A program made the translations under genes and the position numbers. Positions 1 to 56,509 of a stretch of DNA of 56,509 nt are shown piece by piece. The notes below the pieces were generated by a model. That model did no database searches. It worked only from the letters and a program-made list of their open reading frames with translations, and was not told the origin of the DNA. Source of the stretch: Pavlovales sp. CCMP2436 (lineage: Eukaryota > Haptophyta > Pavlovophyceae > Pavlovales); NCBI GenBank assembly GCA_026770615.1, contig MU631420.1, positions 111,718 to 168,226 of the forward strand, given 5' to 3'. Every line of letters begins with the position of its first letter. Position 1 is the first letter of the stretch.

Positions 1-60
1 GCGCGAGCAGCAGCTGCGCATGGCCGCGTGCCGCGATCGTACCGATTGAGTCGATGAGCT
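1..60 (-). repeat. Partial copy of dispersed repeat A
   Basis: The first 60 bases are the reverse complement of a segment found again at 55141-55215 and 56395-56470 (GCGCAGCTGCTGCTCGCGCG core). The copy is cut by the window edge. Repeat A looks like an amplified gene 3' end: one frame of the longer copies reads as a short alpha-helical peptide. Confidence 0.75.
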
Positions 61-572
61 GCTTCTATGTATACATATAAATATATTTTTGCCTGTATTT
101 TTTTATATAACACTCGCGCACGCTCTAGCCAATTTGCTATATATGTACCAGCACAATTTGCAGGACGGTCAGATGTCAGCTTGAATTCCTATCAGTATAT
201 CAGTAATATACTAAGTAAGCAAGATATTTATATAACTAATTAGCTGTATAATATTACAAAGTAAGTTTCACCAACTTGAGACTAGTTAACTAGTTAGAAG
301 CCGGCGGTTTGGATCATTAAAATATCATTAACCTAAGTCTAGGACTAGGAGCCAGCGGTTCGGACTTAAGTCAAACGAAAAAAGTGATCATACTATTAAA
401 ATAGCTTTAACTAACTTAGTTCTGTCACTCATGTTCAAGAGACTTTATTAATTATTTGCACTCAGAATCAGATTTAGAATCAGTCTCCGGCCGGTCCTTC
501 CGCCTCCAATCATCCCTGCGTATTGGTCAGCTCTCAATTCTCATAGACTATCAGAGAGTTCAGGACCAGAGG
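61..572. other. AT-rich intergenic sequence
   Basis: No gene is supported here. At 163-200 there is a degenerate copy of the repeat A tail (TCAGCTTGAATTCCTATCAG). A short motif, GCCGGCGGTTTGGA or GCCAGCGGTTCGGA, occurs twice, near 301 and 352. Confidence 0.5.
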
Positions 573-1292
573 TCACTCGCGGACAACCTTCACAGGGCCA
601 CTGCCGCCTTTGCGCCAGTCGGACACCGCCGCCGCGAAGGCGGCGCGCTCGGCCTCCTCCTTGGCGTCGTGGCGCCCGCGTGCCTCAGCAAGCGCCTCGT
701 TGCTGTAGCGTTCGCCCTGGTTGCGCTCAATCATCGTCGCAACCGCAGCGTGTACCGCGCGGCGACCGGCCGCGCTGTCTTGCATGTTCTCCACGCCGAC
801 TACCCCGCCACCGAGCCGTGGCAGGATGGCACGCAGGGCAGGCGGCGCGGTCGCGTCCACCGCGGCATGCAGCTCCGCCTCGCCGCTCGAGCAGCACGTG
901 AAGACGAGCACTGTGTGCTTTAGCGCGCCCTCTCCGCAGTTGGCTACGAACGATCCGAAGGCCGCCTCGTGCTCGGGCTTAAATCTGCCGAAGCGCACCA
1001 CAAACACGAAGGCGTCTATCCCAAAGGGCGTGTGCGCAGCGAAGGCGGAGAAGCGCGCCATCACCTCTGCCGCGGGCAGCCCCGTGTCATGCAGTCCAAG
1101 GGTGTCGACCACGCGGTAAAAGGCCGGGAGCGGCTGCATGAGCATGTAGTCGGCGTGCGAGCACGTCTGCGTGGCGGAGGAGAGCCCGGCCGACACCTCG
1201 AAGGAGCTGCCGGCCGACAGCGTGTTGCCTGTGCTGGATTTGCCATCACCAGTGACGCCGACGAGCACAAGCGCCCTTACCTCGTCCGCCAT
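573..1292 (-). CDS. AIG1/GIMAP-like GTPase
   Basis: The predicted protein has 239 residues and is a P-loop GTPase of the AIG1 (GIMAP/IAN) family. The start is the ATG that begins MADEVRALVLVG; the longer open frame upstream overlaps the divergent methyltransferase gene and is spurious. Near the N terminus it has GVTGDGKSSTGN, matching the AIG1 G1 box (GxxGxGKSSxGN). DTLGLHD follows as G3 (DxxG). The G4 position reads FTCCSSGE rather than a canonical TKxD, as is common in AIG1 proteins. The C terminus is a charged helix (EARGRHDAKEEAERAAF), probably a short coiled coil. Family members are best known from vertebrate lymphocytes and plant defence responses, but the role in an alga is unknown. 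It is head to head with the methyltransferase gene, about 100 bp apart. Confidence 0.85.
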   Translation of the reverse strand: MADEVRALVLVGVTGDGKSSTGNTLSAGSSFEVSAGLSSATQTCSHADYMLMQPLPAFYRVVDTLGLHDTGLPAAEVMARFSAFAAHTPFGIDAFVFVVRFGRFKPEHEAAFGSFVANCGEGALKHTVLVFTCCSSGEAELHAAVDATAPPALRAILPRLGGGVVGVENMQDSAAGRRAVHAAVATMIERNQGERYSNEALAEARGRHDAKEEAERAAFAAAVSDWRKGGSGPVKVVRE

Positions 1293-1392
1293 GACGAGCA
1301 CAAACCCTAACCAACGGCAAGGCAGCTCGACTCCAACGGCCCCCGGCTGCTCAGATTTAAAAGCGACGTGCGCCGGGCGTCGCACGCACCGC
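1293..1392. promoter_or_regulatory. Candidate bidirectional promoter with TTTAAAA motif
   Basis: The 100-bp spacer between divergent start codons contains TTTAAAA at 1356-1362, about 31 bp before the plus-strand ATG. Similar motifs occur in other head-to-head spacers in this window. The promoter role is inferred from position only. Confidence 0.4.
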
Positions 1393-2610
1393 ATGTCTGC
1401 ATACCATTGCTTCGTGCAGTGCACGCCGGGCGTCGAGGACGTGCTTAAGCGCGAGCTGAAAGAGCTAGGCGTGGGCACGAAGGTAAATGTGACGGCCGGC
1501 GGCCTCACGGTCTGGGCCGCGCGTGATGCTTTGTGGACAATACTTACCCAGTCGCTGGTGGCCGATGCGATCAGAATCCGCGTGGGCGCCACATTCGTCG
1601 CACACAACTTCGACCAGCTGCGGCTTGGGATGAGCCGCGTGGCCGCCCCGCTCAAGGCCCATGTCAGAAATCCGTCAGAGCTGAAGATCACCGTCCGTTC
1701 GACACGCTCGTCTCTGTGGCACACGGACGCCATCGAGCAGCGCGTGGCCGAGGCGCTCAACGGGCTCGAGGTGGACAAGGCCGCATTCGAGGCGCTCAAG
1801 GGGGAAGAGGCTGCGACCAGCGCGCACAGTGAGGTGCACAAGGCCAAGGGCACGACACTGGGCGTGCGCCTGTCGCGCAATAAGGTGGAGGTGAGCGTCG
1901 AGGCCGCCTCTGATCTCCACCTGAGGGGCTGCAAACCGTACGCCAGCGACACGCAGCTCAGAGAGACCATCGCCGCTGCCTGCTGCAGCGAGGCGATGGC
2001 TTCTCGTACCGATCCGAGCGCGCCGCTCAGGGTGTGGGACCCTTTTTGCGGCTCTGGGACGTTGTTGCTGGAAAGCGCACTGCTGCTGGGGCGCAGGGAG
2101 ACGGGCAGCGCGCTGCTGCCCGCTCGCAGGCCGGCCGCCGAGGGGCTGCAAATTGTGCGCTTCGCGTCCCACAACGCCGCCGCCTACGCCACTTTCCTAG
2201 ACGAAGCCATCGCGCGCGCATCCGAACCGGAGCCGCCCGCCTGGCAGCTGTTCGGCAGCGACCTCAACCCGAAAGCGATCAAGGCGAGCCGGCACAACGT
2301 CAACCACGGTCTCGGCGCGCTAGCGCGTGGCGTCTCGATCCTCGATCCGCAGGACTTTGAGGCAGCCGCCGCGCACGTTCCTACGGACACCACTATTCTC
2401 ACAAACCTGCCCTGGAACGTGCGAGCGCCGGCGGAGACATACGGGCGTGTCGGGAAGATGTTCCGCGCCAGAGCCGAGGCAGGCGCGCCAGTCTTTGTGG
2501 TGAACGGGAACCAGCACTTCGTGGCGCACAGCAGGTGCACCTGGCAGACCCTACTCCGCTTCAGAGTCGGCGGAACACCTGCGCATCTGCTGCGCCTCGT
2601 GCCCAAGTGA
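1393..2610 (+). CDS. THUMP-domain RNA N2-guanosine methyltransferase (Trm14/RlmL-like)
   Basis: The predicted protein has 405 residues, starting at the ATG of MSAYHCFVQCTPGVED. The N-terminal third looks like a ferredoxin-like plus THUMP RNA-binding region (LTQSLVADAIRIRVG, LKITVRSTRSSLWH). It is followed by a class I SAM-dependent methyltransferase of the UPF0020 type. DPFCGSGTLLLE near residue 216 is the SAM-binding motif I. GSDLNPKAI near residue 292 is the acidic motif II loop. TNLPWNVR near residue 339 takes the place of the catalytic NPPY motif, a variant seen in eukaryotic relatives. The length suits a single-domain Trm14/THUMPD or RlmL-N enzyme that methylates guanosine in tRNA or rRNA. 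The exact substrate cannot be fixed from sequence, and no intron is needed. Confidence 0.88.
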   Translation: MSAYHCFVQCTPGVEDVLKRELKELGVGTKVNVTAGGLTVWAARDALWTILTQSLVADAIRIRVGATFVAHNFDQLRLGMSRVAAPLKAHVRNPSELKITVRSTRSSLWHTDAIEQRVAEALNGLEVDKAAFEALKGEEAATSAHSEVHKAKGTTLGVRLSRNKVEVSVEAASDLHLRGCKPYASDTQLRETIAAACCSEAMASRTDPSAPLRVWDPFCGSGTLLLESALLLGRRETGSALLPARRPAAEGLQIVRFASHNAAAYATFLDEAIARASEPEPPAWQLFGSDLNPKAIKASRHNVNHGLGALARGVSILDPQDFEAAAAHVPTDTTILTNLPWNVRAPAETYGRVGKMFRARAEAGAPVFVVNGNQHFVAHSRCTWQTLLRFRVGGTPAHLLRLVPK

Positions 2611-3071
2611 AGAGGGTGCTCGTGGACTGGGGGCTATGGCTTCGGTCACCCCCGGTCAGTCCGCAAGTGGGGGACGACCATCCTGAGCACTGTTCGCCTC
2701 CATAATTGAGGACAGAGCTCGCTATAGGCTTGCTGGATTCGTCTAGGAGAGCTCTATTCTATACATTTATCAGAAATTTGTGAATTTGAATGCGTGGGGT
2801 AGGAAATCATTAACTAACAAAGTGGTCTTTTTTAAAAGAGGGATTAATGGATACAGTATTTAGCACAACGAAGAAAATATTTAAATGTGAGTAATTTTGG
2901 ATACAATATACAGCATTTTGATTTTTTCGTATGTAATTTTAATAAGCAAGTTAGTTATTGGGCGTTCATTTTTATAAAAAGTTAGATACAAATCTACTGC
3001 AGATACATATATAAAAAAAATTACTGGCCATATTTCGTTCTTGTTTTCGGCGAAGCGCTCAGGATGGTCGT

Positions 3072-3295
3072 CCTCTGACAGGGGGTGACCTGAGCCAGAG
3101 CCTAGGCCCCCGAGTTGGGTGCATGCTGGCCTCTGACAGGGGGTGACCTGAGCCACCTATTGAACCATGCTGAACCGCTAATATCTGGTGTGAGTGCTGG
3201 TGCATGAGGGTTTGGGTCGATCGCTCGACCTCAGCCTGACGTCGACCAAGCCAGTGACTGAACAACACCTGTTGAACCATGCTGAGCCGCTAATA
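3072..3295 (+). repeat. Two interleaved short direct-repeat pairs
   Basis: A 26-bp unit beginning CCTCTGACAGGGGGTGACCT occurs at 3072-3097 and identically at 3130-3155. A 25-bp unit beginning TTGAACCATGCTGA occurs at about 3160-3184 and 3271-3295 with one difference. A fragment of the second unit (CTGAGCCGCTA) recurs near 56290. Confidence 0.8.
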
Positions 3296-3749
3296 TATAT
3301 ATACAGATATTTACTCAGGGGTAAGAGAAGGATTACTTATGGAAGGGCCTTGTGGAGAGCGATTTTCAGTCACTATGAAAAGCGCGGACAGTTAGTTAGT
3401 GAGCACTTATTGGAAAGTTAGCGAGCACATTTTCAGCACAGTTCGTTACCGATTTCCACTGCTCTCTACAGTCCGGCAGACGGCAGTAAGTATTAGTTAT
3501 ATCGAGTAAAAAAATAAGGACAGTTAGCACCCATGATCACCGACCGTTGCTAACAAACACCCCGGGCCGGGGCGGGGTGATACAGTAGTCACACCTGGGG
3601 CTTGAGCCCCGACGGTGATACCCCAGGCGGGACGCCCCCGGGGCGCGCGCCCGGGGCAGCCACGCAGGCTGCGTCGCTGCACATGGCTAGGGTTAGGGAG
3701 GGACACCTCGTGCGCGGGCTTCCGTAAATAGCACACGAGGTTGCAAGCA

Positions 3750-3850
3750 GCCGCTCGACGGTGCAGCAAGCCGCTCGACGTAGCAGCCGCTCGACGTTGC
3801 AGCAGCCGCTCTCGACGTCGCAGCAGCCGCTCGACGTCGCAGCAGCAGCA
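3750..3850 (+). repeat. Minisatellite of about 19-bp units
   Basis: Units of the form GCAGCAGCCGCTCGACGTC are repeated about five times with small changes. It is followed by a CAGCAG-rich stretch and lies just before the glycosyltransferase start codon. Confidence 0.7.
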
Positions 3851-3965
3851 CCTCCGCTTTGCAGCAGCAGGAGCTCCGCGTTGCAGCAGCTCTGGCACGC
3901 AGGAAAATATGAGCACCTAGGGGTCAGGACGCGCAGGCGGGTTCAGTAAGACGCGCAGCAAGGGG

Positions 3966-5835
3966 ATGCGGCACGCGGTGTGCGTCCTCCTCGTCGGTGC
4001 GTGCGCCCTGACCCTGGTGATTGTGCCTGGCCTGTGGAGCTGTGCCGGGCTCCGCTCAGGGGACTGGCGGACGGACGCGTGCGCGCGACTTGTGACGCTG
4101 CCGTCGGGGGCTCTGCTGCCGCAACCTATCGTGCCCGGCGCGCACGAAAGACCGCCTGGGCCCGCGCGTTCCGCACAGCGTGTGCTTCTGCCGTCCAGAG
4201 CCACCGCCGCTCTCTCGGAGCCGCTCTTTCTGCCGTCCAGCTGCAGCGAGACGGTGGCTGGCCGGCCGCACGAGGTCTGCCTGGTCAGCTCGCTCAGTAG
4301 CGCGTACTTGGACGGGCACGAGGTCTTCATGCGCTCGCTCGCAGGGGTCTCCGCGGGCTCGGCCATCGTCGGGCTCCCTCTCTACCTCTTCGACGACGGG
4401 CTCTCGACTGCCGAGCGCGCGCGCGCGTGCGCAATCAGCGCAACATCGCAGCCGACGGTGATCTTGCCGCTGCCAGCCACCGTGCCTGCTCAATTTTCGC
4501 TCGAACGCGGCACCAAGTGGGCGTCCAACCTGCGCAAGCTCTTTGCGATCTTCGAGCTGGGCGCGCGGTGTCTCTCCGTGGTCAAGCTCGACACGGGAGA
4601 CATGCTGGCGATGCGCGACCCCAGTGAGCTCGTCCAACTCGCGACCAACTCGAGCGGGCATGTGTTCATGGCGCAGGCGCTGGTCTACGGTGGCAACCTC
4701 AACGGGGGCCTGGCCGTCTTCCAGCGGGGCGTGCTCTGCAACGAGACGCGCAGCCTGCTCATCGGCCTCGGCCAGGCCAACGACAGCTACCGCGAGCAGT
4801 GGATGCTGCGCAAGTGGCTCCGGTGCGAATCTATTTGATATATTTTTTCTTTAATACATACTATTATACCTTACTTTGATCATTTTAACATAATAAGTAT
4901 CGGTAAGTGCTACGCAAGTGGCTTGGGTACGGCTCTCTCCCCCCCCTTGGTGCCCTCCTCCCTCCCTGCGCGAGCGAGCAAGCCCGCCAGCTGACCCGGG
5001 AAGCACCCTACCGCTACCGCGTCCCCTCGCCCGGCGCAGGGGGCGAGGCAGGTCTCGCTTCCAGGAGCTGCCCAAGCGCTTCAACGTGGAGTGGAGCTAC
5101 TGGCAGGAAAAGCACGCCGGGCCGCTGGGCAGCCCCTCACTCGCAGAGACCGTCCTACTCCACTACGTGGGCGACAAGCCCTGGGCGCAGCGGCGGAAGG
5201 GCGCCGCAGTCTTCGACGCGCTTTGGTGGGCACACTTCGGCCTGGGGCGGATGGTGGTGGTGGGCAGCTCTGCGTTGGCCGAGCTGGCCGGTGCGGGCGA
5301 GGGGTGGCTGCTCGACAGCTTCGAGGGCATCGCGCGCATCGGCGCGGAGGCGCACTCCGCGGCGCAGGCGAAGGACCTCGGTGCACGGCCCGGTGACTGC
5401 TCCCTCGACGCCCTGCTCGCGGCCGCAGAGGAGCGCGCGCTGCTGACGTGCTTCGCGCGCGTGCGTCCCCGGGGCGTCTTCGTCGTCGGCCTGGCCGCAG
5501 CGGAGCAGGCCGTCGTGGCGCGCGCGTGGCTGGCGCACACCGGCAGCCTGTGCACCGCGGCGAGCCGCTGTGCGGCCGGGGGCGGTGGGCGGCCGCTGCT
5601 CGACGTGCACGTGCGCGCGCTGCGGCAGATGCGCCCGGTGAAACCGCCCAAGCTACGCGGACCGATGCCGAGACCGCAGGCTCAGACTCTGATTGCGGCA
5701 GCCACGCAGGCGGCGGCGCCGTCGCCGGTGGCGGACCACATGAACCCCGGGATTCCGACTAGGAGGCCTCTACCACCGACCCAGCACGCTGAGACCTCGC
5801 AGTACGAAGTTGGTACTCCCTCACGGCCACGCTGA
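3966..5835 (+). CDS. GT8-like glycosyltransferase, two exons
   Basis: I model exon 1 as 3966-4822 and exon 2 as 5052-5835, with a 229-nt GT-AG intron at 4823-5051. The phase-2 join gives a 546-residue protein. The N terminus is a short cytoplasmic stub followed by a hydrophobic anchor (CVLLVGACALTLVIVPGLW), so a type II Golgi/ER membrane protein is likely. The luminal part has glycogenin/GT8 features: KWASNLRKLFAIFELG, then VVKLDTGDML where GT8 enzymes carry the metal-binding DxD. NLNGGLAVF (usual NxGxMVF) follows, and in exon 2 LPKRFNVEWSYW then LLHYVGDKPW (usual HyxGxxKPW). The last 200 residues are an Ala-rich extension without recognised domain, ending in a Pro-rich tail. The donor sugar and acceptor are unknown. 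The intron holds a near copy of the exon 1 end (CGCAAGTGGCT at 4912). Confidence 0.75.
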
Positions 5836-5872
5836 TTCTGCTGTTAGTTATGATTTGCTTTATCAACTAAAA

Positions 5873-5960
5873 TACGATCGGCACGATCGCGGCACGCGGC
5901 CACGCGCAGTTGCTCCTCGCGCCTGAGCCGCCGAGCGCGCTGGTCCCGATCGCCACGGGC
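5873..5960 (+). repeat. Diverged copy of dispersed repeat A
   Basis: GATCGCGGCACGCGGCCACG and the following 50 bases match the middle of repeat A (compare 55178-55245) with several substitutions. It lies in the short gap after the glycosyltransferase gene. Confidence 0.7.
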
Positions 5961-6038
5961 TAGAAGGACAAGGGAGGGGGGTACTACTATAACTAAGTAC
6001 TACAAAATGATTCGCGTATATATTAATGCTATGTCTAG

Positions 6039-6449
6039 TTATGTATGGCCTACAGAAGGTCCAATGCTGCCTCCGGGGCGACATCCAGCAGCGCCTACCT
6101 CTCCGTTCGAGCTACGGTGGCACATACAAGCCCCCTTGGCGTCGAGCCCGCATATGCGCAGCATCTCCCTCTCCTCAGCGGCCAGTGCCTTAATGCGCTC
6201 CATGTCAAATTGCTGCGCATACTCCGTCCGACGAACTGAGGCCCCTGGGGCTCGTCGTGGCAGCGCCTCGTCTAGGATGCCAAATGGCGTAACGTTGAGC
6301 GGGCTCATCCCGAAAGTGGGCTGCATCACGAAGGGAAACGATTTCGGTGGCCGCGGGATCGTCAGCGACGGCCCCAGCGGGTTGCGCTGGCGGACGATCT
6401 CCTCCTTGCGCGCGGCCTCCTCAAAGACGCGCACTTCATGCGTGGTCAT
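6039..6449 (-). CDS. Hypothetical protein, 136 residues
   Basis: The frame begins with ATG (MTTHEVRVFEEAARKEEIV) and encodes a charged N-terminal helix, then a Pro-rich segment (IPRPPKSFPFVMQP). A central Gly/Pro stretch and a second helix (AEEREMLRICGLDAKGACM) follow. I do not recognise a family. The small, soluble, Pro-rich pattern would suit a structural partner such as an axonemal or cytoskeletal protein, but this is speculation. Support for it being real comes from its head-to-head placement with the next gene and the TTTTTAAAA motif in the spacer. Confidence 0.55.
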   Translation of the reverse strand: MTTHEVRVFEEAARKEEIVRQRNPLGPSLTIPRPPKSFPFVMQPTFGMSPLNVTPFGILDEALPRRAPGASVRRTEYAQQFDMERIKALAAEEREMLRICGLDAKGACMCHRSSNGEVGAAGCRPGGSIGPSVGHT

Positions 6450-6737
6450 CCTAGGCCTGCGTGGGACGAGGTAGGTCAGGTTTGGTCGGGAGATTCATGC
6501 GAACCGGCCCCGCTCCACCGTCGTCGTGAAGCTGAAAGCGGTCGCTGGCCGAAACGAATCATTTTTAAAATCAGTCCGTGCTACGGCGACGCGAGTTTGC
6601 GACGCAGACACGCAGCTGCGCCTCGCACTCTCAACTCCGACGGCGGCGGCGTTCAGGTCGTTCGGTGCTTCTCACAGGCCGGCTCGACCCGACTTCGCGG
6701 CTTCAGCCGCGCGCGGCGAGGTGCCCAGCTTCGTGCG
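6450..6737. promoter_or_regulatory. Candidate bidirectional promoter with TTTTTAAAA motif
   Basis: The spacer between divergent starts contains TTTTTAAAA at 6562-6570. The rest is GC-rich. Promoter function is inferred from the recurring arrangement. Confidence 0.35.
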
Positions 6738-7070
6738 ATGACCACGGAGCTCAGCGCGGAGGCCCTGGCGAAAAGACGTCGAACCCTGGGCTTCGAGGTG
6801 GGCTCAGCGGCGCAGCCGGTCGCCCTCACCGTGTGCAGGCGATGCACGCAGCGGTTTGACAAGTATTGCCGCGACGCCAATGGCTGCACTTTTCATCCAG
6901 AGAGCTGGAGCGGCGAGACGAAACAGCGCTGGGCAGCCCCGGGCGACAATGTGGGTGGAGCGGAGGTACACTACTTCTGGAGCTGCTGCGGCAAGGCTGA
7001 GGAAGACGCGTCGGGCTGCAAATCTTCGCATCACCGAACGTTCGACGAAGAAGATGGGCTCAAATGGTGA
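6738..7070 (+). CDS. Small CHORD-like zinc-binding protein
   Basis: The predicted protein has 110 residues from the ATG of MTTELSAEALAKRRR. It has a basic N-terminal helix and then a compact Cys/His domain: CRRC at 33-36, C44, C50 and H53 within GCTFHPESW. The second half has WSCC at 81-84, then C94, H98 and H99 (GCKSSHHRTFDE). The order C-x2-C, C-x2-HP, WSCC, C-x3-HH resembles CHORD-type and related eukaryotic zinc domains, so it probably binds two zinc ions. Its partner or substrate is unknown. The longer open frame upstream of this ATG overlaps the promoter spacer and is not supported. Confidence 0.7.
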   Translation: MTTELSAEALAKRRRTLGFEVGSAAQPVALTVCRRCTQRFDKYCRDANGCTFHPESWSGETKQRWAAPGDNVGGAEVHYFWSCCGKAEEDASGCKSSHHRTFDEEDGLKW

Positions 7071-7106
7071 CCAACCCTACCGTGCATCCTCGTCCCGTCT
7101 ACAGGA

Positions 7107-7450
7107 GGGGGCACGGCTGGACTCTTTCACAATGCTTGGGACGACTCAGCCACTCTGTGGCAGCGGTGATCTGACTACGTATGGCGGGCGGTATCTGCGT
7201 GCTTGCAACTCGCGGTTCTTAAGACTCACGTCCAGTTGACCTTGGCTAGGGACAGACGCCCTAACGGCACGGCTGGACTCTATACGTTTAACAACGTGTT
7301 GGGGCGACTTGCAGCCGTGACTTTGCATGATGCAGTCCGGTGGCGGTGCGGGTGATCTGACTACTAGTACTAGTCTACATATGGCGGGTATCTGTGTGTG
7401 TGTGTGTTGGAGCGTGTGGTCCTTAAGACTCACGTCCAGTTGCGACCTTG
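7107..7450 (+). repeat. Imperfect tandem duplication of about 150-180 bp
   Basis: The block from GCACGGCTGGACTCT through GACTCACGTCCAGTTG-ACCTTGG at about 7111-7245 is repeated at about 7268-7450 with indels. The second copy has an insertion containing a GT run (7389-7407) and an ACTAGTACTAGT palindrome. No gene is seen. Confidence 0.75.
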
Positions 7451-8036
7451 GCCGAGGACAGACGTCCAAAATAGAAACCAATGTTACAGTGATCCCTGTT
7501 TCTGAGTGGGTTGATCCCTTAACCGTAGTGCTCCATGAGCGAGTGATCCGATCCTTAGGCGGGGCGCCACAAATCTGAGTGGGTGATCCCTGGAACCACT
7601 CGTGGCGCCCAGAAACCCCAGCGGCCGAGTGGTTCCTGTCAGCCAATTAAAGGGCAGGGATGCACCAGCCACATAGAAAATTCTTTAGGACCTAAAATCT
7701 CGCGTATGTGGGGTGGTTCCCTGCTCTCTCATTGGCTGTATTTTTTTGTCAAAGTTCGCAGGTCGAGATGCGGCCCGAGATGCGGCCCGAGAGGCCGCTG
7801 GGAAATTAATTAATTTAATTTAATTGAATAATAAACAGTAAATTTGACCCCATTGTATGGGGTCAAATCCCCAGACATTATATTGTCTGGGATTTTGACC
7901 CCATTTTCCTTCTTGCAGCTGTGTAAAAAATATCGAGATTAAAGTTACCCCCGGCCTTCATTAAAATAACTAATTATCACATAATACCTGAATCCCTATC
8001 ACTTATCAGTAACGTAATACATAAGCACGCAGCAGG
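7451..8036. other. Intergenic region with nested hairpins
   Basis: No gene is supported. At 7842-7868 a 12-bp perfect stem (ATTTGACCCCAT) closes a 3-nt loop. At 7870-7891 an 8-bp stem (CCCAGACA) closes a 6-nt loop. At 7893-7905 TTTTGACCCCATT repeats the first arm. The block looks like the end of a fold-back element. Confidence 0.6.
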
Positions 8037-8105
8037 CAATGGGCGACGCAGCGCTCAGACCAGCACAACTTTCAGGACATTCAGATGCCAGCTTGAATCC
8101 CTCCG
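8037..8105 (-). repeat. Tail fragment of dispersed repeat A
   Basis: The segment GGCAATGGGCGACGCAGCGC through CCAGCTTGAATCCCT matches the repeat A tail at 55378-55442 and, inverted, 42330-42400. The orientation is that in which GGGATTCAAGCTGG reads on the minus strand. Confidence 0.8.
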
Positions 8106-8483
8106 TTGTCAGGAACATATGTATCGGACCGCCCGTTGGGCATGGCGCCAGCGACGCACCCGTGGCCACGGCTTGCTAACTCCGTGCCATGCCCATGGTA
8201 AATAGCCTGCTCCCGAGTCTAACTAAGCCCAGCGTGTAACTGTGTCTTGTCGACCAAGCTCACCAAAGGCGGGGAGGCTTGTCGCTGAGTCGCTCTCCGT
8301 CCAAAATCTGAAGCCTCACCGAACGAACCGACTGCAAGAGCAGTCCTGCAACTTGCGCTATGCGGGGAGCTCTGAGCTTCGTAGGTCCCCAGCCGGCGCG
8401 GTGCAGACATCCACCGGAGACAAACGGAGACGGACAGTGTCGTTGGTGGATGTCAGACGTCACGACCCGAGGGTGCGCGCGCA

Positions 8484-9029
8484 TCATCCCATCCGCTGTG
8501 CTGCGATGAGCGAGAGGATGCCCTGTGGTCCGACCAAGATCTCACGCAGGAAGGTGCATATCGCAAGCCAGACGATGGGCGTGATGTCCACGCCGCCGAT
8601 CGGCTCCACGATGGTGCGAAGGAGCCGAAGGAATGGCTCGGTGGGGAGTGCGAGCGCCTTGTATGGCATTTTTTGGAGGAACTGCGGGTACCAGCTGAGG
8701 ACGATGCGGATCAAGAAGAGGAGCGAGAAGATGCTCAGGATAGGATCCACGATGGACCTGGCGAGCGCGGCGTTGGCCGCGTCGGTCGCGGTGCTGTCCA
8801 CCACTGCAGCCGACGCGGCGAGCGGCGCGAAGAGCACGGCCGCCGTGGACGCGAGCGCGCCGATCGACTGCAGGTCGATGGGCCTCGCCGCAGGCGCGCG
8901 GGCGGCGAGCGACGGCAGAACGACCTGTTGAGCGCCTGTGGAGACCACCGGCCTCACCAGGCCTTGCGCGAAGGCCGGCAACGTCGCGCAGAGCGCGGCG
9001 AGCAGGGCGGCGGAGCTCACGGACTTCAT
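8484..9029 (-). CDS. Plastid-targeted YggT/Ycf19 family membrane protein
   Basis: The predicted protein has 181 residues from the ATG of MKSVSSAALLAALCATLPAF. The first 90 residues are Ala/Ser/Val-rich with a hydrophobic start, which suits a bipartite plastid-targeting leader. The conserved domain follows: IFSLLFLIRIVLSWYPQFLQ, then PTEPFLRLLRTIVEPIGGVD, then a second membrane segment ITPIVWLAICTFLREILVG. This is the two-helix YGGT fold (Ycf19, YlmG, CCB3). Relatives act in cytochrome b6 haem attachment or thylakoid/nucleoid organisation. Which subgroup this belongs to is not clear. It is head to head with another predicted plastid protein, only 64 bp apart. Confidence 0.87.
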   Translation of the reverse strand: MKSVSSAALLAALCATLPAFAQGLVRPVVSTGAQQVVLPSLAARAPAARPIDLQSIGALASTAAVLFAPLAASAAVVDSTATDAANAALARSIVDPILSIFSLLFLIRIVLSWYPQFLQKMPYKALALPTEPFLRLLRTIVEPIGGVDITPIVWLAICTFLREILVGPQGILSLIAAQRMG

Positions 9030-9093
9030 CGTCTGCGCGGCTTCGCCTATGTACCACCGCCTTTTAATTTTTTTAATTACACTACACGCAGCA
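9030..9093. promoter_or_regulatory. Very short shared promoter spacer, AT-rich core
   Basis: Only 64 bp separate two divergent start codons. The spacer contains CTTTTAATTTTTTTAATTAC at 9061-9080. Any core promoter here must serve both genes or overlap their 5' ends. Confidence 0.45.
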
Positions 9094-9594
9094 ATGGCTT
9101 TCGCAGTGCTCGCGGGGTTGGCGGCGGCGATGGTCTGGTCGGGCGCCGGCGCGGTGCGCCCGCAGCAGCTGTCTAGCATCGGCCAGTCGCGCGTGCCGCT
9201 CGTCACGCGCTCAGCGCCGGCGATGGCCTGGAACCTAGCAGAGGGCCGCCAGGCACTCGCGGGCGCCGCGCTCGCCTTCACGATCGCCACCGGCTCCGCA
9301 CAGGCTACCGTTGTGCCGACCTTCGCCCCGCCGTCGCTCACCGTGGGCATCGTCGGGCTCGACTCGGCCGAGGACGAGCTCCGCCCGGCGCAGAAGAAGT
9401 TCCTCGATGACCGCAAGAGCAACCCGCAGGAGACGCAGTACGAGAAGCAGGTCAAAGGCACCTTCAAGGACAAGGAAGCGACCGAGACTGGCAAGTTCAA
9501 GTACACGACCGTCGTCGTTGGCCTCCTCCTCATCGCGTTTGTCGCGCCGATGGCGCAGTTCTTCTACTACGTCAAGGTTAATTTAAAATTTTAG
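9094..9594 (+). CDS. Predicted thylakoid/plastid single-pass membrane protein
   Basis: The frame of 166 residues starts at ATG (MAFAVLAGLAAAMVW). It opens with a signal-like hydrophobic stretch. A second leader-like region (GRQALAGAALAFTIATGSA) ends near AQATVVPTF, resembling a thylakoid transfer or bipartite plastid presequence. A charged segment follows (KKFLDDRKSNPQETQYEKQV) and a C-terminal membrane helix (TTVVVGLLLIAFVAPMAQFF). I do not recognise the family; a small photosystem-associated or thylakoid protein is plausible. The last codons run into AT-rich DNA (GTTAATTTAAAATTTTAG), so the true 3' end could involve splicing. Confidence 0.65.
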   Translation: MAFAVLAGLAAAMVWSGAGAVRPQQLSSIGQSRVPLVTRSAPAMAWNLAEGRQALAGAALAFTIATGSAQATVVPTFAPPSLTVGIVGLDSAEDELRPAQKKFLDDRKSNPQETQYEKQVKGTFKDKEATETGKFKYTTVVVGLLLIAFVAPMAQFFYYVKVNLKF

Positions 9595-9961
9595 GATCCT
9601 CGTCCTCGTCCTCGGCCTAACCCCCCTCCCCCCCACCCCCACTACGAGTAGGAGGACGACGAGTAGGCTGCGCGATACAAAACGCCGTGAAACGCATTTT
9701 CGTTCCATCTCCTCTGTCAGCTACTGTATTTCTCCGGGGCTGGCCAATGCCGCGTAGGACTGCAGCTTGGTCTTGCTTCGGTTCGCACGAGGCATCAGAG
9801 TTTGGACGGAGAGTGGCAAGCCTCCAGCCTTCGATGAGCTCGATCAGATACAATTTCATTAACTGAGTATAATACAATTTTTTTCTTTTTCTTTCTGTGG
9901 CCTTTCTAAATGGACCAATAGTAAGTTAGTTAAACTTTCAAACTTATTATTATTAACCATG
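9595..9961. other. Intergenic, no gene seen
   Basis: The start is C-rich (9611-9640), followed by unremarkable mixed sequence and an AT-rich stretch. No RNA gene or regulatory site is recognised. Confidence 0.4.
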
Positions 9962-10130
9962 TAATTTATTCCGCTCGAGTCCTATCATCGTCGTCGGATC
10001 ATAACGACGTCATTTTCGCAAGTGAATCCGCCGTTCCAGCAGGTCTTCAGCTGCGCCTGAGCTGTATCCGGCTGTATGATCACCACTAAAAAAAATTACA
10101 TCGTTGAGTTGCCGGACACGCCGATGTCCT
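9962..10130 (+). repeat. Dispersed repeat B, long copy
   Basis: The segment begins AATTTATTCCGCTCGAG, passes CATAACGACGTCA and GAATCCGCCG, and continues to ACATCGTTGAGTTGCCG. It is shared with 42777-42950. The first 70 bp also occur inside the provirus at 23780-23853 and, inverted, at 32196-32268. This copy lies directly upstream of the P5A ATPase gene. Confidence 0.85.
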
Positions 10131-10316
10131 TGCCACATTGTCGCCGCCGCCGCCGCCTTCCATGTGCCGCTGTCGTCCTCGTCCCGACCGCCCACGTTTG
10201 ACTTCCACCACAACTTGCTGTCTCCTTCTCTCGAGCTGCTGCGGCTACGTTTTGTCATTACTAACGTGCGTCAAAGTCCCGCGAGGAGATGCTCGTCGCC
10301 GATCTCAGCGAGTGCG

Positions 10317-13300
10317 ATGATCTACCTTGCGCTCGTAAGCCTTTTGGCGTTGGCCTCCTCAGAGCGCGCTGGCCGCCGACCGGGCGGAGACGGCTCCGTG
10401 TGCGTGGACTGCCCGCTCCCGGTTGAATCGATCCGGCTCGTCCGCCCCCGGGAGCTCTCGCGCCTGAGCCAGCACGCGCCATTCCTACGTCTGCACCTCG
10501 GCGCGCTCAAGCGCGTGCGCGACGCCCCGCCCGAGGCGGTCGCGCCCACCGTGCAGGCGGTGGCCTGCGTCCTCCTGCACGCCCTCTTCCTACTCGCGCA
10601 GTACTGGCTACCACGGCTGGCTTGGAGCCTCCACTACGCGAACGAGGCAGACGCGGCGAGCGCAACGCACGCCATCGTGCGTCCGCAGGCAGGCCGCGGC
10701 TCACCGGCACTCTGCCGCGTGCAGCGTGCGGAGGGTCGACTATGGGTGGAGTGGCAGCACCAGCGGCTCGCAGCCGCGGTCCCCCCTCCCCTCCCCGCCG
10801 CTGGCGCTGCCCCCGGGGGCGAGGAAGCTGAGCCGCTGCTCGCGTGCGACCTACGCTTCGCCGAGCCCGATCTTCCCGTCGGCCGGCCGCTGCGCACCTA
10901 CTCTTCGCACGCGGGACTGGGCGCACTCGAGCACGCGCGATTGCTCGAGGAGCACGGGCCCAACGAGTGCAGCGTGCCACCGCCCGACGTTCGTGCGCTG
11001 CTGCTGCGGCAGCTGCTGGCGCCGATGACCATCGTGCAATTCGCGACCGCTCTGCTCTGGTGCCTCGATGCGGACCCCGGCCGCGCGCTCATGGGGATCC
11101 TCTCTGCGCTCTCCTTCGAGGCCACCGCCGCCCTCGCCAGCTACCGCTCCGCGCTGGCGGTGCACCAGCTCTTCCGCCCGCCGCCGCCGCTGCTGGTGCT
11201 GCGTGAGGGGGCGTGGGTGCGCGCGAGGGCGCAGACACTCGTGCCAGCAGACGTCTTCTCGCTCCGCGCAGGCGCGCCCGTGCCGTGCGACGCGCTGCTG
11301 ATGCAGGGCGGCGCGCTACTCGACGAGGCGTCGCTGACGGGGGAAGCTGTCCCGCAGCCCAAGGAGGCGCTCCCCCCGCCGCGCGCCGCCGAGGCCGAGT
11401 GGCCGTTGGACGACTCGCCCGGGGGCCTGCACGCCGCCAGCGCGCTGCGCGCCGGCACGCGCGCGCTGCAGGTAGACGCGCCCGCGCGCGCGGCCGCCGA
11501 GGGTGCGCTGCCCGACTGCCCGCCCGACGGCGGCGTGGCGTGCTACGCGCTGCGCACGGGCTACCGCTCTGCGCACGGCATCGCGCTGCGCGCCGCGACG
11601 CGCGAGGTGGACTCGACGCCGGCCAGCGCGGCGGAGGCGAGGGAGTCTCTCCTGCTCACCACGCTGCTGCTGCTCGTCGGCGGCGGCGCGTCTGCCTACG
11701 TGGCCACGCACGCGGCGGGCAGCTCGTCGGAGAGGGAGCTGTACGTGCACTGCGCGCTCATCCTCCTCTCCGTCCTGCCCGCCGACCTGCCCGCACAGGC
11801 CGCGCTCTCGGTAGGCGCGGCGCTGCGCTCGCTGCGCAAGCACGGCGTGCTCTGCGTCGAGCCCGCGGCGCTGCCCGCCGCCGCCACCGTGCGCTGCGTG
11901 GCCTTCGACAAGACGGGCACACTCATCCACGACACGCCCGCGCTCTCCGCCGTCGTGCCGCTCGCGTCCCTCACCGCCAACAAACCGCCCGCCACCGGCG
12001 CGGGGCGCGTGCACGCGCGCGCCGCGCCGTGGACCGCGCGGCTCACGCTGGCCGGCTGCCACGCGCTCGTCCCGCCCAGCTCGGTGGCGGCGGCGGCGGC
12101 GGCGGAGGAGGGGGGGGCAGCAGCACCCGCCACTGCCAGGCCGGCGCTCAGTACCTCCGGGGCGGCACTCGGCGGGGCGTTGGGCGACCCCATCGAAAAG
12201 GCGGCGCTCGCGGCGCTCGGCTGCGCGCTTAGCGCGGACGGGCGCACCACCTGGCTGCCCACCGCTGCCTGGCTGCCCGCGCACTCGGCGGACGCACTCC
12301 TGCCGCGCGCCAAGGCAGCGGGCACGGGCACCGCTAGAGGCACAGGCACAGGCAAGAGGGCAGGCAAGGGGGCAGGCGCGGAGGCGCTCCCGGCGTGTGC
12401 GCAGCTGATCGTGCTGCACCGCGAGCCGTTCACGCCCGCGCGCAGGCGCATGAGCGCGGTGGTGCGAGCCTCCGCCGACGCGGCCGCAGCGCGTGGGCTG
12501 CCCGCCGGTGCGCTGGGCGAGTGGGTGCTCGTCAAGGGCGCCCCCGAGGCCGTCGCCCTGCTCGCCGACAGAGTGCCCCCCGGCTTCGCCGCCGCGCACG
12601 CCGCCGCGGCCGCGCGCGGGGACAGGGTGCTCGCCCTCGCCGCGCGCAGGCTGAGCAAGCGCGAGGCGGCGGGCGTGGCAAGCGGCAAGCTGCGCGCGAG
12701 CGACGTGGAGCAGGGCGCGCAGATCGTGGGCCTGGCGCTCTTTCGCTCGGCGGCGCACAAAGATTCGTCGGAGGCCGTCGAGCTGCTGCACGCCGCCGGG
12801 ATCCGCACGTGCGTCATCACGGGCGACGCGCTGGGGACGGGCGTCTGGGCCGCGCGCGAGTGCGGCGTGCTCGGCAAGCGCGCGCGCGTGGCCTGCCTGG
12901 TCGGCCTTGAGGAGGAGCCCGCCCGCCCAGATCCGCCCCCCGATGCAGGCCCCGACCTGCCGGAGACGGACCCCCCGGGCTCCCCGGCTCCCTCTCGCGC
13001 TGCCTCGCTCTCTCTCTCTGCCCACCCCCCTTCGCGCACGCTACTCTTCCACGAACTCTCGCGCAAGACCGGACGGCTGCTCCCCGCGCGCNNNNNNNNN
13101 NNNNNNNNNNNNNNNNNNNNNNNNNNNNNNNNNNNNNNNNNNNNNNNNNNNNNNNNNNNNNNNNNNNNNNNNNNNNNNNNNNNNNNNNNNNNNNNNNNNN
13201 NNNNNNNNNNNNNNNNNNNNNNNNNNNNNNNNNNNNNNNNNNNNNNNNNNNNNNNNNNNNNNNNNNNNNNNNNNNNNNNNNNNNNNNNNNNNNNNNNNNN

Positions 13301-13645
13301 NNNNNNNNNNNNNNNNNNNNNNNNNNNNNNNNNNNNNNNNNNNNNNNNNNNNNNNNNNNNNNNNNNNNNNNNNNNNNNNNNNNNNNNNNNNNNNNNNNNN
13401 NNNNNNNNNNNNNNNNNNNNNNNNNNNNNNNNNNNNNNNNNNNNNNNNNNNNNNNNNNNNNNNNNNNNNNNNNNNNNNNNNNNNNNNNNNNNNNNNNNNN
13501 NNNNNNNNNNNNNNNNNNNNNNNNNNNNNNNNNNNNNNNNNNNNNNNNNNNNNNNNNNNNNNNNNNNNNNNNNNNNNNNNNNNNNNTCGCCCGTATCCGC
13601 TTTCGCACTCTCGGCCTACACGTGTCTGCCTGCCTGCCTGCCTGT

Positions 13646-13676
<31 letters not shown>

Positions 13677-14732
13677 CATGCCTGCCTGCCTGCCTGCATG
13701 CCTGCCTGCCTGCCTGCCTGTCTGTCTGCATGCCTGCCTGCCTGCCTGTCTGTCTGTCTGTCTGATTGTTTTACACGCACCGTATAGCATATACTGGGTT
13801 GCACCGTATAGCATATGCGGGTCTGCCGGGTCTAGCACACCCCATCGTTTCATAGGTCTACTCGTCTGTGCCTATGAGATTACCTAATAGATTACCTATT
13901 AGATTACCTAATAGCTATTAGATTACCTAATAGCTATTAGATTACCTATTAGATTACCTATTAGATTTCTACACGCACCGCACAGCATATGCCGGGTCTC
14001 GCGTATCCCCTTCGCGGTTCCAGTCTACACGCGGTGCCACAACGCAGAATCTCTGACGGAAGCCAAACCATCCGCGCGCGCATTTTTAAAAATTGGCGCG
14101 GGCGGCTGATGGCCGCCGGACACTCCGAAGTTTAAAATGTATGCGAATGTGAGTGTGGATGTATGCGTGAATGTGTGCGCGTTACTGTTACTGTTACTAT
14201 TTTACTGTTACTGTGCGGTGTGTGCGTGCGCGCGTGCGTGTGTGTGTGCGTATGCGCGTGCGCGTGCGTGTGTGTGTGTGAGTGCCCCCCCACCCCTCCT
14301 TTCGCCTTCTCCTCTCCCCCCCTCCCACCCCTCGCCTCACCCCCCCTGCAGGCGTCGGGCGAGCGTTGCATGATGGTGGGCGACGGTGCGAACGACGCAG
14401 CGGCGCTGCAGGCGGTACTACTCCTACTATTTTTTTTTCATAATAGTCCTACTCTCTCTTTTATTAATAATAGTATTTTTAACGGTACTACTCTCATGCG
14501 TTCAAAAAAACTCAGAATTATAGCAGCAATAATAATAACAACAACATCACTATCAATCATAATAATAACACGAGTAATTTTTTGTGATGATGCTTATGCT
14601 TGTCACTGCACACCATACATAATAATTATTTATTGTTACTGCACTAGGCCACCAGCACAATAATAAGAAGAAGAATAATAAATCAATAATAATAATAATA
14701 TTAATAGCAGTAATAATAACGACAACAACCAC

Positions 14733-14766
<34 letters not shown>

Positions 14767-16005
14767 GTGTCAATATCAATAATAATAATAATAATAGTAG
14801 TAGTAGTAATAATAATTTGTTGTCACTCCACATAATTATCACCCCAGGCCACCTGCTCCGTGGCGCTCATCGCCTCGGCCGCGCACGCGCCCCTCGACTC
14901 GCCGCGCGCCGTGGCCGCCCGCACCGCAGCCGCCGAGGTGGGGGCGGAGGCGGTCGCGCTGGCGGAGCTGTTGGCAACGGCGAAGCGGCGCTTCGAGGCG
15001 CGCGACGTGCAGGGCGCGAGGATGGTGATGGCGCGCTACTCGCAGGCGGCCGGGCAGCACAAGGCCACGGCGCTCGCGCGCAGGGCGGCGGCGCGCACGG
15101 CCGCGCGGGCGGAGGGCGAGGCGGAGCCCGGCGCGCTGAGCGAGCTGCTCGAGCGCTTCGACGGGCTGCTCGGCCACGCGGGGGGCGACGAGGACGAGGC
15201 GCTGGCGAGCGCGGGCGAGGCCTCCATGGCTGCCTCCTTCTCCGCCCGGCCCGGCACGCCGCTCGCCGCCGTGGCCGTCCTGCGCCACGCGCGCGCGGCG
15301 CTCGGCCACGCGGTGCAGATGCGCGCGCTGCTCTGCCTGCACGGCCTCTCGGCGGCGGGCGCGCTCTCCGCGCTGCACCTGCGCGGCGTGCGCTACGGCC
15401 GCGCGCACCTGCTCGCCGCCAACGTGCTCGGCTCGCTCTGCGGCTGGGCCACCGCCTTCCCGCAGCTGCGCCGGCGGCTGGCGCGCAGCCAGATGGCCAG
15501 CAGCCTGTTCGAGCCCGCGCTCGCGAGCAGCCTCCTCCTCCAGGCACTCGCGCACGCCGCGACGATGGCGGGCGCGCTCGCGCTCGGCGCGCGGGAGGAC
15601 GCCGCGCGCGTGGCGGCCGGGCTGGAGACGGCGCCCGCGGCGCCCGCTCCGTCCGAGCGCTCCGTCCTCGGCGCGCCGGCGCGGCCGTTCGCCCCGTCGG
15701 CCGTCAACAGCGCCGTGGTGTGCGTCGAGCTCGCGCAGACGCTCGCCATCACCGCGGTCAGCGTGCGGCTCGCGCACGCGCCCAAGGCGACGCAGCGGCT
15801 GCTCGCGCGCGCGTTCCGGCTGGCCGACGTCGCGCTCGTCGTCGCTGCGAGCGGGCTGCTCCCGGTCCTGACCGCGCTGCTCCAGCTCCAGCCGGCCAGC
15901 GGTGGCTTCCGCGCCGCGCTTGTCGGTCTCATCGTCGCCGACCGTGCCGGCGCCGCGCTCTGCGACCAGATCGTCAGGGCACTGCTCGGGGGCGTGCGCA
16001 AGTAG
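10317..16005 (+). CDS. P5A-type (Spf1/ATP13A1-like) P-type ATPase, multi-exon, crosses a gap
   Basis: Exon 1 starts at the ATG of MIYLALVSLLALASSER (10317) and stays open to the N run at 13092. It has an N-terminal P5A-type region (VESIRLVRP, then membrane segments), then LVPADVFSLRAGAPVPCDA. DEASLTGEAVPQPKE follows near residue 340 (TGE actuator loop), FDKTGTLIHD near 531 (phosphorylated Asp) and VKGAPEAVALL near 740 (nucleotide domain). GDPIEKAAL is also present. After the gap, a small exon at 14352-14414 encodes MMVGDGANDAAALQ, the magnesium-binding hinge. The last exon, 14848-16005, encodes the C-terminal membrane helices. P5A pumps are ER transmembrane-helix dislocases. An oddity is Ile instead of Thr after DKTGTL. 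The introns are mostly simple repeats, and exons hidden by the gap are unknown. Confidence 0.85.
13092..13586. other. Assembly gap (N run)
   Basis: About 495 unknown bases interrupt the P5A ATPase gene. The real length is not known. The adjoining sequence is CT-rich on one side and a TGCC tetranucleotide repeat on the other, which explains the break. Confidence 0.99.
13621..13765 (+). repeat. TGCC/TGTC tetranucleotide microsatellite in intron
   Basis: About 145 bp of TGCC with scattered TGTC and TGCA units. Its translation in any frame is an artefact (LPACLPAC or GRQAGRQA). Confidence 0.95.
13870..13966 (+). repeat. Short tandem GATTACCTAATA/GATTACCTATTA array
   Basis: Units of 12 or 18 bp built from AGATTACCTAATAG and AGATTACCTATTAG alternate, with CTATTAG linkers, inside the P5A intron. 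The units are self-complementary in part (CTAATAGCTATTAG). Confidence 0.85.
14137..14283 (+). repeat. GTGTGC-rich microsatellite in intron
   Basis: A polymorphic run of GTGTGC, GCGCGT and TTACTG units lies just upstream of the small GDGANDAA exon, followed by a C/T-rich tract that may serve as the polypyrimidine tract before the acceptor at 14351. Confidence 0.85.
14655..14832 (+). repeat. AAT trinucleotide microsatellite in intron
   Basis: AATAATAAT runs broken by AAC and TAG units fill most of the last P5A intron (14415-14847). The host coding DNA on either side is very GC-rich, so the contrast is strong. Confidence 0.9.
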
Positions 16006-16643
16006 ACCCCGGCCTTGAACAACTCCCGCCGTGCTCGCCGGTCGCAGTGCGGCCCCGTCGACTGTCCGCCCGAGTCTGTTGGCTGCTTGGCGCGGTCCAC
16101 GAGCTGGCGGCAATGACGTGTACCTGGTACACCACTCTAGATCGTTAGCTCATGTACATATAGCTGGTAAAAGATCACCCCACCAGTGTAGCTTTAGTTA
16201 GTTACCTGTTTATCCGTAACTAAGTTACGGATAACAAATGTATTGATGTAGGGGGAACCTTCTGCCTCTGGCTGGCCGGTGCGACAATTACAAATCATTC
16301 TTCCAGGTAACTAACTAAAGTTATATTAGTGATAGAAATTCAAGCTGGCGTCTGACTGTCTTAGAAGTTGTGCTGATCTGATCGCTGCGTCGCCCATACC
16401 TGGATATTAAATCTTCTGTTGCTAGCTAAGCCGCTAATAATAATTTAATAATATTATTCTTATTAATGATAATAATAATCGAATCATCATCATCATCAAT
16501 TGGACCCTGCGCAGCCGGGCAGCCGGGCTCGCTTGCGTGCCGTGCAGCACGTCGAGATGGCCTACGATGCCTGCGCGCGCTGCGACGATCAGATTAAGAG
16601 TCTTAGGCGGGTGGCATTCTCGCCGCACCTCGGATCCAGACTT
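16006..16643. other. Intergenic region with repeat A tail at 16333-16400
   Basis: AT-rich sequence follows the ATPase stop. At 16333-16400 a plus-orientation repeat A tail reads ATTCAAGCTGGCGTCTGACT and ends GCTGCGTCGCCCAT. A GC-rich island at 16500-16640 has an open frame but no recognisable product. Confidence 0.6.
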
Positions 16644-17340
16644 CTATATGAGCGGTACACCAATTCTTTTTCGACCGCGGGCTTTCGTGATCTTGCGTGA
16701 TCCTGTGTAGAACTGCAAAACCTGCTCGCGTTTGTGAGTTTTATGTGAATTCTGTGTTTTCGCGCATGCGTGGTAAGTGCTCCATAGTTTCCTGGTGGTA
16801 GTATCGCGGTGGATCATGGTGTATTTCATTTAGTAGATTCTGCGTGGATCATGGTGAATCGCGGAAGGGACGAGGGAGGGGGGGTGTGGGATCGTGTTGG
16901 CGCATGGATGAGCATGGAGGAGCATGGAGGAGCATGGATGAGCACGCACAGATTTAATTGATGTACACGGGGTTGGGCCTTGGTTTAGCGGTAGCCTTTG
17001 GCGCTTGAAAGCAGTTAAAGAGCCAGCGCTCGGCATGGTGGGGGCATAGGGTGCACAGATTCAATTGGTGTACACGGGGTTGGGCCTTGGTTTTGCGGTA
17101 GCCTTTTGCGCTTGAAAGCAGTTAAAGAGCCAGCGCTCGGCATGATGGGCATGATGGGGATCTTGTGGGTCGCGCAGAGAAGGTATTGTATCGTGCTACA
17201 TTAGTGGGGATCGCGGTGGAATCATGTTGTTACAATAGTGGGGATCGCGGTGGATCGCAGTTAAAGGATCATGGCGAATCATGGGGATCACGCTGAATCG
17301 CAACGGTGCGGTGGGGGAGGGGTGCAGATCTGTGAAGAGC
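16644..17340 (+). repeat. Large dispersed repeat C, left copy (inverted relative to 34356-35083)
   Basis: From TATGAGCGGTACACCAATTC through GTTTCCTGGTGG, GTGTACACGGGGTTGGGCCT and AAAGAGCCAGCGCTCGGCAT, this copy matches the reverse complement of 34552-35083 at high identity. Internally, a 110-bp unit (GTACACGGGGTTGG to GCGCTCGGCATG) is present twice, as in the right copy. The inner end changes into short GTGGGGATCGCGGTGG units. Confidence 0.9.
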
Positions 17341-17675
17341 TTCGTCGGTGGAGGAGGAGGAAGAAGACACATTGCGCATCGTCATAGCGTTCCGATTGCG
17401 GGTGGGTTGCGTTAAGATTTATCTCGGGGTTTTTCTACCCAGCACATTTCAGAATTTTTTTTACGGGAAGCTGAGCCCGTGAGAACCACGATGATGCGGT
17501 ACAGTTCTTGAGGCGCCCTGAGCCGGGAGTAACTCTTTAACTCCAATAATAAAAATCAACCGTAACTATCAGCACCAAGAGAGGCGAATGCCAGATGCAG
17601 TTGAACGTAACACACAAGTCGGAAGGGCTCTCGCCAACGCAAACGTGAGCGGAAAACGAGTCAGCGGGATCTATA
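17341..17675. other. Intergenic, no gene seen
   Basis: Mixed-composition sequence with no recognisable gene, RNA or site. Confidence 0.35.
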
Positions 17676-17755
17676 TTAATGTAGGGGGGTTCGGGCTGGC
17701 GGTACGTTTCAAGTTCAAGTCAGGCTGATCTAAGCGCTCTGACGCAGGCTCCTAC
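17676..17755 (-). repeat. Short dispersed repeat D (inverted copy of 55455-55545)
   Basis: About 66 bp from TATTAATGTAGGGGGGTTCG to GGCTGATCTAAGCGCTC is the reverse complement of 55455-55525. In both places GACGCAGGCTCCTACG follows on the same strand, so the inner block is flipped relative to its flank. Confidence 0.85.
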
Positions 17756-17785
17756 GCGCTACGCCGAAGTGGGGAGCTGGTAGAA

Positions 17786-18577
17786 GTGGTGGATGATGAG
17801 GAAGCCGAAAACAAAGCGCTGGAGTCGCTGCGCAACGCGGGGCCGCCCGACAGTGCGCGAGCAAGCGAGTCCATTCGTGATCCCAGCGGTGACATATCGC
17901 TGGGAAGCGAGGTGGTTTTGAATGTCGAGAACTCGTGTGCGTGTGCAGGGCTCAGGCCGCAGCGCGGGGGCGCGGTGGAAGGACTGGTTGAAGAGGGAGC
18001 CGAAGGAGCCGAGACGTCGAGCGCGAGCGAGTCCACTTGATGGCGGTTTTGGGTTTTGAATGCCGTGAACTTGTTCGCGCGTGCAGGGCGCGGGCCGCCG
18101 CGCGGGAGCGCGGTGGAAGGACTAGTTGAAGAAGGAGATCTATATTATCTGGCCTGGTTGGAGCAAAGTTCCATTTATGAAACTCGGCTTGACTACCAAT
18201 ATCTATTCGGCGAGCTACGAACGGCTTTAGTCACTACCGCTGACCCTGGTCGGTCATTTGACCTGGTTGGCTACCTGGTAGCGGCACCGTCACTCGTCTG
18301 CGCACGCGAGACCCGCGTGCTCAATCTTTCTAGCAAGCCAAACGGCTGGGAGACCCCACCTCGCGACAAGGAGTGGCGTCGCTGGCTCGGAGTGACTGGC
18401 GACGTCTACACGGCAATCGTCCAGCTTCTGACGACCCTACGAACTACCGTCGATGGGCTATGGTACACATTCGAACGAGGGACAGGGAAAATACTATGGC
18501 AGGGTGGCTCACAGATATCACTCGACCAGGAATTGGTGCTACGACTCATCCCAAACGTTCTCACTAGGAGCCTATAG
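17786..18577 (+). other. Weakly supported open frames with an internal duplication
   Basis: Two consecutive plus-strand frames (17786-18040 and 18056-18577) have no good ATG. They share a duplicated block: GGTGGAAGGACT-GGTTGAAGA near 17975 recurs near 18111, encoding AVEGLVEEG in both. The second frame continues into an acidic and aromatic segment (DLYYLAWLEQSSIYETRLDY) that looks protein-like. I recognise no family. The duplicated units each start after TGCAGGGC, so they could be tandemly duplicated exons. Confidence 0.3.
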
Positions 18578-19136
18578 GGGCGCAACGTACGCCAGTCGGG
18601 AAAGGTGCAGGTGATCGTTGGAAGTGGTGGTGAAGCCACTGTTGCAGGGGTCGATGACGGCATCACCCGGAGGTTCAGAGACGCACGAAGTCCCGAAGCG
18701 CTATATCAACTCAGTTACCTAGGACGCAATCTATAGATGTCATGGGGTGCAAGGTGAAAAATCCGGGACCCGGGCGACGCGGACCGAGCGGTCTATGGTT
18801 CCTGGAAAAATCAAAGATTCGCCAAAGGGTGAAGAGGCGGTATCCGTGTGCTCGGGGTGGATCCCTGGATCTGAGTGTTTTTCAACACTGAAATCCAGTG
18901 AGATCCTCCCGGGAACGGACATCTAACTAGAAACTTACACGCTACCTACGGTCATCAGATCATCGCGTAATCATCCACGATCATCTACGAGCAGGCACGG
19001 GATTACGTACGCTCGTAAGTGAGTCGGCAACGGGAAGTCCACCTTGATGCTCGTACTCCAAATGGAGCAATTCTTCGCTGAGGAAGAAATGTGTGCGGAA
19101 TTGCTCGCGAGCCACGGCGGCCCATGCAGAAAGTTT
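18578..19136. other. Unassigned sequence before the provirus
   Basis: No gene is supported. At 18865-18898 there is an imperfect hairpin with a 15-bp stem (CTGGATCTGAGTGTT pairing with AACACTGAAATCCAG). The provirus terminus follows. Confidence 0.4.
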
Positions 19137-19146
19137 TGCGATTGAT

Positions 19147-19232
19147 TTGTTTGATTTGCAAAATGTTATCTCTGTAATTCTCAGATTATTTTTTAGAGAA
19201 CCATATAAATAGTAAATATAAAAGTAATACAG
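19147..19232 (+). repeat. Left terminal inverted repeat of the PLV
   Basis: Reading inward, TTGTTTGATTTGCAAAATGT is followed by TAATTCTCAGATTATTTTTT and then TATAAA/AGTAAATA-rich sequence. It matches the reverse complement of 34279-34352 with a few substitutions and a short indel. Weaker similarity extends outward to about 19137. Confidence 0.87.
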
Positions 19233-19266
19233 TGTAAAGTAGTCCAAAACAGCAGGCAGAGAATAA

Positions 19267-19681
19267 GGGTCGAAATCCGAATTAGTGGCGCGATTGCGCA
19301 CTGGGGAGGGGGAAAAGTGGTGGCCGGGACGAAGAAGTAGACATTGGTCACTCCTGCGCGCTAAGTGTCGATAGCTGATGTCGAATAGAGCCCTTCTCGA
19401 CGATCGGAGCCCACCTCGTGTGCCTCTTACGTGCCTTTAGGGTCGACAACGTATTTAAACTAACATTTCCGATTCTCAGCGTTCGGAAGCGAAAAGAAAG
19501 TCATGGTTCCCGAAGTGATGCCGCGGAGTTTGTTGCACATTTGTGAATGGGGCGGTGCCCCATTCACAAATGTGCAACAAACTCCGCGGCACCACCTCCG
19601 GTTCCTGAGTTGCTCCGGAGGATTTTCACCCGACTTTTTCGAATTTCCCCCCGGACTGGCCACTAATTCGGATTTTGACCC
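19267..19681 (+). mobile_element. Fold-back MITE, copy 1 (inside the PLV)
   Basis: A 415-bp element has terminal inverted repeats GGGTCGAAATCCGAATTAGT at the left and its complement at the right (ending GGATTTTGACCC). It has no coding capacity. A perfect 35-bp stem at 19519-19553/19557-19591 with a 3-nt loop (GGT) lies off centre. It lies 35 bp inside the left PLV terminal repeat, so it probably inserted into the provirus. It is homologous end to end with 39277-39697, which is in the opposite orientation. Confidence 0.9.
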
Positions 19682-19776
19682 ATACCCGCGGGGATCATCT
19701 TATATCGACCGCTTAGACCCTGGGGACTCGATTGCGATCGACGCGCTTTGTGCGCCTTGTTACAGGTAGCATCGGT

Positions 19777-20118
19777 CTAGCATGTCAAATGCCTCGTTAA
19801 TGGAGATATGCGAGTCCTTTCCGATTCGGAACCGAGCTGTACGGATGCGTACTTGGAGTCGATAGCAAATGCAGCACTTGTTCGTAATTGTGACTTCGCC
19901 TGTTTTGCGCCGTCAATGGTTTATTTCGTTGCCTCCTTTGAACTCGTTGCATTCCTTGCACAACACCATGCTTCTCTCCTGGCAATCCTGCACGACTCCA
20001 ATGCGAGGCTTGATTTTCATATAGTAGCGTCGAAGTCCTGGGATGGGCATGCTCGACATCGTTGTTGATTGATTCCTTTATATACATGAGATTTAAATAA
20101 TGGCTCGAAAAAACGCAT
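19777..20118 (-). pseudogene. Broken PLV gene, Cys-pair protein
   Basis: Minus-strand reading from an ATG (MRFFEPLFKSHVYKG) gives about 113 codons interrupted by TGA after CRACPSQDFDATI and by TAA after SSKEATK. It ends ISPLTRHLTC. CRAC is a possible metal-binding pair. In a neighbouring frame CKECNEFKGGNEINH supplies a second pair, so a frameshift in addition to the stops is likely. I do not recognise the family. The adjoining 20180-20235 is a GATCTGATCT tandem run. Confidence 0.5.
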
Positions 20119-20538
20119 CGTTGGAATGCCAAAGAAAAATGCTCGGCATGGATCCACACGACCAGTCCGAGACACATGGGGTTCGGCTGATCTTGTCTGG
20201 TCTGGTCTGATCTGGTCTGATCTGATCTGATCTGAAATTGGTCGGTCGCGTTTTCCTGGCCAAATAAAAATCTCTGGATAGGTCATACAAGCTTTCCAAT
20301 AGCCAGCTCAATCTCGAATTCACAGGCCGACCGTCTTATCGCAAATGCTCGCTCTCGTACTGCAAATTCTCGCCCGCGTATAGTGGCTATTCGCCCCCCC
20401 TCGGGAACTTCCGCCGCCTACGCCTCCGCCACCGCCATCGCCGCCACCGCCTACGCCGCCGCCGCCGTACCTGGTATTTTACAAGTATGGCACCCTATCC
20501 AACTTAGGGCTCCGACTGTACCTCGACCAGTAACTACC

Positions 20539-21378
20539 ATGGTCCCGTGCGTTCCATTTGAAATGCTCGCTCGGAACAACCGTTACAACTTAAGTGCAAC
20601 CAGAATGAGGAACATCGAGGTTCGCATTGGATCTCTGAATGAAGACCTTACGAGAATGTTAGCAGAAAACATTGACTTTAAGCCAGGAAACCCTCCCAAA
20701 ATGCGACGACTTCCAAACAGCGACAAAGGGTTTGAAGTGACATATAGGCGAATGCTTCTCGGTGTCAGAAAAGAACACAATCGGTTTGCCCGGCTCGGTC
20801 TAGTTGGACTTGCTCCGGCTCCGGCTCTGGCCCTGGTTCATCAGCGTAGAAGACCAGATGTGTTCGTAACGAGCACATCAGCTGTACGGTTCAAGGAAAT
20901 CACTGTCAATGTTGACCATCAGGGTTGTTTGCGGTACATCGCAAAGAATTCCACCTGGATTACTCAAAACAGCCAAACTGCCAGAGAACCCTCGCTTACT
21001 ATGGGTGTCACATATGACGTTCTCGTGCATGGACTGCAATCAGATAGAGATGGTAACATCGTAATCACTTACAGCCGAAAGGCTCGCGTGACCTTAAACA
21101 AACCCTCTGATTTGGAGGACGCAATGGATTTCCGTTTTACACGAGCGGATATGTTAGCGGATAGGCTGGCCGAAAATGCAAAAAATCGCGCTAGAGAGGA
21201 GATTTACTTTCCTGGTGATTATGAAACCTTCATCACAATATTCTCGCAGCGTGATACTAGCATCACATTCACAGAAGGCATCGATGTGTCTTCGAATTAT
21301 GGCTCGGACTCGGGATCTGGCTCGGGATCTGACTCTGGCTCGAGATCTGGCTCTGGCTCGGGTCCGGTGATTTCGTGA
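20539..21378 (+). CDS. PLV protein of unknown function with Ser/Gly-rich tail
   Basis: The longest uninterrupted frame of the provirus. The open frame begins earlier at a GTG (20383), but the first ATG in frame is at 20539 (MVPCVPFEMLARNNRYN), giving 279 residues. The central part is rich in beta-strand-like segments (KEITVNVDHQGCLRYIAKN, VTYDVLVHGL, NIVITYSRKARVTLN). The end is a Ser/Gly/Asp low-complexity tail coded by imperfect GGCTCGGGATCT repeats. The next frame continues with an overlap at the stop, so the tail may mark a frameshift within a longer protein. It is the first gene of the plus-strand replication-side block. No family is recognised. Confidence 0.6.
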   Translation: MVPCVPFEMLARNNRYNLSATRMRNIEVRIGSLNEDLTRMLAENIDFKPGNPPKMRRLPNSDKGFEVTYRRMLLGVRKEHNRFARLGLVGLAPAPALALVHQRRRPDVFVTSTSAVRFKEITVNVDHQGCLRYIAKNSTWITQNSQTAREPSLTMGVTYDVLVHGLQSDRDGNIVITYSRKARVTLNKPSDLEDAMDFRFTRADMLADRLAENAKNRAREEIYFPGDYETFITIFSQRDTSITFTEGIDVSSNYGSDSGSGSGSDSGSRSGSGSGPVIS

Positions 21379-21991
21379 TTGAGGACGATCCAATTATAAA
21401 CTGCCTCGTATTGCCATTTATTCAGCGATTTAACGAGGTGGCAAAGGCTGCCCAGAATGTTCTCGATGTAACACCGGCTGCATCTCGCGAGCGACCCAAA
21501 AAGGGTGAAATGAAGGATATTGTTGCTGCTGCTGAACACACTGAGATCCAAAAAGACAATAACCGTGAAATTAAAATGCCTGAACAAGAATTAAGCGACT
21601 TCAAGAAATTAATGAAACTGTGATGGCCGCTGGGGGCATTAAGCACAAAGACCTAGAGACCATGAAAGATATTCTATCGGCGTCTGGAGCAAATTCGCTG
21701 ACAATCATTTCACCTCTTCGCCGCGGGTTTAGCTCATATATTCATATCGAAACCCCTACGCCAATTGAGAGGATTCATGGAGTCCCCAAAACACCAATCA
21801 CAATGATGTTATGCACGCCTACACACGTCAAGTCATTCAAGGGAGCAACCGCTAATGGCAATTGGTGCATCTCGTCGCAAGAAGCAATCAAGCTCGGCGT
21901 AGAAGAAATGGCGGATAAGCTTTTTAAAATAAAAAATGAGGCTCAGCTTATCGTACAGGGGATCGCGGGCAATAAAAAACCGTGGTGTTAA
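21375..21991 (+). pseudogene. Broken continuation of the preceding PLV gene
   Basis: The frame 21375-21623 has no ATG and reads directly after the Ser/Gly tail. It is helical and charged (FNEVAKAAQNVLDVTPAAS). At about 21620 the reading shifts to a second frame (KHKDLETMKDILSASGANS, then ISPLRRGFSSYIHIETPTP), ending at 21991. The two pieces look like one gene with a one-base shift. The function is unknown. Confidence 0.45.
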
Positions 21992-22123
21992 GAAACTGAG
22001 CCTCGTTTTTTTGCCCTTCACTAGTAGTTTTAACCAAAATTTAACAATTGTTTGTATGTAATTTGCTAAGAAACTCAGCCTCAGATTCAAAAAGCGCCGT
22101 CCTTATTGCCCGCGATCCGCTGT
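21954..22123. repeat. Inverted 18-20 bp sites (repeat E) bracketing scrambled sequence
   Basis: ACAGGGGATCGCGGGCAATA at 21954-21973 recurs in inverted form at about 22104-22123 (TTATTGCCCGCGATCCGCTG) and in direct form at 32133-32152 inside the minor capsid gene end. Between the first two lie two near-identical copies of AAGAAACTGAGCCTC (about 21990 and 22068). This looks like a rearrangement scar or recombination site. Confidence 0.65.
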
Positions 22124-23487
22124 ATACCCAAATGGGAGCTACAAATGCCCGCAAAAAATAATCTGCATGAACGGCACACAGTATATCCTCGAAAGTCCGT
22201 ACAGTGTTTGAAGTCGCGATGTTTGGAGGCCTTAAATCGTAAATGCCACCATAAATTCGGACAGTTCGGGAATGGTCGTGTTCAGCGCTGCTATAAATCG
22301 GTACTGTTAACCGCACGATGTAAATTCCCACTTTATGTTACATTTACAAAGGACTTGACGGATGTCGCGGTTGAAAAATGCATAAACCAGTTCCAAAAAG
22401 AACGCCTGTTAAATATAAACCAGTCAAAGGCATACACACGCGCATTTGATCCATGCATGGACGATCTTATGAGAACTTCTGGCAGGTGCATCGAAAAAAT
22501 TCATTCATCGTTTTTGCTATCTTGTCAGGAAGAAACGTTCGGTATGCTTAGACAAAAGGGCACTGAGGGTCTCTTGGTGATCAACAAGGAAAGCGTGGAT
22601 TTCACACAGGTAAAGATCAACAAATGAAAGGAGCGTGTGCTGCGCATAAACCCCGAATTAAACACGTCATTTATCACGGTTGAAAAAGTAGAGAAGAAAT
22701 TAGAGCACCTATACACTACGAAGATAGCAGTAAGCGATAGCGATACAGTTGATTTTTACACGGGTCAGATTCTTCCACAATCTTACCCTTTAGCCCCCTC
22801 TACACTTACATTTTTAGAGGCACGGTTTTGGGTGATGTGTGGTGTTAAATTTCAAGGGATTGCTGCAATGGTAAGCTACGATACGATCGAAGTAAAGTGG
22901 GATAAACGAAGCCACGAACTCAAAAATAGAATTCGCCATTACGCGAAGGCTGTTGGAGCCAGTATGCGAACCAGCACATCTGAACGTTTTCATCTAACAG
23001 GGTCCATCGATAAAGCACACGAATTTGCGGAAGTTGCTGCTGACGATCTCAACCTAGACGAATCACGAATCAAAATTAGAGCTATTGGCGAAGGGATTAT
23101 CGAAATCGAACACCCTGTAAGCGGGGTAAGTACAACTGCTCACGTATCAGGGTACATTGCATCTGCCCGACGTGTTCAGGCGGTATTCAGGCGTTTCTGA
23201 TCTCAAACTGTTTGGAGCTCGTAACCGACGGGATTTATAGCATTCGAGAAGAGGGTGTAGACTCTGAACACCTGTTGATACCAAATTTTATTACGAAAAA
23301 GAGCGGGTTCATTCCAAACAGTTTTTATACACCAAGCCTCTGTGACTTAAAAGTCAACGTCGATGAGCTAAGCGCTGAAAAACATACACTCGATTTTGAA
23401 AACATAAATAAATTAAAAAAATGTTTAAATTGCGTGATTACAAACTGTTGGGCCCTCCTGAGGCTAGCTTTGGAAAACCAACAATAA
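22124..23487 (+). pseudogene. Broken large PLV replication-side gene(s), unidentified
   Basis: Three adjacent plus-strand frames (to 22627, 22637-23200, 23212-23487) read into each other with only a stop or shift between them, so they probably come from one gene of more than 400 codons. Recognisable texture includes CINQFQKERLLNINQSKAYT, FWVMCGVKFQGIAAMV, KNRIRHYAKAVGASMRTSTS, and VTDGIYSIREEGVDSEHLLI. TDGIY is reminiscent of the acidic motif of some DNA polymerases, but this is too little for an assignment. Its place directly before the helicase and its size suit a PLV polymerase or primase. It is broken at about 22628 (TGA), 23198 (TGA) and near 23480. Confidence 0.45.
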
Positions 23488-24792
23488 TAACGGGGGCTGC
23501 GGCTTCAGGTAAGATAACATTGATTGCGATGGAAGTTATTAACATGAGCATTCCGGACTTCTTGTTTGTTTCGCCAACTCATTTGTTCCGGCAAGACGCA
23601 ACCGCAAAGGGATTCACGCAAACAATATGCCACGCTCGATTGCTAGGTGAGACCCGGTTGATCACAGAAGAAGAAAAACATGGAACTTGATAAAATATCC
23701 TGCCGCTAACATATTCGTGGATGAGGCTACGATGCTCACACAGATGGGTCGCATGAAAATTGAGGAACTTGCAGCAAGAATACTATAATTTATTCCACTC
23801 GAGACCCGTCATCGTCGGTTCATAACGACGTCACTCTCGCAAATGAATCCGCCGAAAAATGGGGTCAAGGCTGTTTTTCTTTGATGACTATTGCGAGACA
23901 ACAAACACGCCCATGCAATGCGCACCGATCGGTAGAGCCAGTATGAATATCGAAAACCTCCGTAGAGTGCACATCGATGGCGTCAAGAGAACTTCGGATG
24001 AGGATCTTATTGGGCTACAGGAATATTTGAGGCATATCATAACCGGTTCGGGTGGTGGCATTTTTGCAAAGGGAGGGTTAAATGAAGTATGTGAAAAAAT
24101 CAAGTGCGGTGATGTGGTATTAGCTGCAACGCGTGTATGCCCTCATTGCGGCCACAGTTCCTTTGAGCATTGCACATGCATGAAGGCAACATGTATAGCC
24201 GATGTAAACTTCAAGACAAAATGCGCGCGTAAGAAATACATGGATAGAAACACCCGCCCAAACGGTGAAATTGATTTGCTACCGCTGTCTAGCTATAGCT
24301 CAGTTGGGTTAAACTACGCACGCGAAATGAGGCCGACAGACGAAAATGTCGAATGGAATTGCATAAAATCGTTACGCGGCACCATGCTTGTAAATGGTTC
24401 GAGGTTCACCGCAGATCTAACAACGCCAATCTACAATGGAGTGGACATGACAGCTTACATCGGAGAGCATAACGTACTCGCCATCCTCGACCATTCACAG
24501 CTATCAAGGGATTACATTTGAAAATGAAACTCTATTCATCGATTTGAGCAATATATGGGACATGAAAATGATATATGTGGCTGTAAGCAGGGTGCGTCGA
24601 CTCGATCAAATATCAATTATTAAATGCGCGACACCAGCAGCATTTCACGGAGAGGGAGAGGAACACCTGGCCGAAAAGGCGAATCAATATTTAAATGAAC
24701 TCATGGAAGGGAAGACATTAATCGATGAATACCCGGTAGGAGACGGGAGATACGTTGCAGATCTGGCTATTTTACGGATGGAAAACATGTAA
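23421..24792 (+). pseudogene. SF1 helicase, frameshifted and interrupted by an insertion
   Basis: From ATG (MFKLRDYKLLGPPEASFGKP) the frame has Walker A GAAASGKI at residues 25-32, with Ile where Thr is expected. After a shift at about 23680 comes Walker B FVDEATML. A repeat B insertion (about 23780-23853) with a stop then separates it from motif III, which reads DDYCE rather than GDxxQ. A further shift near 24490 leads to motif V, SYQGITFEN, and motif VI, YVAVSRVRRLDQ. The order I, II, III, V, VI fits Pif1/RecD-like SF1 helicases such as those found in PLVs. An unusual Cys cluster (CPHCGHSSFEHCTC) lies between III and V. The enzyme cannot be active in this copy. Confidence 0.8.
23780..23853 (+). 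repeat. Dispersed repeat B, short copy inside the helicase
   Basis: TATAATTTATTCCACTCGAG to GAATCCGCCG matches the first 70 bp of the host copies at 9962 and 42777. It separates helicase codons for ELAARI from the motif III region, so it is an insertion. Confidence 0.8.
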
Positions 24793-24845
24793 AGGTCATC
24801 GAAGTTGTCGTGTCATCTCCTTGAAGTGAAGAAAAACTTGCATAC

Positions 24846-25136
24846 TATGCGGAACTGGGTATTGAATGCGATGTAGTGACTATTGCGGCGGCGGCGAGGA
24901 AAAATGAGCCTAATGAGCCTAATGAGCCTAATGTGCCACCAAAACCAAAACCAAAATCAGCACCCACCAAAAATGCAACTGGCTACGCTAAAAACCAGTA
25001 CAATCTGCGTTTATCGAAGACGACGAAGGCGATAATGATAATTATGATTATGAGTGCAATATGTGAAGGCGAAGGCGAAGGCGAAGGCGAAGGCGAACGC
25101 AAAGGCGAAGGCGAAGGCGAAGGCGAAAAAGCATAA
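24846..25136 (+). repeat. Low-complexity coding-like region with GAAGGC hexamer array
   Basis: An open frame ends in GAAGGC units at 25063-25129 (encoding Gly-Glu repeats). It is preceded by three AATGAGCCT units near 24903. It probably belongs to the helicase C-terminal tail or to a small linker gene. No product is recognised. Confidence 0.5.
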
Positions 25137-25177
25137 ATAAATATCAAACAAGAACAATAACAAGAACAAAAAGAACC

Positions 25178-25531
25178 ATGGATTGCGTAACATATCTAAC
25201 AAGCTCAGAACAAATACTCGAGACACGGCTCAACGAAATTACCAAGGTAGTTAGCGAATGTCAAATCAAATGGCCAGTCGATAGTATACGTTTGATTAAT
25301 GTAAAGCGTCTTAAAGGCAACTGCATTGTGGGGAAATTCTCCCACGACAAACGTCTCTACTTTGAAGTTAATCCATGTTTTGCATCGGTTATTGTACGCG
25401 GAAGAGTGTGCGAAAATACTGAGAATGCCTTAATCAATCGCAGCACAATGCTAATTCTATTTGATCCAGAAATATGTAACATAGTCGATGATGATGATGA
25501 TGATGATGATAATAAATGTTGCGGGAATTAA
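25178..25531 (+). CDS. Intact small PLV ORF with Asp-rich tail
   Basis: The 117-residue frame starts at ATG (MDCVTYLTSSEQILETRL) after an A-rich leader (25130-25175), ending ACC before ATGG. It is predicted alpha/beta: helix LNEITKVVSECQI, strands LINVKRLKGNCIVGKFS and RLYFEVNPCFASVIVRGRV. The end is an Asp run coded by GATGAT repeats. No family is recognised. It is one of few uninterrupted frames in the provirus. Confidence 0.55.
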   Translation: MDCVTYLTSSEQILETRLNEITKVVSECQIKWPVDSIRLINVKRLKGNCIVGKFSHDKRLYFEVNPCFASVIVRGRVCENTENALINRSTMLILFDPEICNIVDDDDDDDDNKCCGN

Positions 25532-25778
25532 GATTTCATAAAAATTGGCTTTTAATTTGGTTTTAATTGGCCTTTAATTGGCATTTAACTAGCGTGGCGT
25601 GGCTTGTTTGCACTTTTTGCACTTTTTTGCACTTTTTTCTATGCCAATGATGATGATAATTAGAATTAGAATTATACGATGCAGTGCGAGACATACAAGT
25701 GCCTAAAGAGAGACGTAAAGCATGCCCGAAAGCTAACAGAGATGGAACCGGCCGCAATTCATGTAGATTCATCGATGT
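25532..25778. other. Intergenic within the PLV
   Basis: The region lies between convergent gene ends. It contains repeated TTGGC/TTTAATTGG and TTTTTGCAC units (25545-25640). Transcription may end here, but no clear terminator signal is seen. Confidence 0.35.
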
Positions 25779-26413
25779 TCACCGCAGATTTCCAAGACTG
25801 TGCGATTTTGCCACATTGGCCAGGAAACGTATGGGCCCTGGAAGAAGCCAGTTCGCCCGGTTTCGCTGATTCTCATACACCATTTTCTGGCTTTCGGACC
25901 TCCGACCTAGTGTAGAGAGAGCCGACACCGCATCCAGTTTGGTTCGCACATCGGTTTGCCTGATGCCGCTCGGTTGGCGCCTGCCTATGTCACCTAAACC
26001 CGCAGCTTTGTTAATCGTAACGATTTGCCCTCTCGAGCCAGACTGTTCTGCCAGACGCCCCCCAAGCTGTGCCCGACTGAATACGCCGGGCGATTATACT
26101 TTTTCTCAGTCGCAGACGTTATGCTGCGGGCGAGATTTAGTCTATCGGTTTTCTTGTGTGCTCTTACCACGATAAGTGCATCGTCGACGAGCCAATCCCT
26201 TGCCGTCACGCTTCCTCGGTGCGCAATAACGGGCTGGCCGCTGCTTCGGTCGATGAAGACCATCGTGTTCGGTCGTGAGAGTTGTATATCGAGTGTGTAC
26301 CCAATCGTGTTCCCGTAAGCGGCGGCTTCTGTTAGTGGCATGTACGATGCTTCTGCAAGATTCGCCGAGTCTTGCTTAAATTTGTTGTCTTTGGTCGCGG
26401 TCGCGGTCGCCAT
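25779..26413 (-). pseudogene. Class 3-type lipase, frameshifted
   Basis: From ATG (MATATATKDNKFKQDSANLA), the first 139 codons are intact and include VIAHRGSVTARDWLVDDA, the usual oxyanion/lid region. GHSLGG follows at residues 114-119, the nucleophile elbow with the catalytic Ser. Near 25994 the frame shifts. The continuation reads TINKAAGLGDIGRRQ, VRTKLDAVSALSTLG and SHSLGNL before a TGA. The first frame instead runs into a stop after RLTKLRV. Lipases of this kind recur in PLVs and related viruses, where they may help entry or exit through host membranes. A homopolymer T tract of 21 bases lies directly upstream (26431-26455). Confidence 0.78.
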
Positions 26414-26481
26414 TGTACTATTGGTCGGCTTTTTTTTTTTTTTTTTTTTTTTTTTAGATATTTAGATATTTAGCCATTTAT

Positions 26482-28633
26482 TCAACTGAGCTTCGTAACA
26501 ATCCCCGGTAGAGCAAACTTGTAAAGTCCCGTATTCACCACTCTATCGCTTCTTGTGAGGATAATATTGTACGTGCAGTCTACGGGTGTGCTTACCATGC
26601 TGACTGGTGCGCCACTCGTGTCACCCATGATCAACTTAAAGGAATTGTCCGAAACGGATATAGCGCTCATTAAGTTGATACGGCCTATAGACCACCCTGC
26701 GTATAGCTTCATGTCAACAATCATCGCATAATCTGTAGAGTCAGGCTGCAACTTCGTAACACTTAACCGCCAAATCGAATATTATGGGTGAGCAACGGTT
26801 ACAGCGAATGTCTTTACCTCACCAGTAAAGGTCCAATTAGGGCCAGCGAACGACTGCACATTTGAAAATGAGGACTTATCGTTGCTTCCAGAGAGAGTCC
26901 ACTCTGCCGGCGTAGCACCACCAGCTACTTGGCCTGTCAGGTCGTATGATTTCAATGTCACCGGCTCTGGAAACGTGATTTGGAGCCACTGACTCCCCAA
27001 ACGAGTTGTTGCATTGTGGCCACCAGATGATGTCCACTGTGCTCCAGTTCCATCAAACCCACGCCAAGCTTCCTTTGCACTATTAAAACTGGTACTCGTT
27101 GCGGACCACCCATTTGCGATTTGCCAGTCGCTTGTTGAAGCAACCGTTGTTGCCGAGATGAACACAGGACTTCCCTTTGTTGCTATGCTTGCCACGACTG
27201 TTGGATCGAAGGCCGGTGTCACAATGACTTGCATTGGACCGAGAATGGTCCGAGCCATGAATCGACAGTTTTTACGCTCAATATACTGACAAGCGGGTCA
27301 AAATTCAATAGAGTCTGTAATGTATCAATGACGTTATACGGGTCCTCGTTTTGAGCACGGCCGATTATGTTACCCGAAAAGTAAAAATCGTGACCGATCA
27401 CTGTAGGTAGCCTTTTTTCCGATAAATCCACCAATGTCAGGTTACGAGCCTCGCTTGAAAGTACAGCTAGCCTTGATATTGGAGACACGGTCCCGCTATA
27501 AGCACTGTGCACCAGGGACCTACCGCAGACTCGACGTGTTGGCTTGTAGATTTGAGTATAAAACTGATGTTCACGCTGCTCTCTAGGTTTCGTATCATTT
27601 CAGTATCGCCTGCATAAAACAACAAATTTGCGTTACCTAATATAAATGTAAATCGCAGCGTAGGATCGTATCGAATGGTCGCGATATTTTGCTCGTCGAC
27701 GAACCTCGTTATATCGTATTTGATCTGCCTGGTTGTGAGCCCGTGACCAGTACCTCGACAGTTATGCGCTTGCTAGCATCGACTACGATTCTACCGCGGA
27801 TGTAGGCTACCTGTGCAACATTGGGGAACGGGCGTGCGGGCATATTCAAATTCCAAAACGGATTTATGGTGGTGCTCACGTTTAGACCGAGGTTGTTTTT
27901 GCTTGCATTGCTGCCGGAATACCGGTCTACTTCGAAGTAAATTCCGTTCTTATATGTCCCATAATCGATGGAGGCAATGAACGATGCAACAAATTTTCCA
28001 GTTGGGATATCAAACGATAGAGCGCAATGCCCATAGCTATGTGTGAAGCTTGCATATGCTACCGCTGGAGTCATTGTGGATTTCCATTTCGCAACAACCA
28101 TCGTAGGAGTGTCCAAAGATGACCAGAAAAAAATTCTCTGCTGTGTCTGCCCAGGGATGTACCTGAATACCGTCACCTGATACGTAGTCGCACTCACTAC
28201 ATCTTCGGGTAGGAGTTGATTAATATTATACGTCGAAGCTTTTGGAACTGTCGTCGTTTCATCTTCAAGTAGCTTGGTGTCTCCAAGAACGCAAATACAC
28301 CCGGCCGAGATAGCATTCACGCGAGATAAATTGTACTTAACGAACACCCACCGACTTGGTTATGATTGCTCCGAGCGATATAGGTAGCGCCGATTCTGCC
28401 ACGTAGGTCAGTGGCGAAGTGTAAAGTGTTTTGTCAGAAGGCAAGGACAGCTCGTCAGCTCCGATATTGGCAGGCAATTTTTTCTTCAATATTTTTGTGA
28501 TCTCGCGAGTTTGATTCTGTGGTGTTTCTGAAGGGGAGAAGCTGAACTGTGTGGTTGCGCTTGAGAGCACCGTGCACAGGTCGATATCGATTTCCAGGCC
28601 TATTGTCGGAAGTGCTCTGTAAACGTTCGACAT
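26482..28633 (-). pseudogene. Large PLV structural/fibre-like protein with F5/8C domain, multiply broken
   Basis: Minus-strand frames 28633-28337, 28347-27709, about 27715-27515, 27512-27219, 27258-26782 and 26751-26482 form one gene of roughly 700 codons, broken by at least four shifts or stops. The N-terminal two thirds are beta-rich (FFWSSLDTPTMVVAKWKS, ALSFDIPTGKFVASFIASI). The C-terminal part is a discoidin (F5/8 type C) carbohydrate-binding domain: WRGFDGTGAQWTSS, then SQWLQITFPEPVTLKSYDL, EWTLSGSNDKSSF, and after a TAA, RLSVTKLQPDSTDYA. F5/8C domains bind glycans, so a role in host attachment is likely. It sits between the lipase and other structural genes on the same strand. Confidence 0.7.
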
Positions 28634-28684
28634 GTTTATGAGTGAGCCTTACATTTTTTTATGATTCGATTTGTTTAATTTTAG

Positions 28685-28911
28685 GCGCCACCGGTTCGCC
28701 GCATGGAAATAAATTTATCGAGGGTCAGACGGTGAACGCCGAATAGTCGCACGCGATGCCTTCCGTATTTGCTAATTAGCTTCTGAAGGATATTTTCGTT
28801 ATTCAGAAGCCTGAAATCTGGTTATTTTCATCTTGTACTGTCCTGGTAGGACGATTTCGCAGATCGCTCATCTTGCCGGTTCGGATGATTTCTTCATTCG
28901 TGAGGTTCATG
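28685..28911 (-). pseudogene. Small PLV gene, one frameshift
   Basis: From ATG, MNLTNEEIIRTGKMSDLRN runs to a TGA after NQISGF. The neighbouring frame continues as NENILQKLISKYGRHRVRLF and ends HRLTLDKFISMRRTGGA. About 75 codons in all, basic, with no recognised family. It is read on the same strand as the structural genes. Confidence 0.5.
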
Positions 28912-30056
28912 TCAAGTCCTTCGAGTTGCACCTGGCGCCGAGATTTTGACTTGGGTGGGGAGATTGGTAATCCTCATATGCTTTAGAGGAGGAAGACCCG
29001 CCAGCAGGCTTATGCTCCTCATATGCCTTTTCCTTAACGGTCTTTGAGCCTACGCTTTTAGCCCTGGTTAATGCGGGGGAAAGCGGTGCGGCTGCGGATT
29101 GTGCCGGTTCTGGTGCCTGGGGCTGTGGTGTCTGGGGAGGTGCAGCAACCGCGGAAAAGGTCACGCTGAGAGCACCTAGAACTTGCAATGGACTCCGAGC
29201 GGTTAGCATTTGTGGCATAGGTAACATTGGTGACATCGGCGGCTGATAAATTGACGACACTACCGTATGGAATTTGTTGTGGTTGAAACGGAGCCTAAAT
29301 TGTAGGACTGGTATACTGAAGAGGCGACTGGACATTAGGTTGAGCCGGCTGGACGGCTCGGGTATTCGGAAAAACATATACCGACGAAGAAGCCGATGCA
29401 GCCGAAGGAGCCGATGCAGCCGAGGGAGCCGAAGGAGCCATGAGCGGGATACCTAGAGCAATGGAAGGGGAATGGGGCATTGGTATCATCGAGGGAGGAA
29501 GTGGTTGGGTCGGTATGTATTCAGGCTGCGGATCGTATGTAGTGGGCTGTACAATCCCCGAGTTTGGAATTGGTCGGTTCGCAGGACGAATCCTATTGGC
29601 CCGCGCTCACATTTCGGCTGGAGACAAAAGTGGATTAAAAGCAACATTGGGCCCGCCGACGCCTTGTCTTGCAGCAAATGGGGTCTTTTGGGCGTTAAAT
29701 GGCTGAAGCCGTTCTGGGATTACGGTGCGGTTTAAAAATGGATCACCGTTAGTGTCATTCAGAATATCGGTGTAGATCACTGGCTGGAATGCAGTCGAAA
29801 TCGATTGTATAGCTCGATCGGTACGGTCTAGGATCTTCTTGTTTGGAGGGATTATCACCGGTCTCTGACTGAACACCAGCCTCTCGCTTAGCGCGTGGTG
29901 GCGCTGCCCAGTCCTATACTGCGGTCTACCGTTGCCAAAAATTGGGTGAAGGGCACCATCGTATGGTTGACCGTTTCAAATGTAGTTGGTCGTTCGGTTT
30001 CGAGGGTCGGTGTCGAGCTAGTCTATCATCTTGTTATCTTTGAGATTATCCACCAT
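28907..30056 (-). pseudogene. Pro/Ala-rich PLV protein, multiply broken
   Basis: From ATG near 30056, MVDNLKDNKMID is followed by a TAG, then further pieces with stops (TGA near 29980, TGA near 29606) and shifts. Recognisable parts are FSQRPVIIPPNKKILDR, NRTVIPERLQPFNAQKTPF, a Pro/Ser/Ala region (APSAPSAASAPSAASASSS), and a Pro-rich tail (PQTPQPQAPEPAQSA). The composition suggests a virion or scaffold protein. No family is recognised. Confidence 0.5.
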
Positions 30057-30125
30057 TTTTTAATGCAAACTGTGTTTTCCCGGTATGCAATAACCCAACA
30101 TTTTAATTTGGTTTATTGATTTTAA

Positions 30126-30892
30126 TTATTTCTTGGTGTACGTCAATTTTGCAAACCGGTTATATATAAGCACATTTGATACATCTAGGTACATAATTTG
30201 AGGTGAGTCCCCTCCTGGTGGGAAGCAGTGATTGTATAGCGTCTGGAATTCGATCTTGTCACGGGATACTAACTCATCTCTTATCGAATCCAATTTTCGT
30301 AAATTGCTAAAACGAAACATGAACAGGGCTGAGATGAGCTTGCGGATCGTTAATAAGATTGACCTGTACGTCTGTGTTATTACCCAGATGCTCACCCGTA
30401 GATGCCGTCTGTTGCAAATAAGCTTCTCAAACGATTGCCTCAGGGTATTATCTTTCAAGCTAGCCATAAAATTATTGACGATCAAGAGCGTATTTTGCTT
30501 CTTCTTGGACGAGGCTTCCAGTTTAAATATCAATAACTCGAGGGATTCCTTTGTGAGCTCGTGATGGACCTTGTCGTGGTTCTGGAAGGGCGAGTCTGTC
30601 ATGCTCGCGAAGGATATGGCTGACACAAACAAGTGGACCGCATCGAAAAACCCGGATAGATACTTGGGCTCGCCTGTGTTAAAAGTGCAGTGCTTAGTGA
30701 GGTTTTACCGGATCGGGGAGGACCCAGATAAACGGCAAACATGGCCTGATTAGGCAGCGGTGGAGGGATGGCACCGAGTGGAGCGTCTACATAGAAACGT
30801 GGAATGGTGAGAGCGATGTGATTATCCTCTTCCACCACATTCGTCGATTTTTGCGCTGTATGCGTCTCTACGTGCGGAGGTTCAGTCGACAT
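30126..30892 (-). pseudogene. FtsK/HerA-type genome packaging ATPase, one frameshift, altered Walker B
   Basis: The start is ATG at 30892 (MSTEPPHVETHTAQ). Walker A GPPRSGKT is at residues 57-64. The frame shifts by one base in a T run near 30650, and the second frame runs to 30126. It contains LICNRRHLRVSIWVITQTYR and TIRKLISALFMF, which match A32-like/PLV packaging ATPases in order and spacing. The Walker B strand reads TLLIVNNFM; two Asn replace the expected acidic pair, so catalysis would be lost even without the frameshift. It pumps DNA into the procapsid in relatives. It is read divergently from the capsid genes. Confidence 0.82.
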
Positions 30893-30989
30893 TCGTTTTT
30901 TTTTCGGTTGTATGCTATATACAATTATTTTCATGTTTATCTTTATTTTATATTCATTTATATTTAATCTTTATCTTTATTTATATTTA

Positions 30990-31483
30990 TCAGAGATAGC
31001 GCACTGAAGGCCTCGGAGGTGGGTACGTTTGGTACCTTAGAGGAGGGTGCAGCTCTTCTGCGAGTTTAGCTGGTACTTCATCGATGTAATTTTGTTGTAT
31101 TGGTATTGGTATTGGTATTGGCATTGGTATTGGCATTTGTGGGGGCTGGGATGTATTAAACCCGTACTTTGCTGCGAGTTTGATTTCGCCGTTTCACCTC
31201 TGAAGCGGCTGCAACTCGACTCGCCTTTGCATCGGCAAGGAGCTCTACTCGACGAGCGTTCGCCTTGATGTAGTTGAGCCTCTGTTTTTCGGATACAGTC
31301 CGCTTTGCCTTCACAGGTGGTACAGGCACGACGCTGCTTCCTGGGTTTGGACTGGTACTGGGGCGGTCGGGGTGGCTATAGGGGTGCTTATAGGGGCGGA
31401 AACAGGTATCATAGCTGCAATCGTTATCTCTGCGACTTCTTCAGTTACTGCGCTGGTATGCGATGTCTCTTGTGCTTTTTCCA
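30990..31483 (-). pseudogene. Basic/Pro-rich PLV gene, broken
   Basis: From ATG at about 31483, MEKAQETSHTSAVTEEVAE reads to an Ala/Pro stretch and a stop near 31310. A second frame gives a strongly basic helix (RVELLADAKASRV, KRRNQTRSKVRV). A third gives Pro-Ile repeats coded by the TATTGG hexamer array at 31097-31138. It may be a minor virion or DNA-condensing protein; no family is recognised. Confidence 0.4.
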
Positions 31484-31668
31484 TTGACAGTAAAATTTGG
31501 CTTTATGATATACTATATCAACAGTTTGAATCTCTATCAGTAAATATACTATATCAACATTTTTAATTCAAATTCCCACCAAAATTCCCAAAGTAATTTC
31601 CAACATTATTTCAAAAATAGTCGGATAGTTCGATAGTCCGATAGTCAGATATAAATGAATTGTTACAG

Positions 31669-32151
31669 ATGGTGCTTCATCGACTATTTCTAGCCTCGGA
31701 TCAAGCCGACCGCTACATGATAGACTTAGACCGGACTGACTCTCTCCAGTTCGACCTGGCACCAGGAATCTCCCTTAAACCGCAAGAAAACATGTATGTT
31801 CGGCTTGGGTCTGCTAGCATACCAATCGTGCAGTGCAACGTGAATACCAAGAATAACAAGCTCGTTCTGTTCTACGGTGTATCCCAGACGCTGACGGTAA
31901 CAATCTCGGTTGGGAATTACACAAGTAGTACGGATCTCGCATTAGCCATGAATGCAACGGCCGGCTTCGGGTCAACCGGTCTTACTGTCGCTTACTCCAA
32001 ATTCTCAAATAAATTGACGTTTTCGCACAGCCAGACAGCATCGATAACTATTGTTACAGCGACAAGCACGATGCAGATTATCGGCATGAATAAATTGAAC
32101 AATCTCGTTGTTCCTTCGAGCGTGCCGACTACAGGGGATCGCGGGCAATAA
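31669..32151 (+). CDS. Candidate PLV minor capsid/penton protein
   Basis: The intact frame of 160 residues starts at ATG 31669 (MVLHRLFLASDQADRYM); a TTG nine bases earlier is not needed. The pattern is that of a single jelly roll: DSLQFDLAPGISLKPQENMY, VRLGSASIPIVQCNVN, NKLVLFY, LTVTISVGNYTSSTDLALAM, SKFSNKLTFSH. Similar short beta-rich proteins encoded just before the major capsid gene in PLVs are minor capsid (penton) proteins. The last residues (TTGDRGQ) are coded by repeat E, so the native C terminus may have been replaced. Confidence 0.6.
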   Translation: MVLHRLFLASDQADRYMIDLDRTDSLQFDLAPGISLKPQENMYVRLGSASIPIVQCNVNTKNNKLVLFYGVSQTLTVTISVGNYTSSTDLALAMNATAGFGSTGLTVAYSKFSNKLTFSHSQTASITIVTATSTMQIIGMNKLNNLVVPSSVPTTGDRGQ

Positions 32152-32195
32152 GAAGCTGTAGTGCACTGGACGTAATTAAAATTCCGAGGCTAATT

Positions 32196-32268
32196 GTACT
32201 ACTTCACTCGCGAGAGTGACGTCGTTATGAACCGACGATGACGGGTCTTGAGCGGAATAAATTATAAA
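32196..32268 (-). repeat. Dispersed repeat B, short inverted copy
   Basis: The reverse complement reads TATAATTTATTCCGCTCAAG to CGACGTCACTCTCGCGAGTG and is nearly the same as 23785-23845. It lies in the spacer between the minor capsid gene and the next small gene. Confidence 0.8.
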
Positions 32269-32287
32269 CTATAGCAAACATTTTTCG

Positions 32288-32646
32288 ATGCAGTTTGGTC
32301 GGTTTCTCGGGCGAGTTGTTGGATTTGAAGCTAAGGCGCTCCATGCAGTTCAGCGATTTGGTACCATGGCTGGGGAGTATCTTCACAAAGGATCAGCAAT
32401 CGGAGCTCGTGTTGCAAAGATTGCCAGGTCTGGTTTGGACGCTATCGACAGGAGTGATCTGATCTAGGCAGAGTCCCAGGTGTCGGCGAGTTAATCGGGG
32501 TCGGTCGTGATGCGTCTAACGTGATTGACATGGCTTCGCGGGTCGCCGGTAGAGCAGGCAATATTGCTTCACGCGTAGGTCAATCCAAGGAGCTACGGGG
32601 CCTTACCACGCAATTCGAACGAACTGCAAACTCGCAGGGTGGTTAA
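32288..32646 (+). pseudogene. Small PLV gene upstream of the capsid gene, one frameshift
   Basis: ATG 32288 starts MQFGRFLGRVVGFEAKALHA; the frame ends at TAG 32465-32467 after RSDLI. One base over, the sequence continues as RVPGVGELIGVGRDASNVID to QFERTANSQGG and TAA at 32644. Together they give about 118 residues, amphipathic, Gly/Ala/Arg-rich. Its position next to the capsid gene and its composition suggest a small virion protein such as a membrane-active or core peptide. Confidence 0.5.
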
Positions 32647-32782
32647 ATACAAAATTACAAAAATATACAAAAGATACAAAAAAGATACACACAAAAAAGA
32701 TTTTTAAGATGGTCCAAGATGAAACCAGGACGATGCTAAATAAAAATCTCGTGGTATGTCATAACCAACCAATTCAAGCGCT
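32647..32782 (+). promoter_or_regulatory. A-rich leader before the major capsid gene
   Basis: 32647-32708 is built from repeated ATACAAAA and AGATACA units and is almost free of T runs. A similar A-rich leader precedes the intact ORF at 25178. It may be a late promoter or leader of the virus. Confidence 0.35.
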
Positions 32783-34052
32783 ATGTCATCAGAAGCGCTC
32801 CCGGATTTTTTCAACTACGTTCCCCGCCCGGTTGCACCACATGCGAGATGATCCGCCATTATTTGACTTCAACTGGTGGTGTGACTTCGCAAACTGGTGG
32901 CAGCAAGGCGGAGCTCTCGATTCCATGCTGCAACCCAGGTCTGCACCTCGATCCCTCTCAGACGGTACTGTCTTTCCAGATCAACAACAATACCTCAGGG
33001 CCTATGACGCTTGAAGGTGGGGCTTACGCCATCATCCAGAGCATCGACGTCTTCTTCGGAGTGTCCACATTAGCTTGATCGACGAGTACGGTGCGCTGTT
33101 TGCGCTCACCCAGGACTTCACCACGGATCTTGACTCGCTTCGCAGCTCCGGAACGGTTCGCGGTGTGGCCGACTTCCTCCCCACGGCGGTAGCCTCTGCG
33201 GCAAACATTAAAGATGCATATTACGCCCGGAATGGTGCCACGATTGCCGCTGCTGGGAATCTCATGGTCGCACTCCCCCTGATGTCCGTTCTTGGAACGC
33301 TCGCTATGAAGGCAATTCTACTCAGCCAGCTCCAGGACTCGATTAAGCTCTAAATAAAATGGGCGACTCAGAACAACTGGGGGATTTTCGTGGACGCCGC
33401 AGCATCGACGACGGGGTGCACGGTCCACGACATCAAATTGCACATTAGCCAGGTCCGCCTCGACGGAGCGGTTGAGCGCGCTACGATGGACAGCCTCGGC
33501 GGGATTGTTCACTGCCCCACGCTAGACTACCAGCACTTTCGCTCTACCGTGGCCCCGAACTCCGGCTTTATTTCGATGCAGATCCCGATCCGTGTAAGCT
33601 CCGCATGCAATGTATTTATAATTCTGAGAGAGTCTGCGATAACTTACTCATTTTCACGCGAGATGATCTCCCAGCGCACTAAGTCAGGAATGGAATCGTA
33701 TAGATTCTGTGTCGGAGCTGCTGTCATCCCTCAAACGGCTATTAATTGCACTGGTAGTGCAGCGGAGGCTCGCTTTGAACTTGCTCGGACGTTCGGCTCA
33801 AGTGTTGCGGACACGGCCGCACGCTCGTGCATCTCGGCTGAACAGTACCTCACCGATGGAAACGCATTTGGCCTGTCCCTGCAGGCTTTTTCACAGACCG
33901 ATGCGCTATCCGATGGTATCTCGACGCGTAATATGCACGTTGTTTTCAAGTCGAAAATATCAGCTAGCAACCCTGCCTGCTACCTGGATGTGTGAGTGCA
34001 GCACGAGAAGATCATCGTGTGCCAGAACGGGCTGATGACCTATGAATCGTAG
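32783..34052 (+). pseudogene. PLV major capsid protein, multiple frameshifts and stops
   Basis: From ATG 32783 the frame reads MSSEALPDFFNYVPRPVAPH, then shifts by one base to RHYLTSTGGVTSQTGG and CCNPGLHLDPSQTVLSFQIN. A second shift near 33070 leads to LIDEYGALFALTQDFTTD. A TAA at 33351 follows DSIKL, and the same frame then continues through HDIKLHISQVRLDGAVERA, IVHCPTLDYQHFRSTVAPN and QIPIRVSSACNVFIILRESA. TGA at 33993 is followed in frame by QHEKIIVCQNGLMTYES to TAG 34050. The order of segments and total length (about 420 codons) match PLV double-jelly-roll capsid proteins. It cannot make a capsid as it stands. Confidence 0.85.
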
Positions 34053-34278
34053 AAGGAGAAGGAGAAGAAGACTCAAGACGCATGAGGCACAAAGAGACGC
34101 AAAAAAAGAAAAAGAAAGAAAAAACACTCATAAAAAACACCCACGAACACCATCAATCATGCGCACAAAGCGCGTCGATTGAAATCGAGTCCCATGGCCT
34201 AATCGGTCGATCGAAAATGATTCCAGCGGGTATTCTCTGCCTGCTCATTTTTGACTGCTTATTTTTGACTGCTTTAAA

Positions 34279-34352
34279 CTGTATTTACTTTTATATAGTT
34301 ATCTAAAAAATAATCTGAGAATTATAGGGACAACTTTTTGCAAATCAAACAA
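34279..34352 (-). repeat. Right terminal inverted repeat of the PLV
   Basis: CTGTATTTACTTTTATATAG, then CTAAAAAATAATCTGAGAAT and TTTTTGCAAATCAAACAA, form the inverse of the left terminus. The 49-bp tandem repeat begins only four bases further out. Confidence 0.87.
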
Positions 34353-34355
34353 GAC

Positions 34356-34551
34356 AACGCACTACATTACCTTCTCTGTGAGGCTCACAAGATCCCCACT
34401 ATGCAACGCACTACATGACTTTCTCTGTGAGGCTCACAAGATCCCCACTATGCAACGCACTACATGACCTCCTCTGCGAGGCTCACAAGATCCCCACTAT
34501 GCAACGCACTACATGACCTCCTCTGTGAGGCTCACAAGATTCCCATCATGC
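34356..34551 (+). repeat. Four tandem copies of a 49-bp unit abutting the PLV end
   Basis: Units start AACGCACTACATGACCTCCT and end CACAAGATCCCCACTATGC, at 34356, 34405, 34454 and 34503. They differ by a few bases. Related but more diverged units lie at the inner end of the left repeat C copy (17150-17260). Confidence 0.9.
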
Positions 34552-35083
34552 CCATCATGCCCATCATGCCTCCCAATCATGCCCCCATCATGCCCCCACC
34601 ATGCCGAGCGCTGGCTCTTTAACTGCTTTCAAGCGCCAAAAAGGCTACCGCAAAACCAAGGCCCAGCCCCGTGTACACCAATTAAGTCTGTGCACCCTAT
34701 GCCCCATCATGTCCCCACCATGCCTAGCGCTGGCTCTTTAACTGCGCTCAAGCGCCAAAAAGGCTACCGCAAAACCAAGACCCCAACCCCGTGTACACCA
34801 ATAAAATCTGTGCATGCTCCTCCATGCGCCAACACGATCCCACACCCCCCCCACCCCTCCCGCGATCCACGCAGAATCTACTAAATGAAATACACCACAG
34901 TGATCCACCGCGATACTACCAGGAATACCACCAGGAAACTATGGAGCACGTACCACGCATGCGCGAAAACACAGAATTCACATAAAACCCACGAACCGCG
35001 AGCAGGCTTTGCAGTTCTACACGGGATCACGCAAGATCACGAAAGCCCGTGGTCGAAAAAGAATTGGTGTACCGCTCATAGAG
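34552..35083 (-). repeat. Large dispersed repeat C, right copy
   Basis: This is the inverted counterpart of 16644-17200. It contains the 110-bp subunit twice (CGAGCGCTGGCTCTTTAACT to CCCGTGTACACCAAT, about 34603-34685 and 34720-34803). Its outer end stops about 20 bp from the RNase T2 stop codon. Confidence 0.9.
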
Positions 35084-35102
35084 TAGTGGGTGCACGTCGG
35101 TC

Positions 35103-35969
35103 TCACAGGCGGACGCTCGTGCAAAAGCCAGAGCGCGCGCACCGCACGCAGCCGCCCATGGACGAGCAGTCCGCGTCCCTCGCGCACGCTGGGCCATGGC
35201 GGTTTGGCTCGCATGTGACCGATGGCTGTGGCTCGGGCGCGAGCGCGGGTGCCGGCCCGCCCCCGCCGCACACCTCGGCGAAACTCGTGACGGGCGCGAG
35301 CTTCCAGGTGATAGTGCCGTGTGCGTTGCGCGAGCCGCACGCGGAGAGGAGAAGCTGCGAGTCGGCCAAATCAACGGTGTGGACGGAGTAGCCCTCCTTG
35401 GTCACCGCCGTCGCCATATCACCGAGGCTACCTGCGTTCTTTCTGACCTGGCTCATCACCTTGAGGGGGCCCTGTGCCAGCTGGCAGACCTGCGCGAAGA
35501 AGTCGTCCTCGGAGGCACTCCCGGCGCAAGTGCCGTGCTTGGACCACTCGTGCTCGACAAACCACTGCTGGTGGTCTGGATTGATCGACGGGGCGCTGTA
35601 GCAGGACGGGAGGCCAGGCTTGGGCGGCGCCATGCTCTTCGGCCGCAGGCACTGCGAGTTGCCGTACGGCGGAACCTGCGGCCACAGGCCGTGGACGGAC
35701 ACGTCGTCGTGGTGGTAGTAGCTCGGGCCGAAGCCGGTCTCGAGGGCGAGCACGCCGCACACCGCCGCGCCGCCGCAGTCCATGCCGCTGTGTGTGTCGC
35801 GCAACGCACCGCTGGGCTCGATGTCGAGGCCGGTGGAAAGCCAGCCGACGATGGCGACGGTGCCGACGATGGCGACGGTGCCGACGGCGGCGAGCAACGC
35901 GGGCCAGCGTGCCGTCGGTGCGCGGTCCTCGTGCAGACCGTACGACGGCTCCGGGCTGGCCTTCGCCAT
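35103..35969 (-). CDS. RNase T2 family ribonuclease, membrane-anchored, Cys-rich tail
   Basis: The predicted protein has 288 residues from the ATG of MAKASPEPSYGLHEDRA. It contains both catalytic signatures: CAS1 in SVHGLWPQ (93-98) and CAS2 in EHEWSKHGTC (139-148), with both catalytic His present. These enzymes cleave RNA through a 2',3'-cyclic phosphate and act in the secretory route, vacuole or outside the cell. A hydrophobic segment (ALLAAVGTVAIVGTVAIVGW) begins at residue 24 after a polar stretch, so it is either a signal anchor or an internal signal peptide. The C terminus adds a Cys-rich module (CEPNRHGPACARDADCSSMG) with eight Cys, absent from typical T2 enzymes. The end lies next to repeat C. 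Confidence 0.88.
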   Translation of the reverse strand: MAKASPEPSYGLHEDRAPTARWPALLAAVGTVAIVGTVAIVGWLSTGLDIEPSGALRDTHSGMDCGGAAVCGVLALETGFGPSYYHHDDVSVHGLWPQVPPYGNSQCLRPKSMAPPKPGLPSCYSAPSINPDHQQWFVEHEWSKHGTCAGSASEDDFFAQVCQLAQGPLKVMSQVRKNAGSLGDMATAVTKEGYSVHTVDLADSQLLLSACGSRNAHGTITWKLAPVTSFAEVCGGGGPAPALAPEPQPSVTCEPNRHGPACARDADCSSMGGCVRCARSGFCTSVRL

Positions 35970-36399
35970 TCGGTGCGCCGTTCGTTCCAGGCGGCGCAGC
36001 GATCGACCCGTTGGGTCCGGCGAAGAAGCTCAAGCGACTCCCTCGCTTTTTTTTACGGAACCCCCCCCCAGCCCCTTTTTTTTCGGCCAAGGAGCAGGAG
36101 GAGAGCTAGGCCTCACCCGACCTCGTGCTGCGCCCTGCACTACGGGTCCCGCACCGCCACGGGTGCCAGTATCTGTTGGAAATTAATGTCACATGTTTGA
36201 GTTCTGAGCACACGCAGGGTCTGCGGCGGCCGAGGTGGTACCAGCAACGGCAAGCAAGGTAGCGACGGGCTTCTCGCTTCTTGGGGTCCATATCCAGACG
36301 CCTCCAGCCGGCTGCGCCGACTAGCAACTGCAGCGAGGGGTCCAGTTTTAAAAAGCTGTCCGTCTCCGTCAGCCTCGTGGCGTGGAACGCTCCGGCCGC
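35970..36399. promoter_or_regulatory. Divergent promoter region, RNase T2 / RRP1
   Basis: The spacer contains a T run and C run (36050-36080) and TTTTAAAAA at 36346-36354, 46 bp before the RRP1 start. Promoter function is inferred. Confidence 0.35.
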
Positions 36400-38031
36400 A
36401 TGAGCACGGAGCACGGCGGCGCGTTCGCCAAGCAGCTGGCGAGCAACGGTGTGCCCTCTACCCACCGGCTGTGCATGCACTTGCCACCGCTCGTGCGCTC
36501 GCCCCGTCCGCCGCCCCTCCCGAGCCACTCGGACTGACGCGTGCCGTCCGCGCCCCCACCCGCGCGGATGCACGCAGACAAGAAGACGCGCGACAAGGCC
36601 GTCAAGGTCGTGCGCAAGTACCTGGCCGCCCGCGCGGACCCAACGCCGCAGGACTACCTCAAGCTGTGGAAGGCGCTCTTTTATTGCATGTGGCACTCCG
36701 ACAAGCCGCTGGTGCAGCACGAGCTCGCCGCGCAGCTGGCGGCGCTCGTGCACGTGATGCCCACCTTCGAGGCGTCAGCGCTCTACTTGAGCACCTTTTG
36801 GGCGACGATGGCGCGCGAGTGGCAGGGCATCGATCACCACCGGCTCAACAAGTTCCTCACCCTCATGCGCCGCGTGTGCTTCGAGAGCTTCGAGCTCCTC
36901 AAGAAGCAGGGCTGGGCGGAGGAGCGCGTGCTGGCCATCGCACAGGTGCTCGAGGAAGGTCCGCTCTCACACCGGCTCGGAGCGTCGCAGTCGGGGATTC
37001 GCACGCACGTGTGCGACGTGTTCGTGCCCGAGCTGCTGCGCGCCGGCTGCGAGAGCGCCAACGTGACGCACTTGCTGCTCGAGCCTTTCTTTGGCGCGCT
37101 CGGCAGCGCAAAGGACAGGCCACTGCTCTCCCGCCTTGCAGCCTCCGTCTTCGAGCCGCTCGCCATGCCCGAGACCACGCCCGCCGACGGGATCCGCGGC
37201 GACGACAGCGAGGAGGAGGAGGAGGCGGCGGCGCCCAAAGCACTGCCCTTCAACGCGCCCTTTGTGGCCGCGCGGCTGCTCGCCATCGCTTCAGACACCG
37301 CCACGCAGCCGCACAACCGCGAGCTGGCCCACTCGCTGCGCGACCTCTTCGACGCGCCCACGGCGCAGGCGGGCAAGAAGGCGGGCAAGAACGCGGCGGC
37401 CGGCGGCCTCGCCTCGCTGCAGGCCACGCTCAAGGACCTGGTGCGCGACGACGCCAAGAAGAGCGGCAAGAAGAAGGGGCCGTTGGGCAACGAGATGAAG
37501 CTCGAGGTCACCACCGCCAAGCGCAAGGTCTCCACGGAGGACGCGGCGAGGCTCATCAAGCATTCGCGCAAGGGGCTGCGTGAGGAGGTAGAGACGCTCC
37601 TCCGCGCGCCCGAGCCTGAGCCCGAGGCTGCGCCCGCGCGCAAGAAGGTGAAGGCGGACAAGCCGGGCAAGCCTGTGGCCGAGCGGGCCGCCGAGGAAGC
37701 GCCCGCGGAGCCGGCGCCGGCGAAGTCGCCCAAGCGCGCCGCCAAGAGGGAAAAGCCAGCAAAGGGGGAGAAGCGCGCCAAGGGGGAGAAGCGCGCCAAG
37801 GCTGCCGACAAGGCGCGCGAGGACGAGGAGCGGCCGAGCACGCCCGTCTCGAGCGGGGGCAAGGCGCGGCGGCGGTCGGTCTCTTTCTCGCCCGTGCTGC
37901 AGCACGTGCGCGAGTACGAGATGGACGGTCCGAGGAGACACATGACGCCGCTGCGCATCATCAAGGAGCTGCAGAGTGGGGGTGGCTCCATGCGCAACGC
38001 CTCGCCCAAGAATGGCACGCGGCGAAGCTGA
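36400..38031 (+). CDS. RRP1: RRP1/Nop52-like ribosome biogenesis protein, two exons
   Basis: Exon 1 is 36400-36448 (MSTEHGGAFAKQLASN) and exon 2 is 36578-38031, with a 129-nt GT-AG intron. The phase-1 join completes an Asp codon and gives a 500-residue protein. The first 220 residues are the Nop52 domain: KVVRKYLAARADPTPQDYLK, WKALFYCMWHSDKPLVQHEL, then DHHRLNKFLTLMRRVCFESF. Relatives act in the nucleolus in processing 27S pre-rRNA to 25S/28S and 5.8S. The C-terminal half is Lys/Ala/Glu-rich (GEKRAKGEKRAKAADKA), typical of nucleolar proteins. RRRSVSFSP near the end fits an RVxF-type protein phosphatase 1 docking site, as known for vertebrate RRP1B. A frame starting at 36541 that omits the first exon would be wrong. 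Confidence 0.88.
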
Positions 38032-38963
38032 GTGCCCCGGTCGCCAAATCTTTGATTCGAGGCGTGCCGACTCTTTTCCGTGCTGCTCACGGTTCTTCCA
38101 GCTGCGCTGCTTTCATGGCACGCTTAACGTACGCGTGCAGTCTTTCTCAGACGGCCAGAGGGGCGGTCTTACTCCTAGCTATATTTTTTATGGGATTTTC
38201 TCAAAAGTGACTAATAGTTAGTTCTAAAGTAAGAAGTAAACAAAGAACATCTAACTCATTTAATAAAATAACTTGACTGAATTCACACACGTCACACCCG
38301 TCAGCAGTGCCGCGTTGCCGTTGGTGGTGCCGGGTGGTGGCTTCATGCGATCCATCAATGTCACTGTGTTAATGATGGTGTCAATATTAGTGGCGGGAGG
38401 CACGCTCCTGCGGTCCCACCGCTGACGCAGACCGATTGGGGTATTCGTTAGAGCTTTTGCCTAAGTTTAAGTTAATTAGGTACTAAACTAGAAGATCAGA
38501 CTATCACGTAACTAGGATGCAGCTTCATGGTTGCCGTACGTGTCCATTTTCGTTCTCCCGAGCGGAGACTTGAAAGTTATGCTCTAACTAAAGACTAAAG
38601 AGGCCAATAAAAAGCCCCATTCATTCGCTGAGCGTGCAATAACTAATTTTACATGCGCAATAAAATGCGAATTTTAATTCATGTGACGTATCCTATTTGC
38701 ATATGATTTAGCCAGGGATGACCGCCAAAAGGTTGTTAAGTAAGTGCCCCTACTTAGGGCTGCACCAGGGGTGCGTTTGGCACATCTGAGGAGACCTAAG
38801 TAGACTGCCCTACTCGCTCAGAATTGTGGCTCGGTTACACAGTAATAATACCTTTACTGACAACGTCCTCAAAAATAGAAAGAAAAAAAACGTGACTGTC
38901 ATACGCGTGTCATTTTGTAGTAACCCCCCCCCCCTTCCCCCCCCCCCTTGTCCTTCTGAAGGA
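38032..38963. other. Intergenic region, no gene seen
   Basis: AT-rich to mixed sequence, with a run of C (38926-38948) at the end. No gene or RNA is recognised. Confidence 0.4.
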
Positions 38964-39258
38964 GGGTACGTTCAACGTTATTTTAGAAAAAAAATAACAA
39001 GGGGGGGGTACGTTCAACTTAAGCGCCGCAGGCGAAGAAAAAATGACGTAGGGGGTACGTTGAACGTTATTATAAGAAAAAATAACGAGGGGGGGTCGTT
39101 CCGGCAGCCTCTGATGACTGATCGCAAAAAGCCAAAATGGAGTGAGGGGGGGGTCGTTCCGCCCGATCGTGGCCGCAGGCCGCGAGCTCGAACGTAGGAG
39201 GGGTACGTTCAACGTTCGCGGCGGCAGGCTGCGGGGTAGGGGGGGTACGTTCAACGTT
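38964..39258 (+). repeat. Cluster of G-run plus ACGTTCAACGT palindromes
   Basis: GGGTACGTTCAACGTT-type units occur at 38964-38979, 39001-39020 (last part changed to CAACTT), 39051-39068 (GTTGAACGTT), 39199-39216 and 39241-39258. Each is preceded by three to eight G. Between them are GAAAAAATAACG and GGGGGGTCGTTCCG motifs. It lies beside MITE copy 2. Confidence 0.8.
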
Positions 39259-39276
39259 CACCTCCCATTTCCCAAA

Positions 39277-39697
39277 GGGTCGAAATCCGAATTAGTGGCG
39301 AGTGCTGGGGGAAATCGCACAAAAATCCGGTGAATATCATCCGGTGTAATTCACGAAGCGGAGGTGGTGCACAAAAGTTAGTTGCGGATTCGTGAATGGG
39401 GCGCCGCCCCATTCACGAATCCGCAACTAAGTTTTGTGGACCACTTCGGGAACCATGACTTTCTTTTCGCTTCCGAACGCTGAGAATCGGAAATGTTAGT
39501 TACCTTTAGTATGTTCTCGACCCCAGAGGCACACGAGATGCACACGAAGTGGGCTCCAACCGTCGAGGAGGGCTCTATTCGTCAACAGCTATCGAAACTT
39601 AGCGCGCAGGGGCGAACGATGTCTACTTCTTCGATCCGGCCACCGCTTTTCCCCCTCCCCAGTGCGGAATCGCGCCACTAATTCGGATTTCGACACC
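39277..39697 (-). mobile_element. Fold-back MITE, copy 2
   Basis: The 421-bp element has the same terminal inverted repeats as copy 1 and reads in the opposite orientation. Its off-centre hairpin has a perfect 26-bp stem at 39378-39403/39405-39430 with a one-base loop, extended with two mismatches to about 39365/39443. The stem sequence differs from copy 1 at matched positions on both arms. Confidence 0.9.
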
Positions 39698-40008
39698 AAA
39701 ACTAAAAGTGCCCACAGACAGAAGGACAATGGCCTAAAAGGGGGGAGGGGGCGGGGAGTTACAAAATGACGCGCGTATTATCAATATTGCAAACTTTATA
39801 CTAATAATACTCAGACTGGTAATTTAGTTCCTGTTCAGTAGGCTGAAAGGGCTGCCAATGACAATGCCATGGCAGTGACTGTGAGTGTCAGTGAGTAGTG
39901 AAATTATTAGGGCAGTGGCCAGTGGCAGTGGCAACTGGCCGTGGTGGTCAAATCATTCGAGAGGCCGGGCGCACGCCTCGGGGGCATTAAGCCACAGACG
40001 GACCGCGA
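39698..40008. other. Intergenic, no gene seen
   Basis: The sequence includes a short CAGTGGC/AGTGGCA-rich stretch near 39860-39935. Nothing else is recognised. Confidence 0.35.
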
Positions 40009-40781
40009 TCAAGAGGCGGCGACTTTCAACGCTGCGTGCTCGGCGTGCACGCGCGCGATGGCAGCCTCGATCGCGCGGTTCTTCTGAACCGCCTCGAGCC
40101 AGTCATTCTCGAAGGAGCGCAGCTTCTTGGCCGCCTCGAGCTGCTCGTACTTGCGCTTCTTGTTGACAGCCTCTATCCTCGCTTTAACCTGATCATGCTC
40201 CTTGTCGAGCTGGCCCGCCATGCCCTCGAGCTGCGCGAGGTGCGCGCGCCACGCAGCCGCTCCGTACTGCTGCATCAGCTCCAGGTTGTCGAGGCGGTTC
40301 GTCTGCTGCTCGAGCTGGCTCTCGGCGTTGTGGACCGCTTGGAGCCACGCTACCGGGTCGTTCTGGCGGCCCTGCCCGGGGGCGTCCATCTGGAGGCGGG
40401 ACATGTCGAGCGGCGGCATCGGCTGGCCCTCTGCCAGCCGCATCAGCTCCGACTGCAGGAGCTGCGTGCCCTGCAGGACCCGTGGGGGGGGATGGATGCG
40501 CGTGAGCGCGCACGCGCGCAGAGAGGGTGCACAGCGAGGGTGTGAAGCGCCCTCTAACAAGCGCGCATGAGGATGCGCAGCGAGGGCGTGACCCGGTGAT
40601 GCTCGCGCGCCCTTACCTCCAGCGCGAGCTCGGGGGCGGGGATGTGCGCAACGTAGTCCCTCGAGGGCCTGAACGACTTCATCTCGGCCTCGATAAGCGA
40701 CCGCACGTGCTCGCGCATGCCGGGGCGGTCCAGCTCGGTGTCCACATAGGGCAGCGCGCTGCCCGCAGTGCTCCGCGCCAT
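40009..40781 (-). CDS. BCAS2: SPF27/BCAS2 spliceosome subunit, two exons
   Basis: Exon 1 (40781-40617) encodes MARSTAGSALPYVDTELDRP and ends PAPELALE before a GTAAGG donor. Exon 2 is about 40470-40009 after a CAG acceptor; an alternative acceptor lies 12 nt further in. The product has about 208 residues. LPYVD near the N terminus, then SLIEAEMKSFRPSRDYVAHI, then the long helices QTNRLDNLELMQQYGAAAW and LRSFENDWLEAVQKNRAIEA, match SPF27 (Cwf7/BCAS2) in order and length. SPF27 is a coiled-coil member of the Prp19/NineTeen complex, needed for spliceosome activation in the nucleus. It is head to head with the TPR gene, 65 bp apart. Confidence 0.88.
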
Positions 40782-40846
40782 GGCCTGACGAGCTCGAGTG
40801 GCGCCAGACCGATGACGAACACGGTGAGTTTAAAAAACGGCGCGCG
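40782..40846. promoter_or_regulatory. 65-bp shared promoter spacer, TTTAAAAAA motif
   Basis: TTTAAAAAA at 40829-40837 lies 10 bp before the TPR-gene ATG and 48 bp upstream of the SPF27 ATG. It is the only AT-rich stretch in a GC-rich spacer. Confidence 0.4.
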
Positions 40847-42311
40847 ATGGAGGGCGAGGCGCTCGCCGTCAGGCCGCTCGCCGTCAGGCCGCTCGCCGTC
40901 AGGCCGCTCGCCGTCAGGCCGCTCGCCGTCAGGCCGCTCGCCGTCAGGCCGCTCGCCGTNNNNNNNNNNNNNNNNNNNNNNNNNNNNNNNNNNNNNNNNN
41001 NNNNNNNNNNNNNNNNNNNNNNNNNNNNNNNNNNNNNNNNNNNNGCCGTCAGGCCGCTCGCCGTCAGGCCGCTCGCCGTCAGGCCGCTCGCCGTCAGGCC
41101 GCTCGCCGTCAGGCCGCTCGCCGTCAGGCCGCTCGCCGTGGGGCAGCGCGTGCGCGTGCGGCAGGGCGCGCTCAGCTGCCGCGGCTTGCTCGCGACGCTC
41201 GACGCGACGCACGCGAAGGTGATCCTGGATAGGGGCGGGGACGAGCTGCTTGTTTGCCGCGCCGACGTGAGCCCGCTCGAGGCATTCGAGCTGGCCGCGC
41301 CCACCGCCAGCCCGGCCGCGCTCAAGGAGGAGGGCAACGTGCTTTTCAGGCTTGCCGACTGCGGCGCGGCGCTCGAGCGGTACGCCGCTGCGCTCTCAGC
41401 GCTCTCAGCGCTCACCGCGCCGATGGCCTCGGGCTCGCGCGTACTCGTGCGCCCACTGTCCGGGGGCGGGGGCTCGCGCCGCATCCGCCCCGTTATCGTC
41501 GCAACGATGGAGGACTGCGATTTCTCCGATCTTGTTTACTTGGATGACGAGCTTGAGCTGGATGATGAACTCCTACTGCGCGCCCGGCTGATATGCGTGG
41601 CGGCAGACGCGGCACTGCAGACGCAGCTGTACCTCAATAGGCGAGTGGGTTAGGCGCTGCGCCTTAATACTACTGCCGTCACACTGCCCGGTTTAGGACC
41701 CCTAGCCAACTCACTGCCCGCGCCAACCCCCGTGACAGCTACCCGGCACATTCCGTATAAATAAAGGTGCGCATTATAAATGATAACTAACTCAGCGCGC
41801 GCGCGAGTGCTAAGCGCGGCGACCGCCTCGAACCCGCAAGGCTCTGTTCATCAGCGCTCGGGCGGAACTCGCCCGGTCGAACTTCAAGGGCGCGGAGATA
41901 GCGGTTGTGCGCGGGAGGGAGATGGCGCCGGCGGAAGTGGCCGCGGAGTGGGGTGTGCTTGCCGCGGACGTTGCGCGCAGGAAGGTCGAGCACGCACGGC
42001 AGAACAAGCGGATCGCGCGCGAGTTTTCCAGTTGGATAGGTGGCGTGATGCAGAGCGGCGGCGCGAAGGAGAGCCGAGCGGTGAGCGCTCCGCAGGAACT
42101 GCACGTCTCAGGTGAGCACGCCAACGTTCCGAACGCCACCCATTCACCCTGGGGCTTGCGCCTGGGTACTGCAGTGGCGGTGCTTATCCTCATCCTCACC
42201 CTGCTGCTCACGCCTGCCACCGGATTTACTGTGCACTTCATATTATATCCGATCGTATGGCCCGGGAGGATCCGCCGAGTGATTTCGACGGCGAAACGCG
42301 CTTCGTTTTAG
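40847..42311 (+). CDS. TPR protein with N-terminal VRPLA minisatellite and C-terminal membrane anchor
   Basis: The frame starts at ATG 40847 (MEGEA) and runs through repeated LAVRPLAVRP pentapeptides, across an N run, to WGQRVRVRQGALS. An SH3-like or beta segment (LLATLDATHAKVILDRGGDE) follows, then a first TPR (ALKEEGNVLFRLADCGAALE) and an acidic loop. At about 41640 the TPR helix LQTQLYLNR is cut, so an intron begins here. The next exon (from about 41818) continues KALFISARAELARSNFKGAE, a further TPR, then a basic helix (RRKVEHARQNKRIAREFSSW). It ends with a membrane span (VAVLILILTLLLTPATGFTV) and the stop near 42309. The design resembles tail-anchored TPR co-chaperones. The exact splice sites are not settled. 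Confidence 0.65.
40856..41138 (+). repeat. 15-bp coding minisatellite interrupted by an N gap
   Basis: Units of GTCAGGCCGCTCGCC flank the N run (40960-41044) on both sides, about seven before and six after. Each codes for VRPLA. The identical repeats explain the assembly break, and the true copy number is unknown. Confidence 0.97.
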
Positions 42312-42326
42312 CATATATTATATTTA

Positions 42327-42460
42327 TGATAGGGATTCAAGCTGGCGTCTGACTGTTCTGAATGTTGTGCTGGTCTGAGCGCTGCGTCGCCCATTGCCTG
42401 CTGCGTGCCTTAGTCGGCTGCGCTGGCTTGGGCGCCACCGCGCGTTCCGCGTGCCGATGG
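42327..42460 (+). repeat. Dispersed repeat A, tail plus partial body
   Basis: GATAGGGATTCAAGCTGGCG to GCGTGCCGATGGAT is the reverse complement of 55330-55450. A minus-strand open frame (42679-42410) runs into it and ends in the repeat-coded GGAQASAAD. That frame is not otherwise supported. Confidence 0.85.
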
Positions 42461-42776
42461 ATTATATGTATAGGTAGACCGTGTGTTTACTAAAATTAAC
42501 TCTGTATTAACTCGAGAATTGAAATTTAACTCATTCGGGTCAAAAGCACACCTTGCCTCATTGATGCCTTTACCGCCGCCGACCAAGTCACATGCTTTAT
42601 TATAATATTTTTCAAATAAACGGACGCGGCGGGCACGGGGGTAGCGACGCGAGACTAACTCGTTTAAATTCGGAGACATGAGTATGAAACTAGTTTAGTC
42701 GATTTTTTTGAAAAAAAAAACAGTTTGTTAACTTCTCGATATTTAAATTTGTTTTGGGCGTCATAATATAATTATA
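42461..42776. other. Intergenic; minus-strand open frame of doubtful value
   Basis: A minus-strand frame from ATG 42679 (MSPNLNELVSRRYPRARRVR) reads 89 codons into repeat A. The upstream 60 codons are from unique AT-rich sequence and look protein-like, but no family is recognised. Confidence 0.3.
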
Positions 42777-42950
42777 ATTTATTTCGCTCGAGACACCTAC
42801 GGGCCTCATCGTCGTCTGTTCATAACGACGTCAATCCGGAGAGTGAATCCGCCGTGCCAGCAGGTGCCTCCAGCTGCAACCATTCAGCTGAAGGGCCATC
42901 ACTGACAAAAAATACATCGTTGAGTTGCCGAACGCGCCCAGGTCCACTCC
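42777..42950 (+). repeat. Dispersed repeat B, long copy
   Basis: AATTTATTTCGCTCGAGACA, CATAACGACGTCAA, GAATCCGCCGTGCCAGCAGG and ACATCGTTGAGTTGCCG are shared in order with 9962-10130. Confidence 0.85.
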
Positions 42951-44046
42951 AACTCCTCTTCGCCGCCGCCGTCGTCCTTGTGCCGCTGTCGCCCACGTCC
43001 CGCCAGCCGCCCACGATGAAACGGCAAGCCGGAAGCTAGCTGCATTCCCGGGCGTGCAACGGCTGCTCAACCTATGTAGAAGTCTTATATTTGAGGCACG
43101 AGACTGGTCAGACTAAGGCCTTCTCCCGGTCCCGGGCCTTCAGGGGAGCCGTTGCGCGCTTCATAGGCGAGCCGTATGCCCTTCTCCTCTGAAGACCCAC
43201 CTCATCGTCCCCCGCCTTAGGCGACCGAGGGCGCGACGGTCGCACCCTGCGCGCCTCAAAGGCGACACGGCGCGCTCGGCCGGAGCACCGCCCCCTGCAA
43301 GCATCAGGCCCGCCCACAACCTAGCGGTACCACCTCCGGGCGTGGCGCGGCTGGGATCCGAGTCTCCGCGGCGTAGATGGCCGGGTTCTCAAAAGTTGAA
43401 ATACAACTAGTTAATTGGTTTGCATTTAATTTAATATGATATTTAACTTAGTATTTGTTCGTATTTATTTTTTATTATTAGTGGCCACTGTTCGGCTAGC
43501 CAAATGTGCTCCGGGAGCTGGGCGATTGGGACCTAACTTTAAAGCCGCCGGGGACGTTGGGAAGGCCTCCATGTATGTAGTGTGTACCCAATGAGACGTA
43601 AGTTACTGGTCGGGGAGTAAGTAACAAGATAAATGAACAATATTATTCCCCGTCAAATTCTACATCTCAGGATTTTCTCGAACCCCCAAAATTTGATTAA
43701 AACACATTTTGTATTTTTTTTATATGGGAACTCGAACTCGCTACGTTTGCGCCCCGGTAGCTGGGATTTGAAACCTGTTTTTTTATAATAGTTCTTTTAA
43801 CGCCTCCCCACTTGCAGCCCCTGTCGGGGACGTAAGGGCATGGCGCCTGTACTCCGACGGCTGAGGCGAGACAAGCATCTGACGCGTTCGCCGGGAGTTG
43901 AGCGAGTACAGGATCCCACGCACAAAACATAACACGACAAGACCGTGTTTAAATTTTAAAAACAGTTTTGGCGCGAGAACGAGGTTGGGCCAAGGACCCG
44001 GTTAGGGCAACGGCTTCAGGGCATAGCCGCCGGGGGGCGGGAGCAA
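42951..44046. other. Intergenic, GC-rich then AT-rich, promoter-like end
   Basis: No gene is supported. 43100-43340 is GC-rich; 43400-43800 is AT-rich. TTTAAATTTTAAAAA at 43948-43962 lies about 85 bp before the next gene's ATG and resembles the other promoter-type motifs. Confidence 0.4.
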
Positions 44047-47000
44047 ATGGTCCTCCTCGGGGCCTCAACCGCTTGGGCGCGCCTCCCTCGCCGCGCTGGC
44101 ACGCGCCGCGGAGCAGCAGCTGCGCCAACGCCGTTCTCGCAGGCGCTCTCACCTGCGGGTTCGGAGCGCAGCCGACCCATGTCCTCGGTGGGCTCGGCCA
44201 CGGACGCAACGGTGCGGCCATCCTTCGCCGCGTCGGCCTTCGGCTGGTCCTCACGAGCCGCCTCGCCTGCCGCCTCGACTGCCATGTCGGACTCCTCGGA
44301 CTGCGACGCGACGCTCGACGGCGACGTGAGGGAGTTCCAGCTCTCGCTCACCGCGCACGTGCTCCACGGTGGCTTCTCGTCCGGGCTGCGCGTGCACCGC
44401 GGGCGCGCGCAGCGCGCACTCACCTGCGCGGCCAGCTTGTGGCGCCTGCACGCGCCCGCGCGCGCCTGGCGCACATGGTGCGCGCTCGCGGCTGCGAACT
44501 GGCATGTACGCGCTCACCGCGCGCTTAGTGCGCTCGTGGCCGCGACGGCTGCACGCAAGGCCACGCGCGCGAGGCGGCACACCGCAGCAGAGGATGGCAG
44601 CGGAATCAGCCTCCGGCTCGGCGCACGCCTCGTCACGCGCGCCGCGCTCTGCGCATGGGCCGCCGCCGCTGCACCCGTGTATCTGGCCGCGGTGCGGCGG
44701 CGATCGGCAGCGCTACACTCGGGGCTGCGGCAGCTCAGGGCGAGCGCAGCCAACGCCGCGACTGCTGCCGGCTCGCGCCGCCTCGCCGACGCGCGCCGGC
44801 CAGCACTGCGGCGGGCGGTCTTCGCGCTGGTGCGCGAGGCGGCGGTTCGAGCACACGCATTTCGCGCCGCGGTGCTCGGTGCGGCCGACGCTTTCTGCCG
44901 ACTGCGCACCGCCGCCAGCGCCGCGCGGGTCCTGGCCGCCGCCAGCACGGCGATGCGCTCTACGCGTGTGCGCGCGGGGCTCCGCGCGGCGGCTACGTGC
45001 GCCGGTAACGCGCAGGTTCGCCGGGTCCTGGCCGCAGGCCTTCGCGCGCGTGCGTGCAGGCACGCGGCGGCGGCGGCGCTGCGTAACTTGCGCCAGTCAT
45101 CGGGCTCGGTGGCGCGTGCGCGCGACGCGGCTTTCGGCTACTGCGCCGTGGGCGCGCGGCGGCGCGCGCGGCAGGCCTTCGTGGGCTTGGCGCAGGGGGC
45201 GGCTGCATTAAGACTTCGGCGGAGGTGCGAGGGCGCGGCTGCCTGGGCCGAGGAGGCGTCTGCCTTCCGCGCGCTTCGCAACGCCGTCTACTCGCAATAT
45301 CGGGCGGCGGGCGACGCAGTCGCCGGCCTCAGCCTCGCCGCCGCCGTCCTGCGCACGCGCCACGCCGCCGCCCTCGTCAGACGCGCGCTGCGCGCGCTCG
45401 CCGTCGCGGCCGCCGCTACGGCGCGATCGCGCGCTGCGCGGCACTTCCGCGCACGTCTCACGCTGCTCGCGCTCGCCGGCGTGTGCGCGGCCTCCCGTTT
45501 GGAGGGACGGCGGAGAGCAGTCGGGCGGCGACCGGCGCAACGGCGCGCGCTCGGCCGCTGGCGCTCGTACGGCGCGGCGCTCGGCGGGCTGCGCGCCGCC
45601 GCCGCCGCCTCCACGTTCGTCTCGCTGCTGGCCGCGCTCGGCCGCTGGCGCCTGCGCGGCAGCAGCCTGCGCCGCCGCCGCACCGCCTCCGCAGCGGTCT
45701 GCCTCGCCGCTGCGCTCCGGGCGCTCGGCTGTGGGCGCGCGGCCTTCGAGGCGGCTGTCGGCAAGCACCGCCGTGGCCGCGTGCGCGCGGCCGCCGCCCG
45801 GGCTTTCGCCCACCGCGCAGCCGTGGCGGGTGCGATGCGGGCGCTGGCGGCGACGGGCGCGCACCTGCCCGCGCTCGCGGCGCGCGCAGCTTTCCGGCGG
45901 CGGCGCGGCGCGCGGGCCGCCAGGAGAGCGCTACGGGCGCTGGCGGCCGCGGCGCGCACGGGCGCACTCGCCGGCGCGGCAGCCGCGGCGGCGCCGGCGC
46001 TCGCGGTCGCGCGCGGTCTTCGCGCGCTCGTGGCCGTTTCAGCAGCGGCCGTGGCGTCGGCAACGCGGCGGCGGGTGCCGCGGGCTGCCGCGCTGCAGCG
46101 CTGGCGCCGCGGCGCGGCCACAGAGCGGGCGCCGCGCGAAGCGAACGCCACCGCCGCCGCAAGAGCCGCGCCGCTCACCGCCGCCTTCCAAGCCGCCGCG
46201 CTCGCCGCCGCGCTCCGCGCCGTCGCCGCCTCCGCCAGATCCCGCACCGCCGCCGCTGCGGCGGCAGCGGTCGCCGCCGAGCACGCCCTCGCCACCGCGG
46301 CGGCGCGCTGGCTGACCGGCGCCATCTTCCGCTCCGGCCGCAGGCGGCTGCAGGCGCGCGCGCGCTCGCAGCGCGCTGCTGTGCTGTGGCGAGGCTGGCG
46401 AGCGGGCGTGGCGCGGGCGCACCGCCCCAGGTGTCCGGACCCACTCCGGCTGCTGCGTGCCAAGGCCCTCTGGCGGCGCTGGGCGCTCGGCGCGGCTGTG
46501 GGGTCGGCGGCAGACGCAGCGGCCTCGGCGCGGGCGGGAGCAAAGCTCGGGCTGCGCCGCGGCTGGCTTGCGCTCGCGGCCGCCCGTCGCCGCCGCTTCC
46601 GCGGCACCGGCGCGCCGTCGCCGACGTCGCTCTCTCTCGCGATGCGCCGCTGGCGGCGCGGCGCGGCGGCGGCGGCCTTCACGCACGCCGTGGACGCCGC
46701 CGCCGACGCCGTGCGCCTGGCGAATCGCGCGGCGCGCGGGCTGCGTGCGCTCGCCGCCGCCGCCGCCGCCGCGCGGCCGGCGTTCGTCCTGGTGGGCACA
46801 CGCGGTCGGCGTGCCACCGCACGTGCGCTCGGTTGCTGGGCGCGCCGCGCCGCGGCTAGCGGTGGCGGTCCCGCGGCGCTTTGCCGCGCTGCGCGTGCGC
46901 TCGCGCGGCCAGCCGCCGCCGCGCGCCGCGCCGCCCGCATGGCGTCGGCGCTGCGTGTGTGGTTCGTGGGCCTCGCGCGCAGGGCGCGCCACAGCGCGGT

Positions 47001-49056
47001 CAGCGCCGCGCGCCTTGCGAGCCACGCGCGCGGCGGTGCGCTGCGCGCGCTGTGTGCCGCCGCGGCTGCCGCGGCCGCCGCCGGACGTGGCGGCGGCGTC
47101 GCGCGCGCGCGCGCTACGGCCGCAGCTGCGCGCTCGCGGCAGCTCGCGACCGCGGCGGTGCTGCGCGCGTGGCGGCCCTTCGCCGTGCGCTCGCGCGCAG
47201 CGGCCGCGCGGCGCACCGCTGGATCCGCCGGCGAAGCGCGCCACCGCCTGGCAAACCTTTGGAGCGGACTGCGCGCCGTCGTTACCGCCGCGACTGTCGG
47301 CGCGGGCGTGCGCGCGCTCGCGGGCCGCGGTGGGCCGATGGCGGCGCACGCTACCGGCGAGCGGGTGTCCGAGGCACTCCGCGCGCTCGAGCAGAGGCGC
47401 GACGCGGCCCTGCAGCTAGCGACGGCGCGCGTGCTGCTCCGCCGGAGCGCAGCGCGCGGCGTGCTGCGGCGCTGGGCGAGGCGCGCCGAGCGCGCGCGCT
47501 CGACCCGAGCGCGAGCGCTCCACGCCGCCGCATCGGCGTGGCGTCGGGCGCACGCGGCAGCCTCGCTGGCCGCCGCCGCAGCCGCGCGCGCCGTGCCGCT
47601 CGCCGCCGAGCGCCGCCGTCGCGCGCTGGCGTGCGCGCTTCGCACAATCACGCCGCACGCGCTGCTGCCGCACGCGCTGACTGCGCGGCGCGCGCTCGCC
47701 GGCCGCGCCGCCCTCCGCCGCCTCGGCCGGTTCGGCCGCTCATCTGCTGCGCGCCGCGCCGTCGGCGCCGGTATCAGCGCAGCCCGCGCCGCCGCCGCCC
47801 TCGGGCGGGCGCTGCGCGCGCTCGCTGCCGCGGCACTGCGCCGGGGGCCACCGTCGCGCGCGCGCGCACACACTGCGTCCCGCCTTCCCGCGGTGCTGCG
47901 TGTGTGGTGGCTGGCGGCTCGTGGCGCGGAGGCACCACGCCGGGGGCACGCCGCCGACACGGCGACGGTGCGCGCCTACGCCGCCTTTGCGCGCAGACGC
48001 CGCGGACTGCGCGCGCTCAGCGCCCGCCGCAGCCGCCGCGCAGCCGCTGCGCGCGTCGCCACGGCCACCGCCCCCGCTGCTCTCCGCCGCGCGTTCGGCG
48101 CGCTCGTGCGCGACGCTCGCCTCGCGCGGGCGCAGGTGCGGCCCGTGGCGCGCGCGCTAAGCATCTGGCGCGCGCGCACCGCGCGCGCCGCTGCCGCCGC
48201 CGAGCGCGCGGCGGATCGCGCGCAGGCCCTGGCCGTCACCGCACTGCCGTCCGCCGACACCGTGGGCGTCGGACACGCGGGCCCTTCTGGTCTGGCCGGA
48301 CTCGCTGCGGCCATCCGCGCGCGCAGGGTACTCGCACCCGCACTCACCAGCTGGCGCGCCAGCGCACGGCAAAGGGCGGGGGACCCCTACGGCCCGGTGG
48401 CCTACGGAGCCGCCACTTTGGCCCTTACGGAAAGGGCGCCCGAGGCCCGGGAGGGGGTGCGGGAGGCTGAGGCTGGCGGGCTGGCGGAGCTGCGCCGCTC
48501 GGCTGAGATGCGGCGCTCTGCCGGCACCCTCCGGACCACCGCCGTCTCGGCTGCCGCCTCGCCCGTGGCGTTGCTGGAGCCCTCCGCTGCCGGCTGGGCT
48601 GCGCTGGCCTCGCCTCCCGGACTGTCTCTTTCAGGCTCCGCCCGCAGCTCGCTCGACGACGGGACGCCTCTGCGCACGCCTCTGCTCGCGCAACTGGGCG
48701 TGGGCGACTCGGGCGAGGGCCGGCTCGCGCAGCGCATCGCCTCGTCGGACGCGCCGCCAATGCCGCGCCTTGCACCACCGCCGCCACCTGCTCGCACGCG
48801 CGCGCTTGGTGGCAACAGCCCAGACTCTGCCTTTGGCGGCGAGGGCGAAGACGGCGAGCCCGCGTCGGCGCAGGCCGTGGCCGTCACACCGCCCGCGCAG
48901 GACGCGTGGGTGGCGGGCGCGGGTGGGTTCACTGTCTACACGCACGCCGACAAGCCGCACCGCACCGCCCCGAGGCGCGCCATCGCCGGGCTTGCCGCGG
49001 GCGAGGCCGCGCAGCAGGCGGCCGAGCGGGCAGCCTCGCGCCGCCTGCAGTTCTGA
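44047..49056 (+). CDS. Giant Ala/Arg-rich protein with Sfi1-like Trp repeats
   Basis: A single open frame of 1669 residues from ATG (MVLLGASTAWARLPRRAG). The N-terminal 100 residues are Ser/Ala-rich and acidic. Residues about 110-1430 are helical Ala/Arg/Leu repeats that return to a core of the form (A/V)L-x-x-W-(R/A): ALGRWRSYG, ALGRWRLRG, ALQRWRRGA, ALWRRWALG, AMRRWRRGA, ALGCWARRA, VLRAWRPFA, VLRRWARRA, ALSIWRART and ALTSWRASA. This is close to Sfi1 repeats, which bind centrin at basal bodies and centrosomes. The last 230 residues are Pro/Ser-rich. The strand choice rests on the Trp pattern and a clean stop before AT-rich DNA; GC-rich composition also leaves a 890-codon frame open on the other strand. 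Introns cannot be ruled out. Confidence 0.65.
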   Translation: MVLLGASTAWARLPRRAGTRRGAAAAPTPFSQALSPAGSERSRPMSSVGSATDATVRPSFAASAFGWSSRAASPAASTAMSDSSDCDATLDGDVREFQLSLTAHVLHGGFSSGLRVHRGRAQRALTCAASLWRLHAPARAWRTWCALAAANWHVRAHRALSALVAATAARKATRARRHTAAEDGSGISLRLGARLVTRAALCAWAAAAAPVYLAAVRRRSAALHSGLRQLRASAANAATAAGSRRLADARRPALRRAVFALVREAAVRAHAFRAAVLGAADAFCRLRTAASAARVLAAASTAMRSTRVRAGLRAAATCAGNAQVRRVLAAGLRARACRHAAAAALRNLRQSSGSVARARDAAFGYCAVGARRRARQAFVGLAQGAAALRLRRRCEGAAAWAEEASAFRALRNAVYSQYRAAGDAVAGLSLAAAVLRTRHAAALVRRALRALAVAAAATARSRAARHFRARLTLLALAGVCAASRLEGRRRAVGRRPAQRRALGRWRSYGAALGGLRAAAAASTFVSLLAALGRWRLRGSSLRRRRTASAAVCLAAALRALGCGRAAFEAAVGKHRRGRVRAAAARAFAHRAAVAGAMRALAATGAHLPALAARAAFRRRRGARAARRALRALAAAARTGALAGAAAAAAPALAVARGLRALVAVSAAAVASATRRRVPRAAALQRWRRGAATERAPREANATAAARAAPLTAAFQAAALAAALRAVAASARSRTAAAAAAAVAAEHALATAAARWLTGAIFRSGRRRLQARARSQRAAVLWRGWRAGVARAHRPRCPDPLRLLRAKALWRRWALGAAVGSAADAAASARAGAKLGLRRGWLALAAARRRRFRGTGAPSPTSLSLAMRRWRRGAAAAAFTHAVDAAADAVRLANRAARGLRALAAAAAAARPAFVLVGTRGRRATARALGCWARRAAASGGGPAALCRAARALARPAAAARRAARMASALRVWFVGLARRARHSAVSAARLASHARGGALRALCAAAAAAAAAGRGGGVARARATAAAARSRQLATAAVLRAWRPFAVRSRAAAARRTAGSAGEARHRLANLWSGLRAVVTAATVGAGVRALAGRGGPMAAHATGERVSEALRALEQRRDAALQLATARVLLRRSAARGVLRRWARRAERARSTRARALHAAASAWRRAHAAASLAAAAAARAVPLAAERRRRALACALRTITPHALLPHALTARRALAGRAALRRLGRFGRSSAARRAVGAGISAARAAAALGRALRALAAAALRRGPPSRARAHTASRLPAVLRVWWLAARGAEAPRRGHAADTATVRAYAAFARRRRGLRALSARRSRRAAAARVATATAPAALRRAFGALVRDARLARAQVRPVARALSIWRARTARAAAAAERAADRAQALAVTALPSADTVGVGHAGPSGLAGLAAAIRARRVLAPALTSWRASARQRAGDPYGPVAYGAATLALTERAPEAREGVREAEAGGLAELRRSAEMRRSAGTLRTTAVSAAASPVALLEPSAAGWAALASPPGLSLSGSARSSLDDGTPLRTPLLAQLGVGDSGEGRLAQRIASSDAPPMPRLAPPPPPARTRALGGNSPDSAFGGEGEDGEPASAQAVAVTPPAQDAWVAGAGGFTVYTHADKPHRTAPRRAIAGLAAGEAAQQAAERAASRRLQF

Positions 49057-49834
49057 GCGCGTCGGTAGCGCGCTGCAGCTAAGTCCTAACTCATTATATA
49101 TTCCTGAAAGGGATTCAAGCTGGCGTCTGACTGTTGTTAGTTACTGATAGGGATAATATGTTACTTTGTTCTTGCGCGCTTATCAATATCGAGCACTGCC
49201 GACTGCACACACCGGGTGTAGCAAGCCATTGTCTGTTTTAGCGCGCTTCGGGCGGAAGAAGCCTATGGTTCTTAGATCACCTTCATTGACTCGTCATGAC
49301 CGAAGCTCTCCAGCTCTGACCGAACTTTGGCGTAAAATCAAAAATCGCTCGATGCACATTGACCAATGGCTATCATAGGGTCGGACCTGGACGACGAAAC
49401 TCCGCGGACAGAGTCCAGCGTGCTTATAATTTGTATTTCGCCCGTATTTGCTCCCCCAAAAAATCGCCTGCGGCGCAACCTTCACGTGCACCGGAAGCAG
49501 CTCAGCTACTTCCGATTATGGTAAGTTCCACAGCTCGCACACACACATCCTTGCATCGATAATACCTGTAGCTTAGTTAGATAATATGGCTACCTGCCGG
49601 GTGCAGTGCCTCTTAGGAGTAAGAAAGTATTGTTCATGAGTGCCATATTATGTGCACTTATTTCTTATAGGTTCGGTTCGGTAAAATTAGGGTTGGGCTG
49701 GGACTTTGAGCCGGGGCCGAGTTGACGATCATCGCGGGCATTGGACGGCGCAGCACGTGCTGCGGGCCAGGCGGAGGCGCACGCCCGAGCCGCCCAGAGA
49801 GCGAACCCTGCTTATCCGTCTTCGAAATTGACAA
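49057..49834. other. Intergenic, truncated repeat A tail at 49108-49140
   Basis: GGGATTCAAGCTGGCGTCTG at 49109-49130 is a short repeat A tail. No gene is supported elsewhere in the stretch. Confidence 0.5.
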
Positions 49835-49930
49835 CCTCCGCGAGCACGTAGGCCGCGAGCACGTAGGCCGCGAGCGCATTGGCCGCGAGCGGCAAGCGCG
49901 TAGGCCGCGAGCGGCGTGCGTAGGCGCGCT
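49835..49930 (+). repeat. Minisatellite of GCGAGCACGTAGGCC units
   Basis: Five to six units of about 15 bp, drifting from GCGAGCACGTAGGCC to GCGAGCGGCGTGCGTAGG. A small open frame across it is repeat-derived. Confidence 0.8.
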
Positions 49931-50311
49931 GCGCACGAGCCGAGAGTTGGGGTAACTAACTACTAACTTACTAACTAACTTGGCAATTGTTTTTATTTGA
50001 GTTGTTTATTCGCCGGTCACTGACCGAAGATCTATCAGATATGACTAAGTGCTCACCGATGGGTTGACCAACAATGATAGATTGTTGGGACCGGCGGGCG
50101 CTGGGCCCCTTCTTTTTCGCTGCCTCGACCAACATATCAGCTTCTCCAGGCTCCAGCTTGGTGGCACTCGACATCCGGGAATCAAAGAATCCTCACACAC
50201 GCCAGTGAGTGCCACGCTGGCCGAGGTGATTGCTACTTTCATTCCTAATTTCCTTCCAGACGAGTTCCAGGCTTCCTTAAATTCTAGATCAGTATCATCA
50301 TGATATTCATA
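49931..50311. other. Intergenic, no gene seen
   Basis: It starts with ACTAACTTACTAACTAACTT simple sequence. Nothing else is recognised. Confidence 0.35.
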
Positions 50312-51133
50312 TCAAGTACGCGTCATCGCCTTTGCCGCGTACTTGTCTCTCAGAGCCTGGTGCTTCGCGCCGATGACCGCCATCCGATCCTCCCGTGCAG
50401 CGGTCTCGGCCGCGGTCTCGAGCTCAGACATTTCTGCGTAGTGAACGAGCGACGTCTTGACGGTCGAATTAAACTTGAGCGTCACGACGATGCGCAGCAG
50501 CGACAAAAGCCCGAGGATCGCACAAAATCCGGCGAGGATTGGGACCGCAGGAAAGCAGCCACTGAGCTCGTCGTCATTGCGCGCGCACATGATCTCGCGC
50601 ACCCGCTTCCCACGAGCCAGCACGACCAGGCTCATGCACAGGAGGAAGAGAGCTTGGGGCGGCAGTAAGAGATACGTCGTCACCTTGAGGGCCATCGAGC
50701 TGGCAATCTCCAGTCGCGTCCGCGACCCAGTCGTGCGGGCAGCAATTATGGTGAGCAGATCAATCACCGCCAGCCACACCGCCAGCGCTGCCGTGATCGC
50801 CGCGAGCACCGACAGCTCCTTCGCGCCCGCCAGCTTCTGCTTGTCATCGCGCGAGAGCTCGGCCCCGTACGAAGAGGTGTTGCCAACTGCGAGAGTGCTG
50901 TTGCCGCGCACCTCAAAGGCGATTGCGTCCGCAGCGCGATGGAGGTTGGCAGAGGAGACAATGAAGACTAGCAGCGCGACGGCGTCGACAACAACGAGCA
51001 GAGCGAGGATCGCACCGAGGCCATATTTACTCACTCCGAGGACAAAGGCGCTGCGCTTGGTCGTGGGGGCCGCGACGGCGCTCACCGCCGGCCTGGTGGG
51101 GCGCTTCTTCTTGCCCCATTGGGGCAGCGCCAT
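50312..51133 (-). CDS. Four-TM membrane protein, family unknown
   Basis: From the ATG of MALPQWGKKKRPTRPAVSAV the protein has 273 residues; the open frame reaches further upstream, but only from a GTG. Four membrane segments are visible: GLGAILALLVVVDAVALLVF, LAAITAALAVWLAVIDLLT, LLPPQALFLLCMSLVVL and VPILAGFCAILGLLSLLRIV. A hydrophilic loop with two NST/NTSS sites follows the first one (RGNSTLAVGNTSSYGAEL), consistent with glycosylation on the lumenal side. The C-terminal tail is a charged helix (ELETAAETAAREDRMAVIG). The layout resembles tetraspan proteins, but Cys signatures of tetraspanins are absent. Confidence 0.7.
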   Translation of the reverse strand: MALPQWGKKKRPTRPAVSAVAAPTTKRSAFVLGVSKYGLGAILALLVVVDAVALLVFIVSSANLHRAADAIAFEVRGNSTLAVGNTSSYGAELSRDDKQKLAGAKELSVLAAITAALAVWLAVIDLLTIIAARTTGSRTRLEIASSMALKVTTYLLLPPQALFLLCMSLVVLARGKRVREIMCARNDDELSGCFPAVPILAGFCAILGLLSLLRIVVTLKFNSTVKTSLVHYAEMSELETAAETAAREDRMAVIGAKHQALRDKYAAKAMTRT

Positions 51134-51387
51134 GGTGGGCACCCGGCTCCGCTCTCGGCCGACGGCGAGAGGATCACCCGCTCTGTGCTGCAACTCGGGC
51201 TCAGCTCCCACGCATAAAACTCACAAACATTTTACTTAAGTGTAGGAGTGACAGTTGACAGTTCCCCTCTGCTCACGAGGCCCGCCTACCCCCATACGCT
51301 TCAAACGAATCCTCAATCCATAGCTCTAACTCGAGCGAGTAGGACCAGGTCCGCACTGAGCGCGGTGCACTCCGTCAAAAACCTTTG

Positions 51388-51955
51388 ATGCGTGCGATGA
51401 ACCCTTTCAATGTTGAGATGGCTGTAGTATTCATTATTGGCTGCAGTACCCTGGGTGCCCACGCCGCTCATCTCTTGCCGCCCGCTCCATCTCAGACCGC
51501 TCTATCTCCACCCTCTCCATCTCCGCCCTCCGTTTTTTGCGCCAGCACAGCTGTTCATCTCCGACTCCTGCTCCTCCTCTTCCGCCTGTGACAGTGCACG
51601 CAGCGGGTATGAACAGCTGTGCGGGATGAACAGCTGTGAACGTTGTAGCACGACTCGTCAGGGACAGTGCACGCAGCGGAGCTCTCGTCGTCGTCGTTGG
51701 GTGATTCACTGGGTTCGCTTGGGGGGGGGGGCACCACCGTGCGCGGGCGCGGGCACCACCGCCAACTGCCGCTGGGCACTGCCGGAGTTCTCCCCTGCCA
51801 CCAACACGGCGGTGGCAACGGCGGCGTACGAGGGCTGGCTCGACCAGGAGGACGACGCGGAGTTCGACGACTACCAGCTCGAGTCGCCGCGCGCGATCGA
51901 GGTTCCGCTCAGCGGCGGCGCCAGCGGCTCGGGCTCCAACGCATCCATCGACTAA
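51388..51955 (+). CDS. Uncertain gene with acidic C terminus
   Basis: A plus-strand frame ends in a convincing acidic, protein-like C terminus (AYEGWLDQEDDAEFDDYQLE) and stop at 51953-51955. Upstream it crosses a run of ten G (51721-51730) that may hide a frameshift or a splice site. A Ser-rich alternative frame (ELSSSSLGDSLGSLGGGG) precedes the G run. An ATG at 51388 (MRAMNPFNVEMAVVFIIGCS) gives a signal-like start in another frame. I treat the region as one gene with unresolved structure. Confidence 0.35.
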
Positions 51956-52542
51956 TCTTAACTGCGGGATCGCGCAGCTCGAGTCCGAGCCCCACCTGAG
52001 CATCCACCAAACACGGCAGGGGCTGCTACACTACCTGCCACCGTCTGATCACCCGCCCGCCGTATCTGAAAAAGCAAGTGTTCATAACTTCTGCAATGAA
52101 ATTCAGCTAGGATCGCTTTGAAAATGGTGGGGCAGATGAGCTTTTTTTTTCATCTCCCAGCTACAGGTGTCTAGCCCTCAACTGGACAAAAGGCTATCTG
52201 GACAATCGCTGATTGGCTGCATGCAGATTAATCTCCGTATTTACCAATTTTTAAAATGGTTCGTCAGTCAATCAAAAATTTGTCCAGTTTAGGGCTATCC
52301 CACTGGCGAGTTCGCTCGGGCAATGCGCGGCGCCAATGAGCAGTTGGCGGGTCGGCGCCAGCGGAGATTGAAATTCTGAGGTGCAAAGGATTATTTTCTG
52401 AGGGGGCAGATTATTTTATGCATCGCCAATTCGGAACTGAGCTGACGTGATAAACCAATATAGCAGCCAATCAGAAAGTCTGGAAGCCAAGGAACATGCA
52501 GACCTACTCAAAATCAAGCTCTGACCCACGAACGCCAGGGTC
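51956..52542. other. Intergenic, partial hairpin-like repeats
   Basis: The words CTAGCCCTCAACTGGACAAA (52172) and TTTGTCCAGTTTAGGGCTA (52287) are inverted versions of each other, about 110 bp apart. This suggests the ends of a small fold-back element. Confidence 0.5.
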
Positions 52543-53719
52543 ATGAGCTGCGGAAGTGACGTGCGTGACACGGACGTGGCGGCAGGCGCGCAGGTGACGG
52601 CTGCGATAACCCGCTCGCGTGCAGTGGCTGAAGGGGCGGGTGTCACCATCCTCGCAGGCGGCGACGGCGATGTCGCGCCGGCATGGGCACTGCCTCCGGT
52701 GGCAATGCAGCCGCAGCAGCCGCAGCCACCGCCGTATTCGGAGCAGCAGCCGCCGCCTCAGCCGTCTCCTCAGCCCCCGCATCAGCCGCAGCCGCCGCAG
52801 CAGCACGTGATGCCGGTACAGCAGCCCATGCCGCTGCCGCAGGTGCCACAGCGCCCTCAGCCGCCGCGGGAGTTGCTGGAGCCGCGACTGCCACGGCTGC
52901 TGCCGCTGGCGCAGCAGCCGGGGCACCAGCAGACGCTGCGCCAGCCGTTGGGGAAGCGGCCCGTGCGGCCCCCCCAGATGGAACAGTTGCAGTGGGCTAC
53001 ACTGCCAGGCCCTCTAATTCCGGGCGCAGCCGAGCGGGGATGGCGCGTCGGCGGCCCCGCCCCTTCAGACGATGACGGCCTTCGTCCCCCTTTCGGCGCC
53101 GGCTACCTGTTGGCGAACGAGCAAACGGGGGGACTCCCACAGCAGATCACGGCCCCGCAGCCGGCGCAGCAGCAGCTGGCGCCGAGTCCGCAGGCCCGCG
53201 GCTTTGCCGCTGGCGGTGGGCACACTGGCGCGCACTTTGGCGCCCTTCTGCAGGCGCCTCACGCGCAGCAGTTCGCCACGCCGCCGTCGGGCGCGCACAC
53301 GAGGCTGCAAAACGGTACCTTCGTGATCAGCGGTATAACGTATCGTGCGGATTACGGGGGGGGCGGATCGCGCACCGGGCGCGGGTGGCGACGCAGGGGA
53401 TGCGTTCGGCGCGAGGAGTGATGGAGGGTACGTACGAGAGCCCCAGCGCCCGAGAGGGCCGGAGCCCTACCTCGGGCTCGGCTGCAGCTTTACCGCGCCG
53501 CTGCTGGGCAGAGACGATAGCGGCGCGCCGGCTCCGCCCGCTCGGCGCGCGCACTGCGCATCACGCGCGCAAACAGCGCCAAGGGCGCAGGCGCACTCCA
53601 GCGCGCCTGGCGAAGGGCGTGTTGAGGTCACCGTGGGCTCGGCTGGTCACCTCGGGCGGAATGCGCTTCCGGCGAAGTTCTACGTCATCTTCGGGGCAGG
53701 ATCGGATGTGTACGCATGA
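52543..53719 (+). CDS. Pro/Gln-rich protein, frame shift at a G8 run
   Basis: From ATG (MSCGSDVRDTDVAAGAQV) the frame reads through Pro/Gln-rich sequence (QPQQPQPPPYSEQQPPPQ) to NGTFVISGITYRADYGGG. At a run of eight G (53355-53362) it turns into a short Arg-rich end. One base over, a longer open frame continues GADRAPGAGGDAGDAFGARS to LPAKFYVIFGAGSDVYA. The second path looks more natural, so either the G run is miscounted or the gene is shifted. With the join it has about 390 residues. It may be a transcription or RNA-binding regulator, but only low complexity supports that. Confidence 0.45.
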
Positions 53720-54011
53720 ACATCCCGCCTACGCGTGCCTTTGCCGCGTGCGTTGCGGTGTTGGATCCGAGCCCCCCCTCCCCCCCCCTCTTTGCTTTGC
53801 CCAGTTCCCCGGGATCGACGTTTATTGGCTGGTCGCAACTACAGGAGCAGCACACAGTCGGCCATATCGTGGTCGCGAGCGCACGTGCCGGATCGGGCGA
53901 TTAGACTTTATTCGAGATGAAGCCAACTAACAGCAAAAGCCAGTAAGTGCTTATGTCGCTCTTCACCCCGATGATATTATACTCGCCCTCCTCTCCCTTC
54001 CCCTTCTTCTT
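53720..54011. other. Intergenic, no gene seen
   Basis: Mixed sequence with a C run (53776-53790). Nothing is recognised. Confidence 0.35.
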
Positions 54012-54052
54012 CTCTCTCTCTCTCTCTCTCTCTCTCCCTCTCTCTCTCCCTC

Positions 54053-54087
<35 letters not shown>

Positions 54088-54088
54088 T
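54012..54088 (+). repeat. CT dinucleotide microsatellite
   Basis: A run of CT with periodic CCT interruptions of about 16 bp. Confidence 0.95.
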
Positions 54089-54309
54089 GGTTCGCCCCTT
54101 TCGCCCCCTTAATGTATTACTGAGTTGTATTATTTAGTTATGTTAAAAGAGCGCCGGACTTTTCTCAGGGTAGCGATGTTGCGAGGTAGCGGTGTGGCAG
54201 CCCGCCTGCCTGCCCTCCCTCACCAGTCGCCGCCCCGTGCGCCGTGACTTCCCCCCCTTCCCCCCCCTTTCCCCTCTTTGACCTCCGCCCGTTTGTCTCC
54301 ATTTCTCCC

Positions 54310-54772
54310 CGCGCAGTAAGCTTTTGGGGCAGTGCTTGGACTTGCACGTCACGCTTGCTGCTTGCGAGAAAGCCCGCAGTGTCGCTCGTCTCGTGTTTTA
54401 GAGGGACGACGAGGCGCTGCTGCTCGCCCAATCCGATCGGCTTAAGCACGCCCGACTCCTCGACTACCTTGCGTCGCGCGGCACGAACATCGCTGCCCCG
54501 ATGCGCGGTGCCGGTGCGGGCCGTTCTCGCGGCGAATGAGCCGCGGTGCGCCCCGGTGAGAACGTGCGCGTGGCCGGGACGTATCTGGCGGAACGGCGGG
54601 GTGCCAATGGGCCCGTTTTCGATGACCACCCCGAATAGGACACCTTCACCGAGGAGGCGCAGTTGTACTTGCTCGCCATCGCCACACAGCTCCCCGGACA
54701 CGCACTTACTGTCAGCGGCACGGGCGACGAGTCGACTCCACCACTCCGGTCCAGCACTGGCAAGGTAAGCCC
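54310..54772 (+). pseudogene. Broken coding-like segment, unidentified
   Basis: One plus-strand frame reads as protein with three in-frame stops: LDLHVTLAACEKARSVARL, then LLLAQSDRLKHARLLDYLAS, VAGTYLAERRGANGPVFDD and EEAQLYLLAIATQLPGHAL. It ends at a GTAAG that looks like a donor site. It could be exons separated by tiny introns or a gene remnant. No family is recognised. Confidence 0.4.
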
Positions 54773-54837
54773 TTCTTATTTTTCGTATGATTTCATGTGA
54801 TGTTTCTAGGCTCTGAAAGGCGAAGCCTCCTGGACCT

Positions 54838-54892
54838 CCCCCCCCCCCCCCCCCCCCCCCCCCCTTCCCTCCCCCCCCCCTCACCACACCCC
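54838..54892 (+). repeat. Poly-C tract
   Basis: About 50 bases of nearly pure C with two short TTCCCT breaks. Length is unreliable in assemblies. Confidence 0.9.
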
Positions 54893-55018
54893 CTTGCCCC
54901 TGCTTTGTCATGTCCTGTGTAACTTCACGCACGTAATACGACCAACTTTGTAAAATTTATATAAATAGCAATCAGACTTCTAATATAGAATCATTACATG
55001 CGCTATATTATATAGCGC

Positions 55019-55450
55019 TCAGACCAGCACAATATTCAGAACAGTCAGACGCCAGCTTGAATCCCTGTCATAAATATATGCATATATATATATATATATA
55101 TATATATACGCGCTGATGGGCGTGAGTCCGATGGAGGCGGCCGCGCGCATCAAGAAGCAGCTCATCGACACGATCGGTACGATCGCGGCACGCGGCCATG
55201 CGCAGCTGCTGCTCGCGCGCTTGAGCGCGCTGGCCCCGATCGCTGCCCAGCGTGGAACACGACAAACAGCAACCAGCAGATCATCTCCCTAAACGCCCTT
55301 GCCCGGGCACACTACCGGAGATCCATCGGCACGCGCGGTGGCGCCCAAGCCAGCGCAGCCGACTAAGGCACGCAGCAGGCAATGGGCGACGCAGCGCTCA
55401 GACCAGCAAAACATTCAGAACAGTCAGACGCCAGCTTGAATCCCTATCAT
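55019..55450 (+). repeat. Repeat A: tail fragment plus near-complete copy
   Basis: 55019-55075 is a tail only (CAGACGCCAGCTTGAATCCC). After a TA microsatellite, 55114-55450 is the longest copy. Its first part can encode PMEAAARIKKQLIDTIGTIA and its second part [19 protein letters not shown] in another frame, followed by stop and the tail. It looks derived from the 3' end of a gene or transcript. Confidence 0.85.
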
Positions 55451-55454
55451 AAAT

Positions 55455-55545
55455 ATCGGAGCGCTAAGATCAGCCTGACTTGAACTTGAAACGTACCGCC
55501 AGCCCGAACCCCCCTACATTAATATAGACGCAGGCTCCTACGAAT
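55455..55545 (+). repeat. Short dispersed repeat D
   Basis: AGCGCTAAGATCAGCCTGAC to CCCCTACATTAATATAGACG, followed by CAGGCTCCTACG, is the flipped counterpart of 17676-17755. Confidence 0.85.
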
Positions 55546-55546
55546 A

Positions 55547-55589
<43 letters not shown>

Positions 55590-55657
55590 TTGTGTGTGTG
55601 TGTGTTTGTGTGTATGTGTATACATATATATACATTCTTATATACATATACATATAC

Positions 55658-55691
<34 letters not shown>
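55546..55691 (+). repeat. TA/CATA/TG microsatellite block
   Basis: TATATA, TGTGTG and CATATA runs without coding content. Confidence 0.95.
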
Positions 55692-55696
<5 letters not shown>

Positions 55697-55911
55697 CCCG
55701 ATCGCTGCCCAGCGTGGAACACGACAAACAGCAACCAGCAGATCATCTCCCTAAACGCCCTTGCCCGGGCACACTACCGGAGATCCATCGGCACGCGCGG
55801 TGACGCCCAAGCCAGCGCAGCCGACTAGGGCACGCAGCAGGCAATGGGCGACGCAGCGCTCAGACCAGCAAAACATTCAAAACAGTCAGACGCCAGCTTG
55901 AATCCCTATCA

Positions 55912-55915
<4 letters not shown>
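55692..55915 (+). repeat. Repeat A, 5'-truncated copy
   Basis: It begins GGCCCCGATCGCTGCCCAGC directly after the TA block and is almost identical to 55232-55450, down to the tail. Confidence 0.9.
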
Positions 55916-55942
<27 letters not shown>

Positions 55943-56320
55943 GTGCATGTGTATGTACATATATATGTATATATGTATACACATATAGTGGGCCGGGCGT
56001 GCGCATCAGGGACCAGGTTCGGAAACTTGGCGCGCTGAAGCTGCGGGGGGCTGGGAGCCCACCGCTGCGGGGGGGCTGGCAGCAGCTCACGGGGGGCTGG
56101 GAGCAGCTCACCGTACTTCAGTGTGATTGTGGGTGGATGTGTGGGTGGGTGGTTGGATGCGGGTGTGTATGCGTGTGTGGAAATGGCGAAGGGCGGGGGG
56201 CTGTAGTCTCGGCTACGACCCCTGCCCAACGCCTTCTCTGATGCGCGTTTGATATGAAGCTCTCAGACCCAGACCTCTTGAAAACTGCTGAGCCGCTATA
56301 TACACATATACATATATCTA
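55916..56320. other. Microsatellites and a G-rich minisatellite
   Basis: TA/TGTA runs at 55913-55985. At 56040-56110 a CTGCGGGGGGCTGG(C/G)AGC unit is repeated three to four times. No gene is seen. Confidence 0.6.
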
Positions 56321-56509
56321 TGATAGGGATTCAAGCTGTATGTATACATATATATATCAGTCAGACGCCAGCTTGAATCCCTATCAGTAAATATATAAGA
56401 AGCAACTCATCGACACGATCGGTACGATCGCGGCACGCGGCCATGCGCAGCTGCTGCTCGCGCGCTTGAGCGCGCTGGCCCCGATCGCTGCCCAGCGTGG
56501 AACACGACA
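56321..56509 (+). repeat. Repeat A fragments, last copy cut by the window end
   Basis: 56321-56336 and 56365-56388 are inverted tail pieces around a short AT stretch. 56400-56509 is the repeat A body (GAAGCAACTCATCGACACGA onward), cut by the end of the window. Confidence 0.85.

Follow-up and report, generated by a model that had tools for sequence, protein, structure and literature searches.

A decayed Polinton-like virus in the genome of an Arctic pavlovophyte, and a gene found at either tip of its relatives

Introduction

Polinton-like viruses (PLVs) integrated in protist genomes carry a double-jelly-roll capsid protein, a minor capsid protein and a packaging ATPase. They are bounded by terminal inverted repeats (TIRs) of hundreds of bases, measure 14-40 kb, differ from their surroundings in GC content, undergo large expansions in single genomes and contain nested repeats (PMC10120064, PMC12220804, in the parts available to us). 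All these traits are shared by the element and family described here, the minor capsid protein as a likely assignment. The available parts of the same studies also report that PLV-type capsid genes can reach up to thousands of copies in protist genomes. Mavericks/Polintons have capsid, ATPase, TIRs and integration in common with our element as well, but their hallmarks, pPolB and an rve integrase, were not found in it.

The host, Pavlovales sp. CCMP2436, is a pavlovophyte haptophyte from Arctic waters with a published genome of 165.4 Mb (PMC9756366, available part). We analysed a stretch of 56,509 nucleotides of this genome (hereafter the window), in which a complete-length integrated PLV with TIRs had been proposed from the letters alone. 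Family-wide searches covered a genome set of 119 Mb in 703 contigs.

Viral identity of the element

That a PLV is integrated in this algal chromosome can be said with good confidence, given the double-jelly-roll capsid of a relative, an A32-like ATPase, TIRs and a fitting size. The major capsid protein (MCP) gene (32782..34040, + strand) lies where the original prediction placed it and is homologous, piece by piece, to a 478-aa relative with a double-jelly-roll model. The proposed check against capsid profiles came out in favour at the level of a relative: neither Pfam nor PDB searches by sequence matched the MCP, and support came from the fold of the C228 relative. The model of the latter (24 sequences, mean pLDDT 63, pTM 0.67) matches the capsid proteins of Singapore grouper iridovirus, PBCV-1, mavirus (6g45, 9.7e-14), Sputnik and PRD1, as well as viral capsid models. 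Hence, with good confidence, the major capsid is predicted to be of the double-jelly-roll type, the fold being that of the relative and the window copy being linked to it by piecewise homology.

The packaging ATPase gene (30129..30934, - strand) contains the expected GPPRSGKT in an open reading frame (ORF) at 30599-30934 (-) and matches Pox_A32 (4.2e-5, 23.6 bits for a cut-off of 22.8); the protein of a relative reaches 30.7 bits. A likely minor capsid gene (31669..32142, +) was assigned by place and homology, its homologue having no match in Pfam. Further signatures named in the original prediction are also there. The lipase-like gene (25782..26413, -) has its GHSLGG in the ORF at 25994-26413 (-), with no match in Pfam, and the F5/8 type C domain protein (26482..27258, -) matches F5_F8_type_C at 3.2e-5 with a score below its cut-off. 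The helicase gene (22331..24981, +) is superfamily-1-like; its relative matches a Dda-like helicase family (1.5e-4), and a helicase part compared with PDB by sequence had only weak, unrelated matches. Rfam had no match over 16-36 kb. The GC content, 0.479 in 16647-35081, is as anticipated below that of the flanks (0.624 and 0.643).

Integrases of the tyrosine recombinase (YR) or rve type are frequent in PLVs without being universal, and none of either type was recognised in the element, a difference from the integrated protist PLVs. pPolB and rve integrase had no match in the scanned ORF pieces of the element or in the scanned proteins of its relatives. Genome-wide, PF00589 (tyrosine integrase) had 0 matches. 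PF00665 (rve) had four, all below the cut-off, and the listed MCP places have none of these within 20 kb; divergent integrases could escape such profiles. PF03175 (polB) had a single match, also below the cut-off, at a distance of 7.4 kb from an MCP place. That no integrase was recognised is not unusual, since pPolB and rve integrase are absent from most PLVs (PMC11071308, available part).

Relatives in the host and elsewhere

The genome set contains at least 150 MCP matches, which merge to at least 145 places on 122 contigs; these counts are lower bounds, comprising 150 of 151 matches and 150 scored candidates among 244. An ATPase lies within 8 kb in 103 of the 145 merged places. The gene order described originally is confirmed and recurs: 84 MCP-ATPase pairs have the window's arrangement, with the ATPase on the other strand at about -3 kb.

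The C228 capsid query retrieved 39 relatives, of which 35 belong to CCMP2436, one to Diacronema lutheri (44%) and three to JGI contigs. The ATPase query retrieved 40, ten from CCMP2436 and the others from environmental sets at 41-60% identity. Since 30 of the 40 come from environmental sets, relatives of this family are probably widespread. The family might form a new PLV lineage, as was first suggested from its gene order, an idea only weakly tested by the 39 MCP relatives, the IMG/VR scans and the ATPase relatives. Three IMG/VR scans, which used pieces of the MCP and of the ATPase and an alignment of MCPs, gave a single match in all (L033); this is a phage-like contig that by eye matched through a recombinase-like frame, and it was discarded as chance. 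A tblastn search of the INPHARED phage records with the MCP piece had no match.

Literature searches on Pavlovales and polintons found no report. The papers on CCMP2436 (including PMC5294986 and PMC9756366) mention no such elements in their available parts, and the supplementary tables of large surveys may count the strain. An Arctic haptophyte thus harbours a large family of PLVs, with no earlier report found in the literature searched.

Placement of gene X

A gene at 17588..18739 (+), here called gene X, lies to the left of the border given in the original prediction. In one relative (C296) it adjoins the PLV gene 1, with about 80% DNA identity. Genome-wide we found 108 matches to it, 85 of which were typed and merged to 84 places; the 23 omitted are mostly short secondary pieces. 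As 59 of these 84 places have an MCP place no more than 20 kb away, gene X is, judging from its neighbourhoods, a PLV gene. Its N-terminus resembles by eye what we take to be the motif of GIY-YIG nucleases. Pfam and PHROGs had no match, PDB searched by sequence had weak unrelated matches only, and the structure model (mean pLDDT 36) is unusable.

Conversely, gene X lies no further than 20 kb from 61 of the 145 MCP places. With the MCP set on the plus strand, type A, to which the window belongs, has gene X on the MCP strand at -9.7 to -16.2 kb (12 places). Type B has it on the other strand at about +0.6 to +1.45 kb (19 places) and type C on the MCP strand at about +0.8 kb (20 places); in the remaining 10 it stands elsewhere. 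The gene points inward in both type A and type B. Type C corresponds to a distant clade, with capsids some 31-35% identical to the piece of the window, and there the gene points outward. Gene X therefore occupies either tip across the family.

How often did it change ends? The capsid tree comprised 18 fragments over 201 columns and included 10 of the 12 type A places, 4 of the 19 type B places and 4 unlabelled ones. The label of gene X requires three changes on this tree (14 labelled rows; bootstrap 5-95% range 3-3), and its well supported branches by themselves force 3. Holding type A together against type B, as under a single switch, is rejected (p-AU 2.8e-5; 2.2e-4 without C447). In the tree with Diacronema as outgroup, supported branches force one change only. 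Shuffled labels need 3.7 changes on average, 137 of 500 shuffles being as low as the observed value; because these numbers are similar, the label is not clustered on the tree. On the 14 labelled rows gene X seems to have switched tips at least three times, and its presence at opposite ends in relatives likely records a repeated reshuffling of virus ends.

One might argue instead that gene X moves by itself, like a homing nuclease gene, and that the two placements are separate landings rather than reshuffled tips. The look of its N-terminus agrees with this, and PLVs commonly carry free-standing GIY-YIG genes (PMC12220804, available part). Yet, searches by profile, against PDB and by fold give no support to a GIY-YIG nuclease, and 51 of the 61 placements fall in three position classes, fewer than free jumping would give. 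The outward gene X of the distant clade fits neither homing nor tip reshuffling in a simple way. We regard self-mobility as a possible but unlikely explanation, and retain the reshuffling of the tips.

Boundaries of the element

The position of gene X bears directly on where the element ends. The first repeat search was restricted to 18-36 kb and found an inner pair of inverted repeats; a longer outer pair was missed because of this restriction. The left outer TIR (16647..17212, +) starts with TATGAGCGGTACACC and the right one (34489..35081, -) stops about 20 bp short of the stop of an ORF for RNase T2 (35103-35969, -; Pfam 2.2e-9), whose open frame adjoins the right end. At the tips 148 of 154 aligned bases are identical and over the full length 491 of 518, in 641 columns including gaps. 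Block by block, 16640-16733 and 34994-35087 agree at 94%, 16730-16800 and 34926-34996 at 96%, further blocks are present, and the overall match spans 550 columns at 82%. Complementarity, 94-96% at the tips, breaks off sharply at TATGAGCGGTACACC on either side.

The inner repeats are real and near the positions noted at first. Their best part, 19142-19209 against 34290-34357, spans 68 nt and is 88% complementary. The left one (19142..19756, -) consists of two parts, 19142-19263 and 19685-19756, separated by a MITE-like repeat (19264..19684) of about 420 bp with TA on either side; this is a high-copy repeat, with 39 other scored copies at 88-93%. When it is removed, the inner repeats agree at 163 of 187 aligned bases (204 columns). 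The right one (34161..34357, +) runs into 49-bp tandem repeats. Calling this pair terminal was most likely mistaken, since a longer pair stands outside it and its left member is interrupted.

We thus hold it likely that the true ends are the outer repeats at 16647 and 35081, and that the element is a broken PLV relic of about 18.4 kb (16647..35081; 18,435 bp), because gene X, a PLV gene, sits between the outer and the inner left repeats. The inner repeats, first taken as termini, are then most likely internal, and the element is most likely some 3.2 kb longer than the 15.2 kb of the first reading. With the outer pair and 18.4 kb, both TIRs of hundreds of bases and a length within the 14-40 kb of PLVs are found. 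By eye, the proposed search for a target-site duplication showed nothing beyond the two bases TA at the outer ends. We found neither an empty site for the insertion nor a second copy of the same outer tips, the only two other DNA matches (C617 and C411) ending before the tip. In favour of the outer ends, two (L016 and L019) of eight close relatives read with 1.5-kb flanks carry parts of the outer repeat, some 1.4 kb behind the MCP.

A conserved motif gives further information on the inner repeats. This 23-base sequence, TCTAAAAAATAATCTGAGAATTA, has 30 matches with at most two mismatches in the 119 Mb (0 for the reversed control) and is embedded in a conserved stretch of about 100 bases. In close relatives it stands directly behind the MCP, exactly in C287 and C91 and with 3-4 mismatches in C296, C3 and C174, and in the distant clade it is mostly at about -4.7 kb. 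It is nearly unchanged between elements with only about one third of capsid residues in common. In the window, the left inner repeat holds the full conserved stretch, and the right copy breaks near 34352, where the tandem repeats start.

Alternatively, a 15.2-kb PLV bounded by 19142 and 34357 could be nested in a separate older element to which gene X and the outer repeats belong. The genuine complementarity of the inner repeats, the right one of which stops where the tandem repeats start, and the few strong DNA matches to the outer repeats speak for such nesting. Against it, gene X accompanies PLVs in most of its typed places, and in C296 no inner repeat separates it from gene 1. Furthermore, the motif sequence behind the MCP of close relatives runs past the border of the inner repeat, like the left copy of the window, so that this border is not a general end. 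We find nesting quite improbable and keep the outer repeats as the ends. In fact, a pair of inner repeats can mimic the ends of a provirus, and here would have hidden one gene and about 3 kb of virus.

Decay after insertion

The element is a fossil that decayed after insertion. Damage was scored gene by gene against the proteins of C296 and C228, with P0041 for gene X: 13 of the 15 genes, capsid and packaging ATPase among them, have stops, inserts or changes of frame or are truncated. With so many broken genes, and a further PLV gene outside the left border, the term complete-length does not apply. Only a small gene at 25.2 kb (25178..25531, +), in one open frame, was scored without lesion; gene 1 (20299..21608, +) was not judged because its C296 relative is itself in pieces.

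Three repeats were inserted, one of them the MITE-like repeat of the left inner repeat. Gene X is split by a high-copy repeat of 466 bp (17672..18137) with GATCTATATTA at each border, of which dozens of copies were scored at 94-99% and which is absent from the copy of gene X in C110; the gene also has a frame change and a stop. Gene 2 (21662..22298, +) contains two stops and a 171-bp repeat at 21954-22124 with inverted ends of 22 nt. The likely minor capsid gene has lost its 3' part (158 of 255 residues matched), replaced by a patch (32130..32266) that combines an end of the 171-bp repeat with 64 bp copied from the helicase gene (23784-23847) in inverted orientation.

The other lesions are smaller. 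The helicase gene has several frame changes and stops, the MCP gene a frame change and two stops, the lipase-like and ATPase genes a frame change each and the F5/8 type C gene one stop. Among the conserved genes on the minus strand, those at 28051..28633 and 28687..28943 (small) have a frame change, the one at 29460..30053 three stops and the small one at 30993..31487 stops and a frame change; on the plus strand, the small conserved gene at 32288..32637 has a frame change and a stop. Introns are ruled out as the cause of frame breaks where the pieces join without a gap.

Assembly may introduce false stops into elements of this kind (PMC10120064, available part), but it is very improbable that the breaks are assembly errors in an intact element. 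Base errors do not produce the large inserts, the truncation or the rearranged patch, and the adjoining host genes (Nop52 and RNase T2) have open frames, which disfavours sequencing error. Moreover, of the 150 capsid matches listed from this assembly, about 69 by hand count have a frame of 400 aa or more without a stop.

Discussion

From its gene content, one may sketch how the virus lived. Its linear DNA would have been loaded into a double-jelly-roll capsid by the A32-like ATPase, the superfamily-1-like helicase would have helped to copy this DNA, and the lipase-like and F5/8 type C proteins perhaps served cell entry. The virus would then have inserted into the algal chromosome. The decay that followed is directly visible: gene X, gene 2 and the left inner repeat took up repeats, and capsid, ATPase and most other genes were broken by further changes.

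The switch of gene X between tips most likely took place when near-terminal inverted repeats like those of this copy allowed the segment enclosed by them to invert. In the window, such an event between the inner repeats would bring gene X to 1.45 kb behind the MCP, the limit of the distances seen in type B. Alternatively, one tip may have been copied onto the other and a copy later lost; the complete left and broken right motif would fit this too, in a single case. As a rule for the whole family, inversion between these inner repeats is unsupported. The pair was seen in the window copy only, the type A relative C296 lacks the left copy, and no motif match lies within 20 kb of any of the 19 type B places. 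One might nevertheless speculate that in pavlovophyte PLVs near-terminal inverted repeats invert the body of the genome, that gene X has thereby alternated between ends at least three times, that the relic keeps both repeats, and that the 23-base motif is a recombination site or a replication signal. We consider this combined scenario doubtful as a whole. Still, the idea that virus tips were reshuffled repeatedly can be tested in this family, for which the fossils of one genome are the record.

For such an end change of a gene near the tip we found no description for PLVs in the available parts of PMC10120064 and PMC12220804. The same parts describe a PLV of Phaeocystis globosa, Gezel-14T / PgVV, which invites comparison with the Pavlovales element. 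It is likewise linked to a haptophyte and is about 19 kb long; it is cultured and depends on a giant virus, and the likeness to our relic is one of description.

Results

A non-coding motif of 23 bases is present in two copies in the window (34302-34324 and 19175-19197), and a genome-wide motif search found it at 28 additional places in the Pavlovales sp. CCMP2436 assembly. It is almost invariant between distant clades of Polinton-like viruses (PLVs). A second PLV clade (loci L040 and L041; about 20 places among the major capsid protein gene matches listed), whose capsids share about 31-35% identity with the capsid piece in the window, has this motif mostly at about -4.7 kb and carries gene X, a gene near the tip of the window's PLV relic (17588-18739, + strand), immediately 3' of the capsid gene on the same strand. 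In two gene models, P0057 and P0058, part of gene X is fused with a lipase-like region, which in a profile search gave a weak match to Abhydrolase_6.

Three short high-copy or MITE-like repeats are nested inside the virus: a MITE-like repeat of about 420 bp flanked by TA on each side (19264-19684), a 466-bp repeat with an 11-base word at each border (17672-18137) and a 171-bp repeat with 22-nt inverted ends (21954-22124), of which contig C228 holds another copy (L057 7883-8054). Within the broken minor-capsid-like gene, 32203-32266 is an inverted copy of 64 bp of helicase sequence (23784-23847). Contig C411 carries a comparable segment (L067 774-843), near sequence similar to the outer repeats.

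Discussion

Relatives of the packaging ATPase with 46-60% identity come from environmental sources (P0062-P0087), and these sequences hint that related viruses occur in hosts other than this alga or freely in water.
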